From Hysterangium stoloniferum (Eukaryota > Basidiomycota > Agaricomycetes > Hysterangiales > Hysterangiaceae): a stretch of DNA of 64,000 nucleotides. The stretch spans positions 1,550,001 through 1,614,000 of the forward strand of contig WHVD01000001.1 of NCBI GenBank assembly GCA_015178975.1, given 5' to 3'. Below, in pieces: positions 1 through 64,000 of the stretch (position 1 is its first letter; each line of letters opens with the position of its first letter). The position numbers and the translations under genes were made by a program. The notes beneath the pieces were generated by a model. It searched no databases. It was not told the origin of the DNA and worked only from the letters and a program-made list of their open reading frames with translations.

Positions 1-390
1 CGTGGGCGGTAATGCCGATGGATGTAGTGGCAGCGGTAGTGAGCGGCAGTGGTAGTGGTTACAGTAGTGGTTACGGTGATGGTAGCGGTAGCGGTAGTTG
101 TGGTCGCTGTAGGCACTTACAGGTGTAGTGGTGCGGTAACGGTAGCGGTGGTGGTAGCGGTAGTGGTGGTCGCTATTGGCACTTACAGATGTAGTGGTGC
201 GGTAGCGGTAACGGTAGTTGTGGTCGCTGTTGGCACTTACGGATGCAGTGGTGCGGTAGCGGTAACGGTAGTTGTGGTCGCTGTTGGCACTTACGGATGC
301 AGTGGTGCGGTAGCGGTAGCGGTACGGTGGTGGTAGCGGTAGCGGTACGGTGGTGGTAGCGGTAACGGTGGTGGTAGTGGTAGTGGTCGT
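1..390. repeat. GGTAGCGGTAACGG-type minisatellite
   Basis: GT-rich plus strand made of degenerate 6-bp steps (GGTAGC, GGTAAC, GGTAGT). A larger unit ending in GGCACTTAC recurs with ends at 120, 186, 240 and 294, giving spacings of 66, 54 and 54 bp. The open frames on both strands are low-complexity (Val-rich or His/Tyr-rich) and are not credible genes. The array may continue past the left edge of the window. Confidence 0.85.
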
Positions 391-904
391 GAAAATGGTA
401 ATACTGTCTCGGATGGTGTACAATGCCTTGGGAATATGAGGCAGTAGTTTGGAGATGCTGACAAGGTGGCTGAAGACTGTGAGGATACGTGGTCCATGGT
501 CTAGAGGGAAACCGTCCTTGTTGAGATGCTGGGTATGTCGCTGATAAATGCTGTAATGCTGCACTATTTGGCTGTGGCAGTGGCGCTGCCGACCGATAAA
601 ATGCAGGGTGGTGCAAAGGTGTTGCTTTGACATCTGAACTTAATATACCGGTACATCACGTTGGACCTTTTCGCGACCCATAATAGCGCAAGTGTCCAGG
701 CCACGTTGTTCAAGATGGGTTAGGCGTTAATCGCAGAACATGAGCACATTTCTATAATATGTGTTTACCAACAAGCACTACCTCCGTATTTAAGCCGGTG
801 AGCGCGTCGAGTGGACGCATAACGGCGACGGTAGCACGATGACATCATCGAATGTATTATAGTATGCCTAAAATGGAAGTAGCCTGGGAAACCTGCGGCG
901 CATG
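391..904. other. No gene recognised
   Basis: Unique-looking sequence between two repeat arrays. No open frame with recognisable protein features, no RNA gene and no clear repeat was seen. Confidence 0.5.
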
Positions 905-1425
905 TAGATTGTATGGTGGATGTTGGAAGATATGCCGAAGGGTGGCGGATGTGATGTCAGACGCGCAAGTGCACTGAGGGTGGACAGACGTAATGTGTGT
1001 GACGAAGTGTGGACAGACACATCTCAGAGTTGAGCGCAGACGATGGTCACGGTTGGAGTGTCAAAGTGTTGACAGACAGGTGTGTCGCAGTATTGCGGAC
1101 CCGCCGAAACCTTGACATAGGATGGCAGATGTGATGGCATACATGACTAGTACGCCGAAAGGTGGACAGACACGATGGAGTGAAGAGATGTAACGAGGTG
1201 TAGACAGTCGCGGCGATCGGGCAAAGAAGATAAACGCGGTGACACGCCGAAGTGGGCCGACGCGACGATGCGCCGAAGTGGAATGGGACAGATGCGACGG
1301 TGCGATTACGCGCTGAAGTGGAGCGACGGTCGTTGAAAGGAATGTTGAAGGGTGACAGATGTGATACGTGCTGGAGTGTGTAGAGGCGGCGATGTGTTGT
1401 AGTGGGACAGACACGAAGCACAAGT
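905..1425. repeat. Degenerate ~40-bp tandem repeat
   Basis: About ten diverged copies of a unit built on GCCGAAGTGGACAGAC followed by RCGATG, with unit length varying around 30-50 bp. Clear copies begin near 917, 1152, 1254, 1270 and 1311. The array is old, since neighbouring units differ at many places. The minus-strand open frames here are by-products of the repeat. Confidence 0.6.
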
Positions 1426-1435
1426 AGTTCGACAA

Positions 1436-1790
1436 GGAGAGGAGGTAGTCCGAGTTGGGCTCTCCTTCTGTCTCCGAGCGAGCGAGTAACGGTGTAGACG
1501 GAAGGTGAGATATAGGAGTAGTGTGCAGTAGTAGCCTCTTTTCTTCGTCCGTCAGTTGTGGTAGTGACGAGGCCTTGAGGTGAGAGGAGCACGTTCAGTG
1601 TCTGTATCGGTATCGCTTTCTGAAGAGTGCGAGTCGGCTATAATGGGCATTGAGGTAGAGAGCGGTGTGAGTGTGGTGTCTGAGAAGGAGTCTACGAGGA
1701 GAGGAGGTAGTCCAAGGTGGCGTCTCCTTCTCGTTTCCTGGCGGGTAAGTAATGGTGTTGGTGTGTCGGTTAAGCGAGACAGGATGGACG
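1436..1790. repeat. Diverged direct duplication
   Basis: The string GAGAGGAGGTAGTCC followed by a TCTCCTTCT block occurs near 1438 and again near 1698, about 260 bp apart, with weaker similarity continuing for roughly 60-80 bp. This looks like an old duplication that continues the repetitive character of the left edge. Confidence 0.55.
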
Positions 1791-2372
1791 GTTTACGGGT
1801 GTGGGCCAAGCATGGGACGGTTCAATTGGTTCAACAATAACGTTGTATAACCAATAGACAGTGGCAAGTGCGATACTGGCAGCAAGTGTGTGTGTACGAT
1901 TATGAGTGCAACTGCGAGTGTGACACGAAGTTGAAGTTATGATTATGAGGCGTTTCAAAATAGCGGTTGACGATGACGGCAAAGATGGTGACTTGTATGT
2001 GTAATAACTCGAAGGTGTTGAACGTGGGTGAAATCAGCACACTGATACATTAAGGTTGTGAGAGTCGAATGAGGATGTCGAATGGAAAAATGAATGGATG
2101 CGAACGAGTCGAAGGTGAGGTGTTTGCCTTGTCGGAAAAGCAAAGTCGATGTCAAAAAAAAAGTGTAAGGCTGTCGGTATCAGCCTCACTCGGTCAACAC
2201 GGACAGGACTAAGTTTTCTTTATTTTTACATCTCAGTAGGATACAAGGTGAATGCGAGGTTCCCTAGGGAAGAGTGGGGAAAGGATTAATGGTCAAGGAG
2301 AAGATATTCTGTCACTATAAGATATGGGGTTTTTATATAGAGTCAAGGTGAATGGGGTGGAAGAACAAGGAA
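1791..2372. other. No gene recognised
   Basis: GT-biased plus strand up to about 2150, then ordinary composition. No coding feature was identified. Confidence 0.45.
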
Positions 2373-2538
2373 CCGCATGATCAGGCACAGGGGTGCTACT
2401 TAACAATAAAGTGGCGGATCAATGAGTGGCTGATGGAAGAGGTTGGTGATGATGACCGCATGATAAGGCACAAGGGTGCTACCAAATGGCAGAACAATGA
2501 GTGGTTGATGGGAGAGGTTGGTGATGACGTATGTGGTA
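2373..2538. repeat. 83-bp tandem duplication (two copies)
   Basis: Copy 1 begins at 2373 and copy 2 at 2456. Both contain CCGCATGAT, GGCACA, GGGTGCTAC, an AATGAGTGG block and GAGGTTGGTGATGA, with about 15% divergence. It makes a short repeated open frame that I do not consider a gene. Confidence 0.7.
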
Positions 2539-2750
2539 AGGTGGCCAGGCTTACATTTAGCAGCTTATGGTCAGACCCCCAAATTCCCTTGGACTCATCC
2601 TCACTACTCCCTGTCACCCTATGTCTCTCTTCTTTTTATATTATTCTTGTTTTCCTTTTTGGCACCATCCTGCTTTCATCCTACTCAAAGAATACTCTGG
2701 CATCATTTTCTAGGAAGGTCTCAAATGGTCTCAACCTAATGGGGAGATAC

Positions 2751-3478
2751 CGTTAGGATCCCTATTGTTTTGGACCCCCACAAGCTGTTTTATTCTTGTA
2801 ACCCTCTATCATCCTACGACCAGTATCCCCACTCATGGTAGCACCACCTGTAGTGCCCCTGACACTTGTTTGTTGTATGTATTGTAGCACCTTAGTCTTC
2901 CATCCCATCTTTGTTCCACTCACTCCCCTGTCACTGTTCCATGTATATATTCCATTTGCCACATCACACCTTTTTGGTATACTTTGCTATGTTGTATTTA
3001 GTCTCATTTACATCCCCCAGCATCACTCTCACTTCTCTTATTGGCCCTCTGATCATCTCTCTCCCTGTAGTATAAAGTTCTTTCAGGTATACTACAGTGT
3101 CCTCAGTTTGAAAATTGACTTAGATTACCCCCTTCTAGTCCTCAGTCCTATTGCTCCTATTCTAATACCCTCAAAGGTGTCTTCAGCAAGCCACAATCCT
3201 TTACCTCACAACCCTTAGTAGTTTGTCCCTCTGGCTGATTGAGCTAAGTATTGATCTCTGTTTCTATCATACTATCCACTCTGTTTGAAATACCAGAACA
3301 CCCTAACAGTTTTTATGAAGGTGCAACACATAAGTTGAAGCCAAGCTCCACTATGTTTTATAGAGTCAGACCTCCCAACTAGTATAATCTCTATCATCAG
3401 CCCCCTGATTGACTTAGTTACTATCATTGGCCACTCTGACTAGAGCCCCCCTTCTCCCTCTTAGCTTAGATCTTAACA
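2751..3478 (+). mobile_element. Old solo LTR, family A
   Basis: Full-length relative of the solo LTR at 55936-56656. It begins YGTTAGGATYC and ends CTTAGATCNTAACA. It carries the shared LTR box (3323-3349) and a TATA-like TATAAAG near 3071. No matching target duplication remains, so the 5' flank may be rearranged. It is CpG-poor, hence probably old. Confidence 0.75.
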
Positions 3479-3600
3479 ACAGGACAAATTAATACTTTGT
3501 CAAATGAGGCATCTGCACTCAATTTAGTAGAGTATCCTTGGATCAGTATTTGACTTTATTGAGAGAAAGTCAATTCATGTCACCACCAGAGGACTTGGTG
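3477..3600. repeat. Copia-like dispersed repeat fragment
   Basis: The stretch starting AACAGGACAAATTAATACT and running to about 3525 recurs at 57493-57540, where it follows a copia-like LTR. It is probably the LTR/leader junction of an old copia-type family. Confidence 0.5.
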
Positions 3601-4640
3601 AGGGTGGTCACTGGTAAGTTCCAAAGAGGATCTCTCAAGCCCCATGGAGGTTTCCAGTAATTATTCTGAACACTTTCTGGGAATGTCCTGTGGAGTCCCC
3701 GGGTAATAGTCTGGGGAGTTTCTGGGGATTAGTACAAGGAGTATCAGAATAATTACCAGAGTACTGAGATGGACTTGGCTTCAGCTTATGTGCTGCACCC
3801 TCATACACTCATTCAGGTGTCCATATTTCGAGCTGACAGAATGCCTACAAGGAAGATGTAGATTCCGGAGTTCCTGTGGGAGTTCCAGGAATTGATCATG
3901 CAGACAGACAAGAGGAGTAGAGACTGGATCAGGATGTATTCAGGGTGTAACTAGTTCAATATTGAAACTAGAGAGTTGTACATGAGTATGGAAGACTTAT
4001 ATAGACTTTGAAATATAATAATACCAAATCTGGTAATGATGAGGGGCAGAACAATTAAACATAAAATGAAACAAGTAAATACTAAACTGGGAATTCGGGA
4101 CAGGACAGAACAGAAGTGGAGAACAAACTAGACAGGTCATTAGACCATAATGGGAGTGGGGCTCTGTTAGAGGGGTTCTCAGGAGTCCAGCTGGGGGTCC
4201 AGTGACTGGTCTGTGAGATACAGAGTGTTGGGTGTAAGCAGGTTGGCATACAGGTTCTGGTGGGTACTCCAGTTGTAACTGTACCTTGATGAGCATGATA
4301 TAGAGAGTCAGGTGCAGATAAGGTGGAGTCAAAAATTAAAGAAGCATGTATAACAAAATGCAGGGGGTCCAGTCAGAGTCCGGTATGGGAGATGACAAAG
4401 AACATGTAAAGAAGTCAAATGTCAAAAGGCAGAGTCTGATGGATTCCGGGTCATAACAGAAGATGTCTAGTTGGGAGGCAGACTGACAGAATGGGATGTG
4501 AGTCAAAGGGTACTTGAGGGATGAGGGTTGGGTTCTGGTGGATTCTGGATCTTGATACTGGTCCAGAAGGTGGTTTGGTTTGGAACCTAATATAATATCC
4601 AGAGGATACTTCATGGAGTTCCTGGGAATGGGTCTTCACA
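3601..4640 (-). mobile_element. Old LTR, family B
   Basis: Reverse-strand relative of the LTR at about 37750-38360. Alignable blocks include the shared LTR box (3771-3796), the promoter-like TCTATATAAG reading on the minus strand near 3999, and the run between 4020 and 4100. Beyond 4150 it resembles the 5' part of the LTR at 25238-26499, so families B, E and F appear related. Ends are approximate and no target duplication was found. Confidence 0.65.
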
Positions 4641-4838
4641 GTCACATGACTTTGTCAAATGTAATAAACAAATTCATAGGACTAGGACCCATTTTGAACT
4701 ATGAAAATGTGTGCAACAAAACCCCTACAATAAGTTGTTGGTTTGTGTAAGATGATGGACTTACCAAATAAGGACATGGTGCCTTGTGGCTGTGCATGTA
4801 AGAAGGTATGATGTTGAAGTATATTATCTAATATTCTG
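4641..4838. other. No gene recognised
   Basis: Short spacer between two LTR relics with no identifiable content. Confidence 0.4.
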
Positions 4839-5182
4839 AGGAATTTGGAGAATTTACTTTTTCCTCCCTTCTTAATATCCTTGAAGACATTTTCAGCAAG
4901 CCATGAACTCTTACCTTACGACTCTTAGTATTTTAAGTCCCCCAGCTGATTGAGTTAAGTGTTAAACTTCATCTCTATCATACTATCTGCTCTGTTTGAA
5001 ATGCCAGAGCACCCTGACAGTTTGTACAAGGGTGCAACACATAAGTTGAAGCCAAGTTCCACTATGTTTATAAAGTTGGACTTCCCAACTAGTATGATCT
5101 CTATTGGCAGCCCCCAATTAGCTCATTTCCCATCATTGGCCCCCCAACTAGAGCCCCCTTTCTCCTCCTTAGCTTAGATAAT
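4839..5182 (+). mobile_element. 3' half of an LTR, family A
   Basis: Matches the downstream half of the family A LTRs at 2751-3478 and 55936-56656, including the shared box (5033-5060) and the terminal CTTAGCTTAGAT block. The 5' half is missing. Confidence 0.7.
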
Positions 5183-6650
5183 AAGTGGAATTGACCTTCA
5201 CGGTACAATTTAGATGAAAGACTACAATGAAATGGAGTAAAGTAAATGTGATTTGCAAGAAAGAAATAATAAGGCATGATGAGTGAGTTCAAGTAGATAA
5301 CTCTGGGCTTCAACGGCAAGTACAAAGCTCAGAGCAGATGTAGCTAATAGCCATTAGAGACAGCTGAGATGATAGTCCAATCACAACTTGTAGGACATTT
5401 AAGATAATGTCTTGGGCAAGTCGTGGTTATGGGGTAAGAAGTGTCTGGTCTCTTTGTCATGCCCACTAGTGTACATAAGACAAAAGTATATATGTGTGTA
5501 TGTGCCCCATAAGAGCCTACAGGCATACATGGATCTTTGAACTAATGTAAGGACATGTAACAGAGATTTTACTTAGTCAAAATATGGTAAAAATAAAGGA
5601 AAAAATATGATACTATAAAACAGTTACATTCCTCAGAGAGGGGTATCCCTCACAGGTACCCCTCACACACATATTCCAACATGGTCCTGATACTATGTAC
5701 ATATATTCTAGTGTAGGCAACTCTGACTCAAATATGGATGACTGATTGTCAACACACAGTTAATATTAGGAGGATATCTGAAAACTATTAAGTATACCAA
5801 ATTCTAATATACTCGAATAAAAGTCATTTAAACATCTGGGATGTGATTCAAACATAATTTGGTTTTTAAAACTTTAGGAATGTTTAAAACTTATTGGTAT
5901 ATTATGAAACAAATCATCTTTCAAAAGCTGAATAAAGTATGAAAGAGTTTAATAGATTAAAACATTAAGACCTTTAAAAAGCATATCCTTTTAAATGGTC
6001 CATTTCATGCATATACATATATGGCATTGACATCTCTGAATACATATGTATTACATTGGAATGGGTCTGTCAATCTGAACAGATTTCTACTTCATTCAAC
6101 ATACCCCGAATATATACATAGGTGGCTTCACTTAATAAAGAAAGCCATGGGATGAAAAATTTCCAATGATATCTCACATATTTTACTAGGAAATAACTAC
6201 AGTTTAGCTTTTAAAAGACAAAGTACCAACAAAAGTATTAGCAAGTATTTACATAGCTTGAAAATTTATATACAATAGGTTCTATTAATTGACTCTGAAT
6301 TGTTTAGGATGTAATATGGAGAATTGTTTCTCATGGTTGGTGGTTAACAATATAATAGTCTCAGAATGTGTACCACTATTTAAAGATGAAGTTTTGTAGC
6401 AATATTGCTTTTATTAGTAAACATTTGATATTACAATGAACCTCCCTACAGTAAGCATATGCATATGGGTCTGAACCACATACAACATCAAGTGGTTGAA
6501 AATGATCACAAAAATGATTTTAAGGCTAATTTTGGAAAGGAAGAACATCTTATGTTCCGGGTATAATGTACTCCATACTGGCAATCCATCAACTCCGCGA
6601 ATAAAGTGCAGTACAGAGCACACGATACATTATCCTCTCCCATCATTTGC
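5183..6650. other. AT-rich intergenic DNA, nothing recognised
   Basis: AT-rich sequence with many short A and T runs. It has no convincing coding region and no matched terminal repeats. Probably eroded repeat DNA, but I cannot assign it to a family. Confidence 0.45.
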
Positions 6651-7601
6651 TGACTGAAATAACTAAAATTGATACCGTTTTCTCACGACAGTGCTCTGAT
6701 GATTTGGACTAACGAGAAACCACTTGACCGTCATGTCCTCAATTACCCAACCGCGAGTGAGCGAGAAATTCGTGTAATTACAATCAGGTTTACACAATAT
6801 CAACAATTGAGCCACATTTCAACATGTATTGTTCATTCGTATTTGAACTATAAAACAGGGTGGTTATTCCGATTAGAACCACTGCGACTGGCAAAAGAAA
6901 CGCGACATGTGTAATGGAACTGTCCTCTGTGGCCTGCATATGGACATCTCGGGGTATTAATTCCCAATGGGATCGAGCAAGCTCCTCGAACCCTATTACC
7001 CACGCCCTTTACGCAAGAGCGGTATTCATTCGAACGAAGTAGCGTCGACGAACCAACCAGCTGATCACAACTTCGCGCGATCACGAGGCGTGGGAAAAAT
7101 GGCCACTTCAAAAAATAAGATTCGCAGCCTCAACACTCACTTCATTTATGGATAGACTTATTCGCACGCCAGTCGTAGGCCTGATATGCTTGAAGGACGG
7201 TTAGTGGCTGTCACCGAGTATGACGAGGGTCAAGGGATGCGCTGTAGGAAAAGGCACAGCGTTGCTTCTCGATTGAGCATTGAGCATGTGGGGAGCCTCG
7301 TTCCTTCCCTCGTTTTTTCTTGGAAGTGATTTCCGTTTACTTAAGAAGTCCTCACTGCCGCCGGAATATGGTTGCCCTCCCACAAAGATTTACACTGCCC
7401 AAGAGGCGCGGAGTCCTCCTCCTCGACCGAGACAAGATATTCGAAGTGCAATTGCAAGTTGGTGTAAATATAAGCCTCCTTCGAACGAAAGGATAAATTG
7501 CCCTGAGAATATCTGTCAGTTGCCACTCAGCGGTCTGAGTTTCGGACATCGGCGTCTGTCTATTCGGCCAGCGTACCCCCGACATCACTATCCGCTTTAT
7601 A
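6651..7601 (+). other. Upstream region of the Zn2Cys6 gene
   Basis: Base composition rises to that of the host genes. There is no open frame with protein features. The last 400 bp before the ATG at 7602 should hold the promoter and 5' leader, but I could not name a specific element. Confidence 0.4.
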
Positions 7602-10600
7602 ATGACCATCTCTCAACGAATTCCTATTTCTTCATCCTCTTCGACGACGGCGATGATAGGTGCTACTACGACCTTCTACGAGCACACCCCGCACGCAGCA
7701 GACCTAGATAGGGACATCGAGTATGACTCGTACCTCCAAAACTTCCCACAACCAGGACAGTTCCTCAATAACTTCGTTCAGACACCGGATTATCCACAAT
7801 ATCAGTCACAAGGTCTCTTACAGAACTCATATCTACCTACTCCAAGTGTCTCACCCACCTCGACATCAGCAGTTGCTGCGGTTGCGGCAGCGCAGCAACA
7901 CGCAAGTCCCACTACTTACTATGCCCTGAACGGTGCCATAGATCAACATCAACCACCACCACCACGATATGAGGCGATCAATACCTCCCCACAGACAAAT
8001 CCCAAAAAGGATCGCCAGCAGCCAGCGAGGCGGAAGGCCCCGGCAAAGTCGAAGACTGCGGCGGCTGCTGACAATGCTACAGGACCACGCAAGCGTCCAA
8101 GGCCTACAGTTGAAAACACAAACAGAGTATCGTTGGATGCTGATGATAGCGATGATGACGAGGGGGATGATAAGGTACAGACGACGCAAAGACTGTACGT
8201 TGCTGCCTGGCCTTCTGCTTTGCTTCACCTGATTGCGTTCCTTTTCAATAGACCGGGAGCGTGCCGGTACTGCAAAAAACTAAAGATGCGCTGTGAATTC
8301 CCCACGGACTCTTCTACCACCTGCAAACGATGCCAAAGCGGGAACCACGAGTGTGTCGTTGAGGGACGGAAGCCTCGATCAGGGCCAAAGTCCGTTCATA
8401 ATATCCTCTTTATCAACGCAGTCCCAACTGATTCAAATTTACAGTAAACGAGAATACCTCCTTGCACAACTGCGCCAAAAGGAAGCTATCATCGACTCAT
8501 TGTTACGACAAATCAATAACCCCTTACACCACACACCGCTCAACCTCGCCCTTCCGCCAAACTCACATCATCCCTCTCCTGAACCTACTGTAAACAAAGA
8601 TGTCCAAGCGTGGATCGAAAAGATCCAAGGCAGCGTGCGCACGGCGGGAGGTGGAGGAGGCAAGAATGCCTTCACTCTTGATAAGCGCGCAGAAGGGGAA
8701 GACACGTTCGACGAGGACGAGGACGAGGACGGGGGCGCTGTTGATGAAAATGAAGGAGACGAGGAAGCCGACGAACCCGTGGACAAGGAGGCTGCACCCG
8801 TGCGGAAGGGCAAACTTCATTGTCTCCCGGAGGAGGCGGCACCGCTGGGCTTGATTGCTAACCTGAGCATCCGTGGCGCGAATTCGGCACCGAGGAAGCA
8901 GAGCGTTGAGGTTCCTAGCCCGGGGGAGAATAATCAGGCAGAGCAGGGGGGGGGAAGGTGACGCCGAGAACGAGAACGATGTCGGCGTGGCGAGTGCGAC
9001 GTATTTCTTACCCGGTCCGGCGACGAATCTGGACTTGCGGCGGGTGATTGTGGAGCGCACAATGCCGCCCGAGATTCTTATGCATGGCCTGGTTACTCCT
9101 GACGATGTCGAAGAGTTGTTTAAAATGTGCGTGGGATATGAACTTCCTTGTTGGTTGTGGAGATACTGACGATTGTCTCCATGTATGTAGCTTTTATGAA
9201 CGGATCAATGTACGTTGCCCCTTTTTACCGTTCCAGAGCCCCTTGTGACGACTTGTTTTAGCCCTTCATCTCCATCCTTGACCCGACTATCCATACACCC
9301 GAACGTACATTCGGACGTTGCCCCTTCCTATTCACCGTCGGTAGGTCACTCATTTTCTCTTCCACATGCGTTGAATCTGATGCATACCCTTTGTTATGAA
9401 GTTTGTGCAATAGCCTCTCGATACTATGCGCCAAAGGCCACCATATACAAATATGCGATGCACTTTGCAAAGACAGCCGCAGCATCGAGTCTCATTGACG
9501 GGTGGAAATCAGTTGAATTATGCCAGGCATACCTACTTATGAGTGTGTATTCCGTGCCAGCGAGAAGGTGGGAGGAGGACCGATCATGGTTATACCTTGG
9601 CCTCGCAATCCGGTGAGTTACCACGCGCATGTTTTCCGCCACGGAACCATACTGACCAGTCCACCTATCGTCGATTACCATCGAATGTAGAATCGCAACC
9701 GATCTTAACCTCCACCAACCGGGCTCTTCCAAACCACCCACCTCGGAGAAACAAGAACGCGAACACCTTAATCGGACGCGGACATGGCTCATCTGCTTCA
9801 ACCTCGACCGCTCCATGAGCACACAACTTGGGAAGCCGTCCACGATCAAAGAAGACCCTATTATCCGTAACTCGTCGGACTGGTACAGACGCTCTGCGTT
9901 TAACCATCCGTATGACGTCCACCTGTGCGCTTATACCGAGCTATTACGACTCGTCACACGATTCCACGAGGACGTGTGGGGGAACAGTACTGGTATTATT
10001 CAGGTGAGTCTATCCGAACACTTATATACCCCTTTTTCACGGTTCCGGCGATATTAAATGTGCGGTTTCTTTTTTCCTTTTCTAGCAGGTCGATTTTTAT
10101 GACATCACGATGCGCTATGATCAACAGCTGCGCGAGTTCCAGGAGCAAGCTACTGTGAGGTTTGATAGGGATTCGAAAAAGGACGGTGAGTGCCATGTGT
10201 CCCCGGTTTTGCGTGCCAGCGCCCTGAATGGCGTCGATGTGTTTAGATGCTGGCAGCGTGTTCCGGACTGGGCTACTACCCTTGTGAGTATGAATGAACG
10301 CCTGGTGTGTGTAGTTTGATATACTTGCTTATGCGTCGCCAGTATATGCAATTACTCGCGCTTGGTTATGTTCTCTTTTGGATTCCAGCACGCTGTGCAA
10401 CGGGGCTTGAAGCGTGACGATCCATTCTTTAAATGCGTACGTGTTGGCCTGCGGTATACGCGTTGTCTATTAACGTCTACCTCACTTCAGTGTTATGAAG
10501 CCGCGTGCGCAGTCATTACCACCGTCGTGGAGCGTTTGGCACCTACGGGATACACGAGATATGCGCCGGATGGTCATTTTGTCTTCACGTCGTTCGCTGC

Positions 10601-11404
10601 CGCCTTCCTCCTCAAGGTTAGTCAATAGTGTTATTCCATATGGTGACATTTATAACTTTTGCGCAGCTCCTACGTCCCGACTTTGCTGGAATCGTAAACC
10701 GTTCGCATAAAGACCATATTCTCTCCCTTGTCCGCCGACTTATCCGTCTACTTGGGTCCCCTGAAATTGCTGTTGACGACCGTCACACACCTAAACTATA
10801 CTCACGCTTTTTGTCGGGCCTTGTTGCGCGTTATTCCACACGTAAACCCAAGGGTGAAGCCGGATCGAAAGTCCCAGAAGGTACTGCACCCAAACAGAAC
10901 CGCAACAACAACCCAGCGCCAGACCCTAATGCGGGCTCGAATGTACAACAGAATGTTACACAAACGTCCCCGGCGCATCTCCTGAACGTCTCCGACGCCC
11001 AATACCAGAACCAGTATGGCCATCAGCAGGTGTCAATGTCTCCAGAGGCATATTCCTCGCCTTCCAGCATCAACAACTACCAATTCGATGAGCCGATGCC
11101 ATTACCCGAAGTGGTTCCAGAGGATTTTCTCGCATCAATGCAAGCGATCAACAACCCCGGTTGGTGGGAGAACGTCATGATGCCTGGCTTTACCTGGCCC
11201 GCTGTGGATCAAAATCAGATGGTGGCGCCTCCGACGGACGAGAATGGCATGACGGGTGTCACCGATACCGGTTTGGCGCTGAGTATTAATGGCCATAATG
11301 CTGCGCAGCAGCTGCAGCAGCAAGACTTCTCCTTCATGCCACATGAACCGCAGCCGATGATGCATCAGCACCAGCGCCAGCGCCAGCATCAGCATCAAAG
11401 ATGA
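7602..11404 (+). CDS. Zn2Cys6 transcription factor with fungal_trans domain (PrtT-like)
   Basis: Predicted nuclear regulator of about 1040 aa. Exons: 7602-8194, 8252-8389, 8445-9126, 9191-9209, 9262-9340, 9402-9612, 9691-10003, 10089-10185, 10247-10283, 10343-10436, 10491-10616, 10667-11404; the introns are 50-85 nt and all GT-AG. Basic and acidic patches precede a binuclear zinc cluster, C202-x2-C-x6-C-x9-C-x2-C-x6-C232, followed by the linker GPNKREYLLAQLRQKEAIID, an acidic stretch, then a fungal_trans domain (PPEILMHGLVTPDDVEELF, RCPFLFTVVCAIASRYYAP) and a Gln/His-rich tail. Introns cut both the zinc-cluster and linker codons, which supports the joins. One oddity: a run of nine G at 8946-8954 leaves the frame off by one nucleotide, either a real frameshift or a base-count error. 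The family usually controls proteases or metabolism; the target here is unknown. Confidence 0.88.
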
Positions 11405-12897
11405 GCGCGTTTCCGATCACGTTTATCATTATCGTCTGCGTGGGAAAGTAGGTGACGAGCGGTGTATTTGACTGGTGTCACGCATCTGTGATGTTGTACC
11501 AACGTTAAGTCTAAACAAACTTTCCTCATATCCTTTTTCACTCTATCCGCTTTCGCTGTGTTTGTTTTCATGTTCACATTATGCGCTTTCATGATTCATC
11601 GGCTTCCGCTTGTATAGATACCAGTACTAGAGATTTTTTTGAAATCCAAGTAGTGCGCAGTTATCCCATTACTACCTTGCAATGTGTATACTATAGACAT
11701 TCCCAATAGGCCAGTGCATAGAGACTATTAAACTGAGGAGGACAAAAAAGTCTAATCAGTATGTGTCCCTAGAAACTACTACAGCTACTATTGAAACTAC
11801 CTCTGGCGGAAACGCCTCTGCTTTATTACTTCGAAGCAGTAGTTTACCTGCCAGTCAAATGTAGTGAAGACAATATATCCAAGGCGAATTTGGAAACTAC
11901 CTACCATGTGGTCACAGGGGAACTCCGGGATCCCGGGACTCGTCAGACTTGATTTTGAAATGAGCTTACGACAGAGCAATTACAGGGCTGGGAATATAAC
12001 CTACGCCGGCAACCCTACAGTTCAAAATTTCTCGAATATTTCCGGAAGATTTTGGAAGCATTGAATATATACTTGTCACCTCTTCTTTTCAACCGGAGCT
12101 CCCTCCATGTGGATCCTCACATGATGTTTGTGAGCGCCCTACTCCAAACATGACGCTAGAGATTATCTGGCACCCTGAATTTTTTCTGAGCTATAGGTCA
12201 TCACCGGCAGGTGGTTTTATTTCAGGATGGCATTCGATCATCAGTGGCAGTTTCGCCTTTCTGAGTCTCGTCCAACACTAAAATTAATATCGGACACTTG
12301 GATACTCCGAACAGTAAACGTTAGCTCACTTGACGATGAAAAACCTTGAAGACCAATCATCCCTATTCTGCATAAGCCCTCGTTATGACCTTATTTACTG
12401 CTTTTAGGCTTTTAGACAATCTTCAGGTTCAACTACATTTCAAAGTTTAATACTGGCCAGGCCTTTTAACAATGCGCTTCCTGGGTTGTTTGGTGATTCT
12501 TCAACGCTGCACAATCCGCGTACAATTTCAAGTGAATTCGTCGGCGGTACATTTTCATATTATACATTAAATCCCCCCAACGATTCCGAAGTTATTTTAG
12601 TCTTCCGAAATATTGAAATCTTAGTTATGGAAATATATGCTTCATATATATTAAGCTCGCTTTTCTCCATCTTGCACGAAATCTCACACCACTGGCAGTT
12701 GAAAAAGTTCATAATTGTAGAACTGCTGGTCGTTGCACTCAGATTCGCTGGATATTCCCCGACTTTGGATGTTACGCGCAATGACAACGTATGTACTCGT
12801 TGATAAATTTGAACTTTACTGATGACATCCTTCAGCTCGCCGTGTATTTTGTTCAATTGTACTTGGCATTTATCTGCGACTGTTTTTAGACCTCGAA
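11405..12897. other. 3' flank and intergenic, nothing recognised
   Basis: Contains the transcript end of the Zn2Cys6 gene and about 1.4 kb of unassigned DNA. Lost first exons of the chitinase relic (start and signal peptide) could lie in its last few hundred bases, but I cannot see them. Confidence 0.4.
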
Positions 12898-14669
12898 TCG
12901 GATACCCCAACTGGCAGAAGAACCTGTCTTTCTACTGTGCAGACGCCAGCGTCGATGTCCTCCCTATGGCATTCTTGAACACATTCTTCGACAAATGTGG
13001 TTTGCCAAGTATCGACTTCTCGAATGTGAGTTTTCCACTTTATAGTGTAGGTCTGTTTCTGACTACTTTTCTCCGCCGAGATAGATCTGTAGCAAGGGCA
13101 CTAATGGTGTGTTCAATACCAGCTTGATGAATTCCGAGTTTTTCGCAAAGGATATCGAGGCAGATTTATTTTATTTTGAAAAAAAGGGAAATTGCAAGTT
13201 GTTCGTTCTAATTTCGTTCCACTGACCTGTCAATCTAAAGGAAAAATAATTACATTTAGCATGGGGAGCGCTAGTGTGGGGAGCAAACTTTACATCTGCA
13301 AGTCAAGCTACAAACTTTGCAGACCTGGTGCAGTTTCAACTTCTCTATACTACTATGTGTATAATAAATTTATATATAGATCTGGAATCTGTTCTTGGGA
13401 GGAACCAGCAACACCCGTCCGTTCGGCAGTTCAGTGCTTGACGGGTCTGTGTTTTTCATCCTAGTTTTTTTCCTCTATAATTGTGTACACCTAAATTTGT
13501 CTGGTGTCATCTCAGAATTCACCCAGACATCGAAACTGGCTCAACTCTGTACTTTGATTCGGTTATAAGGCAGATCCAATCTCATGCAGCCAACGCTAAC
13601 AAAATGTTTGTCCACCCAAACTTGAATAATTCATACCATCCTGAGTAGGCATTGGAACGTGCCAATAACAGATATTACATTTCTGCTGCGTCGCAGTGCG
13701 GATTTCCGAATTCGAATATGGGAACAATACTGGATAAGGCGGAATTCGATATGGTTTACGTTCAATTCTGTGCGTGGAATGATTCAATTTAGCGAAAGTC
13801 GAACTAATATCGACCGGCCATCGACGATAATAGACGACAGCCTCTGCAGTGCTCACGACTATAATATCACTCAGGTACATCTCTTTGTTTCGTTTTCAAT
13901 ATGAATTCTTTTCTGAGGTGATGGCAGTACTGGGACTTTTCGCTGTGGTAATTTCAATGAATAATCCCGTTTTATCTCGTGTAATTTGGCCGGTAGGGAT
14001 ACACTGGCCAAAAATACGTCTGTCAACAAAGACGTCAAAATCTTCATAGGTGCCCCTGCTTCAGACTGCTACGCTTCCGAGTAGCTATGTCAATACAAAC
14101 GCTATTATCACGATAATCCAACAGACCAAGACAACATACTCGTCATTTAGAGGTACGGTAATAACAATCGAATCCCGAGTGTATCCCTCAAACATTTATT
14201 ACATTTTAATTAGGCGTGATATTATGGGATGCATCACTTGCGTACAATAATGGCCGTTTGGATTCTGTAGTTAAGGCCTGTTTGACGGACGGTAACACTA
14301 ACACACCGCCCCAACCAACATCAAGTGTATTTTACCAATACCCGGACTATTTATACACCCTCCCCGACACCGACTTTGGCTTCTGATAACTGTGCTAATG
14401 TTGCCACATGGTTAAACACTGTCGATTATAACGGTGGCGAAAAAATCGTTTACAAAATGCCACGCGGTTTATGTGGCTCCTAGCAGGTAATAATCGAATG
14501 ACGTAGACGGGCATCTTTGGGCTGCGCCGTGGTGGAGTGAAGATGACGCTCCAGGTACGTAGTATCTCGAATCGCATCTGTCGCAGATAATTAAAACCAT
14601 TGTTTAAAACTTACAGGTGATTCAGTGGGTGACTGGACACCTGATGGTGCATGCGTTGTTTCCAAATAA
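12898..14669 (+). pseudogene. GH18 (class III) chitinase with C-terminal CBM5/12, broken
   Basis: Secreted endochitinases of this type cut chitin in fungal walls or prey. Recognisable blocks run in order: PNWQKNLSFYCADASVDVLP (from about 12908), CQSKGKIITFSMGSA (13233), WNLFLGGTSNTRPFGSSVLD (13384), PDIETGS (13530), YISAASQCGFPNSNMGTILD (13675), FDMVYVQF (13747), NKDVKIFIGAPAS (14023), YVNTNAIITI (14087) and GVILWDASLAYNNGR (14214). Then comes a chitin-binding module, with NCANVATW (14388), WWSEDDAPG (14529) and DWTPDGACVV (14632), and a stop at 14667-14669. The blocks lie in different frames. At least one frameshift falls near 14050, some splice sites are lost, and the DxDxE motif keeps the Asp-Ile-Glu but has His-Pro where Asp-Leu is normal. 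No start or signal peptide was found. Two introns (13355-13374 region and 14550-14610 region) still look usable. Confident as a relic. Confidence 0.85.
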
Positions 14670-15841
14670 GCGGTCATCGTGGCTGTTGTCCAGGCGAACG
14701 CCACCGAGGCTACGACACCTACCTCTGGGCCTTATACTGGACGTTCAGCCAGGGAGGTGCATATGCAGCATATTGTATCAACGTATTATATGATGCTTGC
14801 GAGATATTAGGCCATAAAAAATGCTTTTGATGACCCACACATGACTTTGTTATGTCTCAAACGTTGTATTTAAAATTTCTATGGACAGACACTAGCAGTA
14901 GTGTCAGCTCAATTGGCGGGCTACGAGTTAACGTTGGCTGAGTGCTCGGCATTGTGTGCTCAAGGGCCATAAATATTCTCAAGGGTTTCGAGTAATTCGT
15001 CAGGCTAAATGTAGGTATAAGAAATGCAACTTTAACCCTACAACACCCTTCCGCGCTGGATCCTTCTTCAGATACGTGCTGTAATAATGCTTTATCATCT
15101 TACATACAAAATAGTTCAAATGGATGGAATAGAAAGACGAAGATTTTCTTGCAGTGCATCAAAGCTCTATAAACCGCAATATATATACAAATGAACCTCA
15201 CGCCTCATAAGTTAGCGCGAAGTTGATTACCGCATCATCGAAGTGAAGACCTAAATTATTATTTTACATATACTCAGTACCATTTGTTTAACGTGGTAAT
15301 AATAGACGTCGAAGTTCAAAAGATCGAGTGACATGTGACATGACAGCGTATTTACTAAAACGGTCAACACTATCGGTTTTGCAGACACCACAACGATCAG
15401 TTCATACTCACCCCGGATCCCTTCATAGATGTCTAGTGCTAGCAGCAGGAGGAAGACAATGAGTTTGCCCTTGCATTATACAGTTAAATTCTTTGGAGTA
15501 TAGGCCATTGGGGAGTTTGAATCGAATGAAAGCACACATGTAATGAAGGTGTATGCGAAAGTTAACGGCATCGAGAAACTGGTTATTTGAAATTGGTAAG
15601 TTCAACTAGAAATGTCATGGAATTCAGATGGAATTTTTCTTGATTCATAGCACCAGGATCCTACAAGCACGAAGAGGGATACCATTCTTGATGGATTCGC
15701 CCCCGAACACCTAGTATATTCGAATATTACTTACTTTCGCCTCTACGACGAGGGACTGATGCCGCGTTGTTATGGCTGGTAATATTTTGCCTCTAAGCTG
15801 CAGGATGGTTCAGCCGTTCTGGCGACATGCATCTAGGAAGA
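14670..15841. other. No gene recognised
   Basis: Unassigned sequence between the chitinase relic and the fold-back element. Short open frames show no protein features. Confidence 0.4.
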
Positions 15842-16709
15842 TGAGGCGGCATCACTCAATTACGAATTAAGTGCTGATTGAGCACACTTGAGGGATAACG
15901 CTGTTAGGGAAAAAGAGCCTTTTCATATACCCGATTTTGAAGGTGCGAGGAGCTTTGATTTGATCATCATCCTTGCTGACTCTACCCCATGTTTATTGTT
16001 GCTATTTGTCCGGATGCTCCAACCATACCGATTGTTAAGCATATTCCCCACCATTTGTGGGGGACCAGGCTGATAATATGTTGTTAAATGTCTGGATCTC
16101 CTTCAAGGTTTGATATAAAGTTTCTGAGAACTCATGTGGGAGGACTGAAGTGACATGTAACACATGGTTGATCATCTGCTCTAGATCCTGTTTAAAAAAA
16201 TTAATGAAATCCTGCTCATATTGTATGGGACCCCAAGTATGTATGGGCAGTTGTGAAATGTATTGTCAACACACTACTGTTGACACCACATTTTACAACT
16301 ACCCATTCATACTCAGGCTGCCAGGCAATGTGGGCAGGATTTTGTTGAATATGCTAAATGACATCCAGAGCCAACAATTAACTATGCACTATCCCACTTC
16401 AATCCTTCCACATTTGACATTCTCAGTGACTTAATGTTTAACATTGAAGGAGATCCAGATGTCTTACAACATACTATCAGTATGATCCCTTACAAATGGT
16501 AGTGGAGATGTTTATTGATCAGTGAGGTTGGAACATCCAAACAAATACTAACAATAAACATGGAGTAGAGTCAGCAAAGATAATGACCACATCAAAGCCC
16601 CCCACACCCCCAAAATCAGGTAGATAGAAAGGCGCTTTTCCCTAGCAGTGCTATCACTCATAAATGTGCTCAGTTAGCACTCAATTCAAAATTGAGTCAT
16701 AGCACCTCA
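15842..16709. mobile_element. Long inverted-repeat (fold-back) element
   Basis: Two arms of about 430 nt mirror each other around a centre near 16276. Paired landmarks are TGAGG at 15842 with CCTCA at 16705, CTCAATTACGAATTAAGTGC with its counterpart at 16674-16693, GCTGACTCTACCCCATG with its partner at 16560-16576, CTGGATCTCC near 16091 with GGAGATCCAG near 16449, and TTGTCAACA next to TGTTGACA at the centre. The arms differ by roughly 20%. There is no transposase inside, so it is either a fold-back/MITE-like DNA element or an inverted duplication. No target duplication is certain. It would give a long hairpin RNA if transcribed. Confidence 0.8.
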
Positions 16710-18534
16710 AAAAATTTTTTGAACATTTCACTAGGTATTACTAGATAGGCCGAAGTAGCCAAGCCGTGTGCCATACCCTAATATATCAACTAGCTTACAC
16801 CATAGCTCACAAGGAGTGAATGCATTTATGACTTTGCTGGAGAGCCGACAAGTAGTGTGGGACTCACCGGCCACAACCGAAATACTCACTAATACCCTGG
16901 TGGCATGCATTTTAGTACAGCAGTCGAGTTAATCAAACTTGACCAGAGTATGGCGCATCCTCCCAAATGCATGACATATTCAGATGGTGTTTAGGAGGAA
17001 GTAACCGAATATGTAGCGCCAAAAGACATAGATCTAGATCAAACTTGTCTCAACGATTTAACGGTCGCCTCGCTCAGGAACTGCGTTGGCGTTTCAAGTG
17101 GTTGAACATGGATCTACACAGGCCATACTGGGTATTTGAAAAAGAAGCATGAAATACGACACGGCCACCTAAGCTGTTTCTTGACACACTTTAAAGTAAT
17201 CTCAGGTTGACTTTTGGCACGCACTTTAGGAGTGATACAATATAAGCATCGTGGGTGACTAATATCAAGGAAAGAACAAACTTTATTAGCTTCATATTGT
17301 GAACCAGATCTGATGGCACGGGGCTGAATACCCAGTGAAATCTAATCTCAACTTCTGTTGTTGTCCTTGGGATATGGCACCACAGACATGAATGAGGCGA
17401 CATCATCACAGCTGGCAAGAACATTCTGGCGGAGGAAGAAGGCATAGGTGCTCTATATCATAGTCATCAACAGCCATCTAAAGATAGACTTCTTGAGCCA
17501 GGATACAGACCATTTCACAGCTGAAGAAGGAGCGTGGCGAACCATCTGGCAATATGCTGTCAACAGTTTAGTTGGATGCCATAATCTACAATCTACAATC
17601 GACAGTTGGACAAGCGAAAATGGTTGGGACGTAACCCATTCCCGCAAAATTCTATCTCATTCATGTTTTTTTTTACGACGTGGAAATATAGGAGTCTTCA
17701 TCTATCTTTGACGTGACTTCGGTCGTTCAAGTTCGCGGAACCGGTATATCATAAGCACTGTTACATGATAAAGGTCGAACAGACCCCGAAGGCGAGCAGT
17801 GAATGATCATTGATACAACGGTTGTTTACTGTCTAAAATCGTGGGCCTAAACAAACCCTAAGAGTTCTGGAATTACAACCTTACACGCATCGGTGGTGGC
17901 TTCCCTTGAAGTGGATAAAACGTAGCTCTGAGGCAATTGAGGAGACATAATTGACACAGGCGAGGCATTGAGCCGCCATCCTGCATTGTAGCACCGAAGA
18001 TAGACTTACGCATCATTTTGTCTTGCTTTGTTGCCAGCAAGGGTTCTTGCTCCAATCCCATCCTATCACGCCGTGGGCTGCGCAACCGAATCTGAAATAT
18101 CTTCATCTCTTCTCACATCATTAGTTCCGCTCTGATACCGCCTGAAGATAGCCTTCTATTAATAATGGGAGAAAGCGGGATATTTTAGCTCTATCATTGT
18201 CTTTAAATGGGGCAGAAACGAGCCCTTCACGGCTGGGTGACTTTGATGACAGCGACCAAGATCGTGGGCTCACAGCGCTTCATTAACCAACCCAAATCTC
18301 TGTTACGTGGTGTTGATTATTATATGGAGTCATTTGTAGTTATATTAAATCACCTTTCTATTGGTGTGGGAGCAGTAATATGACTGGATGCGGTTACCTG
18401 CAGTTGATGGGTCCCCGGTCCTTGGACACAGCGAAGTTGATTCTCGGTACCATTTTATATCGTAGAACCCCATCTATGCCATCCAAAACCTATTCATCAT
18501 CATCCCACACTCAAAATGTAACTGCTGACTGTCT
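16710..18534. other. No gene recognised
   Basis: Mixed sequence with short open frames on both strands (for example 17191-17445 minus), none with a motif I can name. Some may be decayed coding DNA. Confidence 0.4.
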
Positions 18535-18645
18535 CTATTAAAAATAGTATGAGTTGACTCTATTGCAATACACAATATACAAGGGTTTAATAAGCTTGTA
18601 ATAAAAGTATTTGTTTCTCAATATCTTGTGTCAGTTAGTGTAGCA
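18535..18645 (+). repeat. Dispersed repeat, family D
   Basis: Starts TATTAAAAATAGTATGAGTT, passes through ACAAGGGTTTAAT and ends near GTGTCAGTTAGTG. A diverged copy lies at about 57155-57260. Probably part of a copia-like LTR or leader. Confidence 0.55.
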
Positions 18646-18759
18646 CCTCCTGACAATATAGGTTGGATGCTCTGGGAGGTGTATAGTGGTTCTGACACAC
18701 ATTAACCTCCAAAAGCATGGTCCACAATTAGCATCTTCATATGAAAAGTTGCAATAATT

Positions 18760-19060
18760 GGTGGACTCCCCCTATAAAAAGGTGTGTTTCATCATCAAAT
18801 TTAACAGTCTCCATGCTACAACTGTCAATAATTTGGCCACATCTCACCTGCCTGCAGAAATTTCCCTGCCTGCCCATATGTGCTGGAAACTGCTTGTCAA
18901 GTGACTGTTATGGCCCAAATGAGAATAAATGTGCTGAAGTGCAGTCCTGCCGCCACCGTGTGCTGAGATGTTCCCTATGTTCCACAACTATGAAGCAAGC
19001 AATCTGGATCACCCACTGTGGAAAGAAATGATAATGCAGTATACCAACACCTCAAATCCG
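18760..19060 (+). mobile_element. LINE-like ORF1 zinc-knuckle relic
   Basis: One frame reads CYNC, a stop, then FGHISPAC, matching a C-x2-C-x4-H-x4-C zinc knuckle. A neighbouring frame reads PICAGNCLSSDC and NENKCAE. Consecutive knuckles with an ICAGNH-like centre are typical of the ORF1 protein of Tad/I-type LINEs in fungi. Here the frames are broken by at least one stop and one frameshift, and no reverse transcriptase follows. A gag relic of an LTR element is the alternative. Confidence 0.45.
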
Positions 19061-20187
19061 GTGGCCAGTTCTACTACCACAACGCCATTTAGAGCCTCAA
19101 ACACCATAACTGTGACCCCTCTCAAGCAGACTTGCACGCCATGGCTAAGGGACAGCTATGACAATAGAGAAAGGTATAGAATTGTATTATGCAACGCCCT
19201 AATAGACACAAATGGAATAAAAATAAAAAAAGCGGACCATGTAGGTGAGATCAGCCTCATAGAAAAATAGTGACATGTTTGCGTACTCCGAACGGCAACG
19301 GGCACTAAGGTAAAATCGACCTTCCGATGGAATATTACTGATACGTGCATTGCTGTACAGCCACACTGTCCGACACCGCATATGGATGAGTCATATATGT
19401 GTGTACATTTATAGGTATGCTATATTTTCTTAATTATCGGATTAAAATACACCGATTAAAATACACCAGGTACAAAAAAGATTTCAAAATTAGTCACCGG
19501 ATTCCGGATGTATAACAGCCGACTCCGTTGGCTGATCCGGCTCACGGATACGGACCGTATTACGTTGTGGATCCCTACGGGAACCAGGCAATTAGTAAAT
19601 GTAAATCACATTCATTACATAAGGGAAGTATAATTGTTCCAAAGCAGCCGGTAACACGGCGTCTATAGTATTTGAGTAGTATCAACTGGTTTATCGGCGA
19701 CATGAAGCCGTTTATTAAACTGATGATTGAAAGGGTCTTGAGGAAGCAGCGAACTGGCAGTATCGAGTAGAAGCAAGAAGGTCAATTACCTCAATTCTCC
19801 ATTAGTCGGAGAGTCTCGTCATGCCTGACAACCAAGTTGGATCACACATCATGAACCAAAAGTAATAAAGAGCGTGGTTTTAAGTTACACTTTTTTGATG
19901 GCCAAAAAAAATGAACGCGCAAGCTATCTACGGCACACAACTCGGAACAGAAAAAACAAAACAACAAGCATGGAATGTGGCACTGGTATAAGTCTTTCGA
20001 TAGATGTGTGCGAGATGTGGAGTTTGCGATACCGAGGTTGCTATCCGGAGAAATAGGAATAATTATGCTTTGTGATGGGACGATTCGTCCGAGTCATCTC
20101 TCTCGTTGTGTCTCAGCACTGCTCGAAGACGAAGAAAGAAAGAAAGAAAAAAGCAAAAGAAGTTAATAAAAATATCGAGTCATGCTA
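19061..20187. other. No gene recognised
   Basis: Unassigned intergenic DNA. A direct repeat of CGATTAAAATACACC occurs at about 19439 and 19454. It includes the 3' flank of the transporter gene on the minus strand. Confidence 0.4.
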
Positions 20188-22255
20188 TTAGTGTAACGCA
20201 CCTTTGTCAACATCAGCACGGCGTTGCTCCCGGGTGATCGCACCGAAGATGACGTCCATCTGTTAAAACAATGTCAGACGATCGCCGAACCAGATCCACG
20301 TTGTGACCGCGCACCTCCTCAAGACTACGGCCCTGAGTCTCAGGCAAGAAGAGCGAAAAGACAGCCATGCCCCCCACATTGATGGTGGCGAACATCATGA
20401 ACAGCTTCCACTGCAATTTTGCCTCAAGAGTCGGTGTCTCCTTCGACACCACGAAGTCTGCAAAGGGACAGGTTCACATTATATGAGCAGCTGGCCCTCG
20501 TGTGACTATCGATCGAGACGAGAAAGACACGCACTCCAGAACCATTGCACGGCGCTCGCAAATGCCATTCCGTAGTGCCTTGTGCGGTTGGGGAATATAT
20601 CGGCACAGTATATCCACGGGACGGGACCCCAGCCCCATGAGTAGGCGACTACGTAAATGTAGAGAAGCCCAGCCATGGCCTGAGACGCTGGCGAAATAGT
20701 ACCGCCGACGATTGGAGGGTGGGTCTTGAGGATGGCACCGATAATGAAGAAGAGAGTGCCCATTCCGAGACCTGTGTCACGTCGTGGTTTGGACAAGGGC
20801 TTACGGATGACAATTGAGGTGGACTTACCACTGCCGACCAGTGCCCATTTACGTCCAACACGTTCAACGAGGAAGAAGACGAAAAGAGCAGTGGCCACGA
20901 CTTTTACGATACCATAGACACCAGAGGCGAGGAGTGCAGCAGATTCTGAAGAGTATCCGATGGACTTGAAGATTTGTGGGGCATAGTAGCCAACTGAGTT
21001 TTGGCCTGACCATTGTTGAAGGGTAAAACTGAAATAGAAAATATCAGAAAAAATCCGGTGTAGACATGCCGACAATCGATCACCCTTACATGCAAAAGGC
21101 AATAAAGAAACGAATCCCGTTTCCTTTTCCAAAGAATGCTTCCTTCAATCCAAGTCCCTGGCGCGCGGCGCGATCTTCTTCAATTGACGCCTCGATTTCT
21201 GAGCGAAGAGTATCAGTTCCGTCATCAACCGGTGACGAGGCACTCCACCCACCTGCTATCTCCATGCGCACACTCTCATGGTTCTCATCAAGTCGCCTTA
21301 AGCGCGCAAGGTTCTTGCGCGCCTCTGCGTTCCGACCTTTCTGAGCAAGCCATCTTGGCGACTCGGTTGCGAAAAGAAGTCCGACGCACATGATACCAGC
21401 TGGCAAGATTTGGAAGCCGAAAGGAATTCGCCAGATTTTAGGTCCGGAATGGAAGTGCTTGTTGACACCATCTGTGGGACCTGTTGTCAATATACATATG
21501 CGAAAGTATATGCAAGATCGGCTTACAGTTGATGAAGTAGCTGACCATCACACCTGTTGCAACGAGCACTTGGAACATTCCCGTGATGCGTCCACGGACT
21601 TCCTTGGGGGCACACTCGGAGACATACGCTGGTGCAACTGCGGAGATAGCCCCTATACCCAAGCCAGCGATGACACGCCCGGCGTAGATGTAGCTCAATC
21701 CGCGAGACCCCCCTGCGATTGTTTGGAGCACCTGGTGAAAGTGTTGAGTATAGCAAAACCAGGAAATAAAAGAGACAAGTGGTTACAGCGCCAACCAAGA
21801 AGATCGCCGAAAAGATCATGTTGCAATACCTCCGGCCAAGGTATGCTGTTTAGAGGGTCAACTTTTCTGAATACTCCATGTTTGGGAAGAATGCATACAG
21901 GACATTGGTGCGCTACCCAAAGCCCCAAAGAAGGCTCCAGCCTGGAGAACGGACACAACATTGGCACTGACTGTATTGACGTCCTTAGGCGCCACGTTAA
22001 ACGCCTTCTGGAAGGACACCTGCCCTACGACACCGCCGGCGATTCCAGCTATAACACAACGTGAATAAATTTAATATATATTCCAGGGTTTGGAAGGCGA
22101 CGGACTGTCATAACCAAAGAGGAAGATGCCCCAATAAGCGGTAAAAGCAATGACTTTTAAAGATAACGTTAGCTATACGTAACGCCCCGATCGGAGGAAG
22201 TTTAGGCCATACAGTAAACGTGATAATTCTGAAAGAAACCTTCAGCTTTGGACAT
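20188..22255 (-). CDS. MFS sugar/quinate-type transporter, 506 aa
   Basis: Plasma-membrane proton-coupled sugar or quinate carrier of the major facilitator sugar-porter family. Ten exons in transcription order: 22255-22213, 22153-22106, 22048-21917, 21845-21787, 21731-21527, 21471-21090, 21028-20829, 20771-20535, 20457-20315, 20259-20188; all phases agree and give 506 aa with no stop, a normal size. Motifs seen: FLFGYDTGIAGGVV in TM1, AGRVIAGLGIG, ESPRWLAQKGR, QQWSGQNSVGYYAPQIF, VERVGRKW, and PETQGRSLEE followed by MDVIFGAI. The exon-3 donor is a choice: GT at 21916 keeps the frame; a donor 13 nt further downstream would give a more usual loop but break it. The ATG at 22255 opens a 14-codon first exon, MSKAEGFFQNYHVY. 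Substrate is not decidable from sequence; the C-terminal block resembles quinate permeases. Confidence 0.9.
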
Positions 22256-23499
22256 GTCAACGGTCAAACACGAGTGCGAGGATGGGTGTTCAAGTCCAGG
22301 AAGCTTACCTTGTAGCTAACCGCCAGCAAATTGGTTTATAACAGGCTTCAGATCGGCAATCGGGTGGTATTTTCAATGATCGAGAGCGGCCGCGGCGCTG
22401 CTAGGCCCCGCCGGGCCGTTCGCGTGTGGGATTGCCCTACGTTTGGATTGGCGCCTCCAGCGGCTGACGACAGGGTTAACTGCGGTAACCTCCTACACCG
22501 ATAATGGTTTGCCTTTCTGGGCAAGGTCAAGGTCCCGGTAATTGTTGTCTGTCCAAGACTTAGCAAATTGCCCAACGAAAACGAGTCCAAACGTCGCGTT
22601 AAAAATTGTGTTGTGTTTGCGAGCCACAAGGTAGCCCGGAGAGAATTGACCGCTTTGTACGACCTTCATTAAATCCCAAAAACACACGAGCGCCTATCAC
22701 ACCATGCTCACGCGAGGAATTCACCGGGAATTCACCGGATGTCAAGCAACGCCGACGTAGATACATATTAGGACGTGTAAACCTTCCTGAGATATAACTT
22801 TGTGAATCGACTTAAATACAATGTGAAGGGAAAATGTGCCTGATATTACGGCAGCAAAGATAACAGATAATCTAGATAAGGCGCTTGAAAATACTAAGGT
22901 TATGGCTACCGTCATTTTCTTTATTGAACATGCTATGGGTTACAAGTCAGTGGATTTGGTTTAATTTAGTCTCACGATAGTGTATTATATCATTTTTTTT
23001 TCTTTTTGAAGCGTTTTATTTGTGATTGTGTATTGAGTGTAGAGTGGCCTGACATGACAGTGTGCAGGCCGAACTGGATTTTCATTTTCATTTAAAGACA
23101 AGATGGAGGTCATTTAGAATCTACACATGCGTAATTAGAATGTTCGAATTGTTATTTGTTATTTATAACACTGTGAAAAAAAAATTTAAAAAAATATCAT
23201 TGGCATTCAGGATATTTAAAAATATTTTTTCTGCGATTCAATCCATGTTAGTACGAGTGAAGTGCCGTGCGCTGCCATATGCGGTTCATGGTGAATTACT
23301 GTGCTTCGGGTGGGAATTACATAATACTGCCCCTCTCTGAAATTCTTTTCTTCTTTTGAATTTTATTTAGTCAATTAGGCATTTTGGAGCTTTGGGTCTT
23401 TGGGTGCTTTTGAACTTAGCACAGATGGGTGAGCACTCTACAAATGCTGGACAGGCATTAGGAGAGATTTGTGCTATTCTGATAGCAACTTAGTGGTAT
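22256..23499. other. Promoter side of the transporter and unassigned DNA
   Basis: The first few hundred bases upstream of 22255 should hold the transporter promoter. A GC-rich patch containing GCGGCCGCGG lies near 22387. No other gene was recognised. Confidence 0.4.
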
Positions 23500-24220
23500 T
23501 GTTAAGAACTAGAAACTGACTAATGTCGGTGGCCGACGGGGACCGATTGGGAGGACTTGGCTTCAGCTTATGTGCTGCGCCCTCGCAAATATCTGTAGGT
23601 TGTCCTTAAATTTCGGACAGGCGAAGACTAAATCCTAAGAAGAACCTTTCGGCGAGATACCGATCGGAACCGAAGGACAAGTCAAGTGTCGGGCCAAGGG
23701 ATCGGGGCCGAGAGTGGGCGAGCGCACGCGAAGGTGGAAGGGGGATTCTTCAGGTATGAGACTGCTACAGACGTATGAGGGTATTCTGAGTCGATATTCT
23801 GATTGCCTAGTAACTACAATTACAGCGAGTTCATATACAAGTAACAGGCGTCTAGAAAGTACTAATGGGGAGGAGGGCGGAAAACGGCATTAACAATAAG
23901 CTTGACTAGGAACAGGAAGTTTATGATTAGTTCGGAGGCCGATGATAACTGAGAATGGAAATTACGATAAAAGGAAATAGTTCGAGGACTACAAATATAG
24001 ATAGACATATGTGGAACATAAGATGAGACGGATCAACATGATGAAAGGGACATATCAAAGCATAACCAGACAGAAAGGCGTAGTCGGGTTTGATTGACCG
24101 GAGAGCATACATCAGCATTGGGGGACACAGCTTCCGAGATCTTGTATTGTCGAAGACGTATAACGAGGGTATTCCATCGGAGACCGTCGGCTTGCGAAGG
24201 GTTGCGACACAGTCGTAACA
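23500..24220 (-). mobile_element. Solo LTR, family C, target duplication GGTAT
   Basis: 721 bp, starting TGTTAAGAAC and ending AGTCGTAACA, flanked by GGTAT at 23495-23499 and 24221-24225. It carries the shared LTR box (23553-23578). It is a close relative of 55171-55914 and of the split copy at 24821-34319. A perfect target duplication with no internal region means excision by LTR recombination. Confidence 0.95.
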
Positions 24221-24225
24221 GGTAT

Positions 24226-24575
24226 GAAAATACATAATAAGTGTTACTGTGAAATGGAAAGATAATTTGGGCACTTACTATCAGCATTAAAAGTTCACTG
24301 AGGGATCATCTGAACTACACTACAAGTATAAAATAGTACATTTGAGAGGAGATACAATATGGATGACCCTCATTGGGTCATTTCAAGACATACTGTCTCA
24401 CCTTATTCATACAAGTGCTTAGTTTTTCAATACTCATTTCCTAATACTCCTTCTCAAGTTTTGAAGAACTAAGTCCTAAACACTGAGTATGATAAGAGTG
24501 GATGAGAGGAGAGAGTGGTTTTGTTAATATATCATTGACCATTTCTTTAGTCAAGTGACAGTGAAGTTGTATTGT
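24226..24575 (-). mobile_element. Copia-type pol end, fossil
   Basis: Reading the minus strand, the stretch around 24500-24570 encodes a TKEMVNDILTKPL-like block, the typical last part of copia-family RNase H. It is followed by a purine-rich tract and probable LTR sequence. It is the downstream continuation of the copia fossil at 34816-35840, from which it was separated by the insertion at 24576-34815. Broken. Confidence 0.65.
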
Positions 24576-25388
24576 TGTTAGGACTGGAAAGCCTGCCAGG
24601 CTCCAGACCCCATCCTACATGCACCCGACTCTCTACCCACCAGGTTACAGTTAACTGGAAAACCCGCTGGCATCCAGACCCTGCCTGATGGTACTGAAAG
24701 TACAGTCACAACTGGAGTACCTGCCAGGACCTGCACATATCAAACCTGTCTATATCCGACTCTGTCTCATGCACCAGTCACCAGACTCCACCTGGACAAC
24801 CTGTCAGCTCTCTAACTGAGTGTTACGACCATGTCGCAACCCGACAGTCCCCGAGGTTATCGCTACCTATCGACGTTTCAAGTTAGCATTCAAGTCATCA
24901 CATTGGAAACCATCGGTCTCCCAATGATGATGTATGCCTTCACGGTGATCAAACTCCGTTTATGCCCCCATCAAATATACTCGTACTATCTGGTTAAACT
25001 CTGATACATCCCCTTTTCACTATGTTGATCCATTTCACTCTATGTTTCACATATGTCTATATATACTTGTAACCCTCAGACTATTTCCTTTTCTCGTAAT
25101 CCCACTCTCGGTTATTTCATGGCCTCCAAACTAATCGTAACCTTCCCGTTCCTAGTCAAGCTTATTTGTCAATACTATTTTCCACTCTTCTCCTAGTTAG
25201 TATTTTCTAGATGCCGAATATTTGTATATGAACCTGCTGTTAGGATACACACACAAGCCAGGTTTCCGGAGAAACCCGCAGGTTATCCGGTAGGACTTGG
25301 CTTCAGCTTATAGGCTGCACCCTCGCTAGATCGTGTTGTCCAATTTCGAACAGGCAGACAGGGATCCCGGGGAGTCCGGGCGGGGTTC

Positions 25389-25440
25389 GTGGGTCGTAGG
25401 TCATAGGTTGTAGGTCGGAGGTCGGGGGTCGTGAGTCGAG
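25389..25440. repeat. Degenerate heptamer repeat
   Basis: About seven copies of a 7-bp unit close to AGGTCGT (variants AGGTCAT, AGGTTGT, AGGTCGG, GGGTCGT) within LTR F. Likely grown by replication slippage. Confidence 0.75.
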
Positions 25441-25926
25441 TTGGTTGAGAGAGATAGATGCGCCGGAGCCCGTGGGCTCTGACTAGTGGGAGCGATGTGA
25501 ATCAAGCAAGGGTTTAGAGCGGAAAATGTTATTAGATTACTGGGGGGAATCTAAGCTAATTTTCTGACTGGATTGCATGTACAACATCTGCCAGTTTATA
25601 TAGACCGTGGAATGCATGACATACCAAATCCAGTAATGACGAAATGAAACTAACAAAACATAAAATGGGAATAGTAAACACCAAATTGGTGTTAGGAACG
25701 GGACGGAACAGAGCGGAGTCTGAATCATGACAAAGCATAACCCATAACGGGAAACAGAGCGGGAGCGGAGTCCTAAATTGTGACAGGTCATTTGACTAAA
25801 ACGGGAATGGGGCTCGATTAGAGTGGTGATGGGATTCTAAGTGGGATCCGGTGACTGATGCGTGGGACGAAGACGGACATAGACAGAGACGGAGTCCGGG
25901 GGAAGTCCGGTGACTGATATGTGTCG

Positions 25927-26383
25927 TAATGAGGTCGAATGTAATGAGGTCGAATGTAATGAGGTCGAATGTAATGAGGTCGAATGTAATGAGGTCGAAT
26001 GTAATGAGGTCGAATGTAATGAGGTCGAATGTAATGAGGTCGAATGTAATGAGGTCGAATGTAATGAGGTCGAATGTAATGAGGTCGAATGTAATGAGGT
26101 CGAATGTAATGAGGTCGAATGTAATGAGGTCGAATGTAATGAGGTCGAATGTAATGAGGTCGAATGTAATGAGGTCGAATGTAATGAGGTCGAATGTAAT
26201 GAGGTCGAATGTAATGAGGTCGAATGTAATGAGGTCGAATGTAATGAGGTCGAATGTAATGAGGTCGAATGTAATGAGGTCGAATGTAATGAGGTCGAAT
26301 GTAATGAGGTCGAATGTAATGAGGTCGAATGTAATGAGGTCGAATGTAATGAGGTCGAATGTAATGAGGTCGAATGTAATGAG
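25927..26383. repeat. Perfect 15-bp tandem array, about 30 copies
   Basis: The unit TAATGAGGTCGAATG repeats without a single mismatch for 457 bp (about 30.5 units), then decays over one or two units (GAGTCTCGATG, then GTAATGGAGTCC). Because 15 is divisible by 3, several frames on both strands stay open and mimic pentapeptide-repeat proteins (NEVEC, MRSNV, LITFD); these are artefacts. The array lies inside LTR F. Confidence 0.97.
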
Positions 26384-26575
26384 TCTCGATGTAATGGAGT
26401 CCGGGTGGGAAATCCTATAAACAGACAATCGGTGCTTGTAGCACGTGGGGGGTGTACGGGTTAGTGCCCGGAGTCCGGCGGGATTGTCCGGTCGTAACAC
26501 CCGCTGTAGTTGTAGTTACTAGGCAATCAGAATATCGACTCAGAATACCCTCTTACACCTCCAGTAGTGTCATAC

Positions 26576-27140
26576 TGTTACGACCCGTTCCCGGATGTTT
26601 CAATATCCGACTTCCGATCCCCGACTTCCGACTTTCGACCTCTGACTATGGAACATCAAAGTTACCGTATCATCCGCATTCTTCCCTTGTTCCGCATTTG
26701 GTAATTTGTCCGTTGACAAGTATTCACTCATTTGTTTGTTATATTCCCGTTACGGAATATTGCCTCCCTAATATGTCTTATTGTATTTCCGTTTTAAGAA
26801 CACTTCCGTTTCTGTCCTATTATGGTCTTAGTTTGTAGTACAATAACGAGCAGACTTATATTAGTTTCCACGAATTTGTACTTTACCTTAGATCTGATAT
26901 CGACTTAGTTTCTTATTCCTCCTCCCGTCTTTCTGTACGCTCGATATTTGGAACTCTTCGGAACTCTGAATATCCGTATCTTCCATCATAAGTCTCACCT
27001 CCGAAATTAAGGACATTGAGCGTTTGTGTAGAGGCGCAGCACATAAGCTGAAGCCGACGTCCTGACCCTATCTAGTAGTTCCCGACTTCCCGGTGACTTC
27101 CTGATAGTTCCGGAATAAGTTCCCGACACGGCACTTAACA
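26576..27140 (+). repeat. Chromovirus 5' LTR
   Basis: 565 bp, TGTTACGACCCG to GGCACTTAACA, with the shared LTR box at 27036-27061. The probable primer-binding site begins right after it, with GTATATCAGA. Confidence 0.97.
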
Positions 27141-27174
27141 GTATATCAGATCTCAACTCTGCGACTCGCTCATC

Positions 27175-28401
27175 ATGGGTCCCAAACGCAAAGCTGCCGA
27201 AGGACCATCCCAACTTCAATCCCCGTTGCAACTTTACACCACTCAACCCGAAACCCCAATTCAGCCGACAACATCAGCTTCAGTCGAAGAAGTTACCGAG
27301 GAGGTTACCAAGGTAACGAAGGATCCCAATGATCCCCACACTTCCGACAACGAGGCAGAAGATCAGCCGGAGACATCGAAAAAGAAATCTTCCGACAAAC
27401 CGACTGAAATGTTGTTTATCAACTCCATTGTGAAATTCGCTGACTATTTGAAATCCGCTGAGGATAGTAAAGAATCATCCCGCACCGGAGTCAAAGAACC
27501 CGAACCTTTTACCGGCAAGGATCTGAAAAAATTGAAGAATTTCCTTCTCCAATGCTGTTTTAGTTTCCGTGATCGACCCAATGCTTTTAAATCCGACAGT
27601 CGAAAAGTCAATTTTGCGCTCTCATATCTCAAGGATACCGCTCAGGATTGGTTTGAACCCGGACTATCTGGAATATCCGACGAGACACCCGTATGGCTCG
27701 ACGACTGGGATGCTTTCATGGAAGAACTGGAAACTAATTTCGGACCTTACGATCAATCCGGCAAAGCAGAAAATGAACTAATGACGCTCAAGATGAAGGA
27801 CAATCAATGAGTTTCCGATTATCTTGTCAAGTTCAATACCCTCGCCGCACGATGTGGATGGGACGATTCCGCCCTCAGGCACCATTTCTATATGGGACTT
27901 CCGTCACACCTTAAAGACGAAATCTGCAAAGATGGAAAGCCGAAAACTCTCCAACTCATGCGGATGAAAGCTCAAACATCCGATGCCCATTATTGGGAAC
28001 GAAAAGCCGAGGTTTCTCGAGAGAACCCGACGGAACGTTCTCAGAACAACAAGGCGTCGACTAGCAAGTCTTCCGGCAACAACTCAGGCAATAATACTGG
28101 CTCTGGCACTAATACTGGCAAATCAAATTCCGACCGGAAGAAAGACAAGAAATCCAACAAGGAGAAACAGTCAACTTCCGACAAACCCAACATTTCCCAT
28201 TTGTTGGGTACCGACGGTAAACTCACCCCGAAGGAGAAACAACGACGTATGGACAACGACCTCTGCCTTTTCTGTGGGAAAGGTGGACACAAGGTTTCCG
28301 ACTGTACCGTTAAATCTAACTCTTCCAAGGCTCGCGCGGCAACTTCCACTACGACTACAACATCTAAGGAAAAACCCGCCACGGAGTCGAAAAAAGAGTA
28401 A
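27175..28401 (+). pseudogene. Chromovirus gag region (fossil)
   Basis: Gag-type coding region: an acidic and Lys-rich N-terminal part, a retrotransposon_gag-like middle with the LKDTAQDWFEP block, a Ser/Asn-rich linker, and a CCHC zinc knuckle of the form C-x2-C-x4-H-x4-C (CLFCGKGGHKVSDC, about 28262-28303). Start chosen at the ATG at 27175, 35 bp after the LTR. Gag would form the particle and bind RNA. Broken; treated as a fossil. Confidence 0.88.
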
Positions 28402-28539
28402 GCAACCCTCCGGAATCTGCACGGACAGAGGGTTGCGTTGACTCTCTCCGTGTTTCCGAGGTTATCCGTCTCAACGCGTCCGCTCTCTCTAACCCCGACT
28501 CATTATTTGTAAAACTCGTTTCTGACTTTCTTGGAAATT

Positions 28540-31500
28540 TAGTGTTCTGAGCTCTGATAGATTCCGGCTCCACACACTGTTTTGTAGATACCACTTTTGC
28601 CATGAAACATAATCTGAAACTCCATTCTGTTCCCGCAATTTCCTTGCATCTGTTTGACGGCACTAGCAATATGGCAATTACCCAAGCCTGCGACATGTCT
28701 ATCCGGTTCCCTTGTGGAACATTCCAGACGGTTACCTTTTTCGGACCACAGTTGGACTCTAGCTGTTCGGTAGTTCTTGGATACAACTGGCTCACCCGAT
28801 ATAATCTGTTGATTGAATGGGTATTGGGCAGTATTAATTTCCGGATTCCCGACACTTCGGTTCCTCCTGCAGCGTCTTTTCCGGCCAACGCCTTTTCGGC
28901 ATCTACGGCACCTCTGGCTTCTACCGAAACCTCCGTGCCTCCAAAAATCTCTCTCATCAACGCTTCGGCATTTGTTAGGGCGAGTAAACTGGACGGTTCG
29001 CAATGTTTTTCGATCAGCTTAAAAGTTGATGAAGCATCTGGACATTTTGTGACTCCAGAATTATCTGAGCTAAAAGCTGACCTGGAAGGAGTTCCCGAAA
29101 AATACCATGATTTCGCAGACATTTTCAGTAAGCAAAAAGCTGACAGGCTTGCACCACATAGGCCTTACGACTTAAAAATCGATATTGAGCCCGGTTCAAA
29201 CCCTCCGTTAGGACCTATTTACCCATTATCCCAATCGGAACTTTCGTTCTATTCGGGAGTTCCTGGATGAACATCTGTCAATAGGTTTTATCCGTCCCTC
29301 AAAGTCTCCGTATGGAGCACCCGTCCTTTTCATCCGAAAGAAGGATGGTTCTCTTCGACTCTGTGTCGATTTCAGAGGATTAAATTCCATCACACGGAAA
29401 GACAAGTACCCACTTCCACTCATTACCGATCTACTCGACGCCCCACGGAAAGCCCGGATTTACACCAAGATAGACCTCAAACACGCCTATCATTTGGTCC
29501 GAATTGCCAAGGGCGACGAATGGAAAACTGCTTTTCAGACTCACTATGGATCCTTTGAATGGTTGGTTATGCCGTTCGGCCTTACCAACGCCCCTTCCGC
29601 TTTTCAACATTTTGTTAATGATATATTTTCCGACATGCTTGACGTATGTGTTATAGTCTATTTGGACGACATTTTGGTATTTTCCGAGGATCCCGCTCTT
29701 CACGACGAACAAGTCTGTGAAGTCTTCCGAAGACTCCGTAAAAACGGTCTTTTCGCCAATGGTAAAAAATGTTATTTCAACATGGATTCTATTGAATACT
29801 TAGGTTTCATCATCGGCCCTGATGGTCTCCATATGGATGAAACCAAGGTTCAAGTTGTCCGTGATTGGCCCGAACCACGGAAAGTCAAGGATATTCAGTC
29901 ATTTTTAGGTTTCGCCAACTTTTACCGTCGTTTTATTCGGAACTACTCGGATATTACAGTACCGCTCACTCGTCTTACCCGTAAAACTCAACCATGGGTC
30001 TTTGACGACAAATGCCGCTCCGCTTTCCAGACTTTAAAAGATGCTTTCACTTCTGCCCCGATCCTTTCCCATTGGAAACCTGATGTTCCGATTATTGTGG
30101 AAACCGATGCTTCCGATTATGCAATTGCCGCGATTCTTTCCATTCAAGATTCCGACGGTGAAATTCATCCGGTCGCATTTCTTTCTCGGACACTTTCAGT
30201 ATCCGAACTCAATTACGACATTCATGATAAGGAACTTTTGGCTATTTTTGAAGCTTTCAAACATTGGCGCCATTATCTCGAAGGTTCCGCAACTCCCGTT
30301 GACGTTGTTACTGATCACAAAAATCTCGAATATTTTTCTACCACTAAACTTTTAACCCACCGGCAGGCCCGCTGGTCCGAATTCCTCTCTGCTTTCAATA
30401 TGATTATCCGTTTCCGACCTGGACGTCTTGGTGGAAAACCAGATGCCATGACTCGACGATGGGACGTCTATCCTAAAGAGGGGGAAAGTAACTACGCTGT
30501 TGTTAATCTGCATAACTTGAAACCGGTTTTTACAATGCAACAACTTTCCGCATCTATCCGAGCAACTTCCCTTTACTATCCAATTATGCGTAGCGTCATG
30601 ATTATGGACATTGAGCAATTACATCAAGATATCCTTTCCGCACTCACTTCCGACCCGGCCCTCAAGCCACATTTAGAAGTTCCCAACAATCCCGACCAAC
30701 CCCGATGGTCACAAGACTCTCAAGGTTTTATCCGTCTCGATGGACGTATCTACGTTCCAGATTCCAACAATCTCCAACTCCGTGTACTTCAGTATAAACA
30801 CGATCATCCAATCTCCGGACATTACGGCATCAACAATACTCTTGGTTTAATCCGTAGAGAATATACTTGGCCCAACCTCCGAGATTTCATAACTCAGTTC
30901 TGTAAGTCATGCACCACCTGCTTACGCTCCAAAACCCAGAGGCATAAGCCGTACGGCCTTCTCAAGCAACTCCCGATACCAGAAAAACCGTGGAATTCAA
31001 TTTCCATGGATTTTATCGAACAACTCCCGACTTCCGAAGGCTTTACATCCATTCTAGTTGTTGTGGACCGATTCTCGAAACAAGGCATTTTCATACCCAC
31101 TCATGATACAATCACGTCCTTACAATTAGCGGAACTTTTCATTATTCACGTATTTTCCAAACACGGAGTTCCATCTCACGTAACTTCCGATCAAGGCTCC
31201 AAGTTCGTTTCCCAATTCTTCCAGGCCCTCAGAAAAGCCCTCGACATGAAACTACACTTCACCTCGGGATATCACCTGGAAGGTGATGGACAAACGGAAT
31301 GCGTTAATCAAACACTGGAACAATATCTCCGCATCTATTGTAATTACCAACAGGACAACTGGAAATCCCTTCTTCCGATCGCGGAATTCGCCTACAATAA
31401 CTCTCCGAATGCAACCACCGGCATATCTCCCTTCTTCACCAATAAAGGCTATAATCCGAATCTCACAGTACATTCCGAACGAGATTTGGCTTCTGTCCGT

Positions 31501-31870
31501 GCTCAAGAATTTATTACTGACCTCGACAAATTACATCAAGAACTTCGGAAAGCTATTTCTTCCGCACAGGAATATTATCAACGTTCCGTGGACAAAAACA
31601 GGATCCCGCCTCCTAATTTTAAAATCGGTGATCAGGTTTTTGTAAAAGCTCAATTCTTCCGTACTACCTGACCTTCTAAAAAACTCGCTGAGAAATTCTT
31701 AGGACCTTTTGAAATTATAGCACAAGCCGGTTCACTTTCATGGACCCTCCGTCTTCCCGACAGTATGCGAGCCACCCCATTTTCCACATTTCCATGTTAG
31801 AACCTTGTGTTCCTAACTCATTCCCGGAACGTATACAACCTCCGTCTCCTCCGGTCATCATTGATGGAGA
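28540..31870 (+). pseudogene. Chromovirus pol region (fossil)
   Basis: Pol-type coding region with domains in family order: aspartic protease (DSGSTHCF near 28560), reverse transcriptase (YLDD near 29656, preceded by the [11 protein letters not shown] block), RNase H (ETDASDYA near 30100), the HHCC zinc domain of integrase (about 30800-30930), and the integrase core with its Asp-Asp-Glu block (31000-31320). Chromoviruses use this set to copy their RNA and insert the DNA. Broken in a few places; treated as a fossil. Confidence 0.9.
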
Positions 31871-32084
31871 ACCCGAATTTGAAGTTTCCGAAATTTTGGA
31901 TTCTAAAATCGACAATCGCCGATGTACTTGTAAATTGCTCTATTTAGTCAAATGGGCAGGTTATGAAGGTACCGACGAGGAAACTTCATGGATATTGGCC
32001 ACGGAACTTGGACATGCTATGGAAATTGTTACTGACTTCCACACGGCTTATCCAGGCAAACCCGGACCTTTATCATCACTTTAA
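31871..32084 (+). pseudogene. Chromodomain at the pol C-terminus (fossil)
   Basis: Reads EFEVSEILDSKI, then YLVKWAGY, then SWILATEL, the three blocks of a chromodomain, ending at 32082-32084. In chromoviruses this module steers integration to histone-marked heterochromatin, which fits the nested position. Part of the broken element. Confidence 0.88.
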
Positions 32085-32169
32085 TCTTTCTGTTCTTTTC
32101 TGTTCAGTTTCCGACACTTCCATTTTCACACTCGTTTTAGGTTTTGCAAGTCAAAAAATATTATTAAAT

Positions 32170-33311
32170 CTATTTCAAAGTCTCTGACACCCCAAAGCCA
32201 CCTTCCGTCCCAACTTCCGGCTCTTCAGCAATTTCCGCACTTTCCACCATATCCTGTACCTCTTCATCTTCACTCTCTGATTCTTCTGGCCCATTTCCTG
32301 ATGCCCACCTTTTTTCAACACTTTCCGCTAATGGATCTTTAGGCTTTTCCCGTGCCTTATCGGAAAACCTCTCGGATACTGCGATTACACCAATGCTAAC
32401 CATTATCTTCTCCAGGAAATTGTTTTGCCTCCGGAAATTCCGGATCAACGAAGGGAAACCTTTCTCCTGGATATCATTATGGCGATCCATTGTATCCCGC
32501 ATTTTCATGACTTCCGTCCCGATAAAAACCAACGCGTCGACGGTTTCCTTGAGAAGCTCAATGCCCATACTATCCGTTTTCGAAGCTTCAGTTTCCGTAG
32601 CTTTGGCCGCTCCTGAACTTCCCGCATCGTTAGCTTTCGGAGTCTTCTCACCTTTCGGAACCCTTTTTGAGGCAAGGGTGCACGGAAGTTTGAGAACCGC
32701 GCAGGGATAACAAGTTCCGCCCCATTTTACCTTCTGCTTCCAACAAGTCATGTTCCGTATGGAACATCGATAACACGGAGTTTCATGGACGACTTCCATT
32801 CGTTCCGGAGCTTTGACCTTTGGTTTCTGTTTCGGAAGTTAATGACTACCGTTTCCTTTACAGATGCACTCACTTTAGGACTCGAAGGTCCAGCTTTGCC
32901 CTCTACTTCCACCTCCACGGCTTTTCGCTGCATCAATAGTTATTGGTTGGAATCACGGAATGTATGGGTCAAACCTACCTTTCCTTCCCTTATCTCCTTC
33001 AGTTTTTCTGCCATCTCCGACTCCCGCTGTAATTTTTCCACCTCCTCTTTCTTTTTCTGCGCCTCCACCATTTTCCGTATCCATGCTTCTTTTTCCGCCT
33101 TTGCCCGCTCCAATTCCCACTTTTCCACCTCCTCCGCATCCTTCAACTCCTGCATCAATGCTCTTTCCTCCTCCTCCTGTCGTCGCTTCAACTCCTCCAT
33201 TTTCTGGTGTTTTTGTTGAAGTTCTGCGACCTTCGACATCTTTTGAAGTACGGATATTTCGGTATCTGAGTCTTCCGGGGTAGTGATGAACAACGGCCGA
33301 CGAATGGACAT
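32170..33311 (-). pseudogene. Antisense accessory coding region of the chromovirus (coiled coil and Cys6 cluster)
   Basis: Open minus-strand stretches between the chromodomain and the 3' LTR, opposite to gag-pol. The piece from 33311 to 32940 begins MSIRRPLFITTPEDSDTEI and is then almost all charged heptads of Glu, Lys and Arg (a coiled coil of about 85 residues). The piece from 32799 to 32170 has six cysteines spaced C-x2-C-x6-C-x10-C-x2-C-x6-C, the spacing of fungal Zn2Cys6 clusters but with few basic residues between Cys2 and Cys3, then a Lys/Ser-rich linker and an acidic tail. Codon use looks protein-like. It is broken now. Whether it is one gene or two, and its function, are unknown. Its position inside both LTRs shows it moved with the element. 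Confidence 0.7.
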
Positions 33312-33482
33312 ACAAGTTGTGGTTGAAGAAACAAAAACGTTAATTCGAATATTTGGAGGTTTTTATACTCAGAATCACAGCCGAAACTCTCACCTCCATA
33401 TTTGCATAAATTTCACGACACATAACAATCAGCCGTCGCTTCAAACACTTAGTACCTAATCGCCTCTATGGGATTTCGGCCT

Positions 33483-33495
33483 AACAGGGGGGTAC
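33483..33495 (+). promoter_or_regulatory. Polypurine tract of the chromovirus
   Basis: The run ACAGGGGGGTA lies immediately before the 3' LTR, where plus-strand DNA synthesis is normally primed. Confidence 0.75.
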
Positions 33496-34060
33496 TGTTA
33501 CGACCCGTTCCCGGATGTTTCAATATCCGACTTCCGATCCCCGACTTCCGACTTTCGACCTCCGACTACGGAACATCAAAGTTACCGTATCATCCGCATT
33601 CTTCCCTTGTTCTGCATTTGGTAATTTGTCCGTTGACAAGTATTCACTCGTTTGTTTGTTATATTCCCGTTACGGAATATTGCCTCCCTAATATGTCTTA
33701 TTGTATTTCCGTTTTAAGAACACTTCCGTTTCCGTCTTATTATGGTCTTAGTTTGTAGTACAATAACAAGCAGACTTATATTAGTTTCCGCGAATTTGTA
33801 CTTTACCTTAGATCTGATATCAACTTAGTTTCTTATTCCTCCTCCCGTCTTTCTGTACGCTCGATATTTGGAACTCTTCGGAACTCTGAATATCCGTATA
33901 TTCCATCATAAGTCTCACCTCCGAAATTAAGGACATTGAGCGTTTGCATAGAGGCGCAGCACATAAGCTGAAGCCGACGTCCTGACCCTATCTAGTAGTT
34001 CCTGACTTCCCGGTGACTTCCTGATAGTTCTGGAATAAGTTCCCGACACGGCACTTAACA
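33496..34060 (+). repeat. Chromovirus 3' LTR
   Basis: 565 bp, same ends as the 5' LTR, shared box at 33956-33981. About 97.5% identical to the 5' LTR. Confidence 0.97.
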
Positions 34061-34815
34061 CATACTAAGTATCCCGCTATCCGCCTTCACATGTGCTCAC
34101 CCACTCTAGGTCCCCGACCCCTCGGCCCGACACTCGACTCATCCTTTGGTTCTGATCAGCAGCTCACCGAGAGGTATTCATTAGGACTAGTCTTCGCCCG
34201 CCCAAAATTTAAGGACACCCGACTGTTAGTTGCGAGGGCACAGCACATAAGCTGAAGCTAAGTCCTTATGATCGGTCCCCATCAGCCTACTGACATTAGT
34301 CAGTTTTCAGTTCTTAACACTGAGCCCCATTCCCATTATGGTCAAATAACCTGTCATGTTTTGCACCCTGCTCCCATTCTGTTCTGTCCCTAATGCCTAG
34401 TTTGGTGTTTACTTGTCTCATTTCATGATTACTTGCTTTGATCTTTATTATTACTGGATTTGGTATTGCACAGTCTATATAGTCTAGCTAATGTTGTACA
34501 TACAATCCAGTCAGAAAATCAACTTAGTTCTCCCCCAGTAACTTAGTATATATTCCACTCTATCCCCATCTAAACACAATGCTATCGACCTCATTGGAGC
34601 CCATAGGCTTTCCAACTGGCCTCCTGACCTATCAACTGTTCAAGCTATTGACCTATGTATCAACTACTCCCAGACTCCCTGGGTTTTCTGTCCGCCTGTT
34701 TTAAATTGGACACCATGACCTCACAAGAGTGCAGCCTATAAGCTCAAGCCAAGTCCTACCAGATTATCCACAGGTTTCTCTGGAAACCCTCCATGAGCCT
34801 GCATGTCCCTTAACA

Positions 34816-35840
34816 ATCGTTCTGCTTTCAATTACAGTAGATGTCAAATATAATGATATTTTACCTCAATACATTTCATCCATTGTAAACATGTTGATTG
34901 TAAGTGAATGCTATGTGCCTTGATTATCTTCAAAAACAGTCATCAGCTCTTCATCTATTATATTGAGTTCTTCCAAGAAGTGCCTCATCTGCATGATTTT
35001 GTGAGCTGCTTCTGAAAGTGCAATATATTCTGCTTATATAGATAAAAGTGCAACTTTTGTCTACTTTCTCAAGGGCCAAGATATAAGTCCTGAGCTGAGG
35101 AAAATGGCATAGCATTCCATGAATTGTCTGTCCTCAGTATCATCTGCAAAATCTGCATCAAATACCTGTGCAAACATAGTTCAAAATTTCAGGTGGTGTA
35201 CAGATTTTTTAGAACACATTTGGCTAAGTTCTAATGTGTTTGTGCTGGATTGGATGAATCCTGAGATGATTTGTTGACAGAATATGAGATACAATCTGGT
35301 CATGTTACAATGGATGTGAACATGAGGCTCCCAATGAGCTCTCAATATGGTAATTTCACTATTTCTTCTTTCTTTCTTTATTTCTGGTTGCAGGATAGAA
35401 TTGAAATTGATTCTGAGGATAATTGGGGACTGAGTTGGTTTTGAATTATGTACATTAAACTTCTTTGCAATTCAATATAATCTTTCTAAGATATGAGTAT
35501 GGATTTTGATTCAGTGTCACATCAGATAAAATCTCTAAAATCCAGTGGGCTTTTGCCTTGATACACCTAACTGTTTGCTAAATGACTTTCTAGATCTAGA
35601 AGACATTTTTCATCTCCCACTGATGTTGTATCATTGACCTAAAATGTGACCACAGCCCAACTGTCATCATTCCATGTTTTGAAAAATATGGCATTATCAA
35701 ATTGGAATATATCCAGTTGAGTTCTTTAACCATAAAATTGTATAATGTTTTCCTTCACTCATTTCCTCCTTGTCTTGTCCCATATGATGCCTTCAACAGT
35801 GGTAGCAACAAATGTTCTCTCCCACATTCTTCAAACTGAG
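34816..35840 (-). mobile_element. Copia-type pol (RT to RNase H), fossil
   Basis: On the minus strand, around 35650-35830, reverse-transcriptase blocks of the Ty1/copia kind (TRQGGNEW, NFMVKEL) appear. Around 34850-35050 RNase H blocks follow (SEAAHKIMQMRHFLEEL, FEDNQG). It continues at 24226-24575 on the other side of the big nested insertion. Heavily broken and CpG-poor; old. Confidence 0.75.
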
Positions 35841-36356
35841 CATGAGGGCAAGGTGGGAGTATGAGGGTGAGGTGGGAGCATGAGTGTGAGGTGGGAATTA
35901 TTGTACTACTAATCTGGCAAGATAAAAAGACAAAATGGGTGAATAAGAAACAAGGCAGGGTTGTATTATAATGAAAAAGGGAGGTGGATGTGAGGCACTG
36001 GAAGTGCAGGAGCTCAGACATAGACATGGACATGAATGAGCAAATGTAAATTTCACCAGTGTGCACTATGGACCCACAACAATATACAAGTTGTAGTTAA
36101 TGTGTAGAGTCACTAAATCTAACACTCCCACCTGATGAGACCCATATCTAAGTAATAACTCCCACCTGAAAAAAAATAATCAAATCCTAATAAGAACTTT
36201 AGGGGGACTGGAAGAAGGAGATAATGGTAGTAGTAAAGACCTGTATGAATATTTATTAACAATGGTGGAAGATAAAACTTGTTCTGTTTGATGAGCAGTG
36301 TTGGTAGAGGACGATGAAAAATATGGTGGCTTTGGAGGACCACTTATGACCCATTC
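35841..36356 (-). mobile_element. LTR-like stretch with purine tract, probably copia-type
   Basis: Three tandem copies of a ~19-bp GAGGGTGAGGTGGGAGTAT-like unit lie at 35845-35900. On the minus strand CAGGTGGGAG directly precedes TGTTAGATTT near 36127, as a polypurine tract precedes an LTR. Ends not defined; identity tentative. Confidence 0.4.
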
Positions 36357-36645
36357 TGTTAAGTGCTGTGTCAGAACCTATTCCAGAACTATTGGAAAGT
36401 CACTGGGAACTCGGAAACTATCAGATAGGGTCAGGACATCAGCTTCAGCTTATGTGCTGCACCTCTACACAAAATGCTCAAGAGTCCTTAATTTCAAAGA
36501 TGGGACTTACACTGGAAGATATGGATATTCAGAGCTCCGAAGAGTTCCAAATATTGAGTGTACAGAAAGATGGAAGTTGGAATAAGAAACTAAGTCGATA
36601 TAAGATTTAAAGTAAAGTACAAATTCATGGAAACTAATATAAGTT
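36357..36645 (-). mobile_element. Truncated old copy of the chromovirus LTR
   Basis: Aligns along its length with the reverse complement of the 3' half of the LTR at 26576-27140, from TGTTAAGTGC through the shared box (36434-36460) to the ACTAATATAAG block. Many CG pairs of the younger LTR are TG or CA here. The 5' half is missing. Confidence 0.85.
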
Positions 36646-36649
36646 TTCT

Positions 36650-37600
36650 CATATTATAGACACAAAATGCAGCAATATGACCTGGGTGACCATAATGGTG
36701 ACAGTGACCTTCATTGGTAGGATCATACCAATGAAAACCTTTATCATCTTCTAAAACAGGTGGTGGAGTAGTGCCTGACCTAGAGAATTTACCAGGTTGT
36801 TTCCAAACATTCCCACACTTTGGACCATCTGCTGTAAGGGAGTGAGACTCCCTACACTGTGATTTGGTAATATTGAGTCTCCATTATTACCCACTCCATT
36901 GTAGTCCACATCCTATTGTAGTCCACATCCTATTGTGCTTACATCCCATTGTTCTCCATTAGTATATATTATGTACATGTGGATTTCAATACAGTAGTGG
37001 TTTATTCCTCATCACTCATTCTAGTGTCTGTCTGCACCTGCAGCAGATACTAGTCTTACACTGCATATGCAACATCAACCAGCTCATATTTGATGGCAAT
37101 GGCAGAGGAGGCTGAACCAATGAGAATCGCTTTGACCATTGGAAAGAGAGGGTTCAGATTTGGCAGTGAGAATGGAAGTACAAATGGTGTGATAGGAAGG
37201 GTGAAGGTTCATGAGGAGGAGATCCAATGTTTGACAATCATTGATGGTGAAACCCCAAAGATATGAGGTTCTGGAAAGTGCTTTCAATAGTATGGATGTA
37301 AATGTTGATGGATTTAGAAGGATCAGCTCAATATGATAAAAATCCTCATGACATTTGAAATGACAAGCCATTGTAGACCTCTGGAAGTGTTCCCTCACTG
37401 CTTTCCAAGCAGCTAAACCTGAAGTCTTCCCTAAACCAAATACTGCAACTCATTGCTAATAGCAGATGAGATGATGGCTGCCATTGCTTATCTGTTTGCA
37501 CAGATGCAGCAGGGAAAGTGGGAGCAACAGCATCATCATCATCTGTAATCCAAAAGGCACCAGCACCTAAAAAGACCATGGACATATTACATCTCTCCAT
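36650..37600 (-). mobile_element. Copia-type gag, fossil
   Basis: Minus strand. A UBN2-type gag part (RSTMACHFKCHEDFYHIE and LLLMNLHPSYHTI, 37200-37395) is followed after the small LTR by HCHHYGHPGHIAAFC (36660-36720), a zinc-knuckle relic. Probably the gag end of the same old copia element as 34816-35840. Broken. Confidence 0.65.
36833..37060 (+). mobile_element. Small solo LTR inside the copia gag fossil
   Basis: 228 bp, TGTAAGGGAG to TAGTCTTACA, with CTGC on both sides (36829-36832 and 37061-37064). It separates two blocks of gag-like sequence that continue each other in order. Probably copia-type from its short length. Confidence 0.6.
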
Positions 37601-37749
37601 TTGGAATGGTTGTCTTCTCTGAGGAAAGGGACCTTGGCTATGATAGGAGTGAGGAAGTTGGGCAAAGACATGATATTGGTGGAATGATACTGCAGGTGAT
37701 GGTGAATTGATAGAGCTGACAACAAGAAGATTAATGGTAAATTTGGTGT

Positions 37750-38360
37750 TATTTAGTTAGAGCTGGGGCCCATAAATTATTCAGTTGGTAGAATGACATG
37801 ACCTGTCATGTTTCAGACCCCACTCCTGTTCCATTCCATCCCTAATACCTAGTTTGGTATTTACTTGTTTCATTTTATGTTTAATAGTTCTGCCCCTCAT
37901 TAATACCGGATTTGGTATTATTACATTTCAAAGTCTATATAAGTCTCCCATACTCATGTACTTAGTTTCCAGTTTGAATCTCAAACAAGTTACACCCTTG
38001 AACTAGTTACACCCTGAATATGTCCTGATCCAGTCTCTAGTCCTCTTGTCTGTCTGTATGCTCGATTCCTGGAACTCCCACAGGAACTCCGGAATCTACA
38101 TCTTCCTGTATGCATTCCATCAGCTTGAAATATGGACACCCAAATGAGTGTATGATGGTGCAGCACATAAGCTGAACCCAAGTCCATCTCAGCAGTTAAC
38201 TTCTGGTAATTATTCTGATACACTGTCTTGTACTACTAATCCCTGGAAACTCCCTGGACTCATTACCTGGGGACTCTGTGGGACATTTCCCAGAAGAAAG
38301 TGTGTTCGGAATTAATTACCAGAAACCTCCACAGGACTTCCTTGGAACTTACCTTTGTGT
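37750..38360 (+). mobile_element. Old LTR, family B
   Basis: Relative of 3601-4640 in the opposite orientation. It has a promoter-like TCTATATAAG near 37933 and the shared box at 38159-38184. Similarity runs to about GGAACTTACC (38346-38355). Ends approximate, CpG-poor. Confidence 0.7.
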
Positions 38361-38715
38361 TCCAGAACTTGACAGTTCATGAGTTCAGTTCTGATGACTC
38401 AAAATTGTCCTAAGGGAGAATAACCAAAAACTTTAAAAAGTTATTTATCCACTCAAGTATATATATTTATATTGTTTGCTGTAGAATTAATATTTCATCA
38501 AACTCAGTCCATCAGGTGACACTCTGGAGAATAAGGAAATATTTATATTTATCTTGTATCTGACAAAAGTTAGTCAAACAACCATATGTAGATTATCCTT
38601 TTGGGGATAAATTCCACAACATGGATTGGTAGGCCAGATAGTTCTGGTTAAGTTTCTAAATCAAATAAATTTAAATTGTATAAACTATATTTGAAAGTTC
38701 ACATATATACAAGAG
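38361..38715. other. AT-rich spacer, nothing recognised
   Basis: AT-rich sequence without coding features. Confidence 0.4.
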
Positions 38716-38886
38716 AATGCATCTTATCCCAAAGATTAAGTCATAACCCAAATAATCTTATTTAACCATGACATTTGTGGATATCTTAAAAGTCACAGAG
38801 ATACTGCAGAATGCATTTTATCCCAAATATTAGGTAACAACCCAGATAATCTTGTTTAACCATGACATTTGTGCATATTTTAAAAG
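38716..38886. repeat. Direct repeat, two ~73-bp copies
   Basis: Blocks beginning ATGCATYTTATCCCAAA and ending TTTGTGSATATYTTAAAAG lie at about 38716-38790 and 38811-38886, some 90% alike. Unknown origin. Confidence 0.7.
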
Positions 38887-40690
38887 AGCAATAAAGTCTT
38901 AAAGATGAAATTTTGGGATAATGAAATATAAACTCATAGAATATGTATGTCTTCATAGCTAGATGGAATACTTACACTTAAAAGTATAAGGGTTTTTCAG
39001 TAAAATTTTGGATATTGAAGAAATTGTGACCATCCTCAAGCAGGACCAGCGAGGAGTGTGGGAGGAGGAAAGCCAAGAATTCATCATCCAGACCCTCCTT
39101 AATGGCAACTAATTTTGTGTTGCAGCTGACAGGGAGATGTACTGGATATAATCATTCCAGTACACATGCATCATGTCAATGCACTCACACTGACATTTGT
39201 ATTCTCATGCTCTTTGAGTAGTGCATCAAAGAGTTCCTTCACAATATGTTGAGATGCGAATTGGATGGTGAGTCAGTTATTTATATGGTTTATGATGATA
39301 CTGTGTGCTTTGGAATGACAGATCTCCCAACTCTCAGTTGTTTTTTTGCCTGGGGGAGAGTGAAGAGAGGTGGTTAAAGAAGGGGTGGACGTGGTAGGAT
39401 GTGGATGTAGTACTATGTCGGTGACTTTTTCACTTTGTAGGGTGCCTACGATATGGGTTTTCCATATCTGGTAGTTCTCTGATACTTTGAGAATTGGTTC
39501 GAGTTTTTATCTGACAATGGCATTGGTTTTTGTATAGGATTTGATGGAAGAAGGGTGGACCTCGAGTGTGTTAGGCTTTGATATCCCTAACATTGCAAAG
39601 GGGGGGGGGAATAACCTATCAAAAAGTAACTGAGTGGCACGAAGGGTGTAAATGACTAGTGTCTATTATGTACCTATCAAAAAATAGCTAATACAGTGCG
39701 AGGAACAAACATGGGACAATTTGGAATTATCCTCTCTAAGATATTTATCATTAACTAGTATAATATTCTTACTACATATCCTATCAACCTTTTCTATTTT
39801 CAGGATTTACCAATATCTCTTTCTTAGATCTTCAACAACAATAACTTGATTAACATACCACAGTCGCACGAAGGGAAACAACTCAAGGAAAAGAAAAGAA
39901 AAAAACAAACAAACAAAACCAAACAGGACACATCTCATGCGGGCGCCTATGGATTGATACGATGGTGAGACATGGTGAGTTTGCACTGACATATGCTCTT
40001 ATTTTTTAACAATATCTACTTATGTTCTCCCGGCCAGCTGGGAGTCTGGAGGGAGAGGCGGAGGAGGTAGCCGCGGTGGCATCAGAAAACGGAATTCCAA
40101 CCCGCTAGTTCCTCTAGGCGAGATAGCCGGCCCAGCTACTTCATCTAACAATACTAGTTCAACTAGTTCATTAACTCAGTTCAACCACCTAGACTAATTG
40201 TAATTACATGGTCCAGGCGGTCTAGGTAACCTATATAGCGGGCCTAATTGCCATAGATTTTTTCCAAATCTCTTATCAGTGGTGGCGACGCAAACATCCA
40301 TTAACAATGTCTGGAGAAATTACACTTGCAAGAAAGGCACCGCAACGACATTAATATAACATTTTATTTGACGGGCCGAGATAAACCGTGAATTTGCCCC
40401 CATGACGATGGATCCAGCAGGCCTCATCTTGGTGATTGCGGTGGAAGGCACAAGGAAGAATGATCAGGGCGCAGATACAGAATTTGAAAATTGAAGCTAA
40501 GTTTCCAGTTTACCGTTATTTGTTTCAATTCAATAAGAGCTGCGGTAGAAGACGCAGGGAGAGTGAAGATTCGGAATTTGAAAATTAAACCTGCGTTTCC
40601 TGCTACCACCATACTTGCTCCCAACTCAACGAGGGTAAACACCGTTCGATCCTCAAAAGGTGTCATGCAGAAATTTCTGGCCCTTTATTT
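38887..40690. other. No gene recognised
   Basis: Mostly AT-rich. A G-run lies near 39600, and the motif ACCTATCAAAAA occurs twice (about 39616 and 39671). A GC-richer patch lies at 40030-40140. No gene could be supported. Confidence 0.4.
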
Positions 40691-41250
40691 TTTCTACATA
40701 ATTGGTCAACTACTTCAACTTCCGACGCCAATAAAGTAAATAATCCCCTCCAGCACAATCTCAGGAGAATCCACGATACCCATATGTATAAACATCACCG
40801 CCAGCACCCCAAAACAGGCCCACAATGATATCTTCCTGTCAAAGAACTTCAGATCCGCACCTGTTACGGAAGAATGTTATTCCAACCTCGATTAGTGTTC
40901 TAGGAAGCACTATGGAAAAGGAAGGTCGTCTGCTGTTCCCCTACTAACCTGGCCTGTGAAGTATTTCACCCAGGCTTCGAGACAGCTCGGAACGGTGCCC
41001 TATGCATGTGAATTTCCTTTTTATGACAGAATTGAGGTACGTCGCCAGAAACACATTCACAACTTGAAAATGTTTCCGAGCCGTGAAGGCCACCAAAATT
41101 TAGCGACACAATGATAGGTACAGGACTTGCCTTGACCTATTGCTGACAGGCTCTCGATCGCCCCTGATTTCCCTGATACGTATTCCCAAGTGTACAATGC
41201 GACAATGAAATCGCCACTTCCTTTGGGCTTCAGGATCTAATTCTGGCATG
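40691..41250 (-). pseudogene. Possible decayed coding remnant, unknown family
   Basis: On the minus strand, protein-like stretches appear in separate frames: GSGDFIVALYTWEYVSGKSG (about 41150-41210), VPSCLEAWVKYFTGQ (about 40950-41000) and FFDRKISLWACFGVLAVMF (about 40790-40850), with intron-like gaps between. No phase-consistent splice was found between the last two. I do not recognise the family. It could be a real gene with introns I misplaced. Confidence 0.35.
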
Positions 41251-41433
41251 TGATTTAAATTTTAGATGCTGTTAGATGTAACCTTCAAGTTGAAGGCACC
41301 GTATAATCGTTTATGCAATCGTTCCCAAATTCAATCTTCACATATATTTCCACTTCAACAATCACACATGACAACCTCATTCCAGGTCACGAGTCAATCT
41401 CTATAAGTTGAATGTTGACTTTCTACCACGTTA

Positions 41434-41576
41434 TACATCAGTAAAATGGTATTAAACGCTGGGAGGAGGTACCCTATTCTGGGATGCTCCACACGCTCCA
41501 CAACGTCCAGGAGCTTCCTAGAATGGGGGGATCTCCTCCGGGAGCCGTCCAGAACAAATACCATTTTACTGATGTA
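41434..41576. repeat. 143-bp hairpin with perfect 20-bp outer arms
   Basis: TACATCAGTAAAATGGTATT at 41434-41453 is the exact reverse complement of 41557-41576. The inner parts also pair (GGAGGAGGTACCC with its counterpart near 41525-41540, TTCTGGGATGCTCC with 41510-41523), leaving a loop of roughly 15-20 nt. It may be a small MITE or a hairpin-RNA source. Confidence 0.85.
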
Positions 41577-41705
41577 GGTGCAGGTCATGAATTCTCGAGA
41601 TGGTCAGAGGCGTATCTCTTCGCCGTATCAATCACACTCCCATGTCCGCCACCGAGGGGTAACTCCTAAGCGATTAGAATTCAAGAGTCATATTTTCACA
41701 CTCAG

Positions 41706-41748
41706 TGGGAACACCTTCAAAGGGGGCTGGAACACCTTCAAAGGGGGC
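41706..41748. repeat. 21-bp tandem duplication
   Basis: GGAACACCTTCAAAGGGGGCT occurs twice in a row, with a partial third end in GGACCCCCTGG. Small slippage event. Confidence 0.8.
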
Positions 41749-41749
41749 T

Positions 41750-43745
41750 GGACCCCCTGGTCACGAGTCACTTGCTCCGCCACGTTTACGAAGGTCGCAA
41801 TCTACCAATTCGGATGGATCAGTTCGCTCGGGAAATTGCTATATACACACACATTCATCTACATAAGGAATTGAATGGTAGGCCTTCTCAGGACAATAAG
41901 ATCACCTTGCATGTGAGTGACAACAGAATTCTCCTTGCACTCGGCCACGCGTGCAAAGGTAAAAATAATACTTGCTTACCATGTAGCTCTGTCTTAGTAA
42001 ACGTCGCCCGCGCCGCAAATGTCCCTTGTTAATATGAAAGGGGTGATTATAACTTTATCCATAATGCAGTGAATGATTATAATAACTTGAATCACTCCAA
42101 TGATGCTTGAATCCACTCCAATGATGATGAAAACGATTTAAATTCCGCCACCAAGACACCTTGCATCGATTTTAATAACTCTACGCCGGTAAAAGGCTGC
42201 TGCTTCTTTCTGGATCAACCAATTACGTATACATATACAAACGCATGGCTCTCCCACAACAAATCAGGAGGCATTTGGATGAGATCCCATTTCGAGTGTA
42301 TTGGTTAAATCGAATGTGGCGCAAGGGGAAATCTCAACATGAGCGGTAACTTAACTAACGGGAACTTTCGTTATCGCAGGGACGTGTGGAGACACCATTC
42401 GCGTATGCAAAACGCCGGCTTAAACCCGGGGGGCATTTAAGTAAACTTCAACAGTTAAGCCAAATGTCAAGTCCAAACTTCTGCTCAACCTCCTCACACC
42501 ATCGCTGAGAAGCAAAACATTGTAAAAAGATGCTTTTGATCAAATCGTCCGTAAGCCCGTTTCGTACTCGACGTTAGCACTGTTCGTCGGGGACGATAGG
42601 GGTGGGATGGAAATGAACATTGCATCTTTTTTCCGATGCTTTTGATGACTGGGTGTTCTAGTATATGGCAGATGAAGTGTGCAGATTGCTCTGGTAGATT
42701 CGATCGCGTTTGCGATTTCTTTTTGGGAGGACGTTGTCACTGGTGTATTTAGAACATTTGAAATTTTTAAATTAACCTTTATTTACGCATGCGGATGCCA
42801 TAGTCTGAGGTTGCTATATAGCTGCAAAGCCTAGGAGCTTTTGTTCCGGCCTCCAAGTCACATAAAGCTCTTCAATCTCATGCATACAAACTTCAGACTC
42901 CAACTATCCGTATCGTTCCGAACTTCTCTAATTTTGACCGTCAAACATCACTTGCATTAACATAATAAAGAACTTCATTTAGCACCATGAAATGGAATTG
43001 CCCGAGATTCGAGAAGATACACTTCCCTAGATTGCAGTCGCTCGGCCTTTTCTAGTATCTATGGAATTTATGGCCATACACTATCAGACAGAAGAATGAT
43101 TAGGACTCACAACTCACTTCCATGAATTCAACACTTGGACCTATATTACTCACGCCTCTCTCCACTCCCATGACATTCATGTGGCTACCAAACTGTTCCT
43201 AACTGATACTGCCGAAGTGAAATAGCCATGTGATGGTAATAGTTATATTTGCACTTCCGAACAACTATTACTAGTACCCTCAGGGCTGGCATACTGCCTT
43301 AGTTTTCTGTGTCTTTCTACGTGTGTTGCACCCCAGAATTCCTTACTTGATGTGTTTACCACCAGAATGAAGTACAGTAGAATTTTAACTCGCTTCGAGA
43401 TAGGATCGGCTTTTTGCGGGTAATGGAGGTGAATTATAGAAGCGTGTCAATGTCGGTCAGGAAGATGTAGGCTGTAGATGGCCAAGATGACAGCGATGTA
43501 ATGGATGTGGCGTCGGGATATCAGTTTACCCGATCGTATTGCGTGCCAATTCGTGATTCGCAGCCTCAAATCAAACCTCCCCTGGTCAATTGGTCTGCTG
43601 CACACAAACACAGCGCCACATACCTTGTGAGGGTTTGCCAGGTCAATAGTATAATTTCTTGATACGCAACAACTCGTTGATGTTGTCATCTTTGGAAACC
43701 GCCAGCAAAGAATCAATTTCGACGCGAGTTAAATTTGTCATATTA
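41750..43745. other. No gene recognised
   Basis: Unassigned. Short open frames exist, for example 41772-42032 plus, but none shows a motif I can name. Confidence 0.4.
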
Positions 43746-45040
43746 TCAGCACCCATGCGGGAATCTACATAGAATATTATCAGAAAGCGAAAAGGAGCCT
43801 TCGATGGATGTGCGACGGAGCGACGGACAAAGGGGATCGATCAGTGACGAGAAGAATGTCGAGTCCAATGTAAATGATACGAACCTGATCGATTCGAGAT
43901 GAGGGAAGGATCCGAATACTTGTCGGATGTTCCCGCTGATAACAAGCTTATTAAAGTTGTCGGATAATGTGAGTCTGAGACGGGAAGAAAGCGGCAAGTG
44001 CCGCTAACCCGTCTAATTATTTGGAGGGTATACACACAGTTCAAATGACTGTAGGGTGGGTGCATCAAATAAAGTGAAAATTGAATCTGATGTATCCATA
44101 TTGGAGAGTGCGAGATATAATGACCGAAAATGAGGAAAATACATCCGCGTATCCAAACGGGACAGAGTCTCTGTATATCCATTGAAATGCGTCCAATGTA
44201 GTGCGATAAGGTTGATTCAAAGAGATAAACGATAGAAGAATGATTCAGGAAGTGGTGGTGGCTTTGTTTGAAGCATCAGCTGAGTCAGCGACCTGAACGA
44301 GTCATCCGATAGCAGAGGCATTGCATAATTGAAGGGGTGACATATCGGGGTGATCAAGCCAAATACTGTCCTATTCGGGGATGGCATTGGGCATTCCCGG
44401 AGGGAAGACCTCATTTAAACCCTCATCCGCTTCTGAAGCCACAATACATACAAAGAAGCACGAACTTTTCGAAAGTGCTGCTTGATTAGAGATAAGAAAT
44501 CCCTATACATTCCCACCCGACAGTTGAGGGGATTAGCTTGGGTGCTCGAACCGTGTGGGCTAAAACAGACATCTAGGGTACAGGATTTGATTTTAGCGAA
44601 CCGCCTGTATATTGCAGATATATCTGCAAGTAATAGCCTGGCGAGTATGATTGTCCGTCAATCCAGCAACAAGGCCTAGGTGTACTCGGTTACGATGAGA
44701 TGGACCTGGAAGAATCGAATGGCACATATTACTGGTTTTGGCTCAAGGAAGCCCAATTGTTTCCTATGATGTGCGAAAAAATCGGATATGGTGAGAAGAA
44801 AGATGTTCTGTAGAATTTCCGTTGGTGATATGCGAATTGGCGCAAGAAACGATTCTGCATATCCGCATGACTTCGAAGTTCCCTTCGTCATCGACGTAAA
44901 ACCTCTACCTTCTCTAGATCAGATGCTATTTCCAAGTCCAAGGACCGTATCCCTTCATACCAGAAGCGCCTCGATAGACATTCTTTCCGAGAATGTGTCA
45001 CGTAGTCTGCAGAGAATAAGCGGGTATCGATTTTGATTAT
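43746..45040 (-). pseudogene. F-box/LRR-type protein, broken
   Basis: Minus strand. An F-box-like start is seen at about 44800-44850 (APIRISPTEILQNIF, compare the usual APIRRLPPEILSEIF). Further on, about 43790-43960, comes an LRR-like part (FGSFPHLESIRFVSFTLDS and LIDPLCPSLRRTSIEGSFSL). F-box proteins recruit substrates to SCF ubiquitin ligases and form very large, fast-turnover families in Agaricomycetes. Blocks lie in different frames with stops between (for instance after the F-box near 44676), and no consistent splice model was found. Moderate confidence in the family, better confidence that it is not intact. Confidence 0.5.
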
Positions 45041-45735
45041 CCTCTATTTTATATATTGAATTCTGGGCCAGTGTACTACTTGATAGAGCTACTAGAGACG
45101 TATGAACGCACTTCGAGTACTCTAATGGTGGCGAAGTGTGAAAGCCTGTCGTCATATAGGCTCACTGGGTCCGGGTCTCACAGGTTGATAGGACCACGGT
45201 GTATTGCTCGACGAACTAACGAACAGGATACATGGCTGGGCAGCAGGAAAAACAGGATGATTACATAAGTAACTACAGGTCTGCTGGTATGCCTGGGGCG
45301 CCAGGCTTACAGAGTGAGTCCTTTCAACTTGTTTCGGTAGCCATGCATGATCTCAAGGGTAGGCAAAAAAAAGTCTCCAACATTAACTACCTAAACGAAT
45401 AAGGCTCTCAAAACCACCGAGGCGCTCGTGCTCTTTGCCTACCAACACTCACTAAGGCAAGTACTAACTTCGATTACATGTTCGTCACACGTCACACGCT
45501 TCAATCGGTCGAATAGTAAATTTCTTGGGCACTTCCTAATATTTTTTGAGACCGCTAGGAAAACTTGCTTATGCAAAAGAACTCTTTTTCGAGTTCTACA
45601 AAAATCACGATCATTCCTCAGAACACGAGACGTATTACAAATAGATTCACTCAGTCGACACGAAAAGATGGTAAATCGACCGAGGTGCTGTGTATCATAC
45701 GGTAGCACCGGGAAAAGCCCTTGTTCCAAAAAATT
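45041..45735. other. No gene recognised
   Basis: Open frames at 45428-45739 on both strands show no family features. Confidence 0.4.
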
Positions 45736-45995
45736 TTAGGATCCTCAGTAGAGGCTTACTGTATATAAATTCCGCCAATCACTCACCGGATCCTTAACCG
45801 ATTTAAAGTCGGTTAAAGATCCAACATGTGATTGGCGGATTTAGAATCCAACGAACTTTAAAAGAGCCATAACCGAGTTAAAATTGGTTAAGGATCTAAC
45901 ATGTGATTACAGGGTTTAGAATCCAATGCACTTTAGGATCCTCAAAAGATCCCTGACCAATTTTAACTCATAAGGATTCAATGGATAACTATTGG
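45736..45995. repeat. Tandem palindromic repeats, 75-bp period
   Basis: Two clear units and a degenerate third. Each has an inverted repeat of the type TTAACCGA / TCGGTTAA around a 7-nt spacer and the block GATCYAACATGTGATT (45818 and 45893). In the first unit an outer pair, CCGCCAATCAC and GTGATTGGCGG, encloses GGATCC/AGATCC and the inner palindrome, so about 70 bp folds on itself. Possibly a small MITE family. Confidence 0.75.
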
Positions 45996-46451
45996 AGTTT
46001 GTATAAAAGAAGACTCTACTAAGGATCTTAAAATCTTTTGGAGAGGGGGGTTATCCTGGTGTAGGTATTTAGGAGGAAACAATGATATGAATGTGAAACG
46101 TTATTGTTACAAGATAGATCGGGTTCGGAGAAAGGGATCGGGAATCACATGGGTATTTTCAGGGAGTATTATTGAAAACGCTGATCGTATTATCTCAGGG
46201 CATCGTAGTGATGGCTCGAGCACACGTGGGCACTTAATTGCGACAAGATGAATCGGAGATGGCTGACGAGCGCCTTACCTTCCGGCACCCGAAAGCACAG
46301 CCATACTCTCAAACTCTCACCAAAGGAAACCGGTGAGGAGCTTTAACAATAAGTGACTACCAATTTATGATGCAATACTTTTTCATGTGTAGGAGAATTT
46401 TTATTGGTCATTAAATGGGGACGAAATATTACAAAGGATATTATTGAATCA
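45996..46451. other. 3' flank of the AAAP gene, nothing recognised
   Basis: Unassigned sequence that should include the transcript end of the minus-strand transporter. Confidence 0.4.
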
Positions 46452-48390
46452 TCACAAGGCATTACTTAGACAACTGAAAGCACTTCCAACAGTGTTTGCC
46501 TTGTAGCTATCTATGATGGATTGTACCGATACCTATAGAGTCAAGTGCCAGATTTAATTTCGTTCAGCGTGGCAATTATAATCACTCACATAGACACCTG
46601 GACCCAGGACAAAAATACCTAGTAAAATGAGACTGTAATTAATTAACGTCTCAAAACTTCGCAAGGGGCTCGCCCATTTCGCTTGTCCAGGATACAAGGT
46701 GAGGTATGCCATGCCCTAACATGGAGATCAATTAGATACGTACAGCTCCATAGTGAGGGGACATACCCAGAATATGAAACCGAACCAGCAATCTGAGTTG
46801 AAACGTCATTCGGTGACCAACGTGGTTGGCAATCCTGTGCTACTCACCGAACAATGAGCTCATAACACTTAACATGTCTGAGAAGAAGGGGATGACTTCT
46901 GCAATAACAAACGCGACTATCCAAGAGAGGCCAATGATGCCAGACCAAGCAGCCCATCCGACAAACGTGTTAGAATGGCGGTGTCTTGAGTTTTCGAACA
47001 TTCTAAAGAAGACAAAGCGTGCCGTCACGGACTATACATGGATTTTCAGCACTTTTTAGAAATCAACAGTAAATACACTGACCGCATAAAGTGCACCCAA
47101 GAATATAATTGCTGGGATAGCGAAGGAGAATGCGATTTTCTTGAAGACTGGCTGCAACGAACCAAATGCTGGAGACGTAACATATTCGTTGCCTAAGGTG
47201 ACAGTTTATCAGTTGAGAGTCGTATAGAATGAGATGTCAGCATCCAACCTGTATAATGATAGATCACTGCGCCAGTCACTGTGAAAACGGCAACCTCAGC
47301 GATGGTCACCGCCCAAAGCGCCTTCGGAAAATCCTTGGGATTCTTCATTTCCGAAATAAACTGGGGAAAATATTACATGATATAAACTTCAAATTGCGTC
47401 GAGACAGCATACCGAGGGAAGCGTAATTTGCCCTACAAATCTATGTAATAATGAGGATACAGCAATAATCCATCCGCGTGACGTACGTATACGTGATATT
47501 CAAGAAGGCAGACATTCCTTTAGTCAAAATTAAATACGATCTTTATATTGTTTTAATTCACGACACTTGCCTGCAACGAAGGTTGTACCTTTTGCTGGGA
47601 ATAATGTCACAGTGGGAGGTTTGCCTTCAATATATCCGAAGGGATGGTCCTGAACTGCAGCAAAAATCACTGCTAGCAGCGCCGCTATCCCCATTGTAAC
47701 TGCACTAAGTATGCCAAGGCTGCTGAGTTGGGCAAGCGTGCGAGGTAAGGAGCAAATGAAGCAGACCACAGCTGTGATTGCACTGAATGCGATGGTGCAC
47801 ATTGCACTGTTAGATAATGTGTTTAACAACTTCGCGCCGACAATACAGTGTAGGGCTATGTAAAGATATAATATTCGATAAAGATGAAATAAGAGGTATG
47901 GAACCAGACACGTGCCTTGTATAAATGTGTTGTTTAGGATAAACATGACAGCCGTCGCTCTCCATGCCCACTTTGACCCCCAGAACAGCATTTGCCCGAT
48001 GTCGCAAACACTCTGGATCTCCGGGTGCTTGAGGCAAAATTTCCACAAAATGTGCGATGTATATTGGACTGTCGCAGCGACACCGATTGTGACGAGAACC
48101 CCAGGGATTAACCCCAAGACGGCGTATGAGTACGGGAACGACATGATGGCCAGAGATATATACTCTGAAAACAATAATGCAGCTGTCTACAACAGCTAGT
48201 CGGTATCATGCTGTCGGTGGGTTATGAATTTACACACCTTTTGCCAGCTACATGTTCGATATTGAATCTCATGATCCTTCTCGAGCGCAATCTGGGTTGT
48301 GACAACTTCAATATAAGTCTCATCGGAGGAGGAGGAGTAGGAGGTCCTCAATTTCTTGGTATCTTCATTAGACATAGTAGGACTTGTCAT
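46452..48390 (-). CDS. AAAP-family amino-acid transporter, 470 aa
   Basis: Membrane carrier of the amino acid/auxin permease (Aa_trans) family, usually moving neutral amino acids across the plasma or vacuolar membrane. Eleven exons in order: 48390-48234, 48182-47910, 47855-47571, 47517-47487, 47440-47413, 47360-47249, 47192-47083, 47031-46848, 46792-46767, 46715-46590, 46532-46452. Every phase agrees and the total is 470 aa, as usual for the family. After a ~50-aa polar N-terminus comes FSEYISLAIMSFPYSYAVLG (TM1), then VGAKLLNTL, FICSLPRTLAQLSSLGILS, EMKNPKDFPKALWAV, GLSWIVAFVIAEVIPFF and LGPGVYV. Intron 3 (47518-47570) has a GC donor (GCAAGT). The start is the ATG at 48390; another at 48375 is possible. 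Looks intact, and lies alone among repeats. Confidence 0.9.
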
Positions 48391-51355
48391 TCTAGAGGAG
48401 ATGGTGTGGAAATCGAAATTCCCACCAGATAATAATAAAATAACTGCGGGCGCGATGATCGACCAACCAGATGATGACGCAATTTGTCCGTTCGATTGCC
48501 TAGGGGTTGTTCGCGCCGTTTGGCGCGTGCCGTCAATAAGTGGAAAGAATTGATTTGAAACTTCTCTCATTGACGCATGGTGATGCCATCAGAGCAACAA
48601 ATAAATACTGACACTGGGGGCGTCGTATATGTCGTCGATCCTCGTTCAACCTATGTTATTTAACAGTACTCAAATGGCTTCCTTCATTCGTTTAGGCCGA
48701 CAGTGCCGGAGAGATTCGACCAGACCTATCAGCGGCTTTTATCGCTTATCAGGTTTATCAGGCTTTTGGATTTTTGTGACATCACCGCTGGTTCTGGTAT
48801 ATGCACTGTCCGTGTTTGGGTGAACGGACCCGGTGGAAGCGAATCCAGGGGCCGCAGGCTCCATTGCGCAAAACATGCTGATGGGGACATGAGCGAGCCC
48901 CAACAGCATCCCAAACTAATAGTAAATACATGAAAAATCAATCTAAACTACAAGTTTTAAGGCAATAAAGGAGCAGGAAAGGTGGGATGGTGGGAAAAAG
49001 AAGACTACTCAAGGAAAGGCTGAGCAATCCCTGAGGGCCGGCCACTCAGACGATGGTGGCAAGGCGGCAGGAGCTGACTGCACAACAGCGGAGCTTAAAA
49101 CATTCCCATTACAAAGAGCACGGACTAATGAAATTAGTCCGTTCCACCTTTCAACTCATACAAATAGATATCGATACTCCGTCTAGCAACACCTTCTACA
49201 GGAAGTACAGTTTATTTGGAGAAGGAAATTTCGGGGAATGACCTTTCTCTATGTATGATTGTGACTCAAATTGAGCTTCAAAGCTTCGAGTTCACACTAT
49301 TAACGGAAAAGGTGTGTATTTTCTATTGGTAATATCTGTAAGTATTTAATAACATACTTACACATCTTCCATCAGTAGGCTATCCTCTTCATGGTGTTAG
49401 ATAATTAATTAACCTGGTTGACTTATGTTAGTCGTTGTTCTGTATTCTTGAAGGTTGTTTTTTCTAGCTTTTTGGTCATGGAGATTTCAGGTGAAGGCAT
49501 GACACAAGTTATGAAGATACCGCAATTGTGAACCGGAATAGATATTATATTGGCACGTGTTTATGCCATCATGCACTCACGGAGGTACCTGTTCTCAAGC
49601 TTGGGGATGATATTTCTTACGCATTGTTCACTGAGCACGGTACGAGACTGACTCTTACCAGTCCTCCAGGCTAATATTTTGTAGCTAAGCGTGATTATCG
49701 CCGAAGGGTGTGGCCCAGAAACTTTTATCCTCCGCGAACTTATGTACGCCTCAGTGCTGCTCCATTTCTCCGTAATTTTATCTATGAGGTCTTTAATCCA
49801 GTGGTATATTTTCCAGAATATCTCAAAATGTAGCATTTAACTGCCCCACAACAGTGATCAGCGCCGCCAATGCACTAACAATATTTTATGATGCAGCGAT
49901 ATGCGTAGCAACTTGGTATTATATGTGGAGTCTCGTAAGGTTGAGACGACCACTCTCTAACATGACTAGTGGCACATTGCTTGTGTCACTAATCCTCAAG
50001 CAACGTTAGAATGTTATTTGTTTTGAAATACGCTCACGATCAGACGCTGGATGTTTTAGGTGTCTATCGCTTTTTGTGCGAATATTTCATTCACCAATCA
50101 TCCCTTTGACACTTCAACAATGATGTAGGACAATATTTTCTTGGAAACTTCAAACAATCCTAACTGACAATGTGAGTACAATGCGCCAGCCGTTGAAGTT
50201 GATTGATGCTCATTCTCCTAATAAAGCTGCTTCGGGTAAGACCTATCAGTCGTTTCTCAATATAAATAATCCAGAATCTTTATAGCGAAATCTTAAAGGT
50301 CTCCTGTCGTTGATTGAGAGACCGTACGTATATATGACAATTTGGCCTTGTAGTATGATGCAAATTCACCTTTTAATATAAAGAGTATCAGCTCTGCTAG
50401 CTTTACTATTCTTCCTTGATCTCTGCGATCGGAACGCCCACCCAAATGCCACCTCTCAAACAAGGGATCAGGCAATAATTTCCTCATTTAACGCGGCCGC
50501 CCGGAACATTTCAGATGCAATTATCGAGGATCTTGGAGATCCAGAAGACGGTGCGCTTTTCTCCAGCCAGGTTATGAGTGAACACAAGTGTCTCCGGGCA
50601 AGCTTTGCGTCGGAGTGAGGCCGAACGCAAAGAGCTGTCTCCTACGGTTGACCTTGTAGAGTTTCCGTGGGCTGCAGGGAACTTAGAACAGTTGAGAGGA
50701 TTACAAAGAAATACCACTAGGTGAGTGCGTTTCAGAGAATATATGTCTGACGATTTGCCTCAGTCCCATATGCGGGTTGCGGGGAAGCCTGGGGGAAATG
50801 TGATATCATAGGCACGGTATATTATCTCAATGTGAAGCAGTAAGAATAAAACAAGTGTGTACATCAATTACTTGTAACTCCCATACATTGGTTTGATGTT
50901 TCGTACTGGCTCCCTTTGACAAGGGATATGGACAAATTTCAGAATACCTCTCTTTGTGTCCTTGTTTTTACCATGCTACCACTACGTAACAATCCAGAGT
51001 TCACACTTATGTAAAGATTATGATAATCTAGTTGTAAATCTATCTTTACAAAGGCCGAGCGTTTGAACTGTTGCTGTGCTAATTTCAAGTAAGTTATCAT
51101 TGTGTCAAGTTTGTTTTCTTGTCTCCTTAGGGGACGTTCTTCAATCAAATTATTATAGTAGTGATCCTCATTAATTTACTTCAAGTGTTGGACTATTATC
51201 TTTTAGCAACTCATTTTGACCCGCAAAAAATAAAATCTTATCAATACGGAGGAGACAAAAGAACCCAATGTGAGATTACACAAAACATACGAACCTTTTT
51301 AAGAATGCGCCAGACATGTTGATGTGATACCGACGATGCAAATAGAAATAATTAC
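48391..51355. other. Intergenic, nothing recognised
   Basis: The right-hand promoter side of the AAAP gene followed by about 2.5 kb with short open frames (for example 49561-49836 minus) lacking recognisable motifs. It ends with the 3' flank of the minus-strand membrane-protein gene. Confidence 0.4.
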
Positions 51356-53718
51356 TCAACCTTCCACTTTATCATCCCCAGAAACATGCACAGCATCAGC
51401 CAAAGTTCCGCTCTCCTCCACAGCGCCGAAAAGAGTAGGGCTAACGGCCCTCCGAACAGGGCTCCCTGCGCGCGCCAGATAAGACCGACCGACAATCGAG
51501 TCCACTCTAGCATGCGCACTACTCCGCACACCCTCAAGCGATGGAAGAGACCCAGGCAAGGACGCTTGCCCATGAATTTGGTCCGGCGAGTAAGCGCGCA
51601 TCGGAGTCCTCGGTGCTGCTTCCGCGTTGTTAAAGCAAAGCTGAGAATGAAGAAGGGAGTCCGTCACGGTGGAAGGGCCTGCGGGCAAGGGGGACGGCGT
51701 ACGTAGACGGACGGGGGTTATGGAGGAGAGTGGCACCATGTTGGGAGTGGGGAGTGTCTTGGAGCGGCCTGGGGAACGGGGAGACGGGGGCATCGGTAAG
51801 GGCTTTTTGGGGCTTGTCGGAGAATTAGAGAAGAATGACTGAAGGTTCAGAACAGCTGGAGAACGAGTGGGCGTACGGGGAGATGCATTGTGGGGTGTGG
51901 ATGCGTGGGGGGGGTCTATGAATGTTAACGGACGAGGCCGTGACATACGAGTTGATTTGGAATGTGCAACTGGGAATGGCGTGAGTGGTAGGACCGGGGA
52001 CATGATTGTGGAGCTCCTAGGATTGGAGACTGCACGTATCGAGGGTGGATCGGGCGAGCGATGGGCGTGAGGTGATTCCGGAAGAGGTCGACATCCCGCA
52101 GGCGAAACCGTACCATGTCCTAGACTCACGTCTTCTTCTAGTACCATCTCCTTCAATTCTGTAGCTTCACCTTGCGGCTCACTTGCACCCGTCTGACGCG
52201 AGTATCTCATCGTCCTCGGACCCCAAAGTCTATTAGGTCTTGAAGATGACAACTCGTCCCCGCTATTGTCTTCTTTGTCTTCTCCTAGCAGCGGGGCTCC
52301 ATCATGTATATCGCGTACACCGTGAACACTTTCTCCGTATCCGCCACTCCGTTTACGCGTCTCAGACTGTTGCTCCGGCCTCGTCCGTGCTCCAGACGTA
52401 CTTGCCGTCCCTCGTGCCTCCGCAAGTGACAGAACTCCAAGTCTGCTTTGTTCCGAGTTAGCTATTGGAGCCGGGGAAGGTCTCTTCATGCAATAGCGAA
52501 ATATAAGCCATCCGAGTGCGCCAGCCCCCACGAGGTATAGCGGAATGAACCAAAGTGGACTGATGTGACGGTCGGGTTTGTAGAGAGATTGGGACTCGTT
52601 GAAGAGCTTGTAATCGGGGATAAAACTTTTGGAAGTAAGTGATGTTGTTATGGGAATAACAGCCTCGGATGGTGTGAGAGACAAGGTAGACAACATGTCT
52701 CGCTGAGGGAGGATGTGGGCATAAACCAGCCGAACACAGTCTATCGTACACAATAGTATCCGCCACATGTTGTTATCCAAAGACAGCTAAAGCAACAGGC
52801 ACAGCAGCACTCCCACCAAGACCTCTTGTTTTGCCGACTGTGATTCTGCTCTCTACCTCGAACGCTGACAAGTCGCACACGGGCTGGTCCAGGGTAAGTC
52901 CGGCTGCAATGAACGTCGAACGCCGAACGAGATGAAAAGACGGCGTGTATAATGCTGATCTCCAAGTATTCCTCCAAAAAGCCGAAGGTCGCACTGTGAG
53001 GATTGTAACTTCAAGGCACCTTCTGTGAAGGAGCAACACAACTCACGAAGTGGTGGTGGTGGTAAACCAATAAGATTCCCTTCTTCTCCTTCTACAGTTG
53101 GTCCCAAATGATGTCGAACAGAACGCCGACAGATTTGTGGGTCAGGCAAAATGACCTGAAACACTTGCTCGTCGAAGGTCGATGTAATTGGAAGAGGCTC
53201 AGGAGAGTTCTGTTTATTAGGAAGTGAATAACCAAATTGTCGAGCGAATAGTTCTTCTGGGGATAATTCCTCGTCTTCAGCAGTAGTTTCTGCATACAAA
53301 GTTAGTTGGCATCACCAGTAAAAAGTCCTCGAATCCATACGCTCTGCCACACGGCCCTGGTCTCTCCTTTCTATCCTCGGTACTTTTAAAGACACTATGA
53401 CACGTTCAGATAATAAGTATTAATGCCAGTATTGGCTCGACTATAAAACATACGCGACCCTGGGTATGAGTCGTCTCGTTTAGCCCTAATTTCCTCAGCA
53501 GGAAACTCTGTTGTGTTCTCAACGGGCAAGCGAGGAAGTTCCTTCGTTTCTCTGACCCCTCTATTGATTTCTCCACTAATGTTGTCTTCTTGTCCTTCGG
53601 GTTTCTCTTCGATGTCTAGTTGGACCGAATATTGTCGACCGTGTTTTTGTTGTCGTCGTGGTGACTGTTCAAGGAGCGGCGAGGGACCAAAAGAACGCGG
53701 CAACGGATTGAGGTTCAT
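51356..53718 (-). CDS. Single-pass membrane protein of unknown function, about 703 aa
   Basis: Frame-consistent five-exon model in order: 53718-53454, 53394-53353, 53289-53047, 52993-52817, 52740-51356, with introns of 59, 63, 53 and 76 nt. Residues 1-240 are polar and charged (SPEELFARQFGYSLP, FHLVRRSTFIAAGLTL). A hydrophobic segment of about 22 residues, PLWFIPLYLVGAGALGWLIF, sits near residue 305. The remaining ~380 residues are Ser/Pro/Arg-rich with many SPxR and PxxP stretches, as in a disordered, phosphorylated cytoplasmic tail. Without the last intron the upstream part would stop at 52773 and a separate protein could start at the ATG at 52768, only 4 nt later; one gene is more likely. 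No family recognised. Confidence 0.6.
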
Positions 53719-55170
53719 CGTACAAGAAACTGAGCCCTTTCGACGCGGTTTTCAACGATGAGCTCAACGACTGAGTATTGAAATTGGAAATTGGGAGATG
53801 TAACCAAAAATAGTATGGTTCGGAAGACGCTCACGGTTATTTCGGCTGTCCGACCGCATAACTACGCTAAATACGCATTAACTGAGGTCGAGAATCCCAA
53901 TATTATCAGAGCTATATCATTTGTTATAACTTTGTTTTATTCCAAAAATTATTTAACATGATAGAGTCTCACGAATTTAGCCAGATGTTTTGGCCTACCT
54001 TGAAATCTGACTTGGAGGACGACTTGGTGGGTCAGTGGACTTAACCTGTTGTTTTTAACCATATATTATTTTCTCATCATTCGTGCAGGTATGTATTTTA
54101 TTTCACTGATTTTCCAAATTTCAACTGATTTATGGTTACATAGAGCTTCTGCCTCTGTTTCCCCTTCTAAGGCTTATCCAGATCATCAGGAGTGTGTTTA
54201 ACTACATGTTCTTCCCAGTCCATGTTCACATTCTTGCTAGCTCATTCGGTTTTTTATTGAGGCCCGGAGCCTAGGTCTGCTATACTGTTCACTTCTAATT
54301 TCATGATTTATATTGAAGTACCCATATTAATTTGGTCTCCTTATTGAAGTTGACCTGTGGAAGACGCCTCATGTCCTTTCCAGCAGATTATGCACTGTTA
54401 TTGCAGTCTTTTAATGTGGCATTAATAACTAAACTCTTCCATGAGAACGGTCTATATCGGAGCCTTATCATTCCCTTCACAATTCAGGAAGTCACCTAGC
54501 TTAACACTAGCAAGAAAAGGGACTTCTTTTCGGTGCTTAAGATGCCTGTACTGATTAGAAGTCCAAAAAAGACTGGAAAGGGGTCCCTGAGCTGAGGGGA
54601 TTCTATTTAAGAAAATGTATGTATTTCAAGTACTTAATTGAACTGGTTTTTGATGTACTGTTGTTAGGAATATTATGGACTTGTAAAAAAATGTCTGTTT
54701 AACACAAGTACAATTAGACACTCTTTCCCGTGACATATACATATCTATTTGACTTTCCTATCCGCAGGCTAATTGACCCTTTCAGATGAATTTAAATACA
54801 CTATCAGTGCATCATTTTTCAGTACACCTTTGTACTGCCTTTGTGTGCATGTAATGTAGAAAAAAATATAGCACTTGTTTTGAGGTATAGATGTATTACC
54901 TTAAGACATTCATTAAAAGGCACTTTGTGATATTTATTAATAATTATGCTGCTATTGTGAGTAGCTGCAGTTTTCTAAGTCAGTTACCTAAGGCCACTTA
55001 AAATATTTTCTGATGCCACATACCACTTTGTTACAATCATCACACTCACCCATCTTATGTATATTTCCAGGTCAAACAATGCCAAAACAAAACACAACTT
55101 GGGTGAGTATGTATGGTATTACATAACTCCTCATGTGGTGACTGCCCCTCTCTGTCTCTTGCAACCCATG
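53719..55170. other. AT-rich intergenic DNA
   Basis: The first ~200 bp are the probable promoter side of the gene above. The rest is AT-rich and possibly old transposon sequence, but I cannot name a family. Confidence 0.4.
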
Positions 55171-55914
55171 TGTTAAGCACTGAAAGCTGACTAATGTCAG
55201 TAGGCTGACGGGGACCAATTGGAAGGACTTGGCTTCAGCTTATGTGCTGCGCCCTCGCAATTATCTGTTGGGTGTCCTTAAATTTCAGGTGGGCGAAGAC
55301 TAGTCCTAGCGAATACCTCTCAGCAAAACTACCGATCGGAAATGAAGGATAAGTCGAGTGTTGGGCCAAGGGGTTGGAGGCTGAGAGTGGGCGAGCGCAT
55401 GCGAAGGCGGATAGTGGGGTACTTAGTATGAGACTTCTGTAGGTGTAGGAGGGTATTCTGAGTCGATATTCTGATTGCCTAGTAACTACAACTACATCGG
55501 TTCATATACAAGTATTTGGCATCTAGGAAATACTACTAGGAGAAGAGCAGAAAATGGTAATGACAAATAAGCTTGACTAGGAACGGGAAGGTTATGATTA
55601 GTTCGGAGGCCATGGCATAACCGAGAGCGGAATTACAAGAAAAGGAAATAGTCCCAGGGTTACAAGTATGTATATATAGACATATGTGAAACATAGAGTA
55701 GAGCAGATGATCATAATAAAAGGGACGTATCAGAGTTTAACCAGATAGTACGAGTATATTTTGATGGGGGCGTAAATGGAGTTTGATCACCGCGAAGGCA
55801 TTCATCAGCATCGGAAGGCCGATGGCTTCCGACATGGGGACTCGAGCGATGACTTGAATCGTCGATAGGTGGCGATAACCTCGGGAGCCGTCGGGTTGTG
55901 ACACAGTCGTAACA
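55171..55914 (-). mobile_element. Solo LTR, family C, target duplication CCATG
   Basis: 744 bp, TGTTAAGCAC to AGTCGTAACA, flanked by CCATG at 55166-55170 and 55915-55919. Shared box at 55224-55250. It is the best uninterrupted reference for the split copy at 24821-34319. Confidence 0.95.
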
Positions 55915-55935
55915 CCATGGTGCATCCTAAGAATT

Positions 55936-56656
55936 TGTTAGGATTCTATCATTTCAGACCCCTGCAACTTGGTTTTACCCTCATAACCCTCCAGCACTCT
56001 GCTATTAGTATCCCTGACCACAGTGTCACCTGCAGCACCCTGACACCTGTCCCTCTGTAGATTACCCTTTAACCACCCTATCCTGTCTCCATCCCAATGC
56101 TGTCTGATCACCCATTCTCTGTGTATCTTTTATTTGCCACCTCACAGCCTTTAGAATACTTGTGTCTTATGTATCACATTTAGTCTTAGTTTGATCCTTG
56201 CCCTTTTCCCACTTCCTTTGACCCATCATACCTTCTCACTTCCTTGGTCAGCCTTCTGATCATCCATCATACTTTTGTATAAAGACTCTCTCATGTATAC
56301 TATAGCTTTCCAGTTTGAATATTGACTTATTGTAGATTACCCTCCTCTTGTTTAAGTCCCCTTTACTCTTCTCTTAATACTCTCAAAGATGTCATCAGCA
56401 AACCACAACTCTTACCCATATGACTCTTAGTATTTTGGCACTCTAGTCAATTGAGCTAAGTGTTGTCTTTAGTCTCCATCATACTATCTACTCTGTTTGA
56501 AATACTGGAGCATTAACAGTTCATGTGAGGGTGCAAAACACAAGTTGAAGCTAAGCTCCACTTGTTTTATAGAGTCAGACTTTCTAACTAGTATGATTTC
56601 TATTGTTGGCCCCCTGGCATAGATCCCCTTTGCCCCTTTGAGCTTAGATCATAACA
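55936..56656 (+). mobile_element. Solo LTR, family A, target duplication GAATT
   Basis: 721 bp, TGTTAGGATTC to TAGATCATAACA, flanked by GAATT at 55931-55935 and 56657-56661. The box is diverged (56531-56560). It lies only 21 bp from the previous LTR and in the other orientation. Confidence 0.95.
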
Positions 56657-57010
56657 GAATTCTATAAATGGAAGTATCTGAGTTATGTAAATTGATGTTT
56701 TTAGGTTTAATACCTATGTCTTTTGTGTGCATATTATTTAAATAAATGTAATATTAAAGGACACATGCTGATCTTCACAGCTAAGCTCCACTTGTTTTAT
56801 AGAGTCAGACTTTCTAACTAGTATGATTTCTATTGTTGGCCCCCTGGCATAGATCCCCTTTGCCCCTTTGAGCTTAGATCATAACAGAATTCTATAAATG
56901 GAAGTATCTGAGTTATGTAAATTGATGTTTTTAGGTTTAATACCTATGTCTTTTGTGTGCATATTATTTAAATAAATGTAATATTAAAGGACACATGCTG
57001 ATCTTCACAG
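56551..57010. repeat. Perfect 230-bp tandem duplication
   Basis: 56551-56780 and 56781-57010 appear identical. The unit covers the last ~106 bp of the solo LTR plus 124 bp of flank, so it arose after the LTR insertion. Identity suggests a recent event or an assembly error. Confidence 0.93.
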
Positions 57011-57500
57011 GATTATGCAACAAATACCCCAGTCCTCATTGACATCATATCTTCAGCTTATGCCTGTTATATTATCTCAAAAGTACTAAGTGTCATGAGC
57101 TTATGCATCCATATCTCTCTACAGAGTTGGTATCAGGATGAAAACTATAACATCCTATTAAAAATAGTATGAGTTGGCTTATTGTAAATGCACAAATTAC
57201 AAGGGTTTAATGGGCTTGTGGTGGAGTATTTGTATCAATCAATGTGTCAGTTAGTGAATGACTTGTCTCAGTTTTGATGTCATTGATGATTTCACTTTGA
57301 TATCATATTATCATCATAGGTAAATAATATATAGTATAAAAGGGCAATGATAAGAATGAAGGAAGTCAGTCAGAAAATCTGTACTATATTATATTATTTA
57401 CTGTATTATATAATCAACAAACTTCTCCAAGATTTTCTCCTGACTTAATTATTCCTGAGCCTCTGTGTCCTATATTTGCCTCACACTTTATCAACAGGAC
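57011..57500 (+). mobile_element. Copia-like LTR or leader relic (family D)
   Basis: 57155-57260 matches 18535-18645. A promoter-like AGTATAAAAGGG lies near 57334, and after TTATCAACA the sequence GGACAAATTAATACT (57497) matches 3480. The arrangement suits an LTR followed by leader, but the ends are not defined. Confidence 0.5.
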
Positions 57501-58607
57501 AAATTAATACTTCATCAAATGAGGCATCTGTATTCAATATTGTTGAATATTCGATTTGTGACATCAATTGATAGTGTTCCTGACCACTTCTCCTTGACTG
57601 CAGTTCTTTACCTCAATTGAGTCAGAAGAATCATCCTCATCCTCACTCAAGACTGGGTTATATGGCTCCTCACCCTCTATTTTTTGGTGAATATTGGTCC
57701 TTTCATCCCCCACAACATCTTCTTGTAGTCTCTTACTCTTCTTTCCTATTGCCCACATGTCCCTGTCCTTCATTTCTGCATTGTGTGCCCTTTGTGCTCT
57801 CTTTGTTCATCAATTACACTCACAACAATGGTCACAAATCCTGTATTTAGCATCAGGGAGCAATTGTTGTTTACAGCATTCTTGAGTAGCCAGAGAATTG
57901 GTGTTGTCCCTTGTGCATTAGATAGTTCAGTTTGCTGGCATGTAAATGCAAAGTACTTAACAAACTTGTCACATCACATGATCAATATTTGTCATCATTA
58001 CTTCTTTAGGAAATGTCAGTGTGGGGGAGAGGTGCGCCAGCTGGTGCGAAGATATTCAATATTGTTGAAGATATTGTTGAAGAATAGTTGAGTCGGAAGT
58101 CCAGTCAGAAGTTGAGTCAGAAAGTCGAAGGAATGTTGAATAAATGTCAAAGAAATATTAAATTAAATATTATCAAAATTTGAGTTTGTACGTTTGTGAC
58201 AATTGACAAGCTGATGCTTGTTTGAACAAAGAGAGATGAATACAATCAACAAGGGGGGAATCACCAATGATGTGGGAGCAACAAATGAGTGCTGCCATTT
58301 TTTACCATTCAAGGCCCACACATTCCAATATAAGCACATGACAAACCACAAGGGGCAGTTATTTATTCAGGATAATAATGTTTATATATATATGATACCC
58401 ATCCATACTTTCACTTTATAATGACTCCTCAACAAGTAGCACATTATCACTGATTTTATCTTACATTTGTCACCTTACTATATTTGGATGAGTCGTCACA
58501 TGATTGATATTTGTCATCATTACTTGTTTTGGAAATGTCAGTGTGGGGGAGAGTAAGGGTACTTTGAATCACCTTCTGACATGATAGGTTTGGTGATAGT
58601 TCAGGTG
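57501..58607. repeat. Repeat-rich spacer with a duplicated 57-bp block
   Basis: The block running from CACATGAT to GTCAGTGTGGGGGAGAG is present at 57976-58032 and 58496-58552, about 90% identical. The GTGTGGGGGAGAG ending resembles a copia polypurine tract. Otherwise no gene is recognised. Confidence 0.6.
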
Positions 58608-58612
58608 TACAT

Positions 58613-58921
58613 TGTTGTAAATTGAGGCTCACGTGTACTCACAACGACTCATCACGACTCATCACGACCCTTAACGACTAATCATGGATCATAACGACAA
58701 TAAGCTTGAAGTGATTCAAGCTACGATAAGATTACGATAAGGTCATATTTTACGATCATGTCTTGCAACCATTTTACTTTTATGTCTTACTACTCCTTAC
58801 CCTCGTGTCAGATGACTTTATACTTCTTGTTCTGATACAGTATAAGTACTAGCTACGCAACATAACAATATCTCAGTCGATTATTACCAAGCGTGTCGAC
58901 TGAGATATTATATTTGTTATA
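58613..58921 (+). repeat. Copia 5' LTR
   Basis: TGTTGTAAATTG to TATTTGTTATA. It has a TATA-like TATAAG at 58841-58846 and near-perfect CGACTCATCA repeats at 58643-58665. It ends with a hairpin (arms at 58867-58880 and 58896-58909). Confidence 0.95.
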
Positions 58922-58934
58922 GGTTATGGGCCCC
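58922..58934 (+). promoter_or_regulatory. Copia primer-binding site
   Basis: GGTTATGGGCCCC directly follows the LTR and matches the initiator-tRNA-Met-derived site used by copia-type elements, where an internal tRNA half primes DNA synthesis. Confidence 0.75.
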
Positions 58935-58970
58935 GTCCCACATCACTAAACTCAAACCTGATACGAATAC

Positions 58971-59060
58971 GACTTGAACCTGACCCGAAACACGAATTGA
59001 ACCTGACCCGAAACACGAATTGAACCTGACCCGAACACGATCTAAACCCGACCCGAACAC
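58971..59060 (+). repeat. 23-bp tandem repeats in the copia leader
   Basis: Four units close to GAATTGAACCTGACCCGAAA plus CAC start at 58971, 58994, 59017 and 59039. The last is more diverged. They lie between the primer-binding site and the gag-pol ATG. Confidence 0.9.
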
Positions 59061-59083
59061 GATTCAACACCACACTGTAGAAC

Positions 59084-62000
59084 ATGTCTACACAACCAGG
59101 CCTTTTCCAGTTATCTGCTGATGAACGTTTTGATGGGACACGATGGCATTCCTGGAAGGAGACGATACTCTCCGCTGCAAATGCTCGTGGCGTGCATGGA
59201 TATCTCATGGGATTCATCGTGAAACCATCTTCCTTATCAACTGTACCAGTACCCACTACGACAAGTTACTGGGGTTCAATGACACCAACACCAGATGAAT
59301 GGACACAGCGTGATGCATACGCAAAGAGTATAATAACACTAAATATCAAGAACCCCCTTGGCTTCGGGATTAGGTCAACCCAGACAGCAGCAGATGCATG
59401 GAAAGCACTCACTACAATTTATGATGCTGTCTCTGATATTGGTCGCTTGAATGCCGAAAACACCTTACGGTTGATACGACATATTGACGGAGCTGATTTA
59501 CATGCACATTTTGCCATTCTCCGAGAAGCTTGGGAAAAGGCAACTGGACAAGGAAGCAACATCGATGACCCTGAATTTCGCACCATTATCCTCGGATCAA
59601 TGCCCAGTGAATGGTCCATTTATGTTAGTACATTATATGACCAAAAGACATCGGCATATGTAATTGCCAGACTCACTATGCACAATGCAATGATGGCCTG
59701 CCACAGAAAAGTTACGCCCCAGACCACACAGGCACTAGCTACAACACAACAGAAAGGGTCACATAGCTCACTTATCTGTTCCAACCCAGTGTGCCAACAA
59801 GTTGGACATACCATCGACAAGTGTTTTAAGACTGGGGGAGGAATGGAGGGTCAGTACCCAGATTGGTGGAAGAAGAAGGGAAGTATGCCCAATGCCACCA
59901 AATCCGAACCACAGGATCCTACGCCAAAAATCGCAATGGCGACAATAGATGCAGTGGCTAGCAGCTCTACAAATGAATGTCACGCGTTCATGACCAACTT
60001 AACACAACCTCCAAAGACACACACCATAACTTATGCCGACTCTGCGGCAAGTGACCACTGTTTTGTCAACATTGGCGATTTTTCATCCTACACCCCCATC
60101 AATGGAAAAAACGGCACTACAGCTGCTACTGGAGGAATCTTCAACATACATGGCATAGGGACAGTTATGAAACAAGTCGCTTTCAATGGAAAAATAATCG
60201 ACATCACTTTCAATAATGCATTACACACTCCTGACCTGTCACACAACCTCATGTCCATTGGTCGGCTGGATAAGGCCGGTTACTTCTCCGTCTTCGGCAG
60301 TGGGACTGTTATCTTCATCGACAAGAATAATAAACCATTTATGCGAGGGAGGGGTATCGGCACAATGTATGAGATCAATGTACACCAATCAGATGAGCCC
60401 TTTACACTTCACTCAGACACATCAGAAATTGAGCGCGGACTTACTATGAAAAACATTGTCACTGTTTGCGCCACCAATTCACATGCCAAACCAACGGATA
60501 TAGACACATGGCATCGTCGTCTCAGGCATGTTGGTTATCAGACAATTGAACACATGCATCGTGACGAAATAGTTAACGGACTTGACATAACTTCTCTTAT
60601 TCCAAAGCCAGGAGCCTGTGAAGATTGCATCATGGGGAAGCATACCCGGCGCCCATTCCATGCTAACGATAATCATGAAGTGTCCATTGGGGAGCGTATG
60701 TACATCGATCTATGGGGACCATCACGGGTAAAGTCTACAGGGGGAAGAACTTACATGATGCCCATCGTTGATGGTTTTTCGGGATACATCAATGGTTATT
60801 TTCTGGCAGATAAACAGGCTGAGACAACCTTAGCAGCACTGAAACAAAACATCGCACTGACAGAACGTCAAACAGGGCAGAAGGTGCGATGTATACGCAC
60901 AGATGAGGGGACCGAGTTTTGTAACACATCTTGGCATGCTTTCCTCGCAGCACAAGGAATAGTTCACGAAACCACAACTTCGTACTCTTCTGCTTCCAAC
61001 GGAATGGTCGAACGTGTCCATAGAACCATCATCGAATGGGTACGGGCATTATTGCATGAAACTAAATTACCATTGTCGATGTGGTGTGAGGTCGCATCCA
61101 CAGTGATTTATCTCACTAGATTTGTGCCCACCACAAGGAACCCCTCTACCACACCCTTCGAGTTGTGGCATAACCGGAAACCAGATGTATCCCACCTCCG
61201 ACCTTTTGGCAGCATTGCGTATGCAAAGATCCCGGTAGCAGCCAATGGGGGACTGAACAAACTAGAGGCACGATCCGTTAGGTGCACGCTCATTGGGTAT
61301 TTTGGACGAGATGTGTACCGTTTATATGATTCAACCACAAGGAAGATTTTCCGGTCACGTGATGTTATTTTTGAGGAAGGTACTATTCATAAGACTCTAC
61401 ATCCCTCAAGTGAGGGGGAAACAAGTGACAGCGTACCAGGCAAGCTTTCCCACAATACCACAAACCTGAACACGGTCGAGACAGCTGCTGAGGCTCCCAT
61501 TACAGCAAATCTAGAAGAACCCTTAATTCCCATGCCACAGCGTTCCACTCGCACTCATATTCCAACGAAAGCAGCTATTGAATCACAGGCATCCAAACAA
61601 ATCTTTGAAGAAGCACAGCAGGCTGGTTTGGATTGGGCGATGGATGTTGACAACGCCAAAGCTTTTCACACCAGCAGCACAAGTAACTTACCTGAACCAC
61701 AGAACTACTGGCTCCCTAACTCGTACAAGGAAGCAATGACCCAACCACACATCTGGGCGGACCCAATCAAAAAGGAACTTGCTGTTATGAGGGAACGTAA
61801 CATATGGGTTGCTGTCGACCCCCCAACTGATGCCTGCCTAGTCAAGACGCGTTGGACTTTTGCCAACAAATATGATACTGATGGAAATCTCACCACACGC
61901 AAGGCTCGGTTAGTTGCAAAAGGGTTTACCCAAATCCCAGGTGTCGATTTTTTCGAGACTTACGCTTCAGTCGTTCGATATGAATCCCTGCGAATGAACC

Positions 62001-63346
62001 TCGCCATTGCTGCAGCAATGGACATGGAAGCCTGGCAAATTGACTACGTTGCAGCATACCTGAATTCACACCCACAAGCAATCATATACATTGAACTTCC
62101 AGATGGAGCCAAAGAGGAGGGGAAAGTGGGGCAATTGAACAAGACATTATATGGAACAATGGATGGTGCGTATAATTGGGCAGAAGCATTGAATAAGGAG
62201 ATGGGGGAATTGGGGTACTATAGGTCAAAGGCAGATCCAGCCATTCGATCCAGACATGCGAACGGCGATGTCACAATAACAAGCACGTATACAGATGATA
62301 CAACAGGAGTCTCATCTTCGAAGGAGGAGGCAGAGCGGGCAAAGGAGGAGTTGGGTTGGACATACAAGATGAAGGATCTAGGCGATGCAAATCTCGTTCT
62401 TGGAATTTGCATTGACAGAGACAGAACAGCTGGAACCATTACCATTTCACAACGTGCATATCTCGAACGGGTTTTGGATAGATTTGGAATGAAGGGGTGT
62501 AATTTGCGTGGAACACCCTTACCACCTGGCCTGGTCCTTACAAAAGACATGGGACCACAGACAAAGGAGGATCGAGTTTTCATGGCTGACAAGCCTTACC
62601 GGGAACTATTGGGTTCACTCATGTACGCTCAAATTGCAACGCGACCAGATCTGTCATACGCAATATCTACTCTCAGCAAATTCACATCGAACCCAGGGCG
62701 AACGCATTGGAATGCTCTCACACACGTTCTGCGATATATTCAAGGGACCCTAAACTACAAGATCACATATGGTGGTGACTATACAGACCTCAAACTGATA
62801 GGTTATGTGGATGCAGATTACGCTGGGGACACGGACAGTCGCAGGTCATGTTCGGGACACATATTCATTCAAGCAGGTGGACCAACTGCATGGGGAACAC
62901 AACATCAGCCCACAGTTGCACTATCCACGACCGAGGCTGAGTACATGGCACTCACGCGAGCGATGAAACAGATCTTATGGATGTACTCAGCTATGGACGA
63001 AGTTGGTTACCCACAAACGAGGCCTGCAACTTTGTGGAATGATAACGCTGGAGCAGTGTCACTAACAAAGAACTCTAAACATCACTCACGCATCAAACAC
63101 ATTGATATACGTTATCACTACATTCGAGAGCGTGTAGAATATGGCGATATCGAAGTACTCCATATCGCATCAAACGATAATCTCGCCGATATGTTCACTA
63201 AGCAGCTCACCCGCATTAAACACGAACAACAATGTATTGCCCTTCGTTTATGCCCAGGAGTACACTCAGCCAGGGAGTGTTGTAAATTGAGGCTCACGTG
63301 TACTCACAACGACTCATCACGACTCATCACGACCCTTAACGACTAA
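59084..63346 (+). CDS. Copia gag-pol polyprotein, 1420 aa
   Basis: One open frame. Order: UBN2-type gag (about residues 1-210), a C-x4-C-x4-H-x4-C zinc knuckle (232-247), aspartic protease (YADSAAS near 317), pre-integrase HHCC domain (DTWHRRLRH near 475), integrase core (IDLWGPS near 550 to about 690), copia-type reverse transcriptase (WVAVDP near 905 to TPLPPG near 1145, with a TDD catalytic block) and RNase H (YVDADYAG near 1245 to DMFTKQL near 1365). The single frame means protease processing must separate gag from pol. The last ~23 codons run into the 3' LTR. Treated as a virus-like element; it looks whole. Confidence 0.96.
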   Translation: MSTQPGLFQLSADERFDGTRWHSWKETILSAANARGVHGYLMGFIVKPSSLSTVPVPTTTSYWGSMTPTPDEWTQRDAYAKSIITLNIKNPLGFGIRSTQTAADAWKALTTIYDAVSDIGRLNAENTLRLIRHIDGADLHAHFAILREAWEKATGQGSNIDDPEFRTIILGSMPSEWSIYVSTLYDQKTSAYVIARLTMHNAMMACHRKVTPQTTQALATTQQKGSHSSLICSNPVCQQVGHTIDKCFKTGGGMEGQYPDWWKKKGSMPNATKSEPQDPTPKIAMATIDAVASSSTNECHAFMTNLTQPPKTHTITYADSAASDHCFVNIGDFSSYTPINGKNGTTAATGGIFNIHGIGTVMKQVAFNGKIIDITFNNALHTPDLSHNLMSIGRLDKAGYFSVFGSGTVIFIDKNNKPFMRGRGIGTMYEINVHQSDEPFTLHSDTSEIERGLTMKNIVTVCATNSHAKPTDIDTWHRRLRHVGYQTIEHMHRDEIVNGLDITSLIPKPGACEDCIMGKHTRRPFHANDNHEVSIGERMYIDLWGPSRVKSTGGRTYMMPIVDGFSGYINGYFLADKQAETTLAALKQNIALTERQTGQKVRCIRTDEGTEFCNTSWHAFLAAQGIVHETTTSYSSASNGMVERVHRTIIEWVRALLHETKLPLSMWCEVASTVIYLTRFVPTTRNPSTTPFELWHNRKPDVSHLRPFGSIAYAKIPVAANGGLNKLEARSVRCTLIGYFGRDVYRLYDSTTRKIFRSRDVIFEEGTIHKTLHPSSEGETSDSVPGKLSHNTTNLNTVETAAEAPITANLEEPLIPMPQRSTRTHIPTKAAIESQASKQIFEEAQQAGLDWAMDVDNAKAFHTSSTSNLPEPQNYWLPNSYKEAMTQPHIWADPIKKELAVMRERNIWVAVDPPTDACLVKTRWTFANKYDTDGNLTTRKARLVAKGFTQIPGVDFFETYASVVRYESLRMNLAIAAAMDMEAWQIDYVAAYLNSHPQAIIYIELPDGAKEEGKVGQLNKTLYGTMDGAYNWAEALNKEMGELGYYRSKADPAIRSRHANGDVTITSTYTDDTTGVSSSKEEAERAKEELGWTYKMKDLGDANLVLGICIDRDRTAGTITISQRAYLERVLDRFGMKGCNLRGTPLPPGLVLTKDMGPQTKEDRVFMADKPYRELLGSLMYAQIATRPDLSYAISTLSKFTSNPGRTHWNALTHVLRYIQGTLNYKITYGGDYTDLKLIGYVDADYAGDTDSRRSCSGHIFIQAGGPTAWGTQHQPTVALSTTEAEYMALTRAMKQILWMYSAMDEVGYPQTRPATLWNDNAGAVSLTKNSKHHSRIKHIDIRYHYIRERVEYGDIEVLHIASNDNLADMFTKQLTRIKHEQQCIALRLCPGVHSARECCKLRLTCTHNDSSRLITTLND
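63268..63277 (+). promoter_or_regulatory. Copia polypurine tract
   Basis: GCCAGGGAG directly precedes the TGTTG start of the 3' LTR, inside the end of the gag-pol frame. Confidence 0.65.
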
Positions 63347-63586
63347 TCATGGATCATAACGACAATAAGCTTGAAGTGATTCAAGCTACGATAAGATTAC
63401 GATAAGGTCATATTTTACGATCATGTCTTGCAACCATTTTACTTTTATGTCTTACTACTCCTTACCCTCGTGTTAGATGACTTTATACTTCTTGTTCCGA
63501 TACAGTATAAGTACTAGCTACGCAACATAACAATATCTCAGTCGATTCTTACCAAGCGTGTCGACTGAGATATTATATTTGTTATA
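63278..63586 (+). repeat. Copia 3' LTR
   Basis: 309 bp, same ends and same hairpin (63532-63545 and 63561-63574) as the 5' LTR. Confidence 0.95.
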
Positions 63587-63591
63587 TACAT

Positions 63592-63794
63592 GGGTTAAAT
63601 CATGCATTAACCTCTTCCAAGATTTTATAGTTAGAAGCGGATGTGGTAGTTTTCCAAATTTGGAATTCCTGCACGTGACCACCCCGTGTTGAATGCAAAC
63701 CGCGCACAGTTACTAGCAAATTTAATTGCTTTAGATTTCCTCACGACTACGAGTTCTCTTATAGATTTTTTTTAATTGTTTGAATTTCCAAATC
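63592..63794 (+). promoter_or_regulatory. Probable promoter and leader of the Atl1-like gene
   Basis: About 200 bp left between the copia insertion and the ATG. It holds a perfect 14-bp palindrome TTCCAAATTTGGAA (63652-63665) and a CACGTG box (63672-63677). It is host sequence, but its upstream part is now replaced by the retroelement. Confidence 0.5.
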
Positions 63795-64000
63795 ATGGAC
63801 AGCGCTGAATTTCACGCTCTGGTGAGCACCCTACATTTATATTTTACATACGATGCCAGATGCGAAAACAGTGAATCAGGTTTATCATGTTGTACGTCAG
63901 ATTCCGTATGGAAGGGCGACAAGTTATGGTAAGGTCAAATCAAACACAATAATTGCAACAGCAACGCTAATATTAACTCACGAGAGCAGGCCATATAGCC
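63795..64000 (+). CDS. Alkyltransferase-like DNA-repair protein (Atl1-like), 5' part
   Basis: Exons 63795-63821, 63880-63928 and 63990 to beyond the window; introns of 58 and 61 nt, GT-AG. The spliced start reads MDSAEFHAL and then VYHVVRQIPYGRATSYGHIA. This matches the N-terminus of the DNA-binding domain of alkyltransferase-like proteins (compare S. pombe Atl1), including the IPYGR-x-TSYGHIA helix-turn-helix entry. Atl1 binds O6-alkylguanine without repairing it and hands the lesion to nucleotide excision repair. The position of the active-site Cys (present in true MGMT, replaced in Atl1) lies outside the window; the very short N-terminus favours Atl1. Confidence 0.82.

Follow-up and report, generated by a model that had tools for sequence, protein, structure and literature searches.

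Antisense accessory genes have been described in LTR retrotransposons of both fungi and plants. In Botrytis cinerea, the element Boty / BcGypsy1 carries the antisense gene brtn (PMC7264820, PMC8365987, PMC4227169, PMC5987419), and plant elements encode antisense open reading frames (aORFs), among them the TRP28 proteins of Retand, gene23 of maize Grande, and the aORFs of RIRE2 and PvRetro13 (PMC11963269, PMC7264820). Within the literature examined, the antisense accessory genes of plant and fungal LTR retrotransposons have no established function. According to the papers that cite it, Boty resembles the element described here in being a chromodomain-bearing Ty3/gypsy element of a fungus whose antisense gene lies between pol and the 3' LTR; the citing passages mention no cysteine cluster, introns or motif load. 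The plant aORFs also lie antisense between pol and the 3' LTR, some of their products are described as nuclear or predicted to bind DNA, and gene23 has its own promoter; however, they belong to other protein families, and Retand falls outside the chromoviruses. None of the words intron, zinc and fung appears in the Retand paper (PMC11963269), and the aORF review likewise lacks intron and zinc (PMC7264820).

The DNA analysed here is a 64,000-nucleotide stretch of the Hysterangium stoloniferum genome (hereafter, the window), part of a 111-Mb assembly on which the genome searches were run. A Ty3/gypsy chromovirus spans 26576-34060 (7,485 bp), with the following landmarks.

26571-26575 and 34061-34065: target-site duplication CATAC, 5 bp; duplication and element ends read from the sequence
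26576-27140, plus strand: 5' LTR, 565 bp, 97.5% identical to the 3' LTR
27175-32084, plus strand: gag, protease, RT, RNase H, integrase and chromodomain, recognised with Pfam; several broken frames in the window copy
31878-32042, plus strand: chromodomain (PF00385), 27.7 bits against a cut-off of 25.1
33496-34060, plus strand: 3' LTR, 565 bp, from the LTR comparison

Within gag-pol, the Pfam families DUF4939, RVP_2 and Chromo score above the cut-off and Retrotrans_gag slightly under it, while RVT_1, RNase H, Integrase_H2C2 and rve are also recognised. The assignment to the Ty3/gypsy chromoviruses follows from RT, RNase H and integrase in gypsy order, a C-terminal chromodomain, LTRs and a target-site duplication. 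In the window copy gag-pol is split into several frames; other copies retain open frames of up to 1,247 aa that end in the chromodomain. Directly upstream of the chromovirus, 25926-26396 consists of a 15-bp tandem repeat in 31 near-perfect copies. Elsewhere in the window, 56549-57010 holds two identical 230-bp tandem copies, and 59081-63346 is a 1,421-codon open frame that reads as an apparently intact copia-type polyprotein.

An earlier note on this DNA had claimed protein-like minus-strand sequence, in two separate pieces, between the chromodomain and the 3' LTR. Such sequence is indeed present, as the open frames 32170-32838 and 32940-33362, which extend far beyond chance. The two pieces, though, read as exons of one predicted gene, whose stop codon and ATG coincide with the limits then given (32170-33311) and which is intact in the window although gag-pol is broken. 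Joining 33311-32979, 32927-32874 and 32826-32170 on the minus strand gives 347 codons plus a stop; the predicted gene thus runs from an ATG at 33311 to a stop at 32170, encodes 347 aa and is interrupted by two GT-AG introns (51 and 47 nt).

33361-33367, minus strand: TATA box (TATAAAA) for the antisense gene, whose ATG follows 56 nt downstream
33312-33495, minus strand: spacer of 184 bp holding the antisense promoter
32979-33311, minus strand: exon 1, 111 codons; ATG followed by a Glu/Lys/Arg-rich stretch read as a coiled coil; dN/dS 0.26
32928-32978, minus strand: intron 1, 51 nt, GTAGGT...CAG in the window copy
32874-32927, minus strand: exon 2, 18 codons, RKAVEVEVEGKAGPSSPK; 54 nt in 87 of 88 copies
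32827-32873, minus strand: intron 2, 47 nt, GTGAGT...CAG
32170-32826, minus strand: exon 3, with a lysine-rich start, the cysteine cluster, a long helix, an acidic tail and the stop codon
32680-32775, minus strand: six-cysteine cluster C-x2-C-x6-C-x10-C-x2-C-x6-C; each cysteine in 86-88 of 88 copies; dN/dS 0.14
32347-32583, minus strand: predicted long helix of exon 3 (exon 3 residues 82-160), AlphaFold2, pLDDT 56-73 by blocks

Most copies have GTAAGT or GTGAGT as donors. The joint between exons 2 and 3 creates KKPKVK, which we take to resemble a nuclear localisation signal. The cysteine spacing is exactly as the earlier note had it, and the Glu/Lys/Arg-rich stretch of the second frame and the acidic tail are present too. 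Its statement that the local copy is a fossil proved wrong for the antisense gene: the apparent break corresponds to two introns, and because these account for the frame breaks and the full spliced frame is kept in the window copy, the fossil reading was discarded. Gene structure, promoter position, purifying selection and cysteine conservation argue for a functional accessory gene of the chromovirus, whose transcript would be spliced.

The promoter and the position of the gene are both highly regular. TATAAAA was found in 84 of the 85 copies with sequence at the site and TATAAAG in the remaining one, while three of 88 copies have no sequence there. The chromodomain lies within 400 bp of the antisense gene in 70 of 70 copies with fetched flanks and an LTR within 500 bp in 68, these 70 having been found through the antisense gene itself; of three loci picked by pol alone, two carry the antisense gene plan and one a remnant. 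The gene runs opposite to gag-pol, sits between pol and the 3' LTR and is kept in most copies, the arrangement of an antisense accessory ORF, and the earlier note was right to call it an antisense accessory gene of a chromovirus. It is convergent with pol, the two stop codons being 86 nt apart. Introns opposite to the genomic RNA can persist, since the replicating RNA is unspliced on that strand. Considered against the retroelement life cycle, the upkeep of both introns therefore suggests a separate spliced antisense transcript.

Selection on the gene was assessed across copies. The genome search returned at least 150 copies (150 of 993 candidates were scored), from which an alignment of 88, including the window's own, was drawn. 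Both introns retain GT-AG in 84 of 88 aligned copies, and the whole spliced frame (ATG, no stop, both GT-AG pairs) is kept in 39, the window copy among them. Relative to the window copy, 73 of 88 copies have an intron 2 of another length, and in none of them is the difference divisible by three; for intron 1 the length differs in 65 copies, with 36 differences divisible by three. Length changes affect exon 3 in 33 copies (29 divisible by three), exon 1 in 57 (47 divisible by three; three copies lack part of the exon) and exon 2 in one. Frame openness was counted in those 76 of 88 copies where the lengths of exons 1 and 3 can both be divided by three. Here exon 3 is stop-free in its antisense frame in 67 of 76 and in the other five frames in none, while exon 1 is stop-free in its own frame in 48 and in a second antisense frame in 24.

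The substitution pattern is that of a protein under constraint. Cysteines 1 to 6 are kept in 87, 88, 88, 88, 88 and 86 of 88 copies, respectively. Diversity at exon 3 codon positions 1, 2 and 3 is.083,.077 and.209, against.234 in intron interiors. Over all 741 pairs of the 39 intact copies, dN/dS is 0.24; grouped by age it falls from 0.66 in the three pairs with dS below 0.02, through 0.46 in 23 others, to 0.18 in the 60 whose dS is above 0.6, remaining at 0.18-0.31 wherever dS exceeds 0.05. This drop with age is the pattern of drifting dead copies atop a constrained active lineage. Of the regions compared, the cysteine cluster has the lowest ratio (0.14), followed by the acidic tail (0.18), the helical part (0.19) and exon 1 (0.26); the linker that comes after the cluster stands at 0.54. 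On two of the points by which the earlier note had proposed to judge the gene, dN/dS well below 1 across copies and conservation of the cysteines, the data agree with it.

Some features of sequence variation deserve separate mention. In 70 copies, diversity at the third codon positions of exon 3 (32173-32826) is.172, roughly double the values at third positions of pol (.083 and.074; pol region 31200-32081); that of the LTR (33496-33899) is lower as well, at.03-.11 by 50-bp steps in the same copies. Distances between copy pairs in pol and exon 3 correlate (r = 0.82). A swapping of the antisense gene between pol lineages was considered and rejected, there being no pair with pol below 3% and exon 3 above 10% and none with exon 3 below 3% and pol above 8%. 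Only exon 1 is discordant, 99 of 2,276 copy pairs having pol below 3% but exon 1 above 12%; exon 1 (32979-33311) occurs in different types that do not track pol, hinting at recombination.

The gene plan extends beyond the window family. Three loci (L089, L090 and L091), 78%, 80% and 84% identical in the chromodomain region, were taken from a pol search to avoid selection by the antisense gene, and L092, which is related to L089 and present in many copies, was added later on the strength of its antisense gene. In L089 and L090 the antisense gene is present in diverged form, and L091 keeps only the last ~51 codons of the window type. L089, L090 and L092 share a TATA box that precedes the ATG by 57-60 nt, two introns of 48-50 nt placed, as in the window gene, at phase-0 joints (...GK|RKA... 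and ...K|K...; intron 2 of L090 occupies 859-908 in its own coordinates), a coiled-coil-like exon 1, and six cysteines in the order C-x2-C-x6-C-x9/10-C-x2-C-x6-C. Between cysteines 3 and 4 the spacing is x10 in the window family and L090, and x9 in L089 and L092. By reading, exon 1 of L089 contains a frame break, and exon 3 of L090 either stops early or holds a third intron, while L092 is open across the placed exons and ends at a TGA at 1187-1189. The L089 protein is 26% identical to the window protein over 108 columns (E = 1e-4) and that of L090 41% over 34 residues (E = 0.37); at such low identity the antisense gene therefore diverges far faster than the chromodomain region. Genome searches with the L089 and L090 proteins found at least 150 copies each. 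Two diverged element families thus share the antisense gene plan, and the homologues that the earlier note had anticipated in other elements were found at the same place, antisense and near the chromodomain and LTR. Several L089-type copies share one score and one TGA, which in L092 is its own stop, so that this subfamily looks recently amplified. Searches of viral_contigs and genome_contigs and a profile search of PDB sequences, which are viral, prokaryotic or structural collections uninformative on fungal spread, returned no relatives.

The nature of the cysteine cluster requires a more reserved statement. Fungal Zn2Cys6 domains (PF00172) follow C-x2-C-x6-C-x5-12-C-x2-C-x6-8-C, and the clusters of the window family, L089, L090 and L092 fit these limits. 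The Pfam profile Zn_clus, with a curated cut-off of 21 bits, gives the window protein 8.6 bits and L089, L090 and L092 8.0, 14.1 and 10.2; a sub-cut-off match appears in 30 of 59 aligned exon-3 proteins, the best at E 0.32. When segments were shuffled with the cysteines fixed, one of five window shuffles scored 12.9 bits (real segment 8.6) and four had no Zn_clus match, while three of five L090 shuffles scored 11.2-12.5 bits, under the real 14.1. Shuffles thus match in four of ten cases, and the Zn_clus resemblance is therefore mostly or wholly one of spacing. Full Zn2Cys6 membership, or common descent with Gal4-type factors, was not accepted, the profile scores lying under the cut-off and shuffles matching as well. 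Of the earlier description of a Zn2Cys6-like cluster with a coiled coil, the spacing and a coiled-coil-like stretch stand, and true membership (8.6 bits against 21) goes beyond the evidence. A binuclear zinc cluster is a reasonable chemical reading of the spacing, and the product is probably a nuclear protein with an acidic tail, presumed to dimerise through its coiled coil and to bind zinc.

Other comparisons contributed little to the identity of the protein. The AlphaFold models are weak (pLDDT 47.9 for the whole model including the exon 3 helix and 55.2 for the cluster model), and Foldseek with the latter weak model returned no match. The matches listed up to an E-value of 10, both for the window proteins and for the 59 exon-3 proteins, include neither TRP28 (PF04195) nor SMC, and no captured host gene was found as a source of the antisense gene. 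The window also contains, at 7600-11400 (7600-8444 in a narrower placement), a host gene with a Zn2Cys6 cluster, ACRYCKKLKMRCEF...CKRCQSGNHEC, probably a transcription factor with introns; its Zn_clus score of 18.9 bits is itself under 21, and it reached 22.8 in the genome search. That search gave 76 Zn_clus matches at E up to 1, which, like the host gene itself, suit a fungal host. On contigs C56, C115, C209, C308 and C309, frames carry several Zn_clus matches close together, unlike ordinary Zn2Cys6 factors.

The most surprising part of the element is an unexplained load of one short word.

26576-34060, both strands: 86 dispersed TTCCG/CGGAA sites in 7,485 bp

At the flank rate 12.6 such sites are expected and under a dinucleotide model 24.0, with none of 100 shuffles reaching the observed score; TTCCG/CGGAA is the element's top 5-mer both against the flanks and against dinucleotide shuffles. 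Each strand is enriched (sense 60 against 14.6 expected, antisense 26 against 9.8). Under a stricter second-order model the excess is modest: for the sense strand of the internal region 27.3 sites are expected and 48 are seen, which makes the motif the top 5-mer at a score of 3.9, and in an 11-kb stretch of host DNA the highest-scoring 5-mer reaches 3.7. Each 500 bp holds 3-9 sites inside the element and 0-3 in the flanks (20001-26500, 34001-37000), with a drop at the LTR edges. Density per kb is 11.5 in the window element, 2.0 in L089 and L090, 1.7 in the flanks and 0.7 in the copia element; the 5.5 per kb of L092 is not significant (7 against 4.7).

The load extends into coding DNA. Against synonymous-codon shuffles, pol holds 28 sites versus 12.7 (top among all 5-mers, reached by 0 of 1000 shuffles), the antisense CDS 17 versus 7.1 (top, level with the overlapping GGAAA; 0 of 1000) and the sense strand of the second gag frame 7 versus 2.0 (0 of 300). 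No excess over codon shuffles appears in the first gag frame (3 versus 1.4), the protease (3 versus 1.4) or the window's copia element (3 versus 6.3). The LTR and the antisense region are enriched too, while the promoter spacer (33312-33495) has no site where about two are expected at the element's mean density. Motif density falls with copy divergence (r = -0.80, 70 copies). Among 70 copies, 95% of changes at CpG sites (31200-33899) are to TpG or CpA, and the C of CpG is changed at a frequency 1.7 to 2.9 times that of C followed by A, T or C. Such decay is methylation-like or RIP-like, and cytosine methylation would produce a pattern of this kind. Diversity of non-CpG bases inside and outside motifs is.015 and.032 in pol,.058 and.089 in the antisense region, and.015 and.041 in the LTR; of ten NNNCG contexts with enough sites, one (ATTCG) varies even less than the motif. 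On the gene side of L090, CCGAY occurs 21 times against 5.5 and TTCCG 3 times against 4.2, AGGAG being the top 5-mer there; on the pol side of the same family (L093), TTCCG stands at 9 against 2.8 and CCGAY at 12 against 5.8, and neither exceeds codon shuffles. The L090 family data speak against a simple protein-word pairing. AAGTC was tried as a word of L089 and dropped, six of 100 shuffles reaching its score and the word being frequent in the window LTR as well.

We propose, as a reading with an even chance of being correct, that the antisense gene encodes a DNA-binding accessory factor that targets its own element. Transcription of the gene would start on the antisense strand from its own TATA promoter, next to the 3' LTR on the inner side, and the nuclear, zinc-binding product, dimeric through its coiled coil and bearing an acidic tail, would bind the element's own DNA at the short CCG-containing motif TTCCG/CGGAA loaded over the whole element. 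Binding would then control transcription or silencing of the element family in trans, the direction of the effect being conjectural. CCG/CGG triplets are the classic half-site of Zn2Cys6 proteins. The earlier note had suggested that the protein could act on the element's own LTR or on host genes; for action on its own DNA, the motif load across the whole element is circumstantial support, DNA binding itself being presumed. Protein and motif are linked by analogy, and a host factor could read the motif instead. The combination of an element-wide word, a fast-changing protein and methylation-like decay resembles the VANC system as far as its published account describes it (PMC5735166). A more specific version, which we put forward tentatively as a possibility on the unlikely side, is a self-targeting anti-silencing or activating system in which a fast-diverging antisense zinc-cluster protein reads a CCG-based word, families hold specific protein-word pairs, and the whole is an independent counterpart of VANC. 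The word would have accumulated across the entire element, even at synonymous positions of pol, in part of gag and in the protein's own gene.

Several other explanations compete with a self-targeting factor. The antisense protein might be a self-limiting repressor like deltaretrovirus HBZ/APH, lowering sense transcription from the LTR and keeping copy number tolerable, a doubtful reading. In its favour, the published outline of HBZ/APH gives the same layout (antisense, spliced, at the 3' end, with coiled coil and acidic region), and both lower 5' LTR expression (PMC10186651). Families of at least 150 copies suit it as well, but a repressor acting on the LTR alone need not explain motifs throughout pol and the antisense CDS, and activation and repression look alike in the sequence evidence. 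A different protein role (nuclear import, integration-site choice or particle assembly), with the TTCCG load due separately to a host factor, nucleocapsid or a mutational cause, is similarly rather unlikely. The link between protein and motif is indirect, and the sense strand holds the motif more often (60 versus 26), as an RNA signal would; enrichment on both strands suits a double-stranded DNA site better, however, and the antisense CDS is enriched too.

Readings without an antisense protein fare worse. Antisense RNA might itself matter, convergent transcription yielding double-stranded RNA that feeds silencing or masks pol; the gene does converge on pol with its stop those 86 nt away, and antisense transcripts of plant elements have been proposed to act thus (PMC7264820). 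We consider this improbable: dN/dS of 0.18-0.31 at dS above 0.05, together with conserved cysteines and splice sites, calls for a protein. Chance open frames, or a sense-strand gene and no antisense gene at all, have next to no probability in our judgement. In their favour, the window has a sense frame of 180 aa that overlaps exon 3, and one sense frame has a dN/dS of 0.30, which arises because its wobble base is shared with the antisense frame; the four other wrong frames give 1.65, 1.08, 1.21 and 1.36. Sense-strand coding of exon 3 was rejected, all three of its sense frames containing stops in 76 of 76 copies, and the strand that bears the intron signatures and the TATA box is the antisense one.

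The window family combines numerous copies and clear selection with a defined gene structure and a word that is a candidate target, and so makes the function of such a gene directly testable by binding assays. Annotation can readily overlook genes of this kind or take them for host genes, since they are antisense and split by introns. The literature search found no report of a spliced or cysteine-cluster antisense gene, or of a motif load, in a fungal retrotransposon, most subscription literature lying outside its scope. The words antisense and zinc are absent from a survey of fungal LTR elements (PMC3248453) and from papers on Laccaria TEs and Tcn1-like chromoviruses (PMC3411680, PMC2864245). 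As far as these sources go, antisense accessory genes are already known, from Boty brtn and Retand, and the cysteine cluster, splicing and motif load are without an earlier report found.

Among better understood systems, HTLV-1 HBZ/APH shares with the window gene the plan of a spliced antisense gene at the 3' end of a retroelement, and HBZ has a coiled coil (bZIP) and an activation region; in the account available, however, HBZ is a bZIP protein read from a TATA-less promoter inside the 3' LTR, whereas the window gene has a cysteine cluster and a TATA box outside the LTR (PMC10186651). Gal4-type Zn2Cys6 factors (PF00172) resemble the window protein in cysteine spacing and in nearby coiled-coil-like and acidic regions, but the window protein falls below the Pfam cut-off and carries its cluster in mid-protein. 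The window family also lacks a strongly basic loop between cysteines 2 and 3, a feature of Zn2Cys6 factors. VANDALs are DNA transposons, another kind of transposon. If the window protein reads TTCCG, retrotransposons too could evolve sequence-specific control with their own regulator and sites, and a DNA word could be accumulated across coding sequence. VANC of Arabidopsis VANDAL elements, as its published description has it, is an element-coded, diverging protein paired with a short motif that is concentrated in its own family and scarce outside it, and the motif of the window element shows a distribution of this kind; the VANC motifs are mainly non-coding, often in tandem repeats and bound demonstrably, whereas those of the window element also lie in coding DNA and are candidate sites (PMC5735166).
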